DNA of 38,166 nucleotides from a virus. A model generated the notes under the pieces. It made no database searches and had not been told where the DNA came from. It worked only from the letters and a program-made list of their open reading frames with translations. Positions 1 through 38,166 of this stretch are shown in pieces. The stretch lies in the IMG/VR virus record IMGVR_UViG_3300045741_000329, positions 1 to 38,166 of that record; one strand, written 5' to 3'. A program made the position numbers and the translations under genes. Each line of letters begins with the position of its first letter. Positions within the stretch are counted from its first letter, which is position 1.

Positions 1-53
1 GCCCCCAAACCACCAACTTTGGGGGGGGGGCGAAAAAAAACACAACTCAATAA
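1..53. other. Contig-edge low-complexity hairpin
   Basis: The window opens with an 8-bp perfect inverted repeat (CCCCCAAA at 2-9, TTTGGGGG at 18-25). It sits inside a run of ten G (21-30), and eight A follow at 33-40. No gene is visible here. Homopolymer runs at the very edge of a contig are often assembly artefacts, so I would not interpret the sequence biologically without reads. Confidence 0.5.
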
Positions 54-221
54 TCATCCTTTGGTTACGACAGTGAAGCCGGGAATATTCTCTTGCTCCT
101 CTTTCGTGAAGTTATTAGCGAGTACTTTTTTGCAGACGCCGCACTTTTCTTTCACGAGACAGAAGCCTATCCACGTACACACTCTTCTGCTCATCGGATG
201 GCGACATATTTTCTTCTTCAT
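54..221 (-). CDS. Small Cys-rich, probably zinc-binding protein (55 aa)
   Basis: This 55-codon frame starts at ATG 221, overlapping the TGA of the upstream gene by four bases (ATGA), which favours a coupled, real gene. The protein is basic, begins MKKKICRHPMSRRVC and carries a later CGVC motif, so Cys6, His8, Cys15 and the downstream cysteines could bind one zinc ion. No family was recognised. Its stop at 54-56 is followed only by the low-complexity contig edge, so downstream context is missing. It lies in the part of the window (1-334) that looks like an alternative version of the right-end region, and it may be an allele present in only some genomes. Confidence 0.6.
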   Translation of the reverse strand: MKKKICRHPMSRRVCTWIGFCLVKEKCGVCKKVLANNFTKEEQENIPGFTVVTKG

Positions 222-526
222 ACACACAATGAGAGAGTGGATAATGGTGCGCCTGTTGCTTTTTGAGGTTGGGTGGGTTGTGGCTGTGTAGCGAGTGGCG
301 TTACTCGTTCAGCTCGGCGCATTGCTACCATTGAGTTGTGATTTTTGCCGCAGCGACCATCACACTTCACGGCTTTGAGGTAGTAGCCTTTCTCTTTGAG
401 GTAGCCGAGATTCAACTCGCTGATTCGTTTCCTGTGGTCGCGCATGTACTCATACTCTGTGCTGCAATGAAACTTCATATCTCTGTGGATTTCTAGGAGT
501 TGTTCGTGTTGGCGTGAGAGCTTCAT
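218..526 (-). CDS. Hypothetical Cys-containing protein with a swapped C-terminus (102 aa)
   Basis: Residues 1-64 (MKLSRQHEQLLEIHRDMKF to GRCGKNHN) hold a charged helical N-terminus and a KCDGRCGKNH motif that could bind a metal. Codons for about residues 28-64 lie in the 110-bp block repeated at the right end of the window. After NHN the two copies diverge. This copy continues with a Gln/Pro-rich tail ending in TGAPLSTLSLCV, which resembles the TGAPLSNQ tail of the gene at 37437-37622. The gene therefore looks like a recombinant of two loci of the same operon. It starts 7 nt after the upstream stop and overlaps the next start by ATGA. Function unknown. Confidence 0.65.
   Translation of the reverse strand: MKLSRQHEQLLEIHRDMKFHCSTEYEYMRDHRKRISELNLGYLKEKGYYLKAVKCDGRCGKNHNSMVAMRRAERVTPLATQPQPTQPQKATGAPLSTLSLCV
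335..444. repeat. 110-bp direct repeat, left copy
   Basis: This block is identical, base for base, to 38057-38166, the last 110 bases of the window. Flanks on the left side of both copies differ. It codes for residues of the NLGYLKEKG/KCDGRC protein. An identical block at a contig end usually means a circular or circularly permuted molecule or a repeat that stopped assembly; here it lies 334 bases inside the left end. Confidence 0.95.
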
Positions 527-533
527 GTGGTGG

Positions 534-902
534 TTAGTCTACCTGAGCCCAGTCAATGATCTTATCTACGTTTATCATCGCTGCTCCCATAATTTTATCA
601 TAATAATCATCGAATGAGATGGCCGACCCTGCATTTACCCACCTCTTGTATATGAGACTCCGGAGCAGTACTGAATTCGATCTGGTGTCCTTCGCTTTTA
701 TAGTCTCTCCGAGCTCATTGAGCAGTTCCACTTTCACCGGCTTAAAGGCGTATATACGAGAGATTGTTCCGTCATCGTTGTCTGAGTCTGTTGCGGTCCG
801 GACGGATCCTGACAGGGCAATGTGATAGTTCTGCCCTATGTCGATTGCTTTCGGGAGTTCGGCCTTTCCTGTCAACTTGAGTATATAGCTTGAGATTTCC
901 AT
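534..902 (-). CDS. Hypothetical protein (122 aa)
   Basis: The predicted product is acidic, with alternating beta-type segments in the first 85 residues (KVELLNELGETIKAK) and a helical C-terminus ending in DKIIDWAQVD. No Cys cluster, membrane segment or catalytic motif is visible, and I do not recognise the family. A small single-strand-binding or accessory recombination role would fit its place after the annealing protein and exonuclease, but that is inference only. The start at 902 is fixed by a TAG-T-ATG junction with the tiny gene at 904-987, and AGGAAG lies about 9 nt upstream. It belongs to the leftward early operon. Confidence 0.7.
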   Translation of the reverse strand: MEISSYILKLTGKAELPKAIDIGQNYHIALSGSVRTATDSDNDDGTISRIYAFKPVKVELLNELGETIKAKDTRSNSVLLRSLIYKRWVNAGSAISFDDYYDKIMGAAMINVDKIIDWAQVD

Positions 903-903
903 A

Positions 904-987
904 CTATTTTTTCTTCCTCGGTACCCCTATCTTCTTATGTATTTTGGGAATTACTTTGGGATATATTCCTTTGAGCTTGCTTTTCAT
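904..987 (-). CDS. Tiny highly basic peptide (27 aa)
   Basis: Between the exonuclease gene and the 122-aa gene lies a 27-codon frame reading MKSKLKGIYPKVIPKIHKK and ending VPRKKK. It fills the gap exactly: its ATG follows the exonuclease stop by one base (TAA-T-ATG) and its TAG precedes the next ATG by one base. That spacing matches other gene junctions on this strand and argues that it is translated. About ten of the 27 residues are Lys or Arg, so nucleic-acid binding is possible. A second tiny basic gene lies at 16073-16153. Function unknown. Confidence 0.55.
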   Translation of the reverse strand: MKSKLKGIYPKVIPKIHKKIGVPRKKK

Positions 988-988
988 A

Positions 989-1837
989 TTATTCATCCTT
1001 TGTCGCCCAGAAACCCGTAAGCTTATCGAATTCGAATAGCGCCTTGGCCGCGAGGAATCCTTTGAAATCACGGTCCATGTTCTTCGGATCTTCGTCTAGG
1101 AATTTCGCCTCGAATACCTTGTATGGCGGGTACTGTATCGGATCACGGCCCCTCCGTACACGATTCTGGTTCTTCAGCACCATTCGGGCTTCGTATTCCT
1201 TTTCTGTTTCCTTTGCGAGTCTGATCAGCCATCTGCCGGCGTACTTTTTGCCTGACTCTTCTTCGTCTGCCTTCACGTACGCAGCGGTCTGCATATAGAA
1301 CTCGTTATACATTCCACTCGAGGTCTTTATATCGAGGAGACAGAGTTTGCCGTTTACCTTCGCTTCGATGTCCATTTTGCCGATGTAGTCATGCTTCTTG
1401 GAGTATACGACACGCTCGGACGAAATGAACTTGACCTTGTTCTCCGTTTCCCATTCTAGGAATGCTGTTACCCCAATCTGTGCCTCCCTACGCTCTGGCA
1501 TGTCAGGTTTCTCGCCTTTTATGTACTGCTCAACCCACTTATGTACCTCGTCTCCGACAGCCGCAGCCTCTGCCTTCCTCTCTTCGTGGATGGTAGATCC
1601 GGTAAATATATGCTCTTCGGTAATTCCGTCCTTTAGTGCGTCGAGCAGATAATTCCTGTATAACTCAGTTGCCCAGATTATGAGTCCGGGGCTCTTATCC
1701 TTTATGCCGCAATAGGTAGTAACTCCTGTCTTCCTTTTTCCTCCCACGTAGTACATATGACGCTTCGGCTTTTCATCCGTGGGACCGAGGAACTTTCCTT
1801 TCACCTTGCCTTTATAGAGTTCAAATTCAATTTCCAT
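989..1837 (-). CDS. PD-(D/E)XK exonuclease, Cas4/RecB-like (282 aa)
   Basis: The protein carries the ordered motifs of the PD-(D/E)XK nuclease superfamily: GDEVH with His99, then Glu141, Asp156 in GKMDIEA, the core Asp169-Ile-Lys171 in LLDIKTSS, and Gln183 in the MQTAAY helix. This is the RecB/Cas4/lambda-exonuclease-like layout. It probably degrades one strand of double-stranded DNA ends to expose the tails used by the Rad52-like annealing protein encoded immediately upstream in transcription (junction TAA-T-ATG). Together they form a two-component phage recombination system. No Cys iron-sulphur cluster like that of Cas4 is seen (a single Cys43 and Cys166), so it is more likely an exonuclease than a Cas4. 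C-terminal residues 200-282 show no motif. Confidence 0.85.
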   Translation of the reverse strand: MEIEFELYKGKVKGKFLGPTDEKPKRHMYYVGGKRKTGVTTYCGIKDKSPGLIIWATELYRNYLLDALKDGITEEHIFTGSTIHEERKAEAAAVGDEVHKWVEQYIKGEKPDMPERREAQIGVTAFLEWETENKVKFISSERVVYSKKHDYIGKMDIEAKVNGKLCLLDIKTSSGMYNEFYMQTAAYVKADEEESGKKYAGRWLIRLAKETEKEYEARMVLKNQNRVRRGRDPIQYPPYKVFEAKFLDEDPKNMDRDFKGFLAAKALFEFDKLTGFWATKDE

Positions 1838-1838
1838 A

Positions 1839-2588
1839 TTATTTCCGTGGAGCTACTTTCTGGCAGTTCCGACACAACGCCTTTCCCCATAACTTTTTTG
1901 AGAAGTTTGATTCCTCTTCCGTTATCTCATTACCATCGGGGCATCCGCTTCTCGAAGCACCGTGACAGTACAATTCCTTCACTGGACCGTCTACTGGCGC
2001 AGTAGGCTTTGGCTGAGTGGGTACGTTTGCCGGATCTTTACCTGATTCCTGTTTGTAGTCAGTCTTCCCGTATATGTCTCGTGCGATACCGAGCATAGAG
2101 GCACACTTTTTTAGTGCGTCTGACGATGCCCCCTTCAGGTCGTTACCGTAATCGAGGTTACCTCCTGATTTTAGCTGTTTTACGTCAGAGCGACCGAATT
2201 GAGTCTTCGTAATTGTGTGTTTCCCATCTGCGCTCCGGACGGTCAACTTTCCGAGTACCCATACATGATTTGATTCCTTGCCGTGTTCTATGATCTCGAA
2301 ATCCCAGTTCCAACCGAACACGTAGTCGAGAACCCTCTGAACATACGAGATAGTCACGTAATCGAAGGTCCCTCCACCCTTCCCAGGGCGCTTGTATACG
2401 TGTTGTGGGGGTGTTTTCTCTACCATGCGGACCAACTGATCACCTGTCAGCCATGTCTTAGGTATTGTGAGCTTTCTACCGTCTCGCAATGGCTCCGATA
2501 GGTCTGAGGTTGTGGGGGTAGTGTTCTGATCCACACGAACGACTATCTCATGCTTTACGGTGCTCGCTGTTTTCTTCGTTTTCTTCAT
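1839..2588 (-). CDS. Rad52/22-family single-strand annealing protein with zinc ribbon (249 aa)
   Basis: Residues about 62-175 match the Rad52/Rad22 annealing core: YVQRVLDYVFGWNWDFEII, a beta-sheet stretch, then NDLKGASSDALKKCASMLG, the hallmark helix of the family. Such proteins coat single strands and anneal complementary DNA. The C-terminus adds four cysteines (208, 216, 239, 242) that look like a zinc ribbon joined by a Pro-rich linker (184-203). It pairs with the exonuclease at 989-1837. The start ATG overlaps the stop of the upstream 58-aa gene (ATGA). The N-terminal 40 residues are Lys/Thr-rich and probably flexible. Confidence 0.85.
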   Translation of the reverse strand: MKKTKKTASTVKHEIVVRVDQNTTPTTSDLSEPLRDGRKLTIPKTWLTGDQLVRMVEKTPPQHVYKRPGKGGGTFDYVTISYVQRVLDYVFGWNWDFEIIEHGKESNHVWVLGKLTVRSADGKHTITKTQFGRSDVKQLKSGGNLDYGNDLKGASSDALKKCASMLGIARDIYGKTDYKQESGKDPANVPTQPKPTAPVDGPVKELYCHGASRSGCPDGNEITEEESNFSKKLWGKALCRNCQKVAPRK

Positions 2589-2761
2589 ACATTTTTTGTT
2601 TGAGTAGTAATCTGGTTCGTCTCGAAGAATTCTTTGAAGTCACCGCGACTCATTTCCTCTACTTTGAACATTTCAGTGCGACCATTATGATGCGTGATTG
2701 CGACAAGTTTAGAGTCTTTATAGTGGCACAGGACCGCCTCTTCATTGGTTACCAGTTCCAT
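2585..2761 (-). CDS. Hypothetical small protein (58 aa)
   Basis: This frame opens MELVTNEEAVLCHYKDSKLV and continues through a KVEEMSRGDFKEFF helix. It fills the gap between the lysozyme-like gene and the Rad52-like gene, starting one base after the former's TAG (TAGTATG) and overlapping the latter's ATG by ATGA. Both junctions support translation. The predicted fold is two or three strands followed by a helix; no motif or family is recognised. Coupling to the annealing protein suggests an accessory recombination role, which is inference only. Confidence 0.7.
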   Translation of the reverse strand: MELVTNEEAVLCHYKDSKLVAITHHNGRTEMFKVEEMSRGDFKEFFETNQITTQTKNV

Positions 2762-2762
2762 A

Positions 2763-3314
2763 CTATTTAGAGAGTGAATTTATAATCTCCACCTTTGTCT
2801 TCGTATCGAGCTTCTTGGCGCAGTTCGCCCAGTTTGAATAACCGCCCTCCTGAAACAGAATGGTACGAGTAAGTTCTTTTGCTCGAGCGTGATCTATGGC
2901 GAGAGAGATAGCGTCTACCCTCGAGATATCATTGCCGGTGAACTGTTTCACGTAGTGCTGAATTGTCTTTATTTGATACTGCCATGCACCGATGCTCATC
3001 TGTGCGTTCGTGTCGAGAATGATGGTTGCATCCGGCTCCTTTACTCCTTTTGTCTCGCATCCGGCCAGTTCATCGAGTACAGTGTCCTGAGCTGCCTTTA
3101 TCTTATGTTCCATGATCTGAGCTGCCAGTTCGGTGCCTATAGAGTCAGCGCTCACATTTGTCGCTACCAGTTCCTTCGCTACCCAAGAATGTGACGCTAC
3201 CGCTGCACCGATCGTGAATAAGCACAATGACATCCCGACCTTCATCCATCGTCCGGTCGAGAACTTGCCACGTTGGTCCCTTATGGGTTTCCCCATGTAT
3301 GTAATTTTTTCCAT
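2763..3314 (-). CDS. Membrane-anchored lysozyme-like (transglycosylase-fold) protein (183 aa)
   Basis: Residues about 26-42 (VGMSLCLFTIGAAVASH) form one membrane segment after a short basic cytoplasmic tail. The outer part contains AGCETKGVK, then MSIGAWQYQIKTIQHYVKQ, then a helix bundle ending WANCAKKL. The Glu in CETKG with the later SIGAWQ stretch is the pattern of lysozyme/SLT-type folds seen in proteins of Patescibacteria and their phages. It would act on peptidoglycan outside the membrane. It is the first gene downstream of the leftward TTGCAA-type promoter, far from the endolysin, which hints at an early role (superinfection exclusion, DNA entry or envelope remodelling) rather than lysis. 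Catalysis is not proven. Confidence 0.6.
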   Translation of the reverse strand: MEKITYMGKPIRDQRGKFSTGRWMKVGMSLCLFTIGAAVASHSWVAKELVATNVSADSIGTELAAQIMEHKIKAAQDTVLDELAGCETKGVKEPDATIILDTNAQMSIGAWQYQIKTIQHYVKQFTGNDISRVDAISLAIDHARAKELTRTILFQEGGYSNWANCAKKLDTKTKVEIINSLSK

Positions 3315-3397
3315 AATATATTTTTATTCCTAATGTACCTCCTAGGTAACTGGCGGGAAGGGAGGCCGTGACCGCCCTATCGCTGTTACCGACTCAC

Positions 3398-3425
3398 ACT
3401 ATAGCAACCCCCTTGCAATTTGCAA
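3398..3425 (-). promoter_or_regulatory. Leftward early promoter
   Basis: On the minus strand a TTGCAA -35 box (3425-3420) and a TATAGT -10 box (3403-3398) are separated by 16 nt. Transcription would begin near 3391 and give a leader of about 75 nt before the lysozyme-like gene at 3314. The -35 box lies inside the palindrome at 3411-3427, so a bound repressor would block it. Confidence 0.6.
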
Positions 3426-3427
3426 GG
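3411..3427. promoter_or_regulatory. Operator-like palindrome 1 (CCTTGCAA-T-TTGCAAGG)
   Basis: This is a perfect 8-bp inverted repeat around a single central base. Its arms share the CTTGCAA/TTGCAAG core with the second palindrome at 3625-3651, and it covers the -35 box of the leftward promoter. Two related palindromes in one divergent control region are typical of repressor sites; which protein binds is unknown. Confidence 0.65.
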
Positions 3428-3445
3428 ACCGCTAACTGTGGAAAA

Positions 3446-3610
3446 CTAAACTATCTCGTTTTGCGGCTTATTCGCTACGTTTTTTAGATTATTGACTTTT
3501 TTTGATTTCAAACGTGGAATATTTTTAAAGTGATCGATGCCATGTTTCGCTAGTGTTGCGGTACCGCCGCGTTTACCGGCCTCGACGAAAAACTTCCGAG
3601 AAAATTTCAT
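3446..3610 (-). CDS. KGG-motif small basic protein (54 aa)
   Basis: Translation from ATG 3610 gives MKFSRKFFVEAGKRGGTATL, then AKHGIDHFKNI and a Lys-rich tail. The GKRGG-TATL-KHG-HF pattern is the KGG (stress-induced repeat) motif often found in short proteins of Patescibacteria and other bacteria. The upstream in-frame extension to 3676 crosses the operator and the opposite promoter, so I chose 3610. A possible -10 box (TACCCT, 3623-3618) ends 7 nt before this ATG, suggesting a leaderless message. The gene lies between the two TTGCAA palindromes, so it could be a regulator of this region, but no helix-turn-helix is evident. Confidence 0.6.
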   Translation of the reverse strand: MKFSRKFFVEAGKRGGTATLAKHGIDHFKNIPRLKSKKVNNLKNVANKPQNEIV

Positions 3611-3617
3611 GTGGCAT

Positions 3618-3646
3618 AGGGTATCATACTTGCAATCCCGTTGCAA
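3618..3646 (-). promoter_or_regulatory. Possible leftward promoter of the KGG gene
   Basis: On the minus strand TTGCAA (3646-3641) lies 17 nt before TACCCT (3623-3618), and the KGG gene's ATG is 7 nt further on. The -10 box is weak. It mirrors the rightward promoter on the same palindrome. Confidence 0.4.
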
Positions 3647-3651
3647 GTATG
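3625..3651. promoter_or_regulatory. Operator-like inverted repeat 2 (11-bp arms, 5-nt spacer)
   Basis: CATACTTGCAA (3625-3635) and TTGCAAGTATG (3641-3651) are perfect inverted repeats around TCCCG. Allowing one bulged base, the arms extend to 14 bp (3621 to 3654). The site lies between the divergent starts at 3610 (minus) and 3664 (plus), and both -35 boxes fall in its arms. It shares the CTTGCAA core with the palindrome at 3411-3427. Confidence 0.75.
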
Positions 3652-3657
3652 TACTAT
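3630..3657 (+). promoter_or_regulatory. Rightward promoter giving a leaderless start
   Basis: TTGCAA (3630-3635), a 16-nt spacer, TACTAT (3652-3657), then six bases and the ATG at 3664. Initiation at the usual 7 nt after the -10 box would place the first transcribed base at the A of the start codon. Confidence 0.55.
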
Positions 3658-3663
3658 GTGCAT

Positions 3664-3984
3664 ATGAAAAAAACACCGCTGAGGAAGATCGGAAAAGTCG
3701 GCGAGGCCAACATAGAAGCCCGTAAACGTATAGCCGTCATAGCCGAAGAGAAAGGACTGAACTACTGTGAATTGAACTTACCCGACATTTGTACAAGAAG
3801 GTGGCCACTTGCTCCCGCACATAGGCATAAGAGAGCATGGTACAAGGGAGACGTAGGCCTTTTATCAGACTTTAGCCAATGGGTCGCCGCCTGTCAGAGT
3901 TGCCACGACTTCATAGAACATAAACCCATGTTCACCGAAGAGTTATTTATCCAACTTCGCCCAAAAACAATCTTACCTAATTAA
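3664..3984 (+). CDS. HNH-type zinc endonuclease-like protein (106 aa)
   Basis: The product has Cys35 and Cys43 (CELNLPDIC), a basic LAPAHRHKR segment with His53 and His55, and Cys77-x2-Cys80-His81 (CQSCHDF). Two Cys pairs framing a His-rich segment is the layout of HNH/treble-clef nucleases found in phages, including NinG-like and packaging-associated forms. It probably binds zinc and nicks or cuts DNA. The frame is open further upstream (to 3553), but that would run through the operator, and the promoter places the transcript start at ATG 3664. No ribosome binding site is present, consistent with a leaderless message. It is first of the rightward unit; substrate unknown. Confidence 0.65.
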   Translation: MKKTPLRKIGKVGEANIEARKRIAVIAEEKGLNYCELNLPDICTRRWPLAPAHRHKRAWYKGDVGLLSDFSQWVAACQSCHDFIEHKPMFTEELFIQLRPKTILPN

Positions 3985-4011
3985 ATAAAACACACCTCTA
4001 GTAGAGAATGT

Positions 4012-4287
4012 ATGAAAGAAACAACATTTATTCCAACAGAAAGCATAAGCTATAAACTTTTGCGCCATGATACGAGTAAGGATATTTTTTATTATGAGGG
4101 CGGCTGGTGGATGTGCGGCGCGACTTACCGAGAATTAGAAGCCGACAGATTTAACAAAGAATACGGTGACAAACAAGTCTGGCTTGGAGAGTACAAAAAT
4201 ATGAACAATCGAGTTGTTTGTGCTCCGCGCCCAAATAAAGAGACAAAGGAAATTGAGTTAGATAAGTTTATTCTTCCAAGTTTTTAA
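4012..4287 (+). CDS. Hypothetical protein (91 aa)
   Basis: The protein opens MKETTFIPTESISYKLLRHD and has an aromatic middle (FYYEGGWWMCGATYRE) followed by WLGEYKNMNNRVV. It is probably a small cytosolic alpha/beta protein. I recognise no family. It is preceded by AGTAGAGAATGT, a motif also seen in front of two minus-strand genes near 37.87 and 38.04 kb. It follows the HNH gene by 27 nt and is likely on the same transcript. The tRNA begins 45 nt after its stop. Confidence 0.65.
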   Translation: MKETTFIPTESISYKLLRHDTSKDIFYYEGGWWMCGATYRELEADRFNKEYGDKQVWLGEYKNMNNRVVCAPRPNKETKEIELDKFILPSF

Positions 4288-4331
4288 TCCACCCCATATA
4301 AGAGAGTAATATATACTGATAAGGGGTAAAA

Positions 4332-4402
4332 TGCGGAGTAGTTTAATGGTAGAACGCAAGACCTTGGACCTTGCTATGTGGGTTCGATTCCTACCTCCGC
4401 AA
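4332..4402 (+). tRNA. tRNA, probably tRNA-Gln (anticodon TTG)
   Basis: A full cloverleaf folds: acceptor TGCGGAG/CTCCGCA (7 bp), D arm GTTT-AATGGTA-GAAC, anticodon stem CAAGA/CCTTG (4 bp plus an A-C mismatch next to the loop), and T arm GTGGG-TTCGATT-CCTAC. Base 4402 is the discriminator and CCA is not encoded. The loop CCTTGGA puts TTG (4364-4366) at the anticodon. Position 33 would then be C rather than the near-universal U, so shifting the reading to TGG (Pro) cannot be excluded. The D and T arms are convincing; amino-acid identity is not. Confidence 0.85.
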
Positions 4403-4443
4403 TAACAACTAACCTCTACTGGCGGTACAGGAGGATATTGTAT

Positions 4444-4462
4444 TCTCCGATGTGGAGATTTT
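4444..4462 (+). terminator. Weak possible terminator after the tRNA
   Basis: TCTCC (4444-4448) pairs with GGAGA (4454-4458) around GATGT and is followed by TTTT. Five base pairs is short, so this may be chance. Confidence 0.25.
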
Positions 4463-4717
4463 AAGGACTTTTCGTGGGAGAGCAGGTTTTGCACCTGTAA
4501 CTTGCGTTTCAGATATCACTCCGCGCAAATCCGACAAGGAATACTAGTCTACCCATTAGTAGATTTCACGCAGCCACGCGTAGTGCCGCCATCAAACTAA
4601 CCTCTCAACCTTTCACCTCGCACTCACCCCCGAAAAACCCTCAAAGACCATTATAACACCTCTTTACGGAATGAGTGTGTGGGGTTAGAGTTTTCCCCAT
4701 CCTCGCTACAGGGTATT

Positions 4718-4723
4718 TATAAT
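4718..4723 (+). promoter_or_regulatory. -10 box before the endolysin
   Basis: A perfect TATAAT lies 8 nt before a GTG codon (4732) in frame with the endolysin and 26 nt before its first ATG (4750). No good -35 box is seen. If this is the promoter, initiation near 4731 would make the GTG start nearly leaderless. Confidence 0.4.
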
Positions 4724-4731
4724 CCCCGATA

Positions 4732-5775
4732 GTGATATATCATTACCGTATGACAGATCCGAATGTGCCGAATTTCAACCCCGGAGGCGTTAAAGATAGA
4801 ATTGACTTGAGGGACTACCAATGGAAAGAGGTTGGTTTTGGATCTGCGCCGTTCGATTGGGATAAAGGTTTCGATATAGAATCTGAGTTGCTACAAAAAA
4901 TTCCTGTAAAGGACCAGAACGGCTCATTTTCTTGCGGTGGGCAGGCTTGGGCTACCTATGCTTCAGTGCTCGAGGCGTCATTTACTGGAACACTCGAGGA
5001 ACGATCTGCAAAGTATATATATGCGCAAACATACGCTCCGGCGGGTGGTTCGTACGGCAGAGACAACGCCGATCTGTTCGTAAAGCAAGGAGTTTCACGA
5101 GAAACACTTGTACCGTCCTACGAAAAAGGACTGCCACCATCCGAAGCTTTTATGACACGGGGACAGGATATAACCGAAGAGGCTCGAATAGATGCAAAAA
5201 GTGACAAGTCATTCTCGTATGCAAACGTTACCCCGAACATAGACTCCGTAGCGCAGGCTATTCGTGACAACAATGGTCTTATACTAGGAGTAGACGGGCA
5301 AAATAATGGCACATGGACTTCTTCTTTTCCGAAACCCCCCTCCACTACCGAATGGAGGCACTGGATATACGCCGGCAAAGCAAAAGTGATCGACGGAACA
5401 AAATATATAGGTGCTCTAAATTCATGGGGTGACCAAGTTGGGGACGGTGGTTGGCAGTGGCTCTCTCAGGACTTCTTCCCAAACGCAATTTTTGGGGCAT
5501 GGACGCATGTTTACAGCCCAATGGTACCAATTCCACACTTTCAACATAAATTCGCTCAGGACCTAAAATCGGGCGATTCAGGGCCGGAGGTCATAGCACT
5601 TCAAACGGCTCTCAAATTGGATGGGGAGTTTCCCACAGCAGTGCCTTGTACCGGATACTTCGGCACCGTAACATTAGCAGCAGTGAAGAAGTTCCAGACG
5701 AAGTATAAAATATCTCCTGTGTTCGGATTCGTCGGTCCGTTGACGCGGGCGAAACTTAATAGCTTATTTAGCTAA
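4732..5775 (+). CDS. Papain-like (C1 family) endolysin with C-terminal peptidoglycan-binding domain
   Basis: Numbering from GTG 4732 (347 aa), residues 58-260 carry the C1 peptidase signature: Gln62 six residues before Cys68 (PVKDQNGSFSCGG), His210 in WRHWIYAG and Asn230 in GALNSWG. Residues about 276-346 (LKSGDSGPEVIALQTAL, YFGTVTLAAVKKFQ) are a PG_binding_1 domain. The enzyme most likely cuts peptide bonds in host cell walls, and a small holin-like gene follows. There is no signal peptide, so a holin would be needed for release. The start is uncertain: GTG 4732 sits just behind a TATAAT box, ATG 4750 gives 341 aa, and neither has a clear ribosome binding site. Papain-type lysins are less usual than lysozyme or amidase types. 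Confidence 0.75.
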   Translation: MIYHYRMTDPNVPNFNPGGVKDRIDLRDYQWKEVGFGSAPFDWDKGFDIESELLQKIPVKDQNGSFSCGGQAWATYASVLEASFTGTLEERSAKYIYAQTYAPAGGSYGRDNADLFVKQGVSRETLVPSYEKGLPPSEAFMTRGQDITEEARIDAKSDKSFSYANVTPNIDSVAQAIRDNNGLILGVDGQNNGTWTSSFPKPPSTTEWRHWIYAGKAKVIDGTKYIGALNSWGDQVGDGGWQWLSQDFFPNAIFGAWTHVYSPMVPIPHFQHKFAQDLKSGDSGPEVIALQTALKLDGEFPTAVPCTGYFGTVTLAAVKKFQTKYKISPVFGFVGPLTRAKLNSLFS

Positions 5776-5777
5776 CT

Positions 5778-5978
5778 ATGTTCAAAAATGTATCAATGAC
5801 AGGAACGGGACTACTCGTTCTGTTAGCGATGTATGTTGCGAGTCTTTTGGGTCTCGACTTCAGCGAGTCGCAGGCGACAGTATTCATTGAAAAGTCTCTT
5901 GAGATCGCCGGAATCTTAATGACTCTCTTCGGACAGGTCAGTAGAAAGGACCTCAAGTTCGGTCTCTTCAGAAAGTAG
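5778..5978 (+). CDS. Holin-like small membrane protein (66 aa)
   Basis: Two hydrophobic stretches are visible, at about residues 9-25 (TGLLVLLAMYVASLLGL) and 40-55 (IAGILMTLFGQV), joined by an acidic loop (DFSESQATVFIEK). The tail is basic (SRKDLKFGLFRK). Size, topology and position two bases after the endolysin stop fit a small holin that lets the endolysin cross the membrane. Sequence alone cannot separate a holin from an antiholin or another membrane peptide. No ribosome binding site is seen; re-initiation after the endolysin is likely. Confidence 0.6.
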   Translation: MFKNVSMTGTGLLVLLAMYVASLLGLDFSESQATVFIEKSLEIAGILMTLFGQVSRKDLKFGLFRK

Positions 5979-5992
5979 AGTTCGTTGACTGG

Positions 5993-6037
5993 CTCCCCTC
6001 ATTGTTAGGGGAGTTTGTCAGCGAGTTGTTCTCGCTG
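5993..6037 (+). promoter_or_regulatory. Two tandem hairpins in the leader of the zinc-finger genes
   Basis: CTCCCCT (5993-5999) pairs with AGGGGAG (6007-6013). Directly after it CAGCGAG (6019-6025) pairs with CTCGCTG (6031-6037). Each stem is 7 bp and perfect. They lie between the holin-like stop and an AGGAGG ribosome binding site (6045-6050). They could slow transcription or shape translation of the next genes; no T-run follows. Confidence 0.5.
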
Positions 6038-6055
6038 TGTACCAAGGAGGCTGCA

Positions 6056-6220
6056 ATGATGCTCTGTCAATACTGCACTCGCCCTGCGAATATCAAGAAG
6101 GTCGTCCGTGATGACTGGGGACGTCCGAGGGATGTATGGCTCTGCGATGAACACGACCCGACGAATAAGACGGTCAACGGTTCCCGCAAACAATACATGG
6201 AGGATAAGTACGACAAATGA
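6056..6220 (+). CDS. Zinc-finger miniprotein (54 aa)
   Basis: Starting at ATG 6056, five bases after a strong AGGAGG, the product reads MMLCQYCTRPANIKK and later WLCDEHDPTNK. CxxC (CQYC) and CxxH (CDEH) pairs separated by about 24 residues make a plausible one-zinc finger. The frame is open upstream to 6002, but that stretch consists of the hairpins, so the later start is chosen. Its stop overlaps the next ATG (ATGA). Function unknown; such small phage zinc proteins often bind nucleic acid or host transcription factors. Confidence 0.7.
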   Translation: MMLCQYCTRPANIKKVVRDDWGRPRDVWLCDEHDPTNKTVNGSRKQYMEDKYDK

Positions 6221-6408
6221 AATCGTACTGCGAGCGACCTGAATGCGGCCGCGCCTTCGGCCTCGTCAGGAAGTACGCGAACAGGTGGAAGGGTATGCGA
6301 TGGCAATCCGTCCACTACTGTAGCTCCAAGTGCCGCGACCTTCACCAAGCTGAGATAAACGCTCAGGCAGTCAAGAAAAAGGACTGGTTCAAGTTCCTCT
6401 CTCAGTGA
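6217..6408 (+). CDS. Treble-clef-like zinc miniprotein (63 aa)
   Basis: The sequence contains CERPECGRAF near the N-terminus and YCSSKCRDLHQAEINAQ near the middle. This CxxxxC ... CxxxC spacing with a following helix resembles short treble-clef fingers. It is translated by ATGA overlap with the previous zinc protein, so the two probably act together. A strong terminator begins 12 nt after its stop, making it the last gene of the rightward lysis unit. Function unknown. Confidence 0.7.
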   Translation: MKSYCERPECGRAFGLVRKYANRWKGMRWQSVHYCSSKCRDLHQAEINAQAVKKKDWFKFLSQ

Positions 6409-6419
6409 TCTGAGAAACT

Positions 6420-6443
6420 GGAGGCCCTCGGGCTTCCTTTTTT
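6420..6443 (+). terminator. Rho-independent terminator of the rightward lysis unit
   Basis: GGAGGCC pairs with GGCTTCC (one G-T pair) around a CTCG loop and is followed by six T (6438-6443). It closes the unit that begins at 3664. Confidence 0.85.
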
Positions 6444-6708
6444 AGCGAACCTTCAGGGAACCGAAGAACACTTTCGATACAGGATACCTCCTTCTTCTAG
6501 CGTCATCACAAACACTTTTCAAATAATATAGGTCAGTGAGTGATAGTCCACCGAGCTTTATCGCAACAACACGCGGTGTTATTTTTTTAAAATTTGTTCC
6601 GTTTCTCTCTAAATTTATTTCGTTTGTGAAGTAATCTATAAGATCTCCTCTCTCCGATGAATGCTTCTTAGTCTCCTTTACTTGAAACAATCTACCTATA
6701 GATTCCAT
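6442..6708 (-). CDS. Hypothetical protein (88 aa)
   Basis: The protein begins MESIGRLFQVKETKKHSSER, has a hydrophobic KITPRVVAIKLGGLSLTDLYY core and a basic DDARRRRYPVSKVFFGSLKVR end. It probably forms a small alpha/beta domain with a helix packed on strands, and the basic tail may contact DNA. No family recognised. It follows the nuclease-like gene by five bases on the minus strand and is likely co-transcribed with it. Its last bases reach the T-run of the opposite-strand terminator. The pair is visibly more A/T-rich than its neighbours, which may point to separate acquisition. Confidence 0.6.
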   Translation of the reverse strand: MESIGRLFQVKETKKHSSERGDLIDYFTNEINLERNGTNFKKITPRVVAIKLGGLSLTDLYYLKSVCDDARRRRYPVSKVFFGSLKVR

Positions 6709-6713
6709 AGAGC

Positions 6714-7043
6714 TTAATTCCCGACTTTATAAACTTTAAAATTTTCTCTAACTATCACGAAACAGTCTCCACTACCCGCGTAATTTATGACTTTGAATAC
6801 GGACTTTCTACGCGGTGTAACTCTATCAACTTCAATAGGATACTCTCGTTCATTGTATTTAAAGACGATGTCGATTCTACCACGCCTACCATCGCCTCTG
6901 TTTGAAACAATAACCTGTCTTTTCACTTTCCCTAATTTTTCTAAACAAGCGCAAATTAAATTCTCAAATTCTTTTGCATTGGTATCTTTAAATACCATAC
7001 CCTCCTTAATACCTATTAACTCTGTGAGTTCCTTGGAATTCAT
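6714..7043 (-). CDS. PD-(D/E)XK-type nuclease-like protein (109 aa)
   Basis: The central part reads KEFENLICACLEKLG, then GRRGRIDIVFKYNE and REYPIEVDRVTPRRKS. A helix with Glu, an Asp in a beta strand (RIDIVFK) and a Glu in the next strand (YPIEVD) match the restriction-endonuclease-like core, with EVD where ExK is usual. The missing lysine makes activity uncertain. A small Holliday-junction resolvase or VRR-NUC-like role is possible. Its leader (7044-7190) has no other gene and contains a TATAAT at 7196-7191 without a clear -35 box. AAGAAG about 10 nt upstream of ATG may serve as ribosome binding site. Confidence 0.5.
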   Translation of the reverse strand: MNSKELTELIGIKEGMVFKDTNAKEFENLICACLEKLGKVKRQVIVSNRGDGRRGRIDIVFKYNEREYPIEVDRVTPRRKSVFKVINYAGSGDCFVIVRENFKVYKVGN

Positions 7044-7227
7044 AATTCATTCTTCTTAGATTGTGGTTGCGCCCCCCTCCCCGCTTCTGTAGTAAACAGA
7101 ATCGTTGGAAGAAGACGCAAGCAACTCTATTCATTCCCCTTGAGTTGTCGGCTGTTTTTCGGCACACCGAGCCTGCGCGAGAACTGGTTTATTATACTGC
7201 CCCAGTTACACCCCCCGGCAGTAACAC
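7044..7227. other. Non-coding leader of the nuclease-like gene
   Basis: There is no convincing gene. On the minus strand it holds TATAAT (7196-7191), TACTGCC/GGCAGTA arms near 7195-7222, and two short hairpins (CGG-TGTG-CCG and TCTGT-TTACT-ACAGA). A 42-codon frame from about 7133 overlaps the nuclease start and is not supported. Confidence 0.4.
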
Positions 7228-7249
7228 AAAAAGCCACCTTGCGGCGGCT
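7228..7249 (-). terminator. Rho-independent terminator with GNRA loop, minus strand
   Basis: On the minus strand AGCCGCC pairs with GGTGGCT (one G-T pair) around a GCAA tetraloop, and a run of T follows. It lies directly after the TAG of the 35-aa gene at 7250-7357 and would end its message. Confidence 0.75.
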
Positions 7250-7357
7250 CTATGTGATGTCGTCAATGATGACGTTGTTGCTCACGCGAGAGCGAAAGTC
7301 AGCTTGCGCTGCTGTACTCGCACGAACAATAACTTCATTATCATCATTTATCGACAT
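7250..7357 (-). CDS. Stand-alone 35-aa protein gene
   Basis: The frame reads MSINDDNEVIVRASTAAQAD followed by FRSRVSNNVIIDDIT and a TAG. It is framed by a predicted promoter (TTGAGT, 17 nt, TAAGGT) whose -10 box ends 7 nt before the ATG and by a strong terminator directly after the stop. A short open frame exactly fitted between such signals is unlikely by chance. The protein is small, mildly acidic and probably folds as a strand-helix-strand or works by binding a partner. No family recognised. It is divergent from the sugar operon and could be a regulator or an anti-host peptide. Confidence 0.55.
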   Translation of the reverse strand: MSINDDNEVIVRASTAAQADFRSRVSNNVIIDDIT

Positions 7358-7364
7358 ACTCGCA

Positions 7365-7393
7365 ACCTTATCATGCGAATATCGATCACTCAA
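7365..7393 (-). promoter_or_regulatory. Promoter of the 35-aa gene
   Basis: On the minus strand TTGAGT (7393-7388) and TAAGGT (7370-7365) are 17 nt apart. The ATG of the 35-aa gene begins 7 nt after the -10 box, again pointing to a leaderless message. The -10 box is only a fair match. Confidence 0.45.
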
Positions 7394-7432
7394 TAGGTAC
7401 CTGTGGAAAACTCAGTTGCGCCTAATTTATCG

Positions 7433-7441
7433 TGTTATAGT
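7433..7441 (+). promoter_or_regulatory. Extended -10 promoter of the sugar operon
   Basis: TG-T-TATAGT (7433-7441) is an extended -10 box, followed by ACTGCT and an ATG at 7448. No clear -35 box is needed for this class. Transcription would start at the ATG of a 13-codon leader frame that overlaps the transketolase start. Confidence 0.55.
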
Positions 7442-7447
7442 ACTGCT

Positions 7448-7489
7448 ATGGAACGTACCGCAACATACGGTGTTCGAGCGCATGAATAA
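7448..7489 (+). CDS. 13-codon leader peptide overlapping the transketolase start
   Basis: The frame MERTATYGVRAHE starts six bases after the -10 box, so it would be the first codon of a leaderless transcript. Its TAA (7487-7489) lies inside the second and third codons of the transketolase gene (ATGAATAAG), placing the ribosome on the ATG at 7482. It may exist to deliver ribosomes to a gene that lacks its own binding site. Inference from layout only. Confidence 0.4.
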   Translation: MERTATYGVRAHE

Positions 7490-8243
7490 GTACAAGGATA
7501 AGGCACTGGCCGCACGCAGAAAGGTCCTTACGATGATTCATAAGGCCGGTACTTCCCATATTGCAAGTAATTTTAGCGTAATCGATATAGCGACAGTACT
7601 GTATGAAAACCTTAAACCTGGAGATCAGGTCGTTTGGAGTAAGGGATGGGCGGCGGCCACTATATACTATTTTCTCGCGCAACAAGGAAAAATTCCTACG
7701 GAGGATCTGGAGAAATTCCCAGAATTTCCATACATCGGTCTCGCTGAGACTTCAGTCAATGGGGTGCTTTGTAACGGTGGAGCCGTTGGTCACGGTACAC
7801 CGGTAGCGACAGGGATTGCTTTGGGGAAGAAGCGTGCAGGGGACCCTGGAAGGGTTTACTGCGTCATGTCTGACGGAGAGCTCAACGAAGGAACTGTGTG
7901 GGAAAGTGTAATGGTTGCTTCTCATCACAAGCTCAATAACCTCGTATTCGTTATCGATGTGAACAAATGGCAAGCGATGGGCAAAACGAGCGATGTGATC
8001 GACCTCGAGCCAATTGAAAAGCGCTTCGGAGGCTTCGGGTTCTTCTGGCTCCGGTGCAACGGCCACAATTACGATGAACTGCACTCGGTGTTTAATAATT
8101 ATAAGTCAGGTGATGCTCCTATGGTTATAATCTGCGACACGATAAAGGGAAAGGGAGTGTCATGGATGGAAAATCATCTTCTATATCACTATAAGAATAT
8201 CGATGATGTGGCCTATAAGAGCGCGATGAAGGAACTCGTATGA
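7482..8243 (+). CDS. Transketolase-like, N-terminal (TPP-binding) subunit (253 aa)
   Basis: The protein covers the pyrophosphate domain of transketolase: GGAVGHGTPVATGIALGKK (about 99-117) and the thiamine-diphosphate/Mg motif SDGELNEG with Asn161 in VFVIDVNKW (about 130-161). Separate N and C subunits are known in this family. I chose ATG 7482, which gives the usual N-terminus (MNKYKDKALAARRKVL); the open frame upstream crosses the promoter. It overlaps the partner gene by ATGA. In surface-sugar clusters such split enzymes transfer two-carbon units to make unusual sugars, which fits the neighbours. The substrate cannot be read from sequence. Confidence 0.85.
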   Translation: MNKYKDKALAARRKVLTMIHKAGTSHIASNFSVIDIATVLYENLKPGDQVVWSKGWAAATIYYFLAQQGKIPTEDLEKFPEFPYIGLAETSVNGVLCNGGAVGHGTPVATGIALGKKRAGDPGRVYCVMSDGELNEGTVWESVMVASHHKLNNLVFVIDVNKWQAMGKTSDVIDLEPIEKRFGGFGFFWLRCNGHNYDELHSVFNNYKSGDAPMVIICDTIKGKGVSWMENHLLYHYKNIDDVAYKSAMKELV

Positions 8244-8746
8244 TTACAGAGATACCGAAACAACAGCTTCGAAAAGCTTTCATAGAGACACTGTCTGATC
8301 TAGCGGAAAAGGACCCTCGGATCATGCTCGTATACGGAGATGTCGGATTCTCATTCATGGAGGACTTCATAAAAAAGTTCCCTAACCAATCGCTGAATGC
8401 GGGAATTGCTGAGCAGAACATGATGGGCATGGCCGCAGGTCTATGTCTCGCCGGATGGAAGCCATACGTCTATACAATGGTAAATTTCATACTTCTGCGA
8501 CCACTTGAACAGTTGCGCAATGATATATGCTACTCGAAAGCAAACGTAAAACTTTTTGGTGTGAAGGGTGGAGCAGCGTATAAGTTCCTCGGACACTCAC
8601 ATAACATGTTCGGGAATGAAGACCGAAAAATACTTTCATGTCTTCCCAACATAAAGTGCTATTTCCCGGAGACGGAGCCGGAAGCCAGAGACTATATAAA
8701 AGCAGAATACCATTTACACCAAGGACCATCCTATATGCAGCTATGA
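8240..8746 (+). CDS. Transketolase-like, pyrimidine-binding subunit lacking the C-terminal domain (168 aa)
   Basis: Residues include LVYGDVGFSF and GIAEQNMMGMAAGLCLAGW with Glu58, the catalytic glutamate that activates thiamine diphosphate. The protein ends right after the domain (GPSYMQL). Partner subunits of this type are usually near 300 residues with an extra C-terminal domain, absent here. The lost part is not present downstream in any frame; a membrane peptide gene begins at the stop instead (ATGA). The C-terminal domain is not needed for cofactor binding, so the pair could still be active. Truncation at a clean domain edge suggests selection rather than decay. Confidence 0.85.
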   Translation: MITEIPKQQLRKAFIETLSDLAEKDPRIMLVYGDVGFSFMEDFIKKFPNQSLNAGIAEQNMMGMAAGLCLAGWKPYVYTMVNFILLRPLEQLRNDICYSKANVKLFGVKGGAAYKFLGHSHNMFGNEDRKILSCLPNIKCYFPETEPEARDYIKAEYHLHQGPSYMQL

Positions 8747-8835
8747 AGGACGATAAGCTATTTTTCGCGGGTCTATTCATGGGAATATTTATTTTTTTCT
8801 CAATGTATCTTTTCATTAAAATCGCATCTCTATGA
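8743..8835 (+). CDS. 30-residue single-span membrane peptide
   Basis: ATG 8743 overlaps the transketolase stop and its own TGA overlaps the dehydratase ATG at 8832, so it is held in the operon by two ATGA junctions. The peptide MKDDKLFFAGLFMGIFIFF continues SMYLFIKIASL: a short charged head and one long hydrophobic helix. It could anchor or recruit the sugar enzymes at the membrane or act as a toxin-like peptide; neither is shown. It replaces the expected C-terminal domain of the transketolase subunit. Confidence 0.6.
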   Translation: MKDDKLFFAGLFMGIFIFFSMYLFIKIASL

Positions 8836-9644
8836 AACGCATACTCATAACTGGTATAGCAGGAACTATAGGTTCAGAACTTGCTCGTCAGCTTTGCAAA
8901 AAAAACAAGGTATATGGTATCGACAACAACGAGTCCGGACTCGCAGATCTTATGGAGGAGCTCGGTATTCCTGGTCGGGTCGGTGACATACGGAATGAGA
9001 CGACGGTGCGCGATGTGTTCTCAGATTTCAAGCCGGAGATCGTCTACCACGCAGCGGCGCTGAAACACGTTACCGCGATGGAGTTAGTTCCTCGCGAAGC
9101 AGTAATGACAAATATTATAGGCACATTAAATGTAATTGAATATGCAAAAAGATGGGAATGCGTCGAAAAGTTTGTTTTCATCAGCACAGATAAAGCGGTT
9201 CAAAGCTCTTCGATCATGGGGGCAACTAAGAGAGTTGGAGAAATTATTGTGCGTAACCAAGGTAGGGGTTTTGTGGTCGTGCGGTTCGGGAATGTATTGG
9301 GATCTCGAGGATCGGTCATCCCCATCTGGCAGAGACAAATCAATCAGAAAAAACCGATCACGGTCACGTCTCCGGAAATGACACGCTACATGATGACCAT
9401 AGAACAGGCTGTCGGACTGGTTATAAAGGCCGCAGAGATAGGAAAAGGAGGAGAAATAATCTGCCTCGATATGGGCAAGAAGGTGAACGTGCTCGACTTG
9501 GCGAAGCAGATAGTAAAAGACGCTCAAACGGATACCCCGATAAAAATAACGGGGATACGGAAGGGTGAACAATTAACAGAGCAGCTTATGTTTCTCGAGG
9601 AGGAACAGCGGGCAGTGCGAAAGGGTAATTTTATAATCATATGA
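8832..9644 (+). CDS. FlaA1/CapD-type nucleotide-sugar 4,6-dehydratase (270 aa)
   Basis: This is an extended SDR with GIAGTIG (8-14) for NAD(P), then VGDIR, YHAAALKHV and ISTDKAVQSSSIMGATKR. Ser118-Thr-Asp120-Lys121, Met129 and Lys133 match the inverting UDP-GlcNAc 4,6-dehydratase group (FlaA1, PseB, CapD short forms), in which Met stands in place of the SDR tyrosine. It would make a UDP-4-keto-6-deoxy-hexose for the aminotransferase encoded next. At 270 residues it is shorter than the usual about 330, missing part of the C-terminal substrate lid, so substrate choice is uncertain. Soluble, no membrane segments. Confidence 0.85.
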   Translation: MKRILITGIAGTIGSELARQLCKKNKVYGIDNNESGLADLMEELGIPGRVGDIRNETTVRDVFSDFKPEIVYHAAALKHVTAMELVPREAVMTNIIGTLNVIEYAKRWECVEKFVFISTDKAVQSSSIMGATKRVGEIIVRNQGRGFVVVRFGNVLGSRGSVIPIWQRQINQKKPITVTSPEMTRYMMTIEQAVGLVIKAAEIGKGGEIICLDMGKKVNVLDLAKQIVKDAQTDTPIKITGIRKGEQLTEQLMFLEEEQRAVRKGNFIII

Positions 9645-10633
9645 AGGTACGATTCTTTAATCCGGGGAAGGCATACGAAAACAAAAAGGACGTTTACGAT
9701 AGCGAGATTCAGCGAGTTCTCCGTTCCGGAGATTTAATATTGAGGAAGGATGTGGAGACTTTTGAGGAAAACTTAGCTCGGTTCTGTGGTAAGAAATACG
9801 CAGTTGGGCTCAATAGTGGTACGGATGCTCTCTACCTGAGCTTGTGGGCAATCGGTATCGGTCCCGGTGACGAGGTTGTTGTACCTTCACATACCTTTGT
9901 AGCAACGGCGCAGGTTGTGGCACAACTTGGCGCAGTTCCTGTATTGGTGGATATGGATGAAGACTGGAGAGACTACATCACGGAAAAAACTCGCGCATGT
10001 ATCCCCGCGCACATAGCCGGAGAGATTCTTGACTGGAAGCCTGTAGATGGAATACCTATGATAGACGATTCTTGCCAGTCACTCGGCGCCGATGGATTCC
10101 GAGGGGTCGTCCAGTGTTGGAGTTTCTACCCCGCTAAGATACTGGGCGCCTTTGGAGATGCAGGTGGAATAACGACCGATAATGAGATTCTGTACGAGGA
10201 AATAAAGGAACTTCGTGGACACTACAAAAAAGACTACTCACGGTGGGGTATAAATTCTCGTCTCGACAATCTGCAAGCTGCCATCCTGAATATAAAGATT
10301 GCGGATCTGAATAGTACGCTTGCTCGTAGGAAGGAAATTGCAGACCGCTATTCCGGTTACTTGGCGGGTCCCGAAGGTCTTCCACTGAAATCGGAAGGCC
10401 GGGTATGGCAGGACTATATTATCAGAACGAAAAAACGAGATGAGTTGCATGAGTTCCTGAGAGAAGTTGGAGTTGAAACAATGATAAACGAGTATCCAAT
10501 GCCCATCGGGAAGAAACCTCGAGCTGCTGCATACGAGGCAGAAACATTGCGACTTCCTATAAACGAAATCCTCACAAACGAAGAGGTGGACTACGTGATA
10601 GAGATGATAAATGAATTCTATGCAGTGCAATAA
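9641..10633 (+). CDS. DegT/DnrJ/EryC1/StrS-family sugar aminotransferase (330 aa)
   Basis: Motifs in order are GLNSGTDALYLSLWA (56-70), VVPSHTFVATA, IDDSCQSLGA with Asp143 (pyridoxal ring contact), and FYPAKILGAFGDAGG with Lys166 as the cofactor-binding lysine. Enzymes of this family move an amino group from glutamate to a keto sugar on a nucleotide carrier. Its position directly after the dehydratase (ATGA overlap) suggests it aminates that product. Length is a little under the usual 360-380. The 3' end overlaps the amidotransferase gene by 23 nt. Confidence 0.9.
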   Translation: MKVRFFNPGKAYENKKDVYDSEIQRVLRSGDLILRKDVETFEENLARFCGKKYAVGLNSGTDALYLSLWAIGIGPGDEVVVPSHTFVATAQVVAQLGAVPVLVDMDEDWRDYITEKTRACIPAHIAGEILDWKPVDGIPMIDDSCQSLGADGFRGVVQCWSFYPAKILGAFGDAGGITTDNEILYEEIKELRGHYKKDYSRWGINSRLDNLQAAILNIKIADLNSTLARRKEIADRYSGYLAGPEGLPLKSEGRVWQDYIIRTKKRDELHEFLREVGVETMINEYPMPIGKKPRAAAYEAETLRLPINEILTNEEVDYVIEMINEFYAVQ

Positions 10634-11633
10634 GTGCGTGATGGATAACTCAGCAAGTGAAATCACCCTAGATGACAAGGGTGTATGTAACTTTTGTCAT
10701 CAGGCACAGATGGAATTGCAGGGAATAAAGAAGTTAGATCTGCAGAAGGACATGCCTAAGCGTGGAGAAACATACGATGTTCTTATAGGGTTATCGGGTG
10801 GCGTGGACAGTTCGTGGACTCTATACCAAGCTGTCCAACTAGGGTTACGGCCGCTCTGCTTCACTATCGACAACGGATACAATAAGCCGGAAGCCGATGA
10901 GAATATCATGCGTCTCGTGGAGGGTTTGAAAGTTCCTTTCTATCGCTACAACATCGATATGAAGAAGTTCCACGAGTTACAGTCTGCATTCATTCACTCG
11001 GGTGTTCGTAATATAGAGATTCCGACTGATCACATACTCATGGCGGCAAGTTATGAGCTCGCATCGAAGTACGGAATTCGAACTATCCTAAGTGGAGGAA
11101 ACGTAAATACTGAAAGTATCATGCCGCCTTCGTGGGGATATTCGGCAAGAGATCTCGTACACATAAAGGCCATATATAAGAAATTTTGCGGTAAAAATCT
11201 TTCAGGACTTCCCGTGTGTTCGTTGCTCAAGTACAACTACTACTTGTGGATTAAACGTATCAAAGTATTCTATCTGCTCGACTATTTGTTTTATGATAGA
11301 CGCATCGCGGAGGAGAGGCTTATACAGGAGTTTGGATTCAAGAGCACCGGAGAGAAGCACGAGGAAAACGTTTTTACACAATGGTTTCAGAACTTCTACC
11401 TCTTCCAGAAGTTCGGAATAGATAAACGGAAAGCGCACTACTCGAGTATGATAAACTCAGGTCAAATGTCTCGTGCGGAAGCCCTTGATAAGCTCACAGC
11501 GAGCCCTATATATCCCGAATTAGGTATAGAGAAGAGGATTATGAAGTACGCTAAGCACGAACATGCAGACTATCCCACAGACCAGAGGCGTTACGACTTT
11601 ATCCGTAAATTGGTGAAACTATGCGGATTCTAA
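10611..11633 (+). CDS. N-acetyl sugar amidotransferase (WbpG/PseA-like) (340 aa)
   Basis: The N-terminus has Cys6, Cys9, Cys26 and Cys29 ([18 protein letters not shown]), a zinc site typical of this family, followed by the ATP-pyrophosphatase loop SGGVDSS (62-68). Relatives convert an N-acetyl group on a nucleotide sugar to an acetamidino group, using ammonia from a partner glutaminase. That partner appears to be the next gene. Start at ATG 10611 overlaps the aminotransferase; ATG 10620 is an alternative that keeps the zinc site. The rest (about 200-340) has the usual helical substrate domain. Confidence 0.85.
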
Positions 11634-12094
11634 ACGACTTCAAAACGACCGTTAGGAAAGCATTGTGGGAAATCGACCATAAATTCATGGACTATCCCGG
11701 CTTGATTGTGTGCGGATCTCATACACCAACAAATATCGAACAAACGATTCGGGACATAAAAGAGGCAAGAGAAAACGACATACCGTTCCTTGGAATATGT
11801 TTCGGTCACCAACTTGCCTATATAGAATACTGCCGGAATGTCTGCGGCATAACGGATGCAACAAGCGAGGAGTTTTCCACGGAAGGTACTTTTGTTGTTC
11901 GCAAACGCCCTGAAATAAAAGTGGGTCTACACGACGGGGAAACGTGGTGGAGCAACTTTGAGTGTCTCGACGATGAGTGGCCCCGACCCGCGAACTTCTT
12001 TACTGCACCGTTTCATCCTGAGTATCAGAGTTCGAGAGGAAATCCGCATCCTTTACTCGCTAACTTCATAAAATATGCAAAAGTGGCAGTGTAG
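11621..12094 (+). CDS. Class I glutamine amidotransferase, glutaminase subunit (157 aa)
   Basis: Cys60 in FLGICFGHQ and His131-Glu133 in FHPEYQSS form the class I triad. The FHPEYQSS and PHPLLANF wording resembles the glutaminase domain of CTP synthase more than HisH. It would release ammonia from glutamine for the amidotransferase encoded just before (13-nt overlap). In Pseudomonas WbpG systems a HisH-type and a HisF-type protein assist; no HisF-like gene is seen here. At 157 residues it is short for a domain of about 200, with segments around residues 28-40 apparently trimmed. Confidence 0.8.
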
Positions 12095-12884
12095 AACAGC
12101 TCCTTCGATCGGAGCGCTTGAGGATACTCCGGATAATATCTGGCATACGAAACCATACTTGGATGAATTTCAGCCGACCGTATTTTTCGGACTTTATGGC
12201 CTGAATGACTTCTATACACTCTGGAGACATAAGGGACGCAAGTGCATACTATGGGCCGGTTCAGATATCCAACATTTTCTACTTGGATACTGGTTGGATG
12301 AGGAGGGTAAGATGAGGATACATCCCACGCAGTTATCAAACTGGATAGATACATACTGTGAGAACTATGTTGAAAATGAGGTTGAACAGAACGCACTTCG
12401 AAGTGTTGGGATAAGGAGCAAGGTGGTTCCCTCGTTTCTAGGAAAAATAGGCGAGTACGAGATTGCGTACGAATTTAGCGTAACTCCAAAGCTTTATACA
12501 TCAGTCTCCGGAAATAATTACGAATTGTATGGGTGGGATAAAATTGCTGCATTGGCACAGGCGCATCCCGAAGTTGAATTTCATCTTTACGGTTCAAACA
12601 CACCATTTCCTACCCCTCTTACGAACATGATCGACCACGGCAGAGTTCCAAAAGAACAAATGAATGAAGAAGTAAAGAACATGCAGGGGTGTCTCCGGCT
12701 CACTTCATTCGATGGGTTCTCTGAGATCGTTGCGAAAGCACTTCTCTGGGGACAGTGGCCGGTTTCTATCATTGAATACCCGCATACACTACGACCTGAT
12801 TCGATCGTCTTCCCCAAGGAGCCGAATCTGAAAGGTCGTGATTGGCTATTAGCGAACGTGAATAGATACCCCTGGGTATGCTAA
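12075..12884 (+). CDS. GT-B fold glycosyltransferase-like protein (269 aa)
   Basis: The C-terminal half resembles the donor-binding domain of GT4-type glycosyltransferases: [10 protein letters not shown] (about 167-175), a [14 protein letters not shown] helix and [15 protein letters not shown] (212-226), where Glu217 and the following helix correspond to the nucleotide-sugar site. The N-terminal half (about 1-130) is shorter than usual but has strand-helix repeats. It likely transfers the sugar made by the operon. It overlaps the glutaminase gene by 20 nt, and the methyltransferase gene by 7 nt. Acceptor and donor are unknown. Confidence 0.65.
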
Positions 12885-13504
12885 AAACAACTAAACAGCA
12901 CCTGAAGTACTGGAGGGACCGGAAGATAGATTGGGGAACACACTACACCGCTACGTGGAACCACCCACATAGAATGCTGATAACAATGGTCCTGAAGTCA
13001 TTCCCGTGGATGTCCTTATGGGAAGTTGGTTGTGGTTCGGGACCGAACTTGATACGTCTCGTACGCGAAGGGTTCACGGATAGGCAGCTCGGCGGGTCGG
13101 ATGTAAATCCGGATGCAATTGAACTTGCGTCTAAGACATTCCAGAACGGTAAATTCCACTGTGAGCCATCTGACGATATTTTGCTCAGCGATCAGTCAGT
13201 CGATGTGATGCTTTCCGACGCGCACTTAATATACATAGGTCCGCTCAAAATCAAGAAAGTTCTAGGGGAAATGATTCGAGTAACGAGAAACCATATCGTA
13301 CTCTGTGAATTTCATTCGAAGTACTTCTGGAAACGTTGGTGGTTTAGGTTACGAAGCGGGTACAACGCATACGACTATAAAAAACTACTGGAGAGCCTCG
13401 GATGCTACGATGTGCAGATTGCAAAAATTCCAAAGGAGTTCTGGCCGGGAACTCCGTGGGAAGAATGGGGTCATGTTATAACAGCTAAAATAGTTCATGT
13501 ATGA
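12878..13504 (+). CDS. SAM-dependent methyltransferase (208 aa)
   Basis: SLWEVGCGSGPNLIRL (47-61) is methyltransferase motif I and GGSDVNPDAIELA the following acidic loop, with later DVMLSDAHLIYIG and the usual seven-strand alternation. It belongs to the Methyltransf_11/25 type acting on small molecules or sugars. In a glycan operon it could methylate a sugar hydroxyl or cap a chain. The start ATG lies in the end of the glycosyltransferase gene. The C-terminus (FWPGTPWEEWGHV) is soluble, with no membrane anchor. Confidence 0.8.
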   Translation: MLKTTKQHLKYWRDRKIDWGTHYTATWNHPHRMLITMVLKSFPWMSLWEVGCGSGPNLIRLVREGFTDRQLGGSDVNPDAIELASKTFQNGKFHCEPSDDILLSDQSVDVMLSDAHLIYIGPLKIKKVLGEMIRVTRNHIVLCEFHSKYFWKRWWFRLRSGYNAYDYKKLLESLGCYDVQIAKIPKEFWPGTPWEEWGHVITAKIVHV

Positions 13505-14406
13505 AAAATGCCTTTCTCGTATGCGTTCCTTTCACTGGTCTCGGACTATACGGAGGATTTCGCGGTAATCGTTGGCTGAGAAACCGAGTTGCTGTATTCA
13601 AAAAATTCGTCATACCGTCATTACTCAGCCAGACAGATAGAGACTTCATTGTGTGGGTCGCATGGCGAGAAGAAGAAAAAAATAATCCGATTGTAAAGGA
13701 GCTATTGCGATATATGCAGGCGATTCCGAACTTCAGGGTGATTTTTACTTATTCAGGAGTACCGTTCTGGGACGATAAGTACGACGACGAGACGGCACGT
13801 ATGCGCCTATTCCGAACGCTGAAGGATGCATTCCCTGCTCTCATGGAGGTTACGTCGGACTGTGACGAGATTTACTGGCTATTACAACCTAGTGACGACT
13901 TATACGATAGAAACACCGTAGATTCCGTTAGGAAGGCATTCAGAGAAACCGATGCTCAGGCTGTCAGTTTCACATGTGGATACATATGCAACTACTCCAC
14001 GATGGAAGTTCTGGAGTATAATCCTAATACGAACCCACCGTTTTTCGCTATAAAGTTCGATCGTAAAACATTCTTCGATCCTGGTAAACACATGAATTAC
14101 ACTGGGCCATACAAAAGTCACGAGTACATAGGTGACAAACTGAAATTGGCAAAGTTTGAGGGACGAGGATTCTTGGTCGGAACTCATGGAGAAAACATAT
14201 CGACACATTTCAATCATCCATTCGGAGGCGCAAAGGTCGAGGGCGTACTGGACAATTTCGGAATCAGTGGATTATCACCCATTCGATTGCCGATATCGTA
14301 CAGGAAGTGGGTGATGCGAAGGCTACCGTACCGGTGGCAGAGAAAGTTACGGTACATCTTCGGTGAGTTACTTTATTCGAGGTTTTATAATTGGATAAGA
14401 AATTAA
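13501..14406 (+). CDS. GT-A type glycosyltransferase, rhamnosyltransferase-like (301 aa)
   Basis: The N-terminus (AFLVCVPFTGLG) and RNRVAVFKKFVIPSLLSQTD resemble the putative rhamnosyltransferase family found in phage and capsule clusters. Asp132-Asp133 in QPSDDLYDRNTV probably coordinate the metal and nucleotide sugar. The C-terminal region is basic and aromatic (RKWVMRRLPYRWQRKLRY), suggesting loose membrane contact. It overlaps the methyltransferase gene by ATGA. It is the second transferase of the operon, so at least a disaccharide-scale change is possible. Specific sugar unknown. Confidence 0.7.
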   Translation: MKNAFLVCVPFTGLGLYGGFRGNRWLRNRVAVFKKFVIPSLLSQTDRDFIVWVAWREEEKNNPIVKELLRYMQAIPNFRVIFTYSGVPFWDDKYDDETARMRLFRTLKDAFPALMEVTSDCDEIYWLLQPSDDLYDRNTVDSVRKAFRETDAQAVSFTCGYICNYSTMEVLEYNPNTNPPFFAIKFDRKTFFDPGKHMNYTGPYKSHEYIGDKLKLAKFEGRGFLVGTHGENISTHFNHPFGGAKVEGVLDNFGISGLSPIRLPISYRKWVMRRLPYRWQRKLRYIFGELLYSRFYNWIRN

Positions 14407-14408
14407 AT

Positions 14409-14816
14409 ATGAACATTCTAAAATACATCCTGAGTAAGAAATATCGTTTCTTCTTAGAAAAGAGGTACGCTGTCCAAGCGACAATATGGGAAATGGAATT
14501 CAAAGTGAACAAAAGTCGCCAGGTACGCGAGGGAATACGTCTCGATAGAGATAAGACCGTTGAAAACATAAACCAACTCGAGGCGACGCTGAAGGTTCCC
14601 GGTAAAAAGGAGGAAGAGATCAAGAAGCTCGAGAGCGAACTCGCGATGCATAAGTCGAATAAGGAGAGGTTTGAGAAACAGATAAACATGATAGACGCGC
14701 AAATAAATGGAGGCCAACAGAGCGAGGATAATCCGGCGGGTATCGGGATACTCGAGCAGATGAGAAGCCTCGTTGAATTGCAAGGTATGTATGATGATTA
14801 CATGAGCCGTATATGA
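14409..14816 (+). CDS. Coiled-coil hypothetical protein (135 aa)
   Basis: Starting at ATG 14409 the protein opens MNILKYILSKKYRFFLEKR and then is almost wholly helical and charged (NINQLEATLKVPGKKEEE, KKLESELAMHKSNKERFEKQ), forming a long coiled coil at about residues 30-100. The frame is open up to a TTG at 14391 inside the previous gene, but the ATG fits better. It has no enzyme motif. In the sugar operon it might be a scaffold for the enzymes, or a virion protein that carries the glycan. It overlaps the next gene by ATGA. Confidence 0.65.
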   Translation: MNILKYILSKKYRFFLEKRYAVQATIWEMEFKVNKSRQVREGIRLDRDKTVENINQLEATLKVPGKKEEEIKKLESELAMHKSNKERFEKQINMIDAQINGGQQSEDNPAGIGILEQMRSLVELQGMYDDYMSRI

Positions 14817-15703
14817 AAATAATGATCACAGGACATCTCGGATTTGTCGGATCTGAGACGAAAAGATTCATAGAAAATATCGGTGAGACCAACACGGGTT
14901 CCAATGGTGTTCAAACAGTGCTTATGGAGCACGAGGTTGTGGGGTACGACATCATGGAAGGTCACGACATTCGTGATGTGGAACAACTAAACGCATTCGT
15001 TGCTCTACATAAGCCTGACCGGATACTTCATTTAGCTGCAATCGCTCGGTTTTCAGATGCCGATAACGACCCGCAACTCGCATTCGAAACGAATGTAATG
15101 GGTACGAGAAATGTTGCCATAGTGGCAAAAAAGCATAAAATACCAGTAGTGTATTCGTCTACCGGATCGGTATATATGCCAATTACAGACTTCACCGGCT
15201 CGATAAAGGAGGACTGGCCGGCAAAGGGTAACTCAGTATATGGATGCACGAAGTTCGCCGGAGAGACATACATCAGGCAACTTACACCGCATATTATTCT
15301 AAGATACGCACACTTGTATGGAAGGGAGAAGCGTCTTCATGGTCTTATCGGAGGATTCATCAGTCGCATTGAGCGAGGGCTTGCACCGACTCTCTATGGA
15401 GGAAAACAATCCAACGATTTCACCTACATTAAAGACATCGCTCGCGCAAATTTCGCAGCACTTACGGCTCCTTGGGATGCGTGGAATAACGTCTATAACA
15501 TTGGAACTGGAGAAGAGCTCAGCGCCAAAGCTGCAGGAGATCTCATCTGCAAAGCCAGTGGATACAAAGGTAAAATCGAAGTCAAAGCGCAAAGGACAGT
15601 AGATCCAGAACGTTTCCTATTCGATGTATCTAAGGCAGAAAAAATACTGGGCTTCAAAGCAGAGTATGATTTTTCCAAAGGATTAAAAGAGATGTTCTTA
15701 TGA
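14813..15703 (+). CDS. NAD-dependent epimerase/dehydratase, extended SDR (296 aa)
   Basis: GHLGFVG (7-13) binds NAD(P), LHLAAIARF and TNVMGTRNVA follow, and Ser115-Ser116-Thr117 with Tyr143-xxx-Lys147 (YGCTKFAGE) make the catalytic set of GalE/RmlB-type SDRs. A small insertion at about residues 23-38 lies between the first helix and second strand. It probably epimerises, dehydrates or reduces a nucleotide sugar, perhaps acting before the acyltransferase that follows with an ATGA overlap. Which reaction it performs cannot be read from the sequence. Confidence 0.85.
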   Translation: MKIMITGHLGFVGSETKRFIENIGETNTGSNGVQTVLMEHEVVGYDIMEGHDIRDVEQLNAFVALHKPDRILHLAAIARFSDADNDPQLAFETNVMGTRNVAIVAKKHKIPVVYSSTGSVYMPITDFTGSIKEDWPAKGNSVYGCTKFAGETYIRQLTPHIILRYAHLYGREKRLHGLIGGFISRIERGLAPTLYGGKQSNDFTYIKDIARANFAALTAPWDAWNNVYNIGTGEELSAKAAGDLICKASGYKGKIEVKAQRTVDPERFLFDVSKAEKILGFKAEYDFSKGLKEMFL

Positions 15704-16107
15704 TGTCTCCGTACTTGAATTTATGGGGCAAAAATAAGATTGGAAAAGGTACGTCATTCGGAGCATTCTGCGATATCGGTAACGTCGAGATTGGAGATAA
15801 CTGCAAGGTGCAGTGTCATGTATCGATACCCTCGGGATGGAGAATTGGGAACAATGTATTCATAGGTCCAGGAGCTCACTTCGCAAACGACAGGAAGCCC
15901 CGCATTGGCCTAGAATGGGCCGTGGAGCAGGGTATCGTCGAGGATGGAGCAAGTATCGGTATGGGTGCCCTAATAGGCGCAGGAGTCAAAATTGGAGCCG
16001 GAGCGATGATAGGAATGGGTGCAGTGGTCCTGAAGGATGTACCTGCCGGCGAAACATGGGTAGGAAACCCTGCTAGGCGTATCGTCCCGTCTTCGGAGAA
16101 GGTTTAG
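15700..16107 (+). CDS. Left-handed beta-helix N-acyltransferase, WbpD/WlbB-like (135 aa)
   Basis: Repeated hexapeptides ([IV]G-G) run through most of the chain: IGKGTSFGAF, IGNNVFIGPGAHF, IGMGALIGAGVKIGAGAMIG. The PGAHFANDRKPR segment matches the loop of UDP-amino-sugar N-acetyltransferases (WlbB/WbpD). It would acetylate the amino group put on by the aminotransferase. It is short (usual about 190) with fewer coils. It is the last gene of the sugar operon; no clear terminator follows, and its 3' end runs opposite the tiny gene at 16073-16153. Confidence 0.8.
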   Translation: MMSPYLNLWGKNKIGKGTSFGAFCDIGNVEIGDNCKVQCHVSIPSGWRIGNNVFIGPGAHFANDRKPRIGLEWAVEQGIVEDGASIGMGALIGAGVKIGAGAMIGMGAVVLKDVPAGETWVGNPARRIVPSSEKV

Positions 16108-16153
16108 GGGTTGGCTTACGCTTCACTGTCAACTTCTTTTTTGAGATTTTCAT
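16073..16153 (-). CDS. Tiny very basic peptide (26 aa)
   Basis: The frame MKISKKKLTVKRKPTPKPSP ends KTGRYA. Its ATG overlaps the TGA of the holin-like gene (ATGA), which supports coupled translation. Lys and Arg make up more than a third of it and prolines follow the pattern of unfolded DNA- or RNA-binding tails. Its last 35 bases lie antisense to the acyltransferase gene end. It is the last gene of the giant leftward unit. Function unknown; compare the 27-aa gene at 904-987. Confidence 0.5.
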   Translation of the reverse strand: MKISKKKLTVKRKPTPKPSPKTGRYA

Positions 16154-16497
16154 GGAGCTTTTACTTCATAGGCTGATAATGCCTCATCGACCGACTTATG
16201 GATTACCCTGTCGATATTCGTCAGCGTGTATATGGACCATGCGAGTATTGGAATGACTACGACAGTCATAAAAACTCCGGATGCCGCTACGGCGCCGTTC
16301 ATTCTCTCTCTCCACCTATTGATATCTGCGATGGAACCGTTTGTCGCACTTGTTTGTTCAAAAATCTCTAGCAGATCCTTTTTAACGTCTGCAAACATCT
16401 CGAGTATTTCCCTATTCCTGAATGGTTCCTCGGGCATAGCATGTAATCCCGTGATTATACGATGATTACATGCTTCCGCTAGTGGGGGTGTTGACAA
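16150..16497 (-). CDS. Holin-like / XhlA-like membrane protein, TTG start (115 aa)
   Basis: From TTG 16497 the product has a helical, acidic N-terminal half (FADVKKDLLEIFEQTSATNG, SIADINRWRERMNGAV) and one membrane segment (SGVFMTVVVIPILAWSIYTL, about residues 74-93), then a charged tail. This helix-then-span layout resembles XhlA/holin-associated proteins. TTG is supported by AGGAG 8 nt upstream. An ATG at 16437 gives a 95-aa form; between the two starts lies a perfect 11-bp hairpin. Two starts separated by an RNA hairpin recall holin/antiholin control, but this is inference. Confidence 0.55.
   Translation of the reverse strand: MSTPPLAEACNHRIITGLHAMPEEPFRNREILEMFADVKKDLLEIFEQTSATNGSIADINRWRERMNGAVAASGVFMTVVVIPILAWSIYTLTNIDRVIHKSVDEALSAYEVKAP
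16438..16474 (-). promoter_or_regulatory. 11-bp perfect hairpin between two possible holin-like starts
   Basis: AGCATGTAATC (16438-16448) and GATTACATGCT (16464-16474) are perfect inverted repeats with a 15-nt loop. On the message the hairpin follows the TTG start by about 23 nt and its last base directly precedes ATG 16437. It could control which start is used. Confidence 0.55.
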
Positions 16498-16674
16498 CTA
16501 CCATCTCCTGTTCAACTTTGCAATCATCTTTTCAGTGATTGCGTACCCTTCACCGTGCGCAGTCCGGCGCCGCTCGGCCGTAGGAAAGTACCTCTGTATT
16601 AGTTTGAGGATTGTTTCCTTGTGTCTGTATGGCTCGCCCTTGTTGTTCTTGATCAGTCCGAAATGACTTTCTAT
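16498..16674 (-). CDS. Coding-like frame without a standard start codon (about 58 aa)
   Basis: The 3' end fits the operon exactly: its TAG (16498-16500) touches the TTG of the holin-like gene. The frame reads ESHFGLIKNNKGEPYRHK, then ETILKLIQRYFPTAE and GYAITEKMIAKLNRRW, which looks like a real basic protein. There is no ATG, GTG or TTG near its beginning. ATA 16674 follows GGGAGG, and CTG 16656 is another choice. It could use a rare start, have lost its start, or be translated by slipping from the 603-aa gene, though no good slippery site is present. Confidence 0.35.
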   Translation of the reverse strand: MESHFGLIKNNKGEPYRHKETILKLIQRYFPTAERRRTAHGEGYAITEKMIAKLNRRW

Positions 16675-18482
16675 AAACCTCCCGCGACTTGACTTGCGGT
16701 AGAAACAGGGTGTACCATCGTGGGTATGGTATTTCTATTCGGAGTTGCGTCGATACTTTTCGCCGGTTGGTTGTTCAATAAACTCCTGGGCGGGGGCAAC
16801 TGATCGACGCTTTTGAACATACTCTCGATAGCCCTATTCGGGTTATTCAAGAACTTGTAGAATGAGGCTATCGCTTTCGCTGTGACTCCTTGTGCAACAG
16901 TCGCAGGATTCAGACTCAAAATCCCGTTTACAACCTGCCCGCCCGAGAATACGTCTGTAAAGTCGATAGGACCTTTTACGTTCTTCCTTGCATCTCTGAG
17001 AGACGCTTTTATAACATCTCGCTCAATTGTTTTGAGGGCAGAGTACTGGTCCTTCAGACCTTGGTAACTCTTGCCAGTTGTACTCGTAACTGCGCTATCA
17101 AGCCCTTCACGCATTTTATTGGCAACCATAGCATCGATAGTGGCTCGTGATCCCATATCGTAAGTAGGATTACGGTAGTATGCTTCGAGCTCTTTATTGA
17201 GATTCTTTATCACCTCCTGAGCTGTAACTGCATCTATGCCTCCTGCATTCGATAGACGCTCTTGCAGAGATACCGCATAGTCGATTGCTCGAGGATTCGT
17301 AATCGCGAGAGCTTTATTATTTATCACGGAACTAAGTTCGTCAGCGATAGCACCTACGTTCACTTTGATACCCGCGTCTCCGGTCTGCTTTGCAAGGGCA
17401 TCATACTTTGCGAATATAGAACCTTTGGTCTGTTCCAGTGCATCGGAAAGTTCTTGCAGACTTTTCGGTAATGTTCCGCTAATCGCTTCCCCACCGGGAA
17501 TATCATTGAATGTAAGGTTCGGTTGGTTTTCCTTAATTGTTTTAACGGCTGTGAGAATATCCTCGCGATACGCGGCAACGCGACCAGGAGTGGTACGTGC
17601 GTTTATAAGCGGCTTGACTCCTTTCTCAAATTTCGTGAGTATATTTGATTCGATGGTAGCTTCTGACTTGTTCGTAAGAGAGGAGGCAAGGTCTCCGAGA
17701 GCCGTCTTGCCTGAGCGTAGAGCACCCATAATCTCCGAGTTCGCCACGTCCTGTGGGGTAATTTGTTTCGATCCTGCTATTGCCCCTGCGATGGTACTTG
17801 CATTCAACAGTCCCTCTGCTCCTGCTTCTACGTAACCCCCCACAGGGCTCGCAGCGAGCTTTTGAACACCTGGAATATCTGATACAAGGTTTCCGGCAGC
17901 CTCTATTGCTTTTCCTATTGGAGACATGATAGGACCGAGAATAGGAGCTCCTATCGAGAGTGCAGAATTTACTACTCCTGCCCCTGTCCGAAGAAGACCG
18001 AGGGGTAGATTGCCTGCTGCTTCTCCAGGTCTCGAAGCCTGAGAAAGCCCGCTCCTAATCTGTGCGCCGGCGCTCGTCGATGCTTCTATGATTTTCCCAA
18101 TCTGCGTAGTCGCGAACTGCTTTGCCTGCATCTGCCCCTTCATCACGTTCAGTGGATTTATGTCGGTACCGGCACTTGTAAGCTGCGGAGTATACGTGGG
18201 CTTGTCTCCGTACTTCTGTTTGAAATCCTCTACAATTGCTTTTTGTTTTTCGATAGAGTATCCGAGGTTACGTGCATGTTGTATGACACCGTCAAGTTTC
18301 GCTCGAGACTCTGCACTTAGGACACCGACGGGGCTCGTAGCGGTTGGAGTGGGCGCCCGTAGCAATGCCCCAGGAGCGGGGGTGAGATTCAGTCCTGTCG
18401 CAAAGTTCGGTGTAGTTGCAGGCTTTAGGTTTAACCCCGTTGCAAAGTTTGGAGCCGGAGCGTTTGAGGGTGCAGCAGGCAT
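16671..18482 (-). CDS. Large internal virion / DNA-ejection-like protein (603 aa)
   Basis: The N-terminus has a tandem PNFATGLNL repeat in a Pro/Ala-rich stretch. A Gly/Ala-rich amphipathic region (about 155-260: LRTGAGVVNSALSIGAPILG and others) could insert in membranes, and the rest is long helices (about 270-540). This composition and its place late in the head-neck gene block match internal ejection proteins of podoviruses (P22 gp7/gp16/gp20-like by role, not by recognised sequence). It starts one base after the stop of the previous gene (TAA-T-ATG). It would travel in the capsid and form a channel or reach the host cytoplasm. Confidence 0.5.
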   Translation of the reverse strand: MPAAPSNAPAPNFATGLNLKPATTPNFATGLNLTPAPGALLRAPTPTATSPVGVLSAESRAKLDGVIQHARNLGYSIEKQKAIVEDFKQKYGDKPTYTPQLTSAGTDINPLNVMKGQMQAKQFATTQIGKIIEASTSAGAQIRSGLSQASRPGEAAGNLPLGLLRTGAGVVNSALSIGAPILGPIMSPIGKAIEAAGNLVSDIPGVQKLAASPVGGYVEAGAEGLLNASTIAGAIAGSKQITPQDVANSEIMGALRSGKTALGDLASSLTNKSEATIESNILTKFEKGVKPLINARTTPGRVAAYREDILTAVKTIKENQPNLTFNDIPGGEAISGTLPKSLQELSDALEQTKGSIFAKYDALAKQTGDAGIKVNVGAIADELSSVINNKALAITNPRAIDYAVSLQERLSNAGGIDAVTAQEVIKNLNKELEAYYRNPTYDMGSRATIDAMVANKMREGLDSAVTSTTGKSYQGLKDQYSALKTIERDVIKASLRDARKNVKGPIDFTDVFSGGQVVNGILSLNPATVAQGVTAKAIASFYKFLNNPNRAIESMFKSVDQLPPPRSLLNNQPAKSIDATPNRNTIPTMVHPVSTASQVAGGL

Positions 18483-18483
18483 A

Positions 18484-20478
18484 TTAGTATCCGAGAAGTG
18501 CGCGATCAGCTTCTGTGATAGTTCCTGAGGTAGAACCTCCAGTAGTAGGTGCAGAGCCCGTGTTTAGGTTCGTGGTGACATTATTAGGATTCAGACCCTG
18601 AGATACAGCCATCTGTTTGTACTGGGCAATGGTCTGGTCATACAGGTTCTGCTGCACTTTCAACTTCGAGTCAATAATGGATTGGAATGCAGTTTTCACT
18701 TGATCAGGTAGGAAGCCACCATTGGGGTTCAGGTACCCGTTGAATCTCGCGTAGATTCCTGCGAATATATTCCCTGATTTCGCCGCAGACGCATATTCGG
18801 TCTCACGCACAACGGATGTGGGATCGAGAGCCTTCATAAACTCATAGACTGTGGCGAGGTCACCGGGACCGCCGAGTTTAGAATTCAATATCTGATCCAC
18901 AGAAAGCTTCTTGCCGAGGATGGTTTTGTAGTCCTTCACGATGGGGTCACTGTTGAATGCGGTGAACAATCCCCGCTCATTATCGATTTGTTGGTTACCT
19001 CCGGTGCCCCCTGTCGCGGGATGGTACGCAGCACCGAGATCGGCTATCTTTTTCCCCGTTGCCTTGCTCACAAGCCATTCATGTCCATTCAATTCTATAA
19101 TTGTATTATCCTGTCCGAGTTTACTTGCAGCATCTATCTGTTTCTGTGCTAAGTCATTCGTTGCCTTGATATCAGCGTTCGCATTCGAGACAATGGTCTC
19201 TACCTGAGCTTGGCCCTGTTTATAGAGTGAGTCGGTAAGCGTCATCAAATGCGTGAGTGTGTCGAGCTTTGATTGGTATTTCGTATCGAGCTGAGAATTC
19301 AGCCTATCCACTAAGCTCTGTGAGTACCAAGGATTGTTCTGGTTATCGATTTTTTTTTGATTCAATTCGTCAGCGAGATCAGCTTGCTCCTTGGCGTATT
19401 CTTCGAACTTCTGTTTGATTGTATCGAGACCGAGCGCCTTATACGTATCCGTATACATCTTTACCTGTTTCTGTATAGGATCCATCCCTGAATATGCGTC
19501 AGGTTGCCCACCTTGGGTAGTTTGATCGCCCATAGAGGATGAATTTTGGGCCGTAGGCGCTGTTGTAATGCCGGAAGCGGACATACCGCCTCCTACCCCT
19601 GATTGTAGCGCTGCAAGCGTTCTAGGACCGAAATAGCCTATACCAGAGCTATTATCGACACCGAGTTGTGACTGGAGAGCCGCAACTGCTGCGGTAGTCT
19701 TCGGTCCGTAGGTTCCATAGCCTCCTGCGAGGTCCTGTTGGGTCATAAGGCCTCTGCTCACGAGGTAGTCCTGTAACGCTTGTACTGCGGGTCCAGTGTT
19801 TCCAGGCTCAAGTGCCACCGAAGGCGGTTGTACTGTGGGCGCAACACTACCAATAGATCCTATGGAAGAAGCTGCGGTAGTGAGTTGGTCCTTCATTGTC
19901 GCGAGGCGGCTATCGTTGGGATTTGTTGCGGCAGGCTGTTGTGGAGTTGTTTGTGAAGTAGGTGCTGCCGCATTTGTAGTCGTTTGCGCAGGAGGAGTCG
20001 GGGTCTGTTGTGTCGGGGTCTGTGCAGCATTCCAATTCGGATTCTGTCGTACATAATCAGGATTAGGAGTTGTGGATGCCTCGCCTGCATATATTGTTCT
20101 AAGAGTATTCTGTTGTGCGGGAGTTGCAGCATTCCACTGATCTTGACTCAGTCCCCATGTCTGCCATATCGGGTTATATCCTGCCGATGATGTGGGAGCG
20201 ATTGCTGAGGTAGTAGGTGCTCCATAAACCGGAGTTCCCGAAGCACTGGTAGTATATGACTGAGTTCCGGTTGCAGGATTTCCTTGTACAACTGTCGGCG
20301 CTACTACAGGAGCTGAGGATGTCGCAACGACCTGTCCACCGGCTCCGTAAGTTGGTCCCGGAGTAGGTGCCACTGTCGGCGCTGATCCAGGAAGTGCAGT
20401 AACGGGTGCTGCACCATAAGTTGCTATACGTGCGTTGTATTGTGCGAGTGTCTCTCCTGGTGCTACTTGATATACCAT
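18484..20478 (-). CDS. Virion protein with peptidoglycan-binding domain, probably internal (664 aa)
   Basis: I take ATG 20478 (MVYQVAPGETLAQYNARIA) as the start, five bases after the previous stop. The first 200 residues are low-complexity Pro/Thr/Ala. Residues about 218-300 form a PG_binding_1 domain (GNTGPAVQALQDYLVSRG, YGPKTTAAVAALQ, FGPRTLAALQ). The remainder is mostly coiled helix (350-470) and an unknown C-terminal part. A wall-binding domain in a helical virion protein suggests a role in crossing peptidoglycan during DNA entry. It pairs with the 603-aa protein encoded next. No catalytic wall-cutting motif is seen. Confidence 0.6.
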   Translation of the reverse strand: MVYQVAPGETLAQYNARIATYGAAPVTALPGSAPTVAPTPGPTYGAGGQVVATSSAPVVAPTVVQGNPATGTQSYTTSASGTPVYGAPTTSAIAPTSSAGYNPIWQTWGLSQDQWNAATPAQQNTLRTIYAGEASTTPNPDYVRQNPNWNAAQTPTQQTPTPPAQTTTNAAAPTSQTTPQQPAATNPNDSRLATMKDQLTTAASSIGSIGSVAPTVQPPSVALEPGNTGPAVQALQDYLVSRGLMTQQDLAGGYGTYGPKTTAAVAALQSQLGVDNSSGIGYFGPRTLAALQSGVGGGMSASGITTAPTAQNSSSMGDQTTQGGQPDAYSGMDPIQKQVKMYTDTYKALGLDTIKQKFEEYAKEQADLADELNQKKIDNQNNPWYSQSLVDRLNSQLDTKYQSKLDTLTHLMTLTDSLYKQGQAQVETIVSNANADIKATNDLAQKQIDAASKLGQDNTIIELNGHEWLVSKATGKKIADLGAAYHPATGGTGGNQQIDNERGLFTAFNSDPIVKDYKTILGKKLSVDQILNSKLGGPGDLATVYEFMKALDPTSVVRETEYASAAKSGNIFAGIYARFNGYLNPNGGFLPDQVKTAFQSIIDSKLKVQQNLYDQTIAQYKQMAVSQGLNPNNVTTNLNTGSAPTTGGSTSGTITEADRALLGY

Positions 20479-20483
20479 AAAAA

Positions 20484-21212
20484 TTAAAGGCCCCATTGGT
20501 CTCTACGGAAGATGTCCTCTTTAAATCCTCCTCTAGTAACGTCGAAACGCTTCCACATTCCATCATTGAGCGTATCTAAATAGTTCGATTGCTCATCGTT
20601 TATAAGACCCTTTACTGCGTCGAGCTTATCGGAAGCTTGCTTATCGAATAACACAGATTCAGTTGGTAGATGCTCGCGATCCTTCAAGTAGGAAGTCATT
20701 TTTTTTACAATACCCTCATTACCTTCCTCGTCGTAATCAGAGAATATTGTTTTCGCCGTCATATCTGTCACGTCAAGTATTGGCATGTACTGTCCCCACA
20801 TTACAACAGTTCCTGAGAAGTCCGAGGCATTGGGGTTTATGAGAAGTTGTCGCGCGTAATCAGTATAGACCTTAGAAGTGTCTGAGCTATTATCTTCTAC
20901 GAAGGATTGAAATTTATAGAAATTCTTCTTTTGAAATCTCTTGCCGCCGACAGTCAGTAACCTAATTGAATCAGCCTTGAATCCTTCTGGGTATGCCAGT
21001 GTCGTGTATCCTTCCGCTGACGTAGTTGCGGAACCAGAGCTAGTAGAGCTTTTACCCTCCGTCATCGGCCATTTTTTATAGCCCGCGGCCCATATATGTG
21101 CTGCTTTTAGCCATCCCTGAATTATGGTATCTGTTATGAATCCGTCCGTTGTAGTTCGGTTATTCCGGACCAGTACCTCAGTTATGATATCGCCTACGTT
21201 ATTTAGTGCCAT
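20484..21212 (-). CDS. Head-tail adaptor-like protein (242 aa)
   Basis: The N-terminal helix set (VGDIITEVLVRNN, ITDTIIQGWLKAAHIWAAGYKKWPM) and following beta region resemble small neck proteins bound under the portal (P22 gp4 or T7 tail-tube A type). The C-terminal third is charged helix (DKLDAVKGLINDEQSNYLDT) ending FKEDIFRRDQWGL. Order after capsid and beta-rich stopper genes supports this call. No residue-level homology was checked. Start at 21212 follows the previous stop by three bases (TAA-TAT-ATG). Confidence 0.5.
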   Translation of the reverse strand: MALNNVGDIITEVLVRNNRTTTDGFITDTIIQGWLKAAHIWAAGYKKWPMTEGKSSTSSGSATTSAEGYTTLAYPEGFKADSIRLLTVGGKRFQKKNFYKFQSFVEDNSSDTSKVYTDYARQLLINPNASDFSGTVVMWGQYMPILDVTDMTAKTIFSDYDEEGNEGIVKKMTSYLKDREHLPTESVLFDKQASDKLDAVKGLINDEQSNYLDTLNDGMWKRFDVTRGGFKEDIFRRDQWGL

Positions 21213-21215
21213 ATA

Positions 21216-21620
21216 TTACATTGTAAACCACTGTGAGCCGTCTGAATAAAATCTCTTAGATTGGTAGTTGGTAGTGAGTGTAGTTGACGTTGCTCCGTCA
21301 ATCGTTTTCTCTCCATCGGATCTAATGGTGATTGTTGTAGTTGCGGCCCCTCCGGCCTCATCTTTTATTATGTAAGACTTTCCATTGCCGGCCAAACTTG
21401 GTAGAGGGAGTCCTATAGTTGGCGCAACACCAAGATTTGTAACTCCGATGATGAAGTCGGAAGCCGAACTGGTATAAAGAGAGCTCGAAACTACGGTTCT
21501 GCGTATTCTCTGTCCTCGCAACAACTGCGCCTCTGTATCATTTACAATGAATAAGTCCTTTACAACAAGCGTTTTGTCGGTCCGTGTGACGTTAGGAGAT
21601 GATTTCCAGTCTTGTTCCAT
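21216..21620 (-). CDS. Small beta-rich tail or fibre protein (134 aa)
   Basis: Residues about 50-134 (SDFIIGVTNLG, LPSLAGNGKSYIIKDEAGG, ITIRSDGEKTIDGATS, FYSDGSQWFTM) match a beta domain common at the ends of phage fibre and tailspike proteins. The open frame extends to 21629, but ATG 21620 lies one base after the upstream TAG (TAGTATG), the rule on this strand, so I use it. It probably is a structural part of the neck or fibre attachment. Confidence 0.6.
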   Translation of the reverse strand: MEQDWKSSPNVTRTDKTLVVKDLFIVNDTEAQLLRGQRIRRTVVSSSLYTSSASDFIIGVTNLGVAPTIGLPLPSLAGNGKSYIIKDEAGGAATTTITIRSDGEKTIDGATSTTLTTNYQSKRFYSDGSQWFTM

Positions 21621-21621
21621 A

Positions 21622-23226
21622 CTAATCATCCAATATTTCTCCCTCTATGATAATAGGAAGGCCGACAGTCAGAAGAGCCGTACCATTCCAGTCCAGACCG
21701 AGCCATAAATTATTTTTTCCAGTAACTCCGGTGGGAGTAAACACGACGCCGCGTTCTCCAAGGTAATTAGATGATGTTATTGTCGGCATTGCGTTTGCCG
21801 TTCCAGTGTAAACCTTCGATCCATCATCGACATACATATTCACAATTAAACTCATTCCAGAAGCAATGGCCTGCGAAAATGGGATTCGTATTTTGGTTAT
21901 TTTGAATGGTTTTCCAATGCGGAACATCTGAGACCAAAATATATTGTCGATAAGTCCGTATGTGGTGGAACGCACGTCGAGGTATTGGTTTGCGAGACCG
22001 CTTCCAGACGAATTTCCTACCCACGGTATGTCGAAAGCGAGTGGAAGATTGTCAGCAAGTAGTAATGATGTCACCGATCCGTCAGTACCGGACGTTGGAG
22101 CTACTGTATTAAAAAGCCCAGATGTCAGTCCGCTTTTCTGCAACCCGAGAGAATATACACATGCTGTATTTACGGGTGTAGCTGAAAAGGATCCGAATAG
22201 AAGTCTTTTCGAAGATCCCTCGAGAGCTCCAGGAAAAGGTGGCTCTCCGTCTTCAAAATATCCTACTTCCGACACAGTATTTCCTCCGACATATTGTGAT
22301 ACTCTGAAACCCTGTACACCCAGGTTTCCCGAGACAATATATAGAGTTCCGTCAACATTTTTCAGCCCTGTTATAATAGAGTCTGGAAATTCCACCCATA
22401 TAATACTGTTGAAATTTCCAGATGTTGTATCCCAGAAAGCCATTTTTGCTCTCATACCACGCTTCGTAGCGTTCGTGTTTTCTAGCAATGCTATAGCTAA
22501 ACTACTACCATAACTTTCTATTGCTGTGGGCCATAGGCCATAACCGAACGTCAACTTAGAAGCCGTAGATCCGCTATCTGTATCTCCTTCAACCGCTGCC
22601 TTCGTAGTTGAAATTACGTGGATAGTACCTTGATTTCCGACTACATCGGCAAAGTAGAGTTTTCCGTCTGAATGTCTATGAGCTACATGGTTTGGATATG
22701 CGGTATTGAGGAAAAAATCCGAGGGATACGTGGTATTTGTTAGCGCAGCTTTCCCAAGAGTACCCGTCCAATACGTTCCATTGAAAGTTGGAGCCCCATT
22801 GAGCGGTCCGTACCTCGCTACATCCGTGTTTTTGAAAAAATATATATAATTGTCATAATACTCCGCACCATTACCAGATGAACTCGTAAGCGTTCCACCA
22901 TCCGATAGTGCTGTAACTACCGAACCTCCTGTGACGTAAGCAGATCCTCCCAGATCGTATATATATACGCTGCTATCTTTTGGGTTAGGAATCAGCCACA
23001 TTGGAGAGTTTGCGATTATTGAGTTTCCTATGTCCGTCACGGCAACGGGACGCAATAGACCGGATGCCACGTTTGAGTATGCGTCACCGATTGTATCTGT
23101 ACTTGGTAAAGATGGGTCTATAGCAATAGATGTTCTGAATTGACCTGGTGATGAAAAATGACTCGATTGCGAATGTCCACCAAGAATGCTATCTATTCTG
23201 ACTTCAAATGTTTTTTGTTCTGCCAT
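21622..23226 (-). CDS. Beta-propeller-like tail hub / stabilisation protein (534 aa)
   Basis: The chain repeats short beta blades: SPMWLIPNPKDSSVYIYDLG, GAEYYDNYIYFFKNTDVARY, HRHSDGKLYFADVV, YGSSLAIALLENTN, KNVDGTLYIVSG. Such blade repeats suggest a propeller, as in the P22 gp10 neck hub by position. The last about 120 residues (FWSQMFRIGKPFKITKIRIPF) form a separate jelly-roll-like domain. ATG 23226 (MAEQKTFEVRID) follows the previous TGA by one base; the longer open frame (to 23304) would overlap it by 77 nt and is not favoured. Confidence 0.5.
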   Translation of the reverse strand: MAEQKTFEVRIDSILGGHSQSSHFSSPGQFRTSIAIDPSLPSTDTIGDAYSNVASGLLRPVAVTDIGNSIIANSPMWLIPNPKDSSVYIYDLGGSAYVTGGSVVTALSDGGTLTSSSGNGAEYYDNYIYFFKNTDVARYGPLNGAPTFNGTYWTGTLGKAALTNTTYPSDFFLNTAYPNHVAHRHSDGKLYFADVVGNQGTIHVISTTKAAVEGDTDSGSTASKLTFGYGLWPTAIESYGSSLAIALLENTNATKRGMRAKMAFWDTTSGNFNSIIWVEFPDSIITGLKNVDGTLYIVSGNLGVQGFRVSQYVGGNTVSEVGYFEDGEPPFPGALEGSSKRLLFGSFSATPVNTACVYSLGLQKSGLTSGLFNTVAPTSGTDGSVTSLLLADNLPLAFDIPWVGNSSGSGLANQYLDVRSTTYGLIDNIFWSQMFRIGKPFKITKIRIPFSQAIASGMSLIVNMYVDDGSKVYTGTANAMPTITSSNYLGERGVVFTPTGVTGKNNLWLGLDWNGTALLTVGLPIIIEGEILDD

Positions 23227-23227
23227 A

Positions 23228-23974
23228 TCAGTATTGGTACTCTGGATAGTCAACTTTGAAATACTTAGCGCGGAAAAAGTATTTATCTGCCTTCGTGAGT
23301 CCAATCTTTTTCCAGTCAGTTAGTTTGAGGAAGTTGGTGAACCTTTTCGAGTCCTTTACTAAGTAAAGTAATATCCTCCTCACGAGCCTCTCGCGTTCCT
23401 TCATATCTCCTACCACCTCAGCTTCCTCGAGCATAGAGAGTCCGTACTCGAAGTCCTTAGCTGAAACCTTCCGGTACCACGGGAAGAATTTGGCAATCCA
23501 TTGGAAACGCATCCGGTAGGCGTCATCCTCCTGAAATATGAAGCAGATGATGTCTCTGAGCCTCGAATCACACCCCGAATCGGTCATTGCCCGGTGTAAT
23601 TCCTTTACAGGTGGTATCATTTTCTCGAAAGGAACCTGATCGTACTTGAAATCCTCGAACAACGTGTAGATATTGCCCCACGACTTCTCCAAGTGAGCGT
23701 CAATTTCGGCATCTGAGCGCTTTTCTTCCAACATTTTCCACGTATCGTTGAAAATCTGGTTTTTTATCTCGTGTTTGAGCTTCGAAAGCTTGCCGAAGAG
23801 CATAGAACCACGCGGAAACCCGAGAAAAGGATACTTTTCACCCTTCATCTGCATTTCATAGTGGCCATCCTTCGTCTTATACAGCTTCGCCTCCACTGCG
23901 TCCGCAGTTTTCCAATACGAAACCATCTCTGCGTTTCGATAGTACTTATCTCTGATTACTTTAATGATGTTCAT
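23228..23974 (-). CDS. Hypothetical protein next to the capsid gene (248 aa)
   Basis: Starting at MNIIKVIRDKYYRNAEMVS, the protein is helical and charged with no membrane segment or metal site. Long helices run at about 60-130 (LSKLKHEIKNQIFNDTWKML) and 170-230. I do not recognise it. The place between capsid and neck genes suggests a head-completion or assembly role. The open frame extends to 24010 through a strong hairpin, so the later ATG is chosen. That hairpin after the capsid gene may lower expression of this gene relative to the coat. Confidence 0.55.
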   Translation of the reverse strand: MNIIKVIRDKYYRNAEMVSYWKTADAVEAKLYKTKDGHYEMQMKGEKYPFLGFPRGSMLFGKLSKLKHEIKNQIFNDTWKMLEEKRSDAEIDAHLEKSWGNIYTLFEDFKYDQVPFEKMIPPVKELHRAMTDSGCDSRLRDIICFIFQEDDAYRMRFQWIAKFFPWYRKVSAKDFEYGLSMLEEAEVVGDMKERERLVRRILLYLVKDSKRFTNFLKLTDWKKIGLTKADKYFFRAKYFKVDYPEYQY

Positions 23975-23986
23975 AGGTGCTAACTT

Positions 23987-24010
23987 GTGGGGGCGGTTGC
24001 CCACCCCCAC
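23987..24010 (-). terminator. GC-rich hairpin after the major capsid gene
   Basis: GTGGGGG (23987-23993) pairs with CCCCCAC (24004-24010) around a 10-nt loop, 11 bases after the capsid stop. No T-run follows on the minus strand, so it is more likely a pause, partial terminator or RNA-stabilising element that keeps capsid message abundant. Confidence 0.45.
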
Positions 24011-24021
24011 TGAGTCAGAAA

Positions 24022-25362
24022 CTAGAAGCTTCCGAAAAGCATAGCACCGTACTTGCGGCGGTACGCGGGAACCTTCGCTCCGTAGAGGAAGAGACCCTGG
24101 TACTTCTTCGCAAACTGGTTTTCTGCATCCACGACACGAGACTCACTCCACTTTTCAGCGAAGGTAATCATTCCTGTGTGGTTCGCGACGATCTGGTTTC
24201 CGGTAGCGCCCGTAGCAGCAACTACATCCGGACCGATACGAGTTGCCGTAGAGGCAGTCGTATGGCCTGCACGAGTCGATACACGAGAGCCCGCAGCCAT
24301 GTGGACATCGAAGGCACCAACACGCATGACACGGCCATTTATGACCGTTCCGGTGAAGATTTCTGCGATGCCAGTAGGCTGAAGCTGAGAAGCTTGCTTG
24401 AGCTGTGTGACGAGTTGAGCGGGGACAGTCAGGTGACGATCCACGTTATCTACTTCGTTCTGGTCGAGAGCTTCCGCGAGCAACGTGACTTGGTTGTAAA
24501 TAACCGAGGACGTAACAGCGGTTGCAGCAGCGGCCTGGAACTCCCATCCGTTACCCTGGTAGGTAAGGAACGAAGCTTCTCCAGTACCATACTTGGGGAA
24601 GTTCACGCCATCGCCTCCGAAAAGACCACGGAGTGTATACCCTTCCTCAAAGTCTGCACCGGAGACTGCCTCATCCCATTCTGTGAGAGTGGCGACTGTA
24701 GAAGAGGTTACCGAAGAGATTCGGTACCACGGCGTTACGAACGCAGCGGTAGAACGAAGTCGGAACGGCTTTCCAATATCAGCAGAGTCGAATCCTGCAA
24801 AGTAGATTGCTCCGTCTACAGGGTTCTCCACTGAGCCGATGTTGGATGTCTCGTACGTACCATCGTAGGTAGATACGGTAACCGTACCTCCGGTCGTTGT
24901 GGTGGTGATAGAGGCCATTGTGCCAGAGCCACCGCCCGCGACCGTAAGATTGATACCGACCCAGTTACCTGCCTTCACACCGCCGGCAGCACGATCGAGA
25001 ACATACGTATCCACTTCTTTTTCAAGTTGTTTCGCGTAGTCGTTCGTGATGTGTTCAACGATGTCGTCAGCATAGGTAAACTGGTCTTCGAGTCTGTCGA
25101 TAGCAAAGTTCCAGTATCGGCGCTTTTCAACGACGAGCTGATCCTGTGCATCCACAAGAGCCTCGGAGCTCATGTCAGTTCCCACTACGTAGTCAGAGAG
25201 TGTCCCTGAACTAAGGAATGAGAGGATGTTGACACGATCACCGGGCTTCTTGATTTCCCCCTCGTAGTTACGATTTGTGATCGAGTCTACGATGGAGTTC
25301 TGGTATGTCTTCTCCAAGACTTTTGAGGAGAAAACTTGACCAAAGTTTGTTAATCGAGCCAT
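24022..25362 (-). CDS. Major capsid protein (446 aa)
   Basis: The N-terminus (MARLTNFGQVFSSKVLEKT, then NRNYEGEIKKPGDRVNILS) and the sections KRRYWNFAIDRLEDQFTYAD and YAKQLEKEVDTYVLD match large HK97-fold coat proteins of the P22-coat/N4-gp56 type. A beta-rich insertion occupies about 130-240. The C-terminus returns to the coat core (VPAQLVTQLKQASQLQPTG, VINGRVMRVGAFDVHMA). It builds the icosahedral shell on the scaffold encoded upstream. The gene has no clear ribosome binding site; an A/T-rich 16-nt gap precedes it. It is followed by a stable hairpin. Confidence 0.85.
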   Translation of the reverse strand: MARLTNFGQVFSSKVLEKTYQNSIVDSITNRNYEGEIKKPGDRVNILSFLSSGTLSDYVVGTDMSSEALVDAQDQLVVEKRRYWNFAIDRLEDQFTYADDIVEHITNDYAKQLEKEVDTYVLDRAAGGVKAGNWVGINLTVAGGGSGTMASITTTTTGGTVTVSTYDGTYETSNIGSVENPVDGAIYFAGFDSADIGKPFRLRSTAAFVTPWYRISSVTSSTVATLTEWDEAVSGADFEEGYTLRGLFGGDGVNFPKYGTGEASFLTYQGNGWEFQAAAATAVTSSVIYNQVTLLAEALDQNEVDNVDRHLTVPAQLVTQLKQASQLQPTGIAEIFTGTVINGRVMRVGAFDVHMAAGSRVSTRAGHTTASTATRIGPDVVAATGATGNQIVANHTGMITFAEKWSESRVVDAENQFAKKYQGLFLYGAKVPAYRRKYGAMLFGSF

Positions 25363-25378
25363 AGTGTTAATTTAATTA

Positions 25379-25969
25379 CTAACTGTTGCGGATTTTGAGG
25401 GTCCCTGCCTTGAGTCTTCTTACGTACTCTCGGTAGTTGTTGTTCCTCAAGTCATCCACCTCACTTGCTGTCAGCCCGTCTGGCTGTGGAGCTGTTCGCC
25501 CACCACCTGAAGGGGTTTCCAACCCTCTACGGGGCTTTGGAGTTTCCAGAAGGTCATTCTCTGTGAGGAACGCCTTTGCGGCAGTATCTATTCGCATTCC
25601 CGGATTGTCCTGAAGGTATTGTTCAAATTCCATTGCCTTATCACTCAATGCCGGGTATTGCGTTTGGAGAGACTTGCGCACCTCGTTCTGTTCTCTCTCT
25701 GCCAGTTTGGATTCGAGAGAAGAGATTTTGGTGAGCAATGTCTTACCCTCATCCGAAAAAACTTCCGGTGGCTGTTGGTTTTTAGTCCGCTCAGCCTCCA
25801 ATTCTTCGCGTAGTCTTTTCTTTTCTTCACGCTCCTTTCGGAGAGATTCGAGTAAAAGAGCAGGGTCAGTCTTCTCGCCAGGCTTGGAAACTACTGGTGC
25901 CGCTTCGGTTACTACTTCTGCGGGAGCTTGCTCCGTAGACAGTGGAGCGGGGTTAACGTCTGATTCCAT
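25379..25969 (-). CDS. Capsid scaffolding protein (196 aa)
   Basis: The protein is acidic and Pro-rich at first (PLSTEQAPAEVVTEAAP), then a coiled coil at about 40-110 (LLESLRKEREEKKRLREELE), a linker, and a basic C-terminus (NNYREYVRRLKAGTLKI) that probably binds the coat protein. This layout and its place directly upstream of the major capsid gene are those of phage scaffolds, which guide shell assembly and then leave. AGGGA lies 10 nt upstream of the start. Confidence 0.75.
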   Translation of the reverse strand: MESDVNPAPLSTEQAPAEVVTEAAPVVSKPGEKTDPALLLESLRKEREEKKRLREELEAERTKNQQPPEVFSDEGKTLLTKISSLESKLAEREQNEVRKSLQTQYPALSDKAMEFEQYLQDNPGMRIDTAAKAFLTENDLLETPKPRRGLETPSGGGRTAPQPDGLTASEVDDLRNNNYREYVRRLKAGTLKIRNS

Positions 25970-26016
25970 GTTTCATTCCCTAGTTTAACGACATTGGGTG
26001 GTCACGAACTTTTAAA

Positions 26017-26181
26017 TTACTTACCGTTCATTTTTACTGACTTCGTCCCGCTTTTGAATCCGTGATCCAACTTATGGGTGTTTTTGCCGAAACTACCGAG
26101 TCCTTTTCCAGCTGAATCGCTCAATACTTTATGCGATGATACTTTCGAAACATTGAAAGGCTTTGAAATAAGTTTTCCCAT
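26017..26181 (-). CDS. Small basic protein before the scaffold gene (54 aa)
   Basis: ATG 26181 lies one base after the previous TAG (TAGTATG). The product MGKLISKPFNVSKVSSHKVL continues SDSAGKGLGSFGKNTHKL and ends SVKMNGK. It is rich in Ser, Gly and Lys and looks flexible. No motif seen. Its place within the head block suggests a minor virion or DNA-binding component. It does not overlap any other frame and is supported by the junction pattern. Confidence 0.6.
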   Translation of the reverse strand: MGKLISKPFNVSKVSSHKVLSDSAGKGLGSFGKNTHKLDHGFKSGTKSVKMNGK

Positions 26182-26182
26182 A

Positions 26183-26509
26183 CTAAGAATTTACTATTTG
26201 AGTAAGATACTTCTCCAATGACTCCCGTTCGGCCTCCGGGGCTTCAATGGCTTTGAGAAGGTTTATATAGACATGCAGGGACCCCTGTTGCACTGGTGTC
26301 AGTAACTGCACGCCGTCACATTTTCCCTCAATGATTCGTATCTGAGACTTGCAGAATTCTTTTATCATTTCAACAGTGACAGACTCGCCGCTCAGGACGA
26401 GGCGGTATTTTTCATACACTGCCTTCTCCTCCGAATCCAATGTTGTGACATCGTCAATACCTTTCTTGGCGAGGAGTTTGTTGAGAAGTGCTGTACCTGG
26501 TATTTTCAT
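26183..26509 (-). CDS. Hypothetical head-region protein (108 aa)
   Basis: Using ATG 26509 (MKIPGTALLNKLLAKKG), supported by AGGAA 6 nt upstream, the product is helical: DSEEKAVYEKYRLVLSGESV, MIKEFCKSQIRIIEG and PEAERESLEKYLTQIVNS. The longer open frame to 26590 lies over a predicted promoter and hairpin and is rejected. It is the first gene after that promoter and the first of the scaffold-capsid group. A portal- or terminase-associated packaging role is possible but unsupported. Confidence 0.6.
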   Translation of the reverse strand: MKIPGTALLNKLLAKKGIDDVTTLDSEEKAVYEKYRLVLSGESVTVEMIKEFCKSQIRIIEGKCDGVQLLTPVQQGSLHVYINLLKAIEAPEAERESLEKYLTQIVNS

Positions 26510-26534
26510 AGCGGTTTCCTTTTGGAAGCCCGCT
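26510..26534 (-). promoter_or_regulatory. Hairpin covering the ribosome binding site
   Basis: On the message AGCGG pairs with CCGCT and the inner TTCC pairs with GGAA around AAAA. The GGAA is the ribosome binding site of the gene starting at 26509 and the stem ends just before its ATG, so folding would lower translation. Confidence 0.45.
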
Positions 26535-26560
26535 GAATGTTTCAGTGAGAGACTTTCATT

Positions 26561-26590
26561 AAAGTATGCGTGTTTTACGTGCAATGTCAA
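26561..26590 (-). promoter_or_regulatory. Internal promoter before the scaffold-capsid genes
   Basis: A perfect TTGACA (26590-26585) is followed after 18 nt by TACTTT (26566-26561). It lies in a 96-bp gap after the LamG gene. Transcription would begin near 26554 and cover the scaffold and coat genes. The -10 box is only fair. Confidence 0.45.
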
Positions 26591-26605
26591 ATATAGTTGG
26601 GGATA

Positions 26606-27346
26606 TCATCCGGCGCCTAGGGTAAGTAGGTTTGATACTGGGACTACAGCAGCGGCGCCCCCGAAGGGGTACTGTACTCCCGCTCCGGCGTTATAGAGTT
26701 CATTTACCTCAGTTTGGGTAAGTACCGTCCCATTCCAAAAGCCGACCATGTCGAAGGTTGCATTGGAGTAGTTTCCCGTAACCGCATCTTTTCCTACAGA
26801 GAAGTCGGACGTGCTATTGAATAGAGATGTGACTGCGCCCGTTGTTGCCTCAGTTTGAGCAGTAGAGTTTATGTATAGATTCGCCTTCGATGTAGATTGT
26901 TTCCACGTAAGTACAATGTGGTACCACACTCCAGTAGACAGTCCTCCGGCCCATGATCCCTGAAATCCTGTCGATCCATCGTTCGTTACTGTTAGATAGA
27001 ATGTGGACCCCCCATCTGAGTTCTGCTCGAATCGCCATGCACGATTACCGCCGCTACCATACATACCCATGAGCTGATTATCTGCGAGTGTATCGGGCTT
27101 ATAGAAAAGGGATAGGCTGAAGCTTGTATTCGCCGGTACAACGAGATTCGTTTGATTCGCATTCGTGATCAGGAAACCTCTCGAAGATGCAGAGGCAGTC
27201 TGGGCACCGTTATTTATTTTCGCTGCTACATACGGAGTCGTATTGCCGTTCACTAACGTATTGTTCGCACCACCCGACACAGCATCAGAAGCATTCCCCG
27301 AAGACTCGTCGAGATTCCAGAATGCAGTGGGTGTTGTTATCGCCAT
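26606..27346 (-). CDS. LamG/concanavalin-like fibre protein (246 aa)
   Basis: The protein begins AFWNLDESSGNASDAVSGG and later has FSLSLFYKPDTLADNQL, WYHIVLTWKQSTSKANLYIN and FSVGKDAVTGNYSNATFDMV, the strand order of a LamG/concanavalin A-like beta sandwich that binds sugars. The end is a Gly/Ala linker with a hydrophobic tail. It likely sits at the tip of a fibre and recognises a host surface glycan. It follows the 135-aa gene by one base. A second sandwich-type protein is encoded at 29230-30324. Confidence 0.7.
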   Translation of the reverse strand: MAITTPTAFWNLDESSGNASDAVSGGANNTLVNGNTTPYVAAKINNGAQTASASSRGFLITNANQTNLVVPANTSFSLSLFYKPDTLADNQLMGMYGSGGNRAWRFEQNSDGGSTFYLTVTNDGSTGFQGSWAGGLSTGVWYHIVLTWKQSTSKANLYINSTAQTEATTGAVTSLFNSTSDFSVGKDAVTGNYSNATFDMVGFWNGTVLTQTEVNELYNAGAGVQYPFGGAAAVVPVSNLLTLGAG

Positions 27347-27347
27347 G

Positions 27348-27755
27348 TTACAAAATATCTATGTATGAAGGTTTGAATGCTGCAATCACACTCGCTTTCA
27401 AGTTTGCAACAGGAGTTTCGTTTCCCGTAATGATTCCCGCATCAATTGCGCGTCTCACTGATAGCCATCGTTGGTATAGAGATATAAATTGTGCTTTATC
27501 AGCCTCAGCCTGAGTGGGAATAGCGGGAGTGGTATCAATGGGTCCTATTGCAAGTCCATCTGCGAATGCCCGAGCGGCCTCCACTGCATCGAGTTTAGAT
27601 TTTATCTGAGACTTCAGACTCTCAAGCGAAGGCGCAGATCCGAACGAATACTCCTGTGAGAATGATAGGGATGGCGTTACTGAGTCTTCGAACGCAACCA
27701 CGACTTTTATCCGGTCTCCATCCTTCGTCGAAGATATTATTTTAGGCGTAATCAT
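27348..27755 (-). CDS. Hypothetical fibre-region protein (135 aa)
   Basis: A beta-rich N-terminus (KVVVAFEDSVTPSLSFSQE) is followed by helices (SLKSQIKSKLDAVEAARAF, FISLYQRWLSVRRAIDAG, NLKASVIAAFKPSYIDIL). The LYQRWLxVRRAID-like stretch recurs in short proteins encoded beside phage fibre genes, so a fibre connector or assembly factor is plausible. It lies one base after the TAG of the 483-aa gene (TAGTATG). No catalytic motif. Confidence 0.55.
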   Translation of the reverse strand: MITPKIISSTKDGDRIKVVVAFEDSVTPSLSFSQEYSFGSAPSLESLKSQIKSKLDAVEAARAFADGLAIGPIDTTPAIPTQAEADKAQFISLYQRWLSVRRAIDAGIITGNETPVANLKASVIAAFKPSYIDIL

Positions 27756-27756
27756 A

Positions 27757-29208
27757 CTAGATTTCTTTAGTGAATAGTGCGTTGAATGTTACATCGTGCG
27801 TATCGTCTGATAGGTCAACCGTCCAGTTATTACCAGTGTTACCGGCAGGCCAAGGGACGGCATGAACAACGCCCGCAGTTGCACTTGCGGGAACGTTTAG
27901 TGTGAACTCTACGTTACCCCCTGTAACTGAGCGAAAGTCTGCTTTTATAGCACCTGTAGAGTTGTTAGCAGCAGTGACGGAAATGCAATCAAGAAACACT
28001 CCTGCAGATGCTGCCAAAAGTGTAGTTTCCGTACCGTTTACCACATTCACTCTTGCTGTAGCGATAAGATCGCGTACATGCATTGGGCGAGTAACTTGTC
28101 TGCCCATTTTGTCAGACATTGGTCTTACATCGGCACCGTCCGATACTGCTGTGGGGTTTGCCGTATGCGCCACATATACAAACATCGAGTCGGGACCGCC
28201 CGCTACTGTATTTATAGGAAGAGGGTTTGAGGTCGAATATTGCCCACCACCAGAGTCAACAAGCGCCGAAGCTGTTGTTGCTGTTATACTAGATACAACA
28301 ACGGTACCGGTAATCGGAAAAGGATTCGAGCCTGAGTATCCGACTCCAGTGCTGTCAGAGATGTTTACCTGTGTAGAAACACCTGCTCCCGATACCCATG
28401 TGATAGGAACCGGATTGCTCCCCGAATACTGAACACCTGTAGAATCTACGAGAGCACTTTTCAATGACGCGGTCACGTCAGACGCAAGTACCGTTCCTGT
28501 TATCGGTAGGGGATTAGAGCCGGAATATTGCACGCCGGAAGAGTCGACTATTGCCGACCCAGTTGTGGCAGATCCTCCAGAGACAACCGTGACGGGGAAC
28601 GGATTAGCTTGGCTATAGGGCGTAGCACTCGAGTCGATAGCTTGCGTCGATGAGTTCGAGGCAGAAACACTGAAGGAGCCCGATACCTTCATCGCACCTG
28701 TATCTTGGTCGATTATAGAGATCCCCGCAGACGATTGTATATCCTTAATCGTAAAGAAGTCACCACGTCCTCCGGATGCCGATTGGGGAAACTGCATCGG
28801 CTTTCCCGCTTGGTCCATCATTATGACTGGGAACGGCTTTGCGTTCGGCTTGAGCGACATTTCACTGGGGAATGTGACTGGGGTAGGCTGTACTGTTATT
28901 TGTGGCTTCTCAGCTCGTGGGACGTTTACTGTAACCTGTGGGGTGGGAACTTTGATTTCCGGTATCTGAATTTCTGGTATCTTCACTTCAGGAGCTGCAA
29001 TCTGTATTTCTCTCAGAACAGCAGCGAGCTCGTCTTTATTTATCTTAGAGTTCGAGGCAAGTTCTTGCAGCGCAGGAGCGAACACGTCCATGATGTTCTT
29101 CGATACTTCGGACACCACAGAGGAGCGGTCCTGGTTGGCGTTCTTTTGCTTAGCTTTTTCGAGAAAGGTACCTAGCATCTCGTTTACTTTTTTTAAATCA
29201 GGATTCAT
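27757..29208 (-). CDS. Repeat-containing fibre/appendage protein, short paralog (483 aa)
   Basis: After a helical N-terminus (1-70) come Pro/Val beta repeats (PEIQIPEIKVPTPQVTVNVP), a shared motif RGDFFTIKDIQSSAGISIID, four to five copies of a unit like DSSGVQYSGSNPLPITG, and a C-terminal domain from about 340 (VRPMSDKMGRQVTRPMHVRD onward). The 964-aa protein has the same parts in the same order, so the two are paralogs differing in repeat number. They probably form trimeric stalks or appendages beneath the capsid. Repeat DNA at about 28200-28640 could recombine with its paralog. Confidence 0.6.
   Translation of the reverse strand: MNPDLKKVNEMLGTFLEKAKQKNANQDRSSVVSEVSKNIMDVFAPALQELASNSKINKDELAAVLREIQIAAPEVKIPEIQIPEIKVPTPQVTVNVPRAEKPQITVQPTPVTFPSEMSLKPNAKPFPVIMMDQAGKPMQFPQSASGGRGDFFTIKDIQSSAGISIIDQDTGAMKVSGSFSVSASNSSTQAIDSSATPYSQANPFPVTVVSGGSATTGSAIVDSSGVQYSGSNPLPITGTVLASDVTASLKSALVDSTGVQYSGSNPVPITWVSGAGVSTQVNISDSTGVGYSGSNPFPITGTVVVSSITATTASALVDSGGGQYSTSNPLPINTVAGGPDSMFVYVAHTANPTAVSDGADVRPMSDKMGRQVTRPMHVRDLIATARVNVVNGTETTLLAASAGVFLDCISVTAANNSTGAIKADFRSVTGGNVEFTLNVPASATAGVVHAVPWPAGNTGNNWTVDLSDDTHDVTFNALFTKEI
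28200..28640 (-). repeat. YSGSNP-type coding repeats in the 483-aa gene
   Basis: Four to five degenerate copies of a 17-20 codon unit containing YSGSNP-x-P lie here, spaced by variable Ser/Thr/Val linkers. They match those at about 31180-32570. Confidence 0.7.
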
Positions 29209-29229
29209 ATAGATATTTTACTATAGATT

Positions 29230-30324
29230 TTACCGACCGAATAAATATGAACTAGGAGAAGCGCCGGAATGGGGAATGTATGCGACCAGTATTCCGCACT
29301 CGTACAGACTCACAGTCGTCAAGTCTGTTGCAGTTGTCATTCCGATAACTGTTCCTCCCGCCGGATAGGCGGTGGAACCTTTAAACGAAGTAATCATGTT
29401 CGCGCTTGTTCCTGTTGCATATGTGGAGCTGGTCCCTCCGGTAATCATCTTTGCTGTCTCTGAAACCAACGATCCTTGGTACAGCCACCCTCCGTAGTCA
29501 ACAATATCTGCCCCAATGAGGTTTATATCTCCAGTGCTAAGATCCTCGATACTATATTCTTCCGTTATAGCACTGCCCGCACCTATCATTGACCACCCAT
29601 TTGTTGTACTCAATGCACGTTCGTTCACTTGAGGAGAATGCCCCGTGCCGTAACCTGAACCACCCGCACCTATCTGTGTAGTGAATCCGTTCGTGGTTCC
29701 ATTCGCGTTTGGACGTTTCGCTGTTACCCAGATGTCTCCGGGGTCGGTTAGCGAAGAGGAGTCATCGATATAGACATCACTGACTCTCATATCCTGAGTT
29801 CCATTTGAGCCTGCATTAGAGAATCTGAAGATACTCGTGGAAGTATTTGTGATAGTCGCATTAGTAATTGATATCGCCGAGTTACCATCCACTGAAAGCT
29901 CGAGACGGTTAACTGAGCCAGATGTTATCGTGTAAGCTAACGAGATTCGATACCACCTCCCTGTTGCAAGGGCTGGTCCGTCTGCGCCGATTTGTGCCGT
30001 CACAGTATTCCAAAGCTGTAGTACTCCTGCTGTCGTCATTCTAAAGTTGATACAAGTAACAACCCCCGAAGTAAGGATTTGGGCAAAGGTTCCTAATGCG
30101 CTAGGAAGTGCGTTGACGTAAAGATAAAAACTTATTCTCGTTCCCGTATCACCAACAACACCTGGCTTTGTCGCAGCAGAGACGGATGAGCCTGGGGGTA
30201 TCTTCAGCGAACGCAAATGATTCCCGTGTACAAAATCAGAAACCACTGTTGTTGCCGACGTGGTATCCCAAAGTAAAATTCCAAAATCGGCATCACCCCC
30301 AGGCTCTAAGAATTTTGTTGTCAT
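29230..30324 (-). CDS. Beta-sandwich fibre protein, LamG-like (364 aa)
   Basis: The sequence shows the strand pattern of a concanavalin-like sandwich: NHLRSLKIPPGSSVSAAT, TRISFYLYVNALPS, RWYRISLAYTITSGSVNRLE, MRVSDVYIDDSSS. The C-terminal third (DYGGWLYQGSLVSETAKMIT and on to VSLYECGILVAYIPHSG) is a second beta domain. It sits between the two repeat-stalk paralogs and starts one base after the longer one's stop (TAA-T-ATG). It likely binds a glycan or caps an appendage. Confidence 0.6.
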   Translation of the reverse strand: MTTKFLEPGGDADFGILLWDTTSATTVVSDFVHGNHLRSLKIPPGSSVSAATKPGVVGDTGTRISFYLYVNALPSALGTFAQILTSGVVTCINFRMTTAGVLQLWNTVTAQIGADGPALATGRWYRISLAYTITSGSVNRLELSVDGNSAISITNATITNTSTSIFRFSNAGSNGTQDMRVSDVYIDDSSSLTDPGDIWVTAKRPNANGTTNGFTTQIGAGGSGYGTGHSPQVNERALSTTNGWSMIGAGSAITEEYSIEDLSTGDINLIGADIVDYGGWLYQGSLVSETAKMITGGTSSTYATGTSANMITSFKGSTAYPAGGTVIGMTTATDLTTVSLYECGILVAYIPHSGASPSSYLFGR

Positions 30325-30325
30325 A

Positions 30326-33220
30326 TTAGATATTCTTGGCGAAGAGTGCGGTAATATTCGTTACCTGTGATCCCGTCGATATATCTGTTCCTAGTTGCAC
30401 TGTCCAGGCAGCATTGGGGTTAGCTTGCGGATATGGGACAGCAGGAGTCCAAACTGCGGGACCGTAATCGGCTGAGGGGACCGATAGTATCGTAACCGTA
30501 CCTCCTGCCGTACTTTCTCTAATCGTTAGCGTAATACTTCCCTGAGCTGATCCAGTGGTACCGCCACGAGTAAAGAGCGACGTTGTTGACGCAGAAACAG
30601 AGATTAAATCAAGATACTGTCCTGCCGCTCCCGCAAGTAACGTGGTCTCAGTATTCGTTGCTAAGGCAACAAATGCAGTTGCTATCAGTTCCCTCACTTG
30701 TACTGGAGTAATCACTGTACGCCCCAACTTATCTGCCATTGGTCGTATGTCAGCGCCATCGGCTACGGCCGTAGGGTTCGTAGTTCGAGCGATATGCGTC
30801 ATCATTGAGTCAAGTGAGCCAGTCACGAAAACTGAAGTCGCAACGTCAGTAGCATGTACGGTCCTAAGTGTGGTTGTTTGCACTTCTCCAGTCCCGAGGT
30901 TGGCAAGCTTTGCTCTGTCCCATGATGTTCCATTGAGACCCATCATCATTGCCATGCTCGCAGGTAAGTCGTTGCTACTTGGGATAGCATCTGTTGTTGT
31001 CTGGGTACTTAGGTTTGAGTTACTTGCCAATATGGTCCTAAGAGAACCGGCAGACGATGCACCGGTGTTGGTATCGACTGTGGTGCCGTTTACTTGGAGT
31101 ATGTTAGTGGAAGAAACGGTATCTCCTGCTTGTATAAAACGAGTCGCTGTTGCTCCATCACCAGGACCGAAAGGTAGCGCAATTGTGGCTGAGGTAGGAA
31201 CAGGATTAGAGCCGGAGTAAGCAACACCCGTAGAGTCAGTGAGAACTGTCGCTACGCTATTTGTGATTCCTGTTAGTGTTGTGACTGTAGTAATCGTACC
31301 CGAATTCACAACAACAGATGCGTCCGAATTCCCCGCTATTACAACACGAGTTGCACTTGCAGCATCACCCTGTCCTGACGGAAGTGTAAGTGTCGCTGAG
31401 GTTGGGAGTGGGTTCGAGCCTGAGTACTGTACCCCACTGGAGTCCGTGAGCGCCACGTTCATCGTGGCCGTTGCGTTAGTAACAAGCGTAAAGGGGAACG
31501 GATTCGATCCACTATATTGAACACCAGAACTATCTATGTTTGCTGCTGCAATTGTATTTATAATGCCAGTGAGTGTAGCTACGTTCCAAGTCCCCGACTG
31601 CGTGACAGCTCCTGTGATTGGTACTGGGTTAGATCCACTGTATGCCACACCAGTACTATCCACTATATTTGTGGCAGTTGAATTTGTGATACTTGTCACT
31701 GTGACGGCAGGCATCGTAAGAACATTCACGCTATCTATTGCCCCGCTAAGCTGTTGTACATCCAGGTGCGATGCTCGTAGTTCAGTATCGGTAAGTCCGC
31801 TTGAACCGGTGGGCAATTCCACCTTCATTCTTCCATCTGGATTTACGAGATTGGTGGCAGTAGTACCGAAAACATCTGTGACTGAGACACTCCAGTTCGC
31901 TCCGGACATCTGCATAACATCGATATGAGATGCGCGAAGCTCTGTATCAGTGAGTCCACTAGATCCTGTCGGGAGTTCTACCTTTACTCGCCCATCAGGG
32001 TTCATTATCTCCGCAAAGGTAGATGCCGCAGCTCCGGTGATGTAGACAGAATCAATGGTTCCGGACATTTGAACAATATCTATGTGAGAAGCACGCAGTT
32101 GTGTGTCTGTGAGTCCTGTGCTCACTCCCGATATCACGTTGACTGAAACCACAGCGTCAGTCGCGTGTACGACACGGATAGCGTTATCCTGATAGCCAGT
32201 TCCTACAACCACAGGATTGCCCCCAACCTGAATGAGGTTCATCGAACCAACAGCATCTGAAGCATAAAAGGTTGCCCCTGGGGTTGTCGAGATGCTGCCC
32301 GTAATCGGTATTGGATTCGAACCAGAGTAAGCGAGTCCGGATGAGTCTACGAGTGCAGCTGCTACCGAGTTTGTTATCGACGTGACTGTAACTGCAGGCA
32401 TTGAAAGTACATCTGTGGAAAATGATATTCCACTTACTTGTCGTACATCAATGGGAACTGACTGAATTACATTTACTGACCCAACGGCGTCGGATGCGTA
32501 GAAAGTTGCACCCGGAGTAGTTGAGATAGAGCCTGTGATGGGAAGAGGATTGGAAACGCTGAAATCACCGTCAGAATTACCTATTTGAGCGATAGTAGAT
32601 GTTGCTGAGGATGTAACTGAAAAGTTGCCCGTGACTTTCAGAGCGCCCTCCATCTGGTCGATAAGGGAAGCGCCGGATGACGTCTGTATGTCTTTTATAG
32701 TGAAGAAGTCTCCTCTACCTCCTCCGGCACCACTTGAGAACGCCATCGGTTTCCCTGCCTGATCTACCATGAGGACTGGGAACGGCTTGTCAGCGGGCTT
32801 GAGACGCATTACATCGGGGAAAGTTACAGGTGTTGGGCTCACATTCACAATAGGGGCATCTACTTTCGGAATATTCACGGTTACTTTCGGCTCAGGGACC
32901 TGAATATTGGGTATTTTTATCTCGGGAACATTTACGGTTACTTGTGGAGCCGGAACATTTATGGGCGGCAGCTTGATTTCGGGGAAATCTGGGAATGGCG
33001 GGAGCGTGGGAGTGTCGATTTTAGGAACTATTACATCCGGAACATTGACTGATACATTCGGAGCAGCGATTTTGAGCCCCTGAATAGCCTCTTTTACCTG
33101 ATCGACGAGATTGGAGCCAAGAATTGAGAATATGCCGATCATGTCCTGTCGGTTTTTCTCATCCTTCGCATCCTGAAGTTTCCTTTTCAGGAAATCATCG
33201 GCAGCTTTCAGAGGATTCAT
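30326..33220 (-). CDS. Large repeat-containing fibre/appendage protein (964 aa)
   Basis: The layout matches the 483-aa protein: helical N-terminus (1-50), Pro/Val-rich beta repeats (IKIPNIQVPEPKVTVNIPKV, about 60-140), RGDFFTIKDIQTSSGASLID, a long repeat region (about 215-700) and a shared C-terminal domain (IRPMADKLGRTVITPVQVRE onward). The repeat region has about five YSGSNP units and three units like GLTDTELRASHIDVMQMSG. It is the longest virion gene and directly follows the portal gene (TAGTATG). A rigid stalk or collar fibre is the best guess; the family is not recognised. Confidence 0.6.
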   Translation of the reverse strand: MNPLKAADDFLKRKLQDAKDEKNRQDMIGIFSILGSNLVDQVKEAIQGLKIAAPNVSVNVPDVIVPKIDTPTLPPFPDFPEIKLPPINVPAPQVTVNVPEIKIPNIQVPEPKVTVNIPKVDAPIVNVSPTPVTFPDVMRLKPADKPFPVLMVDQAGKPMAFSSGAGGGRGDFFTIKDIQTSSGASLIDQMEGALKVTGNFSVTSSATSTIAQIGNSDGDFSVSNPLPITGSISTTPGATFYASDAVGSVNVIQSVPIDVRQVSGISFSTDVLSMPAVTVTSITNSVAAALVDSSGLAYSGSNPIPITGSISTTPGATFYASDAVGSMNLIQVGGNPVVVGTGYQDNAIRVVHATDAVVSVNVISGVSTGLTDTQLRASHIDIVQMSGTIDSVYITGAAASTFAEIMNPDGRVKVELPTGSSGLTDTELRASHIDVMQMSGANWSVSVTDVFGTTATNLVNPDGRMKVELPTGSSGLTDTELRASHLDVQQLSGAIDSVNVLTMPAVTVTSITNSTATNIVDSTGVAYSGSNPVPITGAVTQSGTWNVATLTGIINTIAAANIDSSGVQYSGSNPFPFTLVTNATATMNVALTDSSGVQYSGSNPLPTSATLTLPSGQGDAASATRVVIAGNSDASVVVNSGTITTVTTLTGITNSVATVLTDSTGVAYSGSNPVPTSATIALPFGPGDGATATRFIQAGDTVSSTNILQVNGTTVDTNTGASSAGSLRTILASNSNLSTQTTTDAIPSSNDLPASMAMMMGLNGTSWDRAKLANLGTGEVQTTTLRTVHATDVATSVFVTGSLDSMMTHIARTTNPTAVADGADIRPMADKLGRTVITPVQVRELIATAFVALATNTETTLLAGAAGQYLDLISVSASTTSLFTRGGTTGSAQGSITLTIRESTAGGTVTILSVPSADYGPAVWTPAVPYPQANPNAAWTVQLGTDISTGSQVTNITALFAKNI
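31180..32570 (-). repeat. Two families of coding repeats in the 964-aa gene
   Basis: About five copies of DSSGVxYSGSNPxP and three copies of LTDTxLRASHxDVxQ are interleaved. The LRASH copies lie near 31750-32110. DNA identity between copies is partial, so this is an old expansion with some younger blocks. Confidence 0.7.
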
Positions 33221-33221
33221 A

Positions 33222-35018
33222 CTAGCTTCCCATTAGCTGTCCTATTTGTTGTAGAGAGTCCTGAATACTTGCAGTCATTGCAGGGTCCTGTGAGGATTGC
33301 GCAGCTTGCTGTGGTGCTGCGTCTGTCGGTTGTGTGGGGTTCATCGGGGGTGGCTGCATAGCAACTTGCGACAACCTGTCCTGTTCTTCCTTTACATCCT
33401 TCAACTCAGCGGGAGTAAGGTCGAGGATTTTTAGAGAACGCTGTTGGAGAATAGATTTCAATACTTGATTCTCTGGTGACTGCGCTGCAACGTATCCGAA
33501 CTTCTGTATAGACTTCAGGTCATCGGCCTCTTGCTCAGATGAAGAAGCGACGGTCGGATCGTAACCTGCTTTCGATTTCCAATCGGCGTTGTATACAACC
33601 TTCTCGTACATTTTTCCGCCAATACCTGTCTTATACAAAGTCATCTTATCGAATTTATTTGCCTGCATCATCTTATCCCATTTCACCGCAAGTCGATACC
33701 AAGAATCCTTGTAATACTTCGATGAAGTTTTGGCCCTCTCCTGTGCTTTACCGGCGAGGATCTGTATTTCTCCGAGTGTCTGTATTCCCTGCTCGGTCTG
33801 CCCTTTCTCTATAGCAGTGGCACCGGTGCCCCGCTCTACGATATTCGTAACAAAGTTTATTGCATTCAACGTGTCGTCGAGTCCATTGATAGCAACGGGC
33901 ATTATGGTCTTATTTGGGTCACCAGGAGCAGGCAACATTCGTCCTGGTCCCGGCTCATATGTTTGCGGTGTGTATCCCTGAATGGTCGCGTCATACCAGT
34001 GCATTCCAAAGTTAGAGAGCGTTCGGCTCTCTACCTGCTGAGAAAACCACACATTGATTACCTTATTCGGTGTACGCACGAGATCAGCCACGGAATCCGG
34101 ATAGATGTCATTTGTCTCACTGTCCTCAGACCAGAACTCAAACGGCCACTCCTCTATGCCGATACAGTCAACGAGTAACTCATCGGATAACTCGATAGAG
34201 TCATCGGCGATTACGACAACGTGACGCTCGAACTTCTTCAGCTTGTTGTTCCAAAGCTGCGTGAAGTGTTCATTGAGATTCACCAGAACATCGCCACCGG
34301 CAAAGAGTGAGAACTTCTCGTTCTGGACACCCATTGACCGTAGACGCTCGACTGAACGTTCCCACGCCTCCTTATTCTTAGATGACTGCACAATCCCTTT
34401 ATCAGTGGCGAGCCACCTCTTGAGCTGTGCCTTGCCTTCTCTTGTGTACCGGTCGTCTACAAGTATGTCGCGCAGTGGCTTGAATATGTTTTGGTGGACT
34501 ATATACCTTGCAGTTTCAACATCGAGAGGGTTTGTGAGGGGATCATACACAACATCAAACACATCCAAAATATCAGTACAAATTCCTTTTTCATAGAGGT
34601 TGAGCTTTTTAGTTGAGATGCCATAGAGGAGAACATTCTTTTTATCCTGTATGTCCTTCAGGTTCAAGTTTTCACGCTTGAACATCGAATCCCACATCTC
34701 CTGATAGATTATTTCCTTCATTTCATCGCCTGATTTTTCCTTCCAAGAAACCTCGGGAGCATCGTCGATCTTGCTGAGTATCGTTTTGATAGTCTCCTTC
34801 ATCAGAGGAATGTTCGCCGCCTGACGTTGCGTGAGTCGGTTAGTCTTCACCTTGTTCCGGTACAGTTCGTAGTTCTCATTCCAATCAGTGTGTTTCCGCA
34901 CTTGAAACTCTCGTGCAGACTTCTTTTCATTTATGAGCTTCGTTACCTTATCAGAAATAAATTGACCACCTGGAGTCGTGAGGTTTGAGGTGTTTATAGA
35001 TGAGCTATATGCGGCCAT
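33222..35018 (-). CDS. Portal protein (598 aa)
   Basis: The protein shows portal-type order: an N-terminal helical wing (SAREFQVRKHTDWNENYELY, NRLTQRQAANIPLMKETIKT), a beta core (DVFDVVYDPLTNPLD, TARYIVHQNIF), a long channel helix region (NFVTNIVERGTGATAIEKGQ, KAQERAKTSSKYYKDSW), and a C-terminal Gln/Pro-rich helix (about 540-598) resembling a barrel. It is downstream of terminase, as expected. It forms the DNA gate in one capsid vertex. A promoter candidate precedes it in an 86-bp gap. Confidence 0.8.
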   Translation of the reverse strand: MAAYSSSINTSNLTTPGGQFISDKVTKLINEKKSAREFQVRKHTDWNENYELYRNKVKTNRLTQRQAANIPLMKETIKTILSKIDDAPEVSWKEKSGDEMKEIIYQEMWDSMFKRENLNLKDIQDKKNVLLYGISTKKLNLYEKGICTDILDVFDVVYDPLTNPLDVETARYIVHQNIFKPLRDILVDDRYTREGKAQLKRWLATDKGIVQSSKNKEAWERSVERLRSMGVQNEKFSLFAGGDVLVNLNEHFTQLWNNKLKKFERHVVVIADDSIELSDELLVDCIGIEEWPFEFWSEDSETNDIYPDSVADLVRTPNKVINVWFSQQVESRTLSNFGMHWYDATIQGYTPQTYEPGPGRMLPAPGDPNKTIMPVAINGLDDTLNAINFVTNIVERGTGATAIEKGQTEQGIQTLGEIQILAGKAQERAKTSSKYYKDSWYRLAVKWDKMMQANKFDKMTLYKTGIGGKMYEKVVYNADWKSKAGYDPTVASSSEQEADDLKSIQKFGYVAAQSPENQVLKSILQQRSLKILDLTPAELKDVKEEQDRLSQVAMQPPPMNPTQPTDAAPQQAAQSSQDPAMTASIQDSLQQIGQLMGS

Positions 35019-35063
35019 GAGAGATATGGAGCCGCCCTTTGTATGGGGTAGGAGCTTTCTAAT

Positions 35064-35091
35064 ATTATGCGCCTAATAAAGAGCTAGTCAA
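35064..35091 (-). promoter_or_regulatory. Promoter candidate before the portal gene
   Basis: TTGACT (35091-35086), a 16-nt spacer and CATAAT (35069-35064), with TAATAT two bases further as an alternative. It lies in the 86-bp gap between the 60-aa gene and the portal gene and would start the virion genes independently of packaging genes. Confidence 0.5.
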
Positions 35092-35104
35092 CAGGACCTG
35101 TGTA

Positions 35105-35287
35105 TTACTTTCTACGCCTCCAAGGCCAGTACGAGAGCTGTACCCCCATAAAACTACCCTCGCCATCGAAGTGTATGATTGTTTGCCCACCCTTCACTCC
35201 GGACAGACCGCCGGATTTCACCAGTGCATTAAAAATCTCTCGAAACTTATCCTCGTACTCTTCCTCGATTTCGATCTGGAGTTTCAT
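35105..35287 (-). CDS. Hypothetical small protein after terminase (60 aa)
   Basis: MKLQIEIEEEYEDKFREIFN is followed by GGQTIIHFDGEGSFMGVQLS and WPWRRRK. A helix between beta strands with a basic Trp-rich tail is predicted. The start overlaps the terminase stop (ATGA), so it is translated with it. It might assist terminase or be a ring-forming accessory. I recognise no family. Confidence 0.65.
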   Translation of the reverse strand: MKLQIEIEEEYEDKFREIFNALVKSGGLSGVKGGQTIIHFDGEGSFMGVQLSYWPWRRRK

Positions 35288-36663
35288 AGTCCGATCTCTG
35301 GGTAGTAGTTCTCTGGTAATGGGGAGGCTATGTTAGATATTATACCACGCGGATTCGCAAAGGTGAGCATAAGTGCATCTGCTATATCTGGGGATGGCAA
35401 ACCTCGCTTCTTCATATCTTGCTTAGATTCCATCTGGAGTTTGCCAGTAGACGTGAACTTATACTTGATATTTGCCATCTCGTAGAAGTCGTCATCCTTG
35501 GGCAGTGTGGCCGTCTTTATCCATTGTCGGACCGTATCGTACAGTTCGGCACGTTGGTTCATGTAGTGTTCGGTATCCTTTGCAGTTTCGGCAACGTTTA
35601 CAGCACACACAGGCCATGCCTGCTCTCTAAGCCTGTCCACTATGCCGGCGCCGATTCCTATTACATCCACGTTTATGTTCTCGGGACGTACTCGGTGCTC
35701 CTTCGCAAGCCGTATTACTTGCCCCGCAATCTGCATCGTGTCCTGCCCACTGAAAGTGAATTTGTGTGTGACCGTCTCCATCTGCCGGATAACAAAAGCT
35801 GTTCGATCGTCGCCAAAACGAGCAGGGTCTACCCCCATTTTCAGTTCCCACTGGGCGAGCGTCTTCGATTCTCGGTCCATTGCCTTTGATACATCATCGA
35901 CCGATATGAGTGTCTCCACGTCAGCACGAGGGAACTCTCCTAGAACACGTACCCTGTATACATCGGAGTCTTCTCCGTAGTTCACTTTGAACCTTTCTAT
36001 GTCTGCCTGTGTGATGAGACCGGGGATGACAAGCGCCTGAGCTTTCACGTTAGGAGTATCGAGAGCGCTGATCTGTATCTTTTTCACCGTGGGAGACTTG
36101 AATGAGTTGGCAAACCGACCTGAGTTCTGTGTAGGATTGCCTATCAGGAGCACCCTAGAAGGCGCCAGACCGTCTACAGCCGTAAATATCTCCTCAGAGA
36201 CACCGGAAGCCTCGTCTACGACCACGAGAAGGTGTGGCGAGTGGAATCCTTGGAACTGCTCTGATTTATCTGCTGAGAGCCCGAGAGCAAACCACTTATC
36301 CCCAAGCTCTATTTTTGTGTTCAAAATAGCTGAACTAGGATAGATTGCCTTGCCGGCAACACTTGATCGTATCTCTCTCCATAGTAGTTGCTCCACCTGT
36401 CTAAATGTCGGTGCAGTGGTTATAACTACAGCATCATCGTATGAGCACATCCACCAGTTTACTACTCGAGCGGCCGTATAGGTCTTCCCGGAAGCGTGAC
36501 ACGATCTCACTGAGACCTCGGGATAGTCTCTAACTGCCTCGAGTATCTCCTTTTCCTTTTCCCATACTGGAGACTTGAGTATCTCTTCGGCGAAATAGAC
36601 AGGATCACTCTTTATTTTCTCCCGGAGTGTCCGTATTTGTTCCTTCGTCGGGATTGTTTGCAT
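35284..36663 (-). CDS. terL: Terminase large subunit (459 aa)
   Basis: ATPase motifs are SCHASGKTYTA with Lys60 (Walker A) and LLVVVDEASG with Asp150-Glu151 (Walker B and catalytic Glu), followed by VLLIGNPTQNSG (coupling motif III). The nuclease domain has GVDPARFGDDRTAF (Asp279 and Asp285/286), NVDVIGIGAG (Asp333) and PDIADALMLTF. This is the full packaging motor: ATP-driven DNA translocation and cutting. It starts within the small-subunit gene (59-nt overlap). The head packaging type (pac or cos) cannot be told from this sequence, though the circular-like ends favour headful packaging. Confidence 0.95.
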   Translation of the reverse strand: MQTIPTKEQIRTLREKIKSDPVYFAEEILKSPVWEKEKEILEAVRDYPEVSVRSCHASGKTYTAARVVNWWMCSYDDAVVITTAPTFRQVEQLLWREIRSSVAGKAIYPSSAILNTKIELGDKWFALGLSADKSEQFQGFHSPHLLVVVDEASGVSEEIFTAVDGLAPSRVLLIGNPTQNSGRFANSFKSPTVKKIQISALDTPNVKAQALVIPGLITQADIERFKVNYGEDSDVYRVRVLGEFPRADVETLISVDDVSKAMDRESKTLAQWELKMGVDPARFGDDRTAFVIRQMETVTHKFTFSGQDTMQIAGQVIRLAKEHRVRPENINVDVIGIGAGIVDRLREQAWPVCAVNVAETAKDTEHYMNQRAELYDTVRQWIKTATLPKDDDFYEMANIKYKFTSTGKLQMESKQDMKKRGLPSPDIADALMLTFANPRGIISNIASPLPENYYPEIGL

Positions 36664-36934
36664 GTTTGAATAGTCCTGTGAGGTTATCGGGGAGATCGAC
36701 CTTTATATCTCCGGAGTTGTGCGGGTTACCTTCGGCCATCTTCCAGACTTCTACTTTGGGAAGGCCATCTAGGAACGACATCTTTTCGTCGTCGCTGAGA
36801 TCCTTAATATACTTCTTCGCCCACTCCTTCAGACTGATAGTTCCTTTCGGCCTTCCTTTGGGATTGCCGCTCTGCCCTTTCTTGAACTGCCAAGGCTTAT
36901 ATTGTTTGGGAACTGAATTATCAGTTTTTTTCAT
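36605..36934 (-). CDS. Terminase small subunit-like DNA-binding protein (109 aa)
   Basis: From ATG 36934 the protein reads YKPWQFKKGQSGNPKGRPKG, the widespread GNPKGRPKG nucleic-acid-binding motif, then helices (ISLKEWAKKYIKDLSDDEKM) and an acidic, Pro-rich tail. Position directly before and overlapping the large subunit makes small terminase the best call. A longer frame starts at GTG 36961, but ATG 36934 sits exactly six bases after a TATAAT box, so I choose it and predict a leaderless message. Confidence 0.75.
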   Translation of the reverse strand: MKKTDNSVPKQYKPWQFKKGQSGNPKGRPKGTISLKEWAKKYIKDLSDDEKMSFLDGLPKVEVWKMAEGNPHNSGDIKVDLPDNLTGLFKHANNPDEGTNTDTPGENKE

Positions 36935-36940
36935 ATTCGT

Positions 36941-36949
36941 ATTATACCA
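36941..36949 (-). promoter_or_regulatory. Extended -10 promoter of the terminase genes
   Basis: TG-G-TATAAT (36949-36941) is a perfect extended -10 box on the minus strand, followed by ACGAAT and the ATG at 36934. There is no -35 box at the normal distance, as is usual for extended -10 promoters. Confidence 0.65.
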
Positions 36950-36960
36950 TACCTTATTCA

Positions 36961-37191
36961 CTATTCTTTGTGTCTTTTAATGGCGATTTTTGCCTCGAAC
37001 TCGTCAATGTAAGCAACTTTTATTGTTCCACCTGTTCCATGAATGTCGCTCTCAAAAGCAACAGAGTCTTTCTTTCCTATCAATCCTTCATAGAGGTAGT
37101 GGATTTCCGTAATATTGTGCCGAGTTTCCTCGGTTTCGCCAAACGGTGAGTCGGCACGAAACTTAATTTTTACATTCATTCCGTAATTCAT
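36961..37191 (-). CDS. Hypothetical beta-rich protein (76 aa)
   Basis: The product reads MNYGMNVKIKFRADSPFGET, then HNITEIHYLYEGLIGKKD and GGTIKVAYIDEFEAKIAIKR. Alternating strands suggest a small beta barrel or sheet. AGGGG lies about 6 nt upstream of the ATG. It is the last early-region gene before the terminase promoter. Family unknown. Confidence 0.65.
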   Translation of the reverse strand: MNYGMNVKIKFRADSPFGETEETRHNITEIHYLYEGLIGKKDSVAFESDIHGTGGTIKVAYIDEFEAKIAIKRHKE

Positions 37192-37222
37192 ACATCCCCT
37201 GTGGTGTTGTCTTTTAAGTGGG

Positions 37223-37417
37223 TCATATTTCTAAATGTCCCTTACAGTTTGGAATACCGCATTTGCATTCTGGTTCCTTCTCTTGGATGAAAGGGTGTGG
37301 GGAGGTGTCTATTGCGGCAGCTTTTCCTAGAAACTGTCCGAGCCTGTAGGCATCGCAGTTCTTCCGGTGCTTCCCATGCCGCTTGTCGCAAATGCAATCT
37401 TTTTCGTTTCCTTTCAT
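37223..37417 (-). CDS. Cys/His-rich zinc miniprotein (64 aa)
   Basis: The N-terminus carries CICDKRHGKHRKNC and the C-terminus CKCGIPNCKGHLEI, giving six cysteines and several histidines, enough for one or two zinc ions. The CxCGxxxC ending recalls post-SET zinc loops but no SET domain is present. Part of a run of small Cys-rich genes at 37.2-38.1 kb. Function unknown; a nucleic-acid or protein-binding role is likely. Confidence 0.65.
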   Translation of the reverse strand: MKGNEKDCICDKRHGKHRKNCDAYRLGQFLGKAAAIDTSPHPFIQEKEPECKCGIPNCKGHLEI

Positions 37418-37436
37418 ATCAACTCATGTAATGACT

Positions 37437-37622
37437 CTATTGGTTGGATAATGGTGCGCCAGTATTGTCTACTGGAGTTCCTAAACCTCGCTGTGTAGCG
37501 GGTGCCGTAAGCTGGAATCCACATCCCTCTACTTCTCGCGGGAAAGAATCGCCGCAATCGGGACAGCGATACGAAACACGCTTCACAGCTTTGTCATCAG
37601 GCGTTACGGGCGCATCATTCAT
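37437..37622 (-). CDS. Small zinc-ribbon-like protein (61 aa)
   Basis: RVSYRCPDCGDSFPREVEGC contains a CxxC pair and one more Cys, resembling half of a zinc ribbon. The tail PATQRGLGTPVDNTGAPLSNQ resembles the TGAPLS tail of the 102-aa gene at the left end, and a 16-base DNA stretch is identical there (238-253 and 37446-37461). This suggests past recombination between the two ends of the operon. Function unknown. Confidence 0.6.
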   Translation of the reverse strand: MNDAPVTPDDKAVKRVSYRCPDCGDSFPREVEGCGFQLTAPATQRGLGTPVDNTGAPLSNQ

Positions 37623-37625
37623 ACT

Positions 37626-37859
37626 TCATCGTTTCTCTCCTAGTGGTAGGGGGCGAACTCGTGAATGTGCCAGTCGTCGCAGCTCGGAGGCATCTTTTCT
37701 TTCATAGAATGTACCGATTTCGATAACACCACTTGCTTCAATACCAAATAACGAACGAGCATCGAAACCATAGCAAGCCTGAGAGTCAGTCAATCCGTTG
37801 TGTTCAAGATACCCCTCAAACTGCTGCCTATTTCCCGCTAGAATTATTATTTTCTGCAT
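37626..37859 (-). CDS. Hypothetical protein (77 aa)
   Basis: The N-terminus MQKIIILAGNRQQFEGYLEH looks like the first strand-loop-helix of a Rossmann-type domain, followed by ACYGFDARSLFG and SGVIEIGTFYERKD. It may be a small nucleotide-binding-like or partner protein. TAGAAT lies 5 nt before the ATG, and AGTAGAG is just upstream. No known family. Confidence 0.55.
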   Translation of the reverse strand: MQKIIILAGNRQQFEGYLEHNGLTDSQACYGFDARSLFGIEASGVIEIGTFYERKDASELRRLAHSRVRPLPLGEKR

Positions 37860-37867
37860 ACATCATT

Positions 37868-38035
37868 CTATTTCTCTACTGGTAAGTCTTTTAGTGCGGC
37901 CATATATCCATCTACAAAAATGTGTTGAGTGTCTTTGTGAGTGGGGCAGTATTCTCGCGCAAGTTCGTACGCTCTACGTCGCAAGGATTTTTGCTCTCGG
38001 TCTAAGTATTTTTGCACAACATCATCATCGTTCAT
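37868..38035 (-). CDS. Hypothetical helical protein (55 aa)
   Basis: MNDDDVVQKYLDREQKSLRR and AYELAREYCPTHKDTQHIFV make a short helical protein with a charged surface. AGGAG and AGAGG lie just before ATG 38035. The frame is open through the upstream gene with no stop between (GKNHN-TSRGERG-MNDDD), so if the window joins across the 110-bp repeat, a fused protein of about 126 residues is possible. Function unknown. Confidence 0.55.
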   Translation of the reverse strand: MNDDDVVQKYLDREQKSLRRRAYELAREYCPTHKDTQHIFVDGYMAALKDLPVEK

Positions 38036-38166
38036 ACCTCTTTCTCCTCTACTGGTGTTGTGATTTTTGCCGCAGCGACCATCACACTTCACGGCTTTGA
38101 GGTAGTAGCCTTTCTCTTTGAGGTAGCCGAGATTCAACTCGCTGATTCGTTTCCTGTGGTCGCGCA
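38036..38166 (-). CDS. Partial gene running off the right end (second copy of the KCDGRC protein)
   Basis: The minus-strand frame from the window edge reads DHRKRISELNLGYLKEKGYY and KCDGRCGKNHNTSRGERG, then continues into the 55-aa gene without a stop. Its first 110 bases are identical to 335-444, where the start (526) of the same gene is present. The missing 5' end is therefore probably the sequence at 445-526, which supports joining the ends. Confidence 0.7.
38057..38166. repeat. 110-bp direct repeat, right copy
   Basis: Identical to 335-444 and ending exactly at the window edge. It marks either a circular join or a repeat that ended the assembly. Confidence 0.95.

Follow-up and report, generated by a model that had tools for sequence, protein, structure and literature searches.

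In the immunity region of phage lambda, a left operator and promoter (OL/PL), the leftward gene cI and a right operator with the overlapping divergent promoters PRM and PR follow one another, repeated dyads lie over the -35 boxes, and the left and right sites are kilobases apart. The conjugation switch of pLS20 (Pc/Pr) has one operator on overlapping divergent promoters and a second one nearby, at a distance of 75 bp; its regulator, RcoLS20, is a known helix-turn-helix (HTH) protein (PMC4207663). A third kind of arrangement is found in bidirectional promoters with a shared symmetrical -10, where pseudo-symmetrical DNA binds RNA polymerase in one orientation at a time and the starts lie ~10-23 bp apart round the one -10 (PMC12825309). 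DnaA-stimulated transcription of lambda pR/ori is cited as known in PMC3985674 (its reference 18).

In this study, we analysed a complete viral record of 38,166 bases, referred to below as the window. A perfect direct repeat of 110 bp occupies both 335-444 and 38057-38166, and its presence at both ends shows the genome to be circular, with ~37.7 kb. The first 334 bases appear to be an assembly side branch, and IMG/VR lists the record as linear despite the repeat that closes it. Once the circle is closed, nearly all genes read outward from 3391-3664. The leftward unit runs from 3391 to 445, through the 110-bp repeat to 38166 and on to 16150; it begins with the gene for a 183-aa membrane-anchored protein (2763..3314, minus strand), continues with a Rad52-type annealing protein and an exonuclease (989..2588, minus strand; Pfam Rad52_Rad22, 8e-9; PHROG exonuclease, 1e-27) and, past the junction, with terminase, capsid and the remaining genes. 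The rightward unit (3664 to 16107) opens with an HNH nuclease gene of 106 aa (3664..3984, plus strand; PHROG HNH endonuclease, 1e-3), whose relatives in the loci L003, L004 and L005 are 59%, 57% and 45% identical, and goes on to a tRNA-Gln (4332-4402), endolysin, holin and sugar genes. This layout supports the view that 3391-3664 is the outward-facing divergent control region of a circular phage.

Some further features of the genome were recorded. Two small leftward genes at 6442-7043 are an exception within the rightward block, and one of them matches phrog_1347, an unnamed phage family, and weakly a restriction-type nuclease. The segment 7140-16107 is a rightward carbohydrate block with a transketolase in two parts, an epimerase, a DegT aminotransferase, an amidotransferase, a methyltransferase and a rhamnosyltransferase-like gene; a similar block stands directly before the terminase genes in another locus, L024. 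Further very stable hairpins, partly at gene ends, lie at 7051-7270, 5961-6060 and 23951-24050. Among annotated phages, the nearest were distant Rad52 matches only, in Polaribacter phages. One candidate relative, G152, with a terminase match of 45%, was rejected, as it is a mobile element with recombinases.

The sequence-only reading had described two palindromes in the control region that share CTTGCAA, at 3411-3427 with 8-bp arms and at 3625-3651 with 11-bp arms. Both were confirmed and are perfect (palindrome 1, CCTTGCAATTTGCAAGG, with a loop of 1; palindrome 2, CATACTTGCAATCCCGTTGCAAGTATG, with a loop of 5). Each alone is within chance: the window has six inverted repeats with perfect arms of 8 bp or more against 5.3 expected, and an 11-bp arm was present in 12% of shuffled windows. 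The pair is not due to chance: CTTGCAA-N0-10-TTGCAAG occurs twice in 38 kb and not at all in 100 shuffles, and none of 400 shuffles had two palindromes with a 7-bp arm in common less than 300 bp apart. TTGCAA is self-complementary, so that each 'palindrome' amounts to paired hexamers reading alike on both strands, spaced by 7 bp in the left palindrome and by 11 bp in the right. No intrinsic terminator was found at either palindrome. A site for a host transcription factor was rejected, the palindrome being found in 2 of 380 Patescibacteria-phylum genomes, which is the chance level; a search of all viral contigs for the palindrome with a -10 pattern gave 11 matches, nearly all within genes, which was likewise attributed to chance.

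It had also been claimed that the palindromes overlap -35 boxes, and by consensus match three TTGCAA -35 boxes with -10 partners are indeed present. The predicted leftward early promoter (3398..3425, minus strand) has its -35 at 3425-3420, a spacer of 16 nt and TATAGT at 3403-3398 as part of an extended -10, TGCTATAGT, with a predicted start near 3391. Consensus match alone predicts an HNH promoter (3630..3657, plus strand; TTGCAA at 3630-3635, 16 nt, TACTAT at 3652-3657) and a weak promoter for the KGG gene (3618..3646, minus strand; TTGCAA at 3646-3641, 17 nt, TACCCT at 3623-3618), which have palindrome 2 as their common upstream part. The window has exactly two matches to TTGCAA-N16-TANNNT, at 3425-3398 (minus) and 3630-3657 (plus), with 0.37 expected; when spacers of 15-18 were allowed, the KGG promoter was the sole extra site. 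Given the palindromes, three -10 matches would come about by luck with p ~0.009. By their coordinates, the dyads are centred at about -28, -26 and -28 relative to the starts predicted for the three promoters. The HNH and KGG mRNAs are probably leaderless, because their ATG codons come 6 nt and 7 nt (at 3610) after the respective -10. The predicted KGG and HNH promoters overlap as mirror images of each other.

An imperfect dyad of 65 bp (3605..3669), which has both start codons inside, is built round palindrome 2 as its core. Its fold (-32.1 kcal/mol, z -7.0, 0/200 shuffles) is among the window's strongest 70-nt hairpins, while its flank symmetry was equalled at 98 of 20,000 random places and is in part simply ATGAAA at both starts, a common sequence. 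A fold of this stability could mean that the dyad works as RNA, a 65-nt hairpin acting on translation by hiding, in read-through transcripts, the start codon of HNH. However, a perfect dyad folds by construction and the hairpin would be missing from transcripts of the predicted starts, and we consider such an element very unlikely. The hairpin is not a terminator, because it has no T-run. The leader hairpin at 3391-3315 was no stronger than shuffles (z -0.6).

Between the two palindrome sites lies the KGG gene (3446..3610, minus strand), coding for 54 aa (MKFSRKFFVEAGKRGGTATLAKHG...). The KGG protein has no Pfam or PHROG match and no HTH, and its structure model is helical with low confidence (pLDDT 65). 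Small KGG ORFs are also found beside HNH in L003 and L004 and beside Rad52 in L010. The earlier statement that no known repressor adjoins the site agrees with our search of ~40 window proteins, including all near the site, none of which gave an HTH or repressor match; for KGG, HNH and the other neighbours there was no match beyond nuclease. As its gene stands between the sites, the KGG protein is a candidate operator protein, albeit one without a known DNA-binding fold. No integrase or recombinase was found among the window proteins scanned, and a decision between lysis and lysogeny is therefore unsupported. The same result, together with the location on promoters, makes it extremely improbable that palindrome 2 is a recombinase crossover site, even though 11-bp arms round a 5-bp core are similar in length to those of such sites.

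The DnaA-box consensus is TTATCCACA. A DnaA-type box, TTTTCCACAG (3436..3445, minus strand), with one mismatch to TTATCCACAG, lies 9 nt upstream of the leftward CTTGC. We took as a module a box no more than 30 nt upstream of CTTGC, followed by 16-17 nt to the -10. With one mismatch allowed, the leftward promoter (gap 9, spacer 16, TATAGT) is the only match in the window, where 0.0 are expected, and the HNH and KGG promoters have no box. Seven Rad52-bearing loci, L007, L008, L009, L010, L011, L034 and L037, have TTATCCACAG, which matches the DnaA-box consensus perfectly, ahead of the early operon, and behind this box come a TTGC/TTGA -35 and a TATAnT-like -10. The module of L149 is followed at once by a gene related to the one for the 183-aa protein that opens the leftward unit (34%, 1e-19); a DUF5681 gene and a terminase come next. 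Among related loci the box was reversed in 1 place, against 8 forward rows (4 distinct loci, each twice). That the predicted leftward early promoter is a conserved one, standing before the early operon, is thus well supported by conservation. Other arrangements were also seen. L100 has a relative of the 183-aa gene (2888-3463) diverging from a box-module promoter (2231-2275) ~600 bp off, the same pieces in a different order with a chaperonin-like gene adjoining. In L007 (4590-4615) and L009 (4525-4550), GCGTAA is present three times between the -35 and -10 of the early promoter, as a possible operator or iteron.

Conservation of the palindromes, the check that the sequence-only reading had set for itself, failed in all relatives examined: palindrome 1 and palindrome 2 are absent from ~28 whole related or candidate records (11 + 17), and TTGCAA pairs in the set of 11 occur in other settings only, two within an HNH-type gene and one within another ORF. 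Over its TTGCAA promoter, L011 carries another palindrome, AACCGCTTGT-N11-ACAAGCGGTT, unrelated to these two, as would follow if every phage had an operator of its own. The observation of the sequence-only reading is therefore confirmed and its interpretation as a transcription switch partly supported, in that a divergent control region with a conserved leftward promoter is present, while the palindromes are not conserved and no repressor was found.

All viral contigs were scanned for TTATCCACAG-N0-30-CTTGC-N18/19-TATAnT, which gave 93 stretches comprising 73 distinct CTTGC-type promoters. By our own arithmetic, from the 11 essentially random matches that a 17-base pattern had given in these contigs, chance would give ~10. 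Fifty-seven of the 73 lie outside long ORFs, and 50 have an ORF start within 250 nt. The gaps from box to CTTGC cluster at 5-9 and 14-18 (peaks at 7 and 15), with none at 0-2 or 12-13. A Rayleigh test at 10 bp gave R=0.49 with a nominal p of ~3e-8, for a set in which several periods were tried and residual relatedness remains, which is conditioned on CTTGC and perfect boxes and in which the gap cannot vary freely below 3. In ~70% of the class promoters AG stands just before the box, and the -10 is often extended. In 96 Patescibacteria-phylum genomes the box module was found 0 times, with far fewer than one expected at the viral rate. The perfect TTATCCACA of the relatives and the phasing of the gaps indicate that a DnaA consensus box on a fixed helical face is a feature of the class, of which the window's box is a member with one mismatch. 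Within the collection, the box is in tandem duplicate (GGCTAGAAGTTATCCACAG twice) upstream of one promoter in L179 (525-592). A KGG-type gene (584-727) is the first gene behind the module (783-830) in L103 (584-830), and L187 has a module and a KGG-type ORF near 1077.

A DnaA box and repeats beside recombination genes could also mark a replication origin, activated by transcription from the promoters, as is reported of lambda ori. The perfect DnaA consensus in relatives, the change of sign in GC skew near the control region and the three GCGTAA repeats that L007 and L009 have at this place would all fit an origin. Against it, there is only one box and it always comes with a promoter in the right place, phasing of box and -35 on the helix is a property of promoters, the skew change is equally expected from divergent transcription, and no AT-rich unwinding stretch or initiator gene was recognised alongside. 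We regard an origin as unlikely.

As to the palindromes, the pattern TTGCAA-N5-TTGCAA, with up to 2 mismatches, is found in two places only in the window, perfect at 3630-3646 and with 1 mismatch at 3402-3418 (TAGCAACCCCCTTGCAA), and both have CCC in the N5 spacer. This is the best-supported reading of a common operator. It moves the left site off palindrome 1 and onto the spacer and the first two -10 bases of the leftward promoter. This left copy, the 65-bp dyad at 3605-3669 and the DnaA-like box at 3445-3436 are additions to the sequence-only reading. It is possible, though rather less than probable, that there is no operator at all, and that TTGCAA, as the preferred -35 of this promoter class, which happens to be self-complementary, makes palindromes automatically wherever divergent promoters overlap, the third TTGC before TATAGT being an extended -10. 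In module promoters the base after CTTGC is indeed A in 59%, CTTGCAT and CTTGCAA being the commonest forms, TGn precedes the -10 in 23 of 73, and the right site is composed of two mirror promoters. Yet the left site lacks a -10 partner for rightward transcription and still has perfect 8-bp arms and an extra TTGCAA, the arms of the right site continue past CTTGCAA (CATA/TATG), and the N5 form with its CCC is common to both sites. Moreover, inverted repeats with 7-bp arms that span the core of module promoters were enriched about fourfold over shuffles in which only -35 and -10 were kept (14 of 72 against 3.7 +/- 1.9, with 0 of 300 shuffles reaching 14), although for 8-bp arms the excess was weak (3 against 1.0). 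The palindromes are probably the phage's own operator, at roughly even chances.

We infer all functions of the control region from its sequence, and the model that we favour combines a conserved box-type early promoter with an operator specific to this phage, which recurs at a pair of overlapping divergent promoters; as a whole, it has about the same chance of being right as of being wrong. The box would be read by a protein, in the simplest case host DnaA, that contacts RNA polymerase from face-dependent distances upstream of the TTGC-type -35 and -10 and so activates the early genes. The KGG and HNH starts, ~54 bp apart, have -35 and spacer DNA in common, so that one polymerase at a time could occupy the pair. 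TTGCAA-N5-TTGCAA, one per promoter, would be the operator at which a phage-specific DNA-binding protein blocks polymerase; within the window the element is confined to these promoters, which supports this reading. The differing loops of the palindromes (1 and 5) argue against binding of one dimer to both, and the same dimer could fit both sites only if the left one is read as 3402-3418. Against an operator, promoter elements account for every half-site except the middle TTGCAA of the left site. More generally, many uncultivated phages may have in common an early promoter class that host DnaA, or another reader of the same box, activates in a face-dependent manner from one of two helical positions ahead of a TTGC-type -35, each phage having its own palindromic operator over the core; here the operator would be repeated at the mirror-image pair, and KGG would be a new kind of regulator. 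This extension is tentative and, taken in full, doubtful. If true, it would provide a sequence rule by which early promoters and operators could be found in uncultivated phages with unrecognisable repressors, and would tie early phage transcription to the host replication initiator. The conserved promoter class is a more valuable result than the palindromes. Our literature search found no paper on TTGCAA operators or on the box-module promoter class, which does not imply that none exists.

Compared with the systems described above, the control region has the lambda order of left operator and promoter, leftward gene and right operator with overlapping divergent promoters, and, at the level of sequence, also repeated dyads over -35 boxes. 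It differs from lambda in that its sites are only 219 bp apart, in that a 54-aa KGG protein without HTH takes the position of cI, and in that no Cro or integrase was found; membership of the lambda type fails on repressor and integrase. With pLS20 it has in common an operator on overlapping divergent promoters and a second operator nearby (PMC4207663), whereas the operator spacing differs and no HTH regulator was found here. The likeness to bidirectional promoters lies in pseudo-symmetrical DNA that would bind polymerase in one orientation at a time (PMC12825309); a promoter of that type was rejected, as the starts predicted at 3610 and 3664 have separate -10s and the shared part is the -35 and spacer. 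In comparison with lambda pR/ori as cited in PMC3985674, the box here lies upstream of the -35 at phased distances and the role of DnaA is putative, but the host replication initiator would, as in lambda, act on a phage early promoter through DnaA-type boxes.
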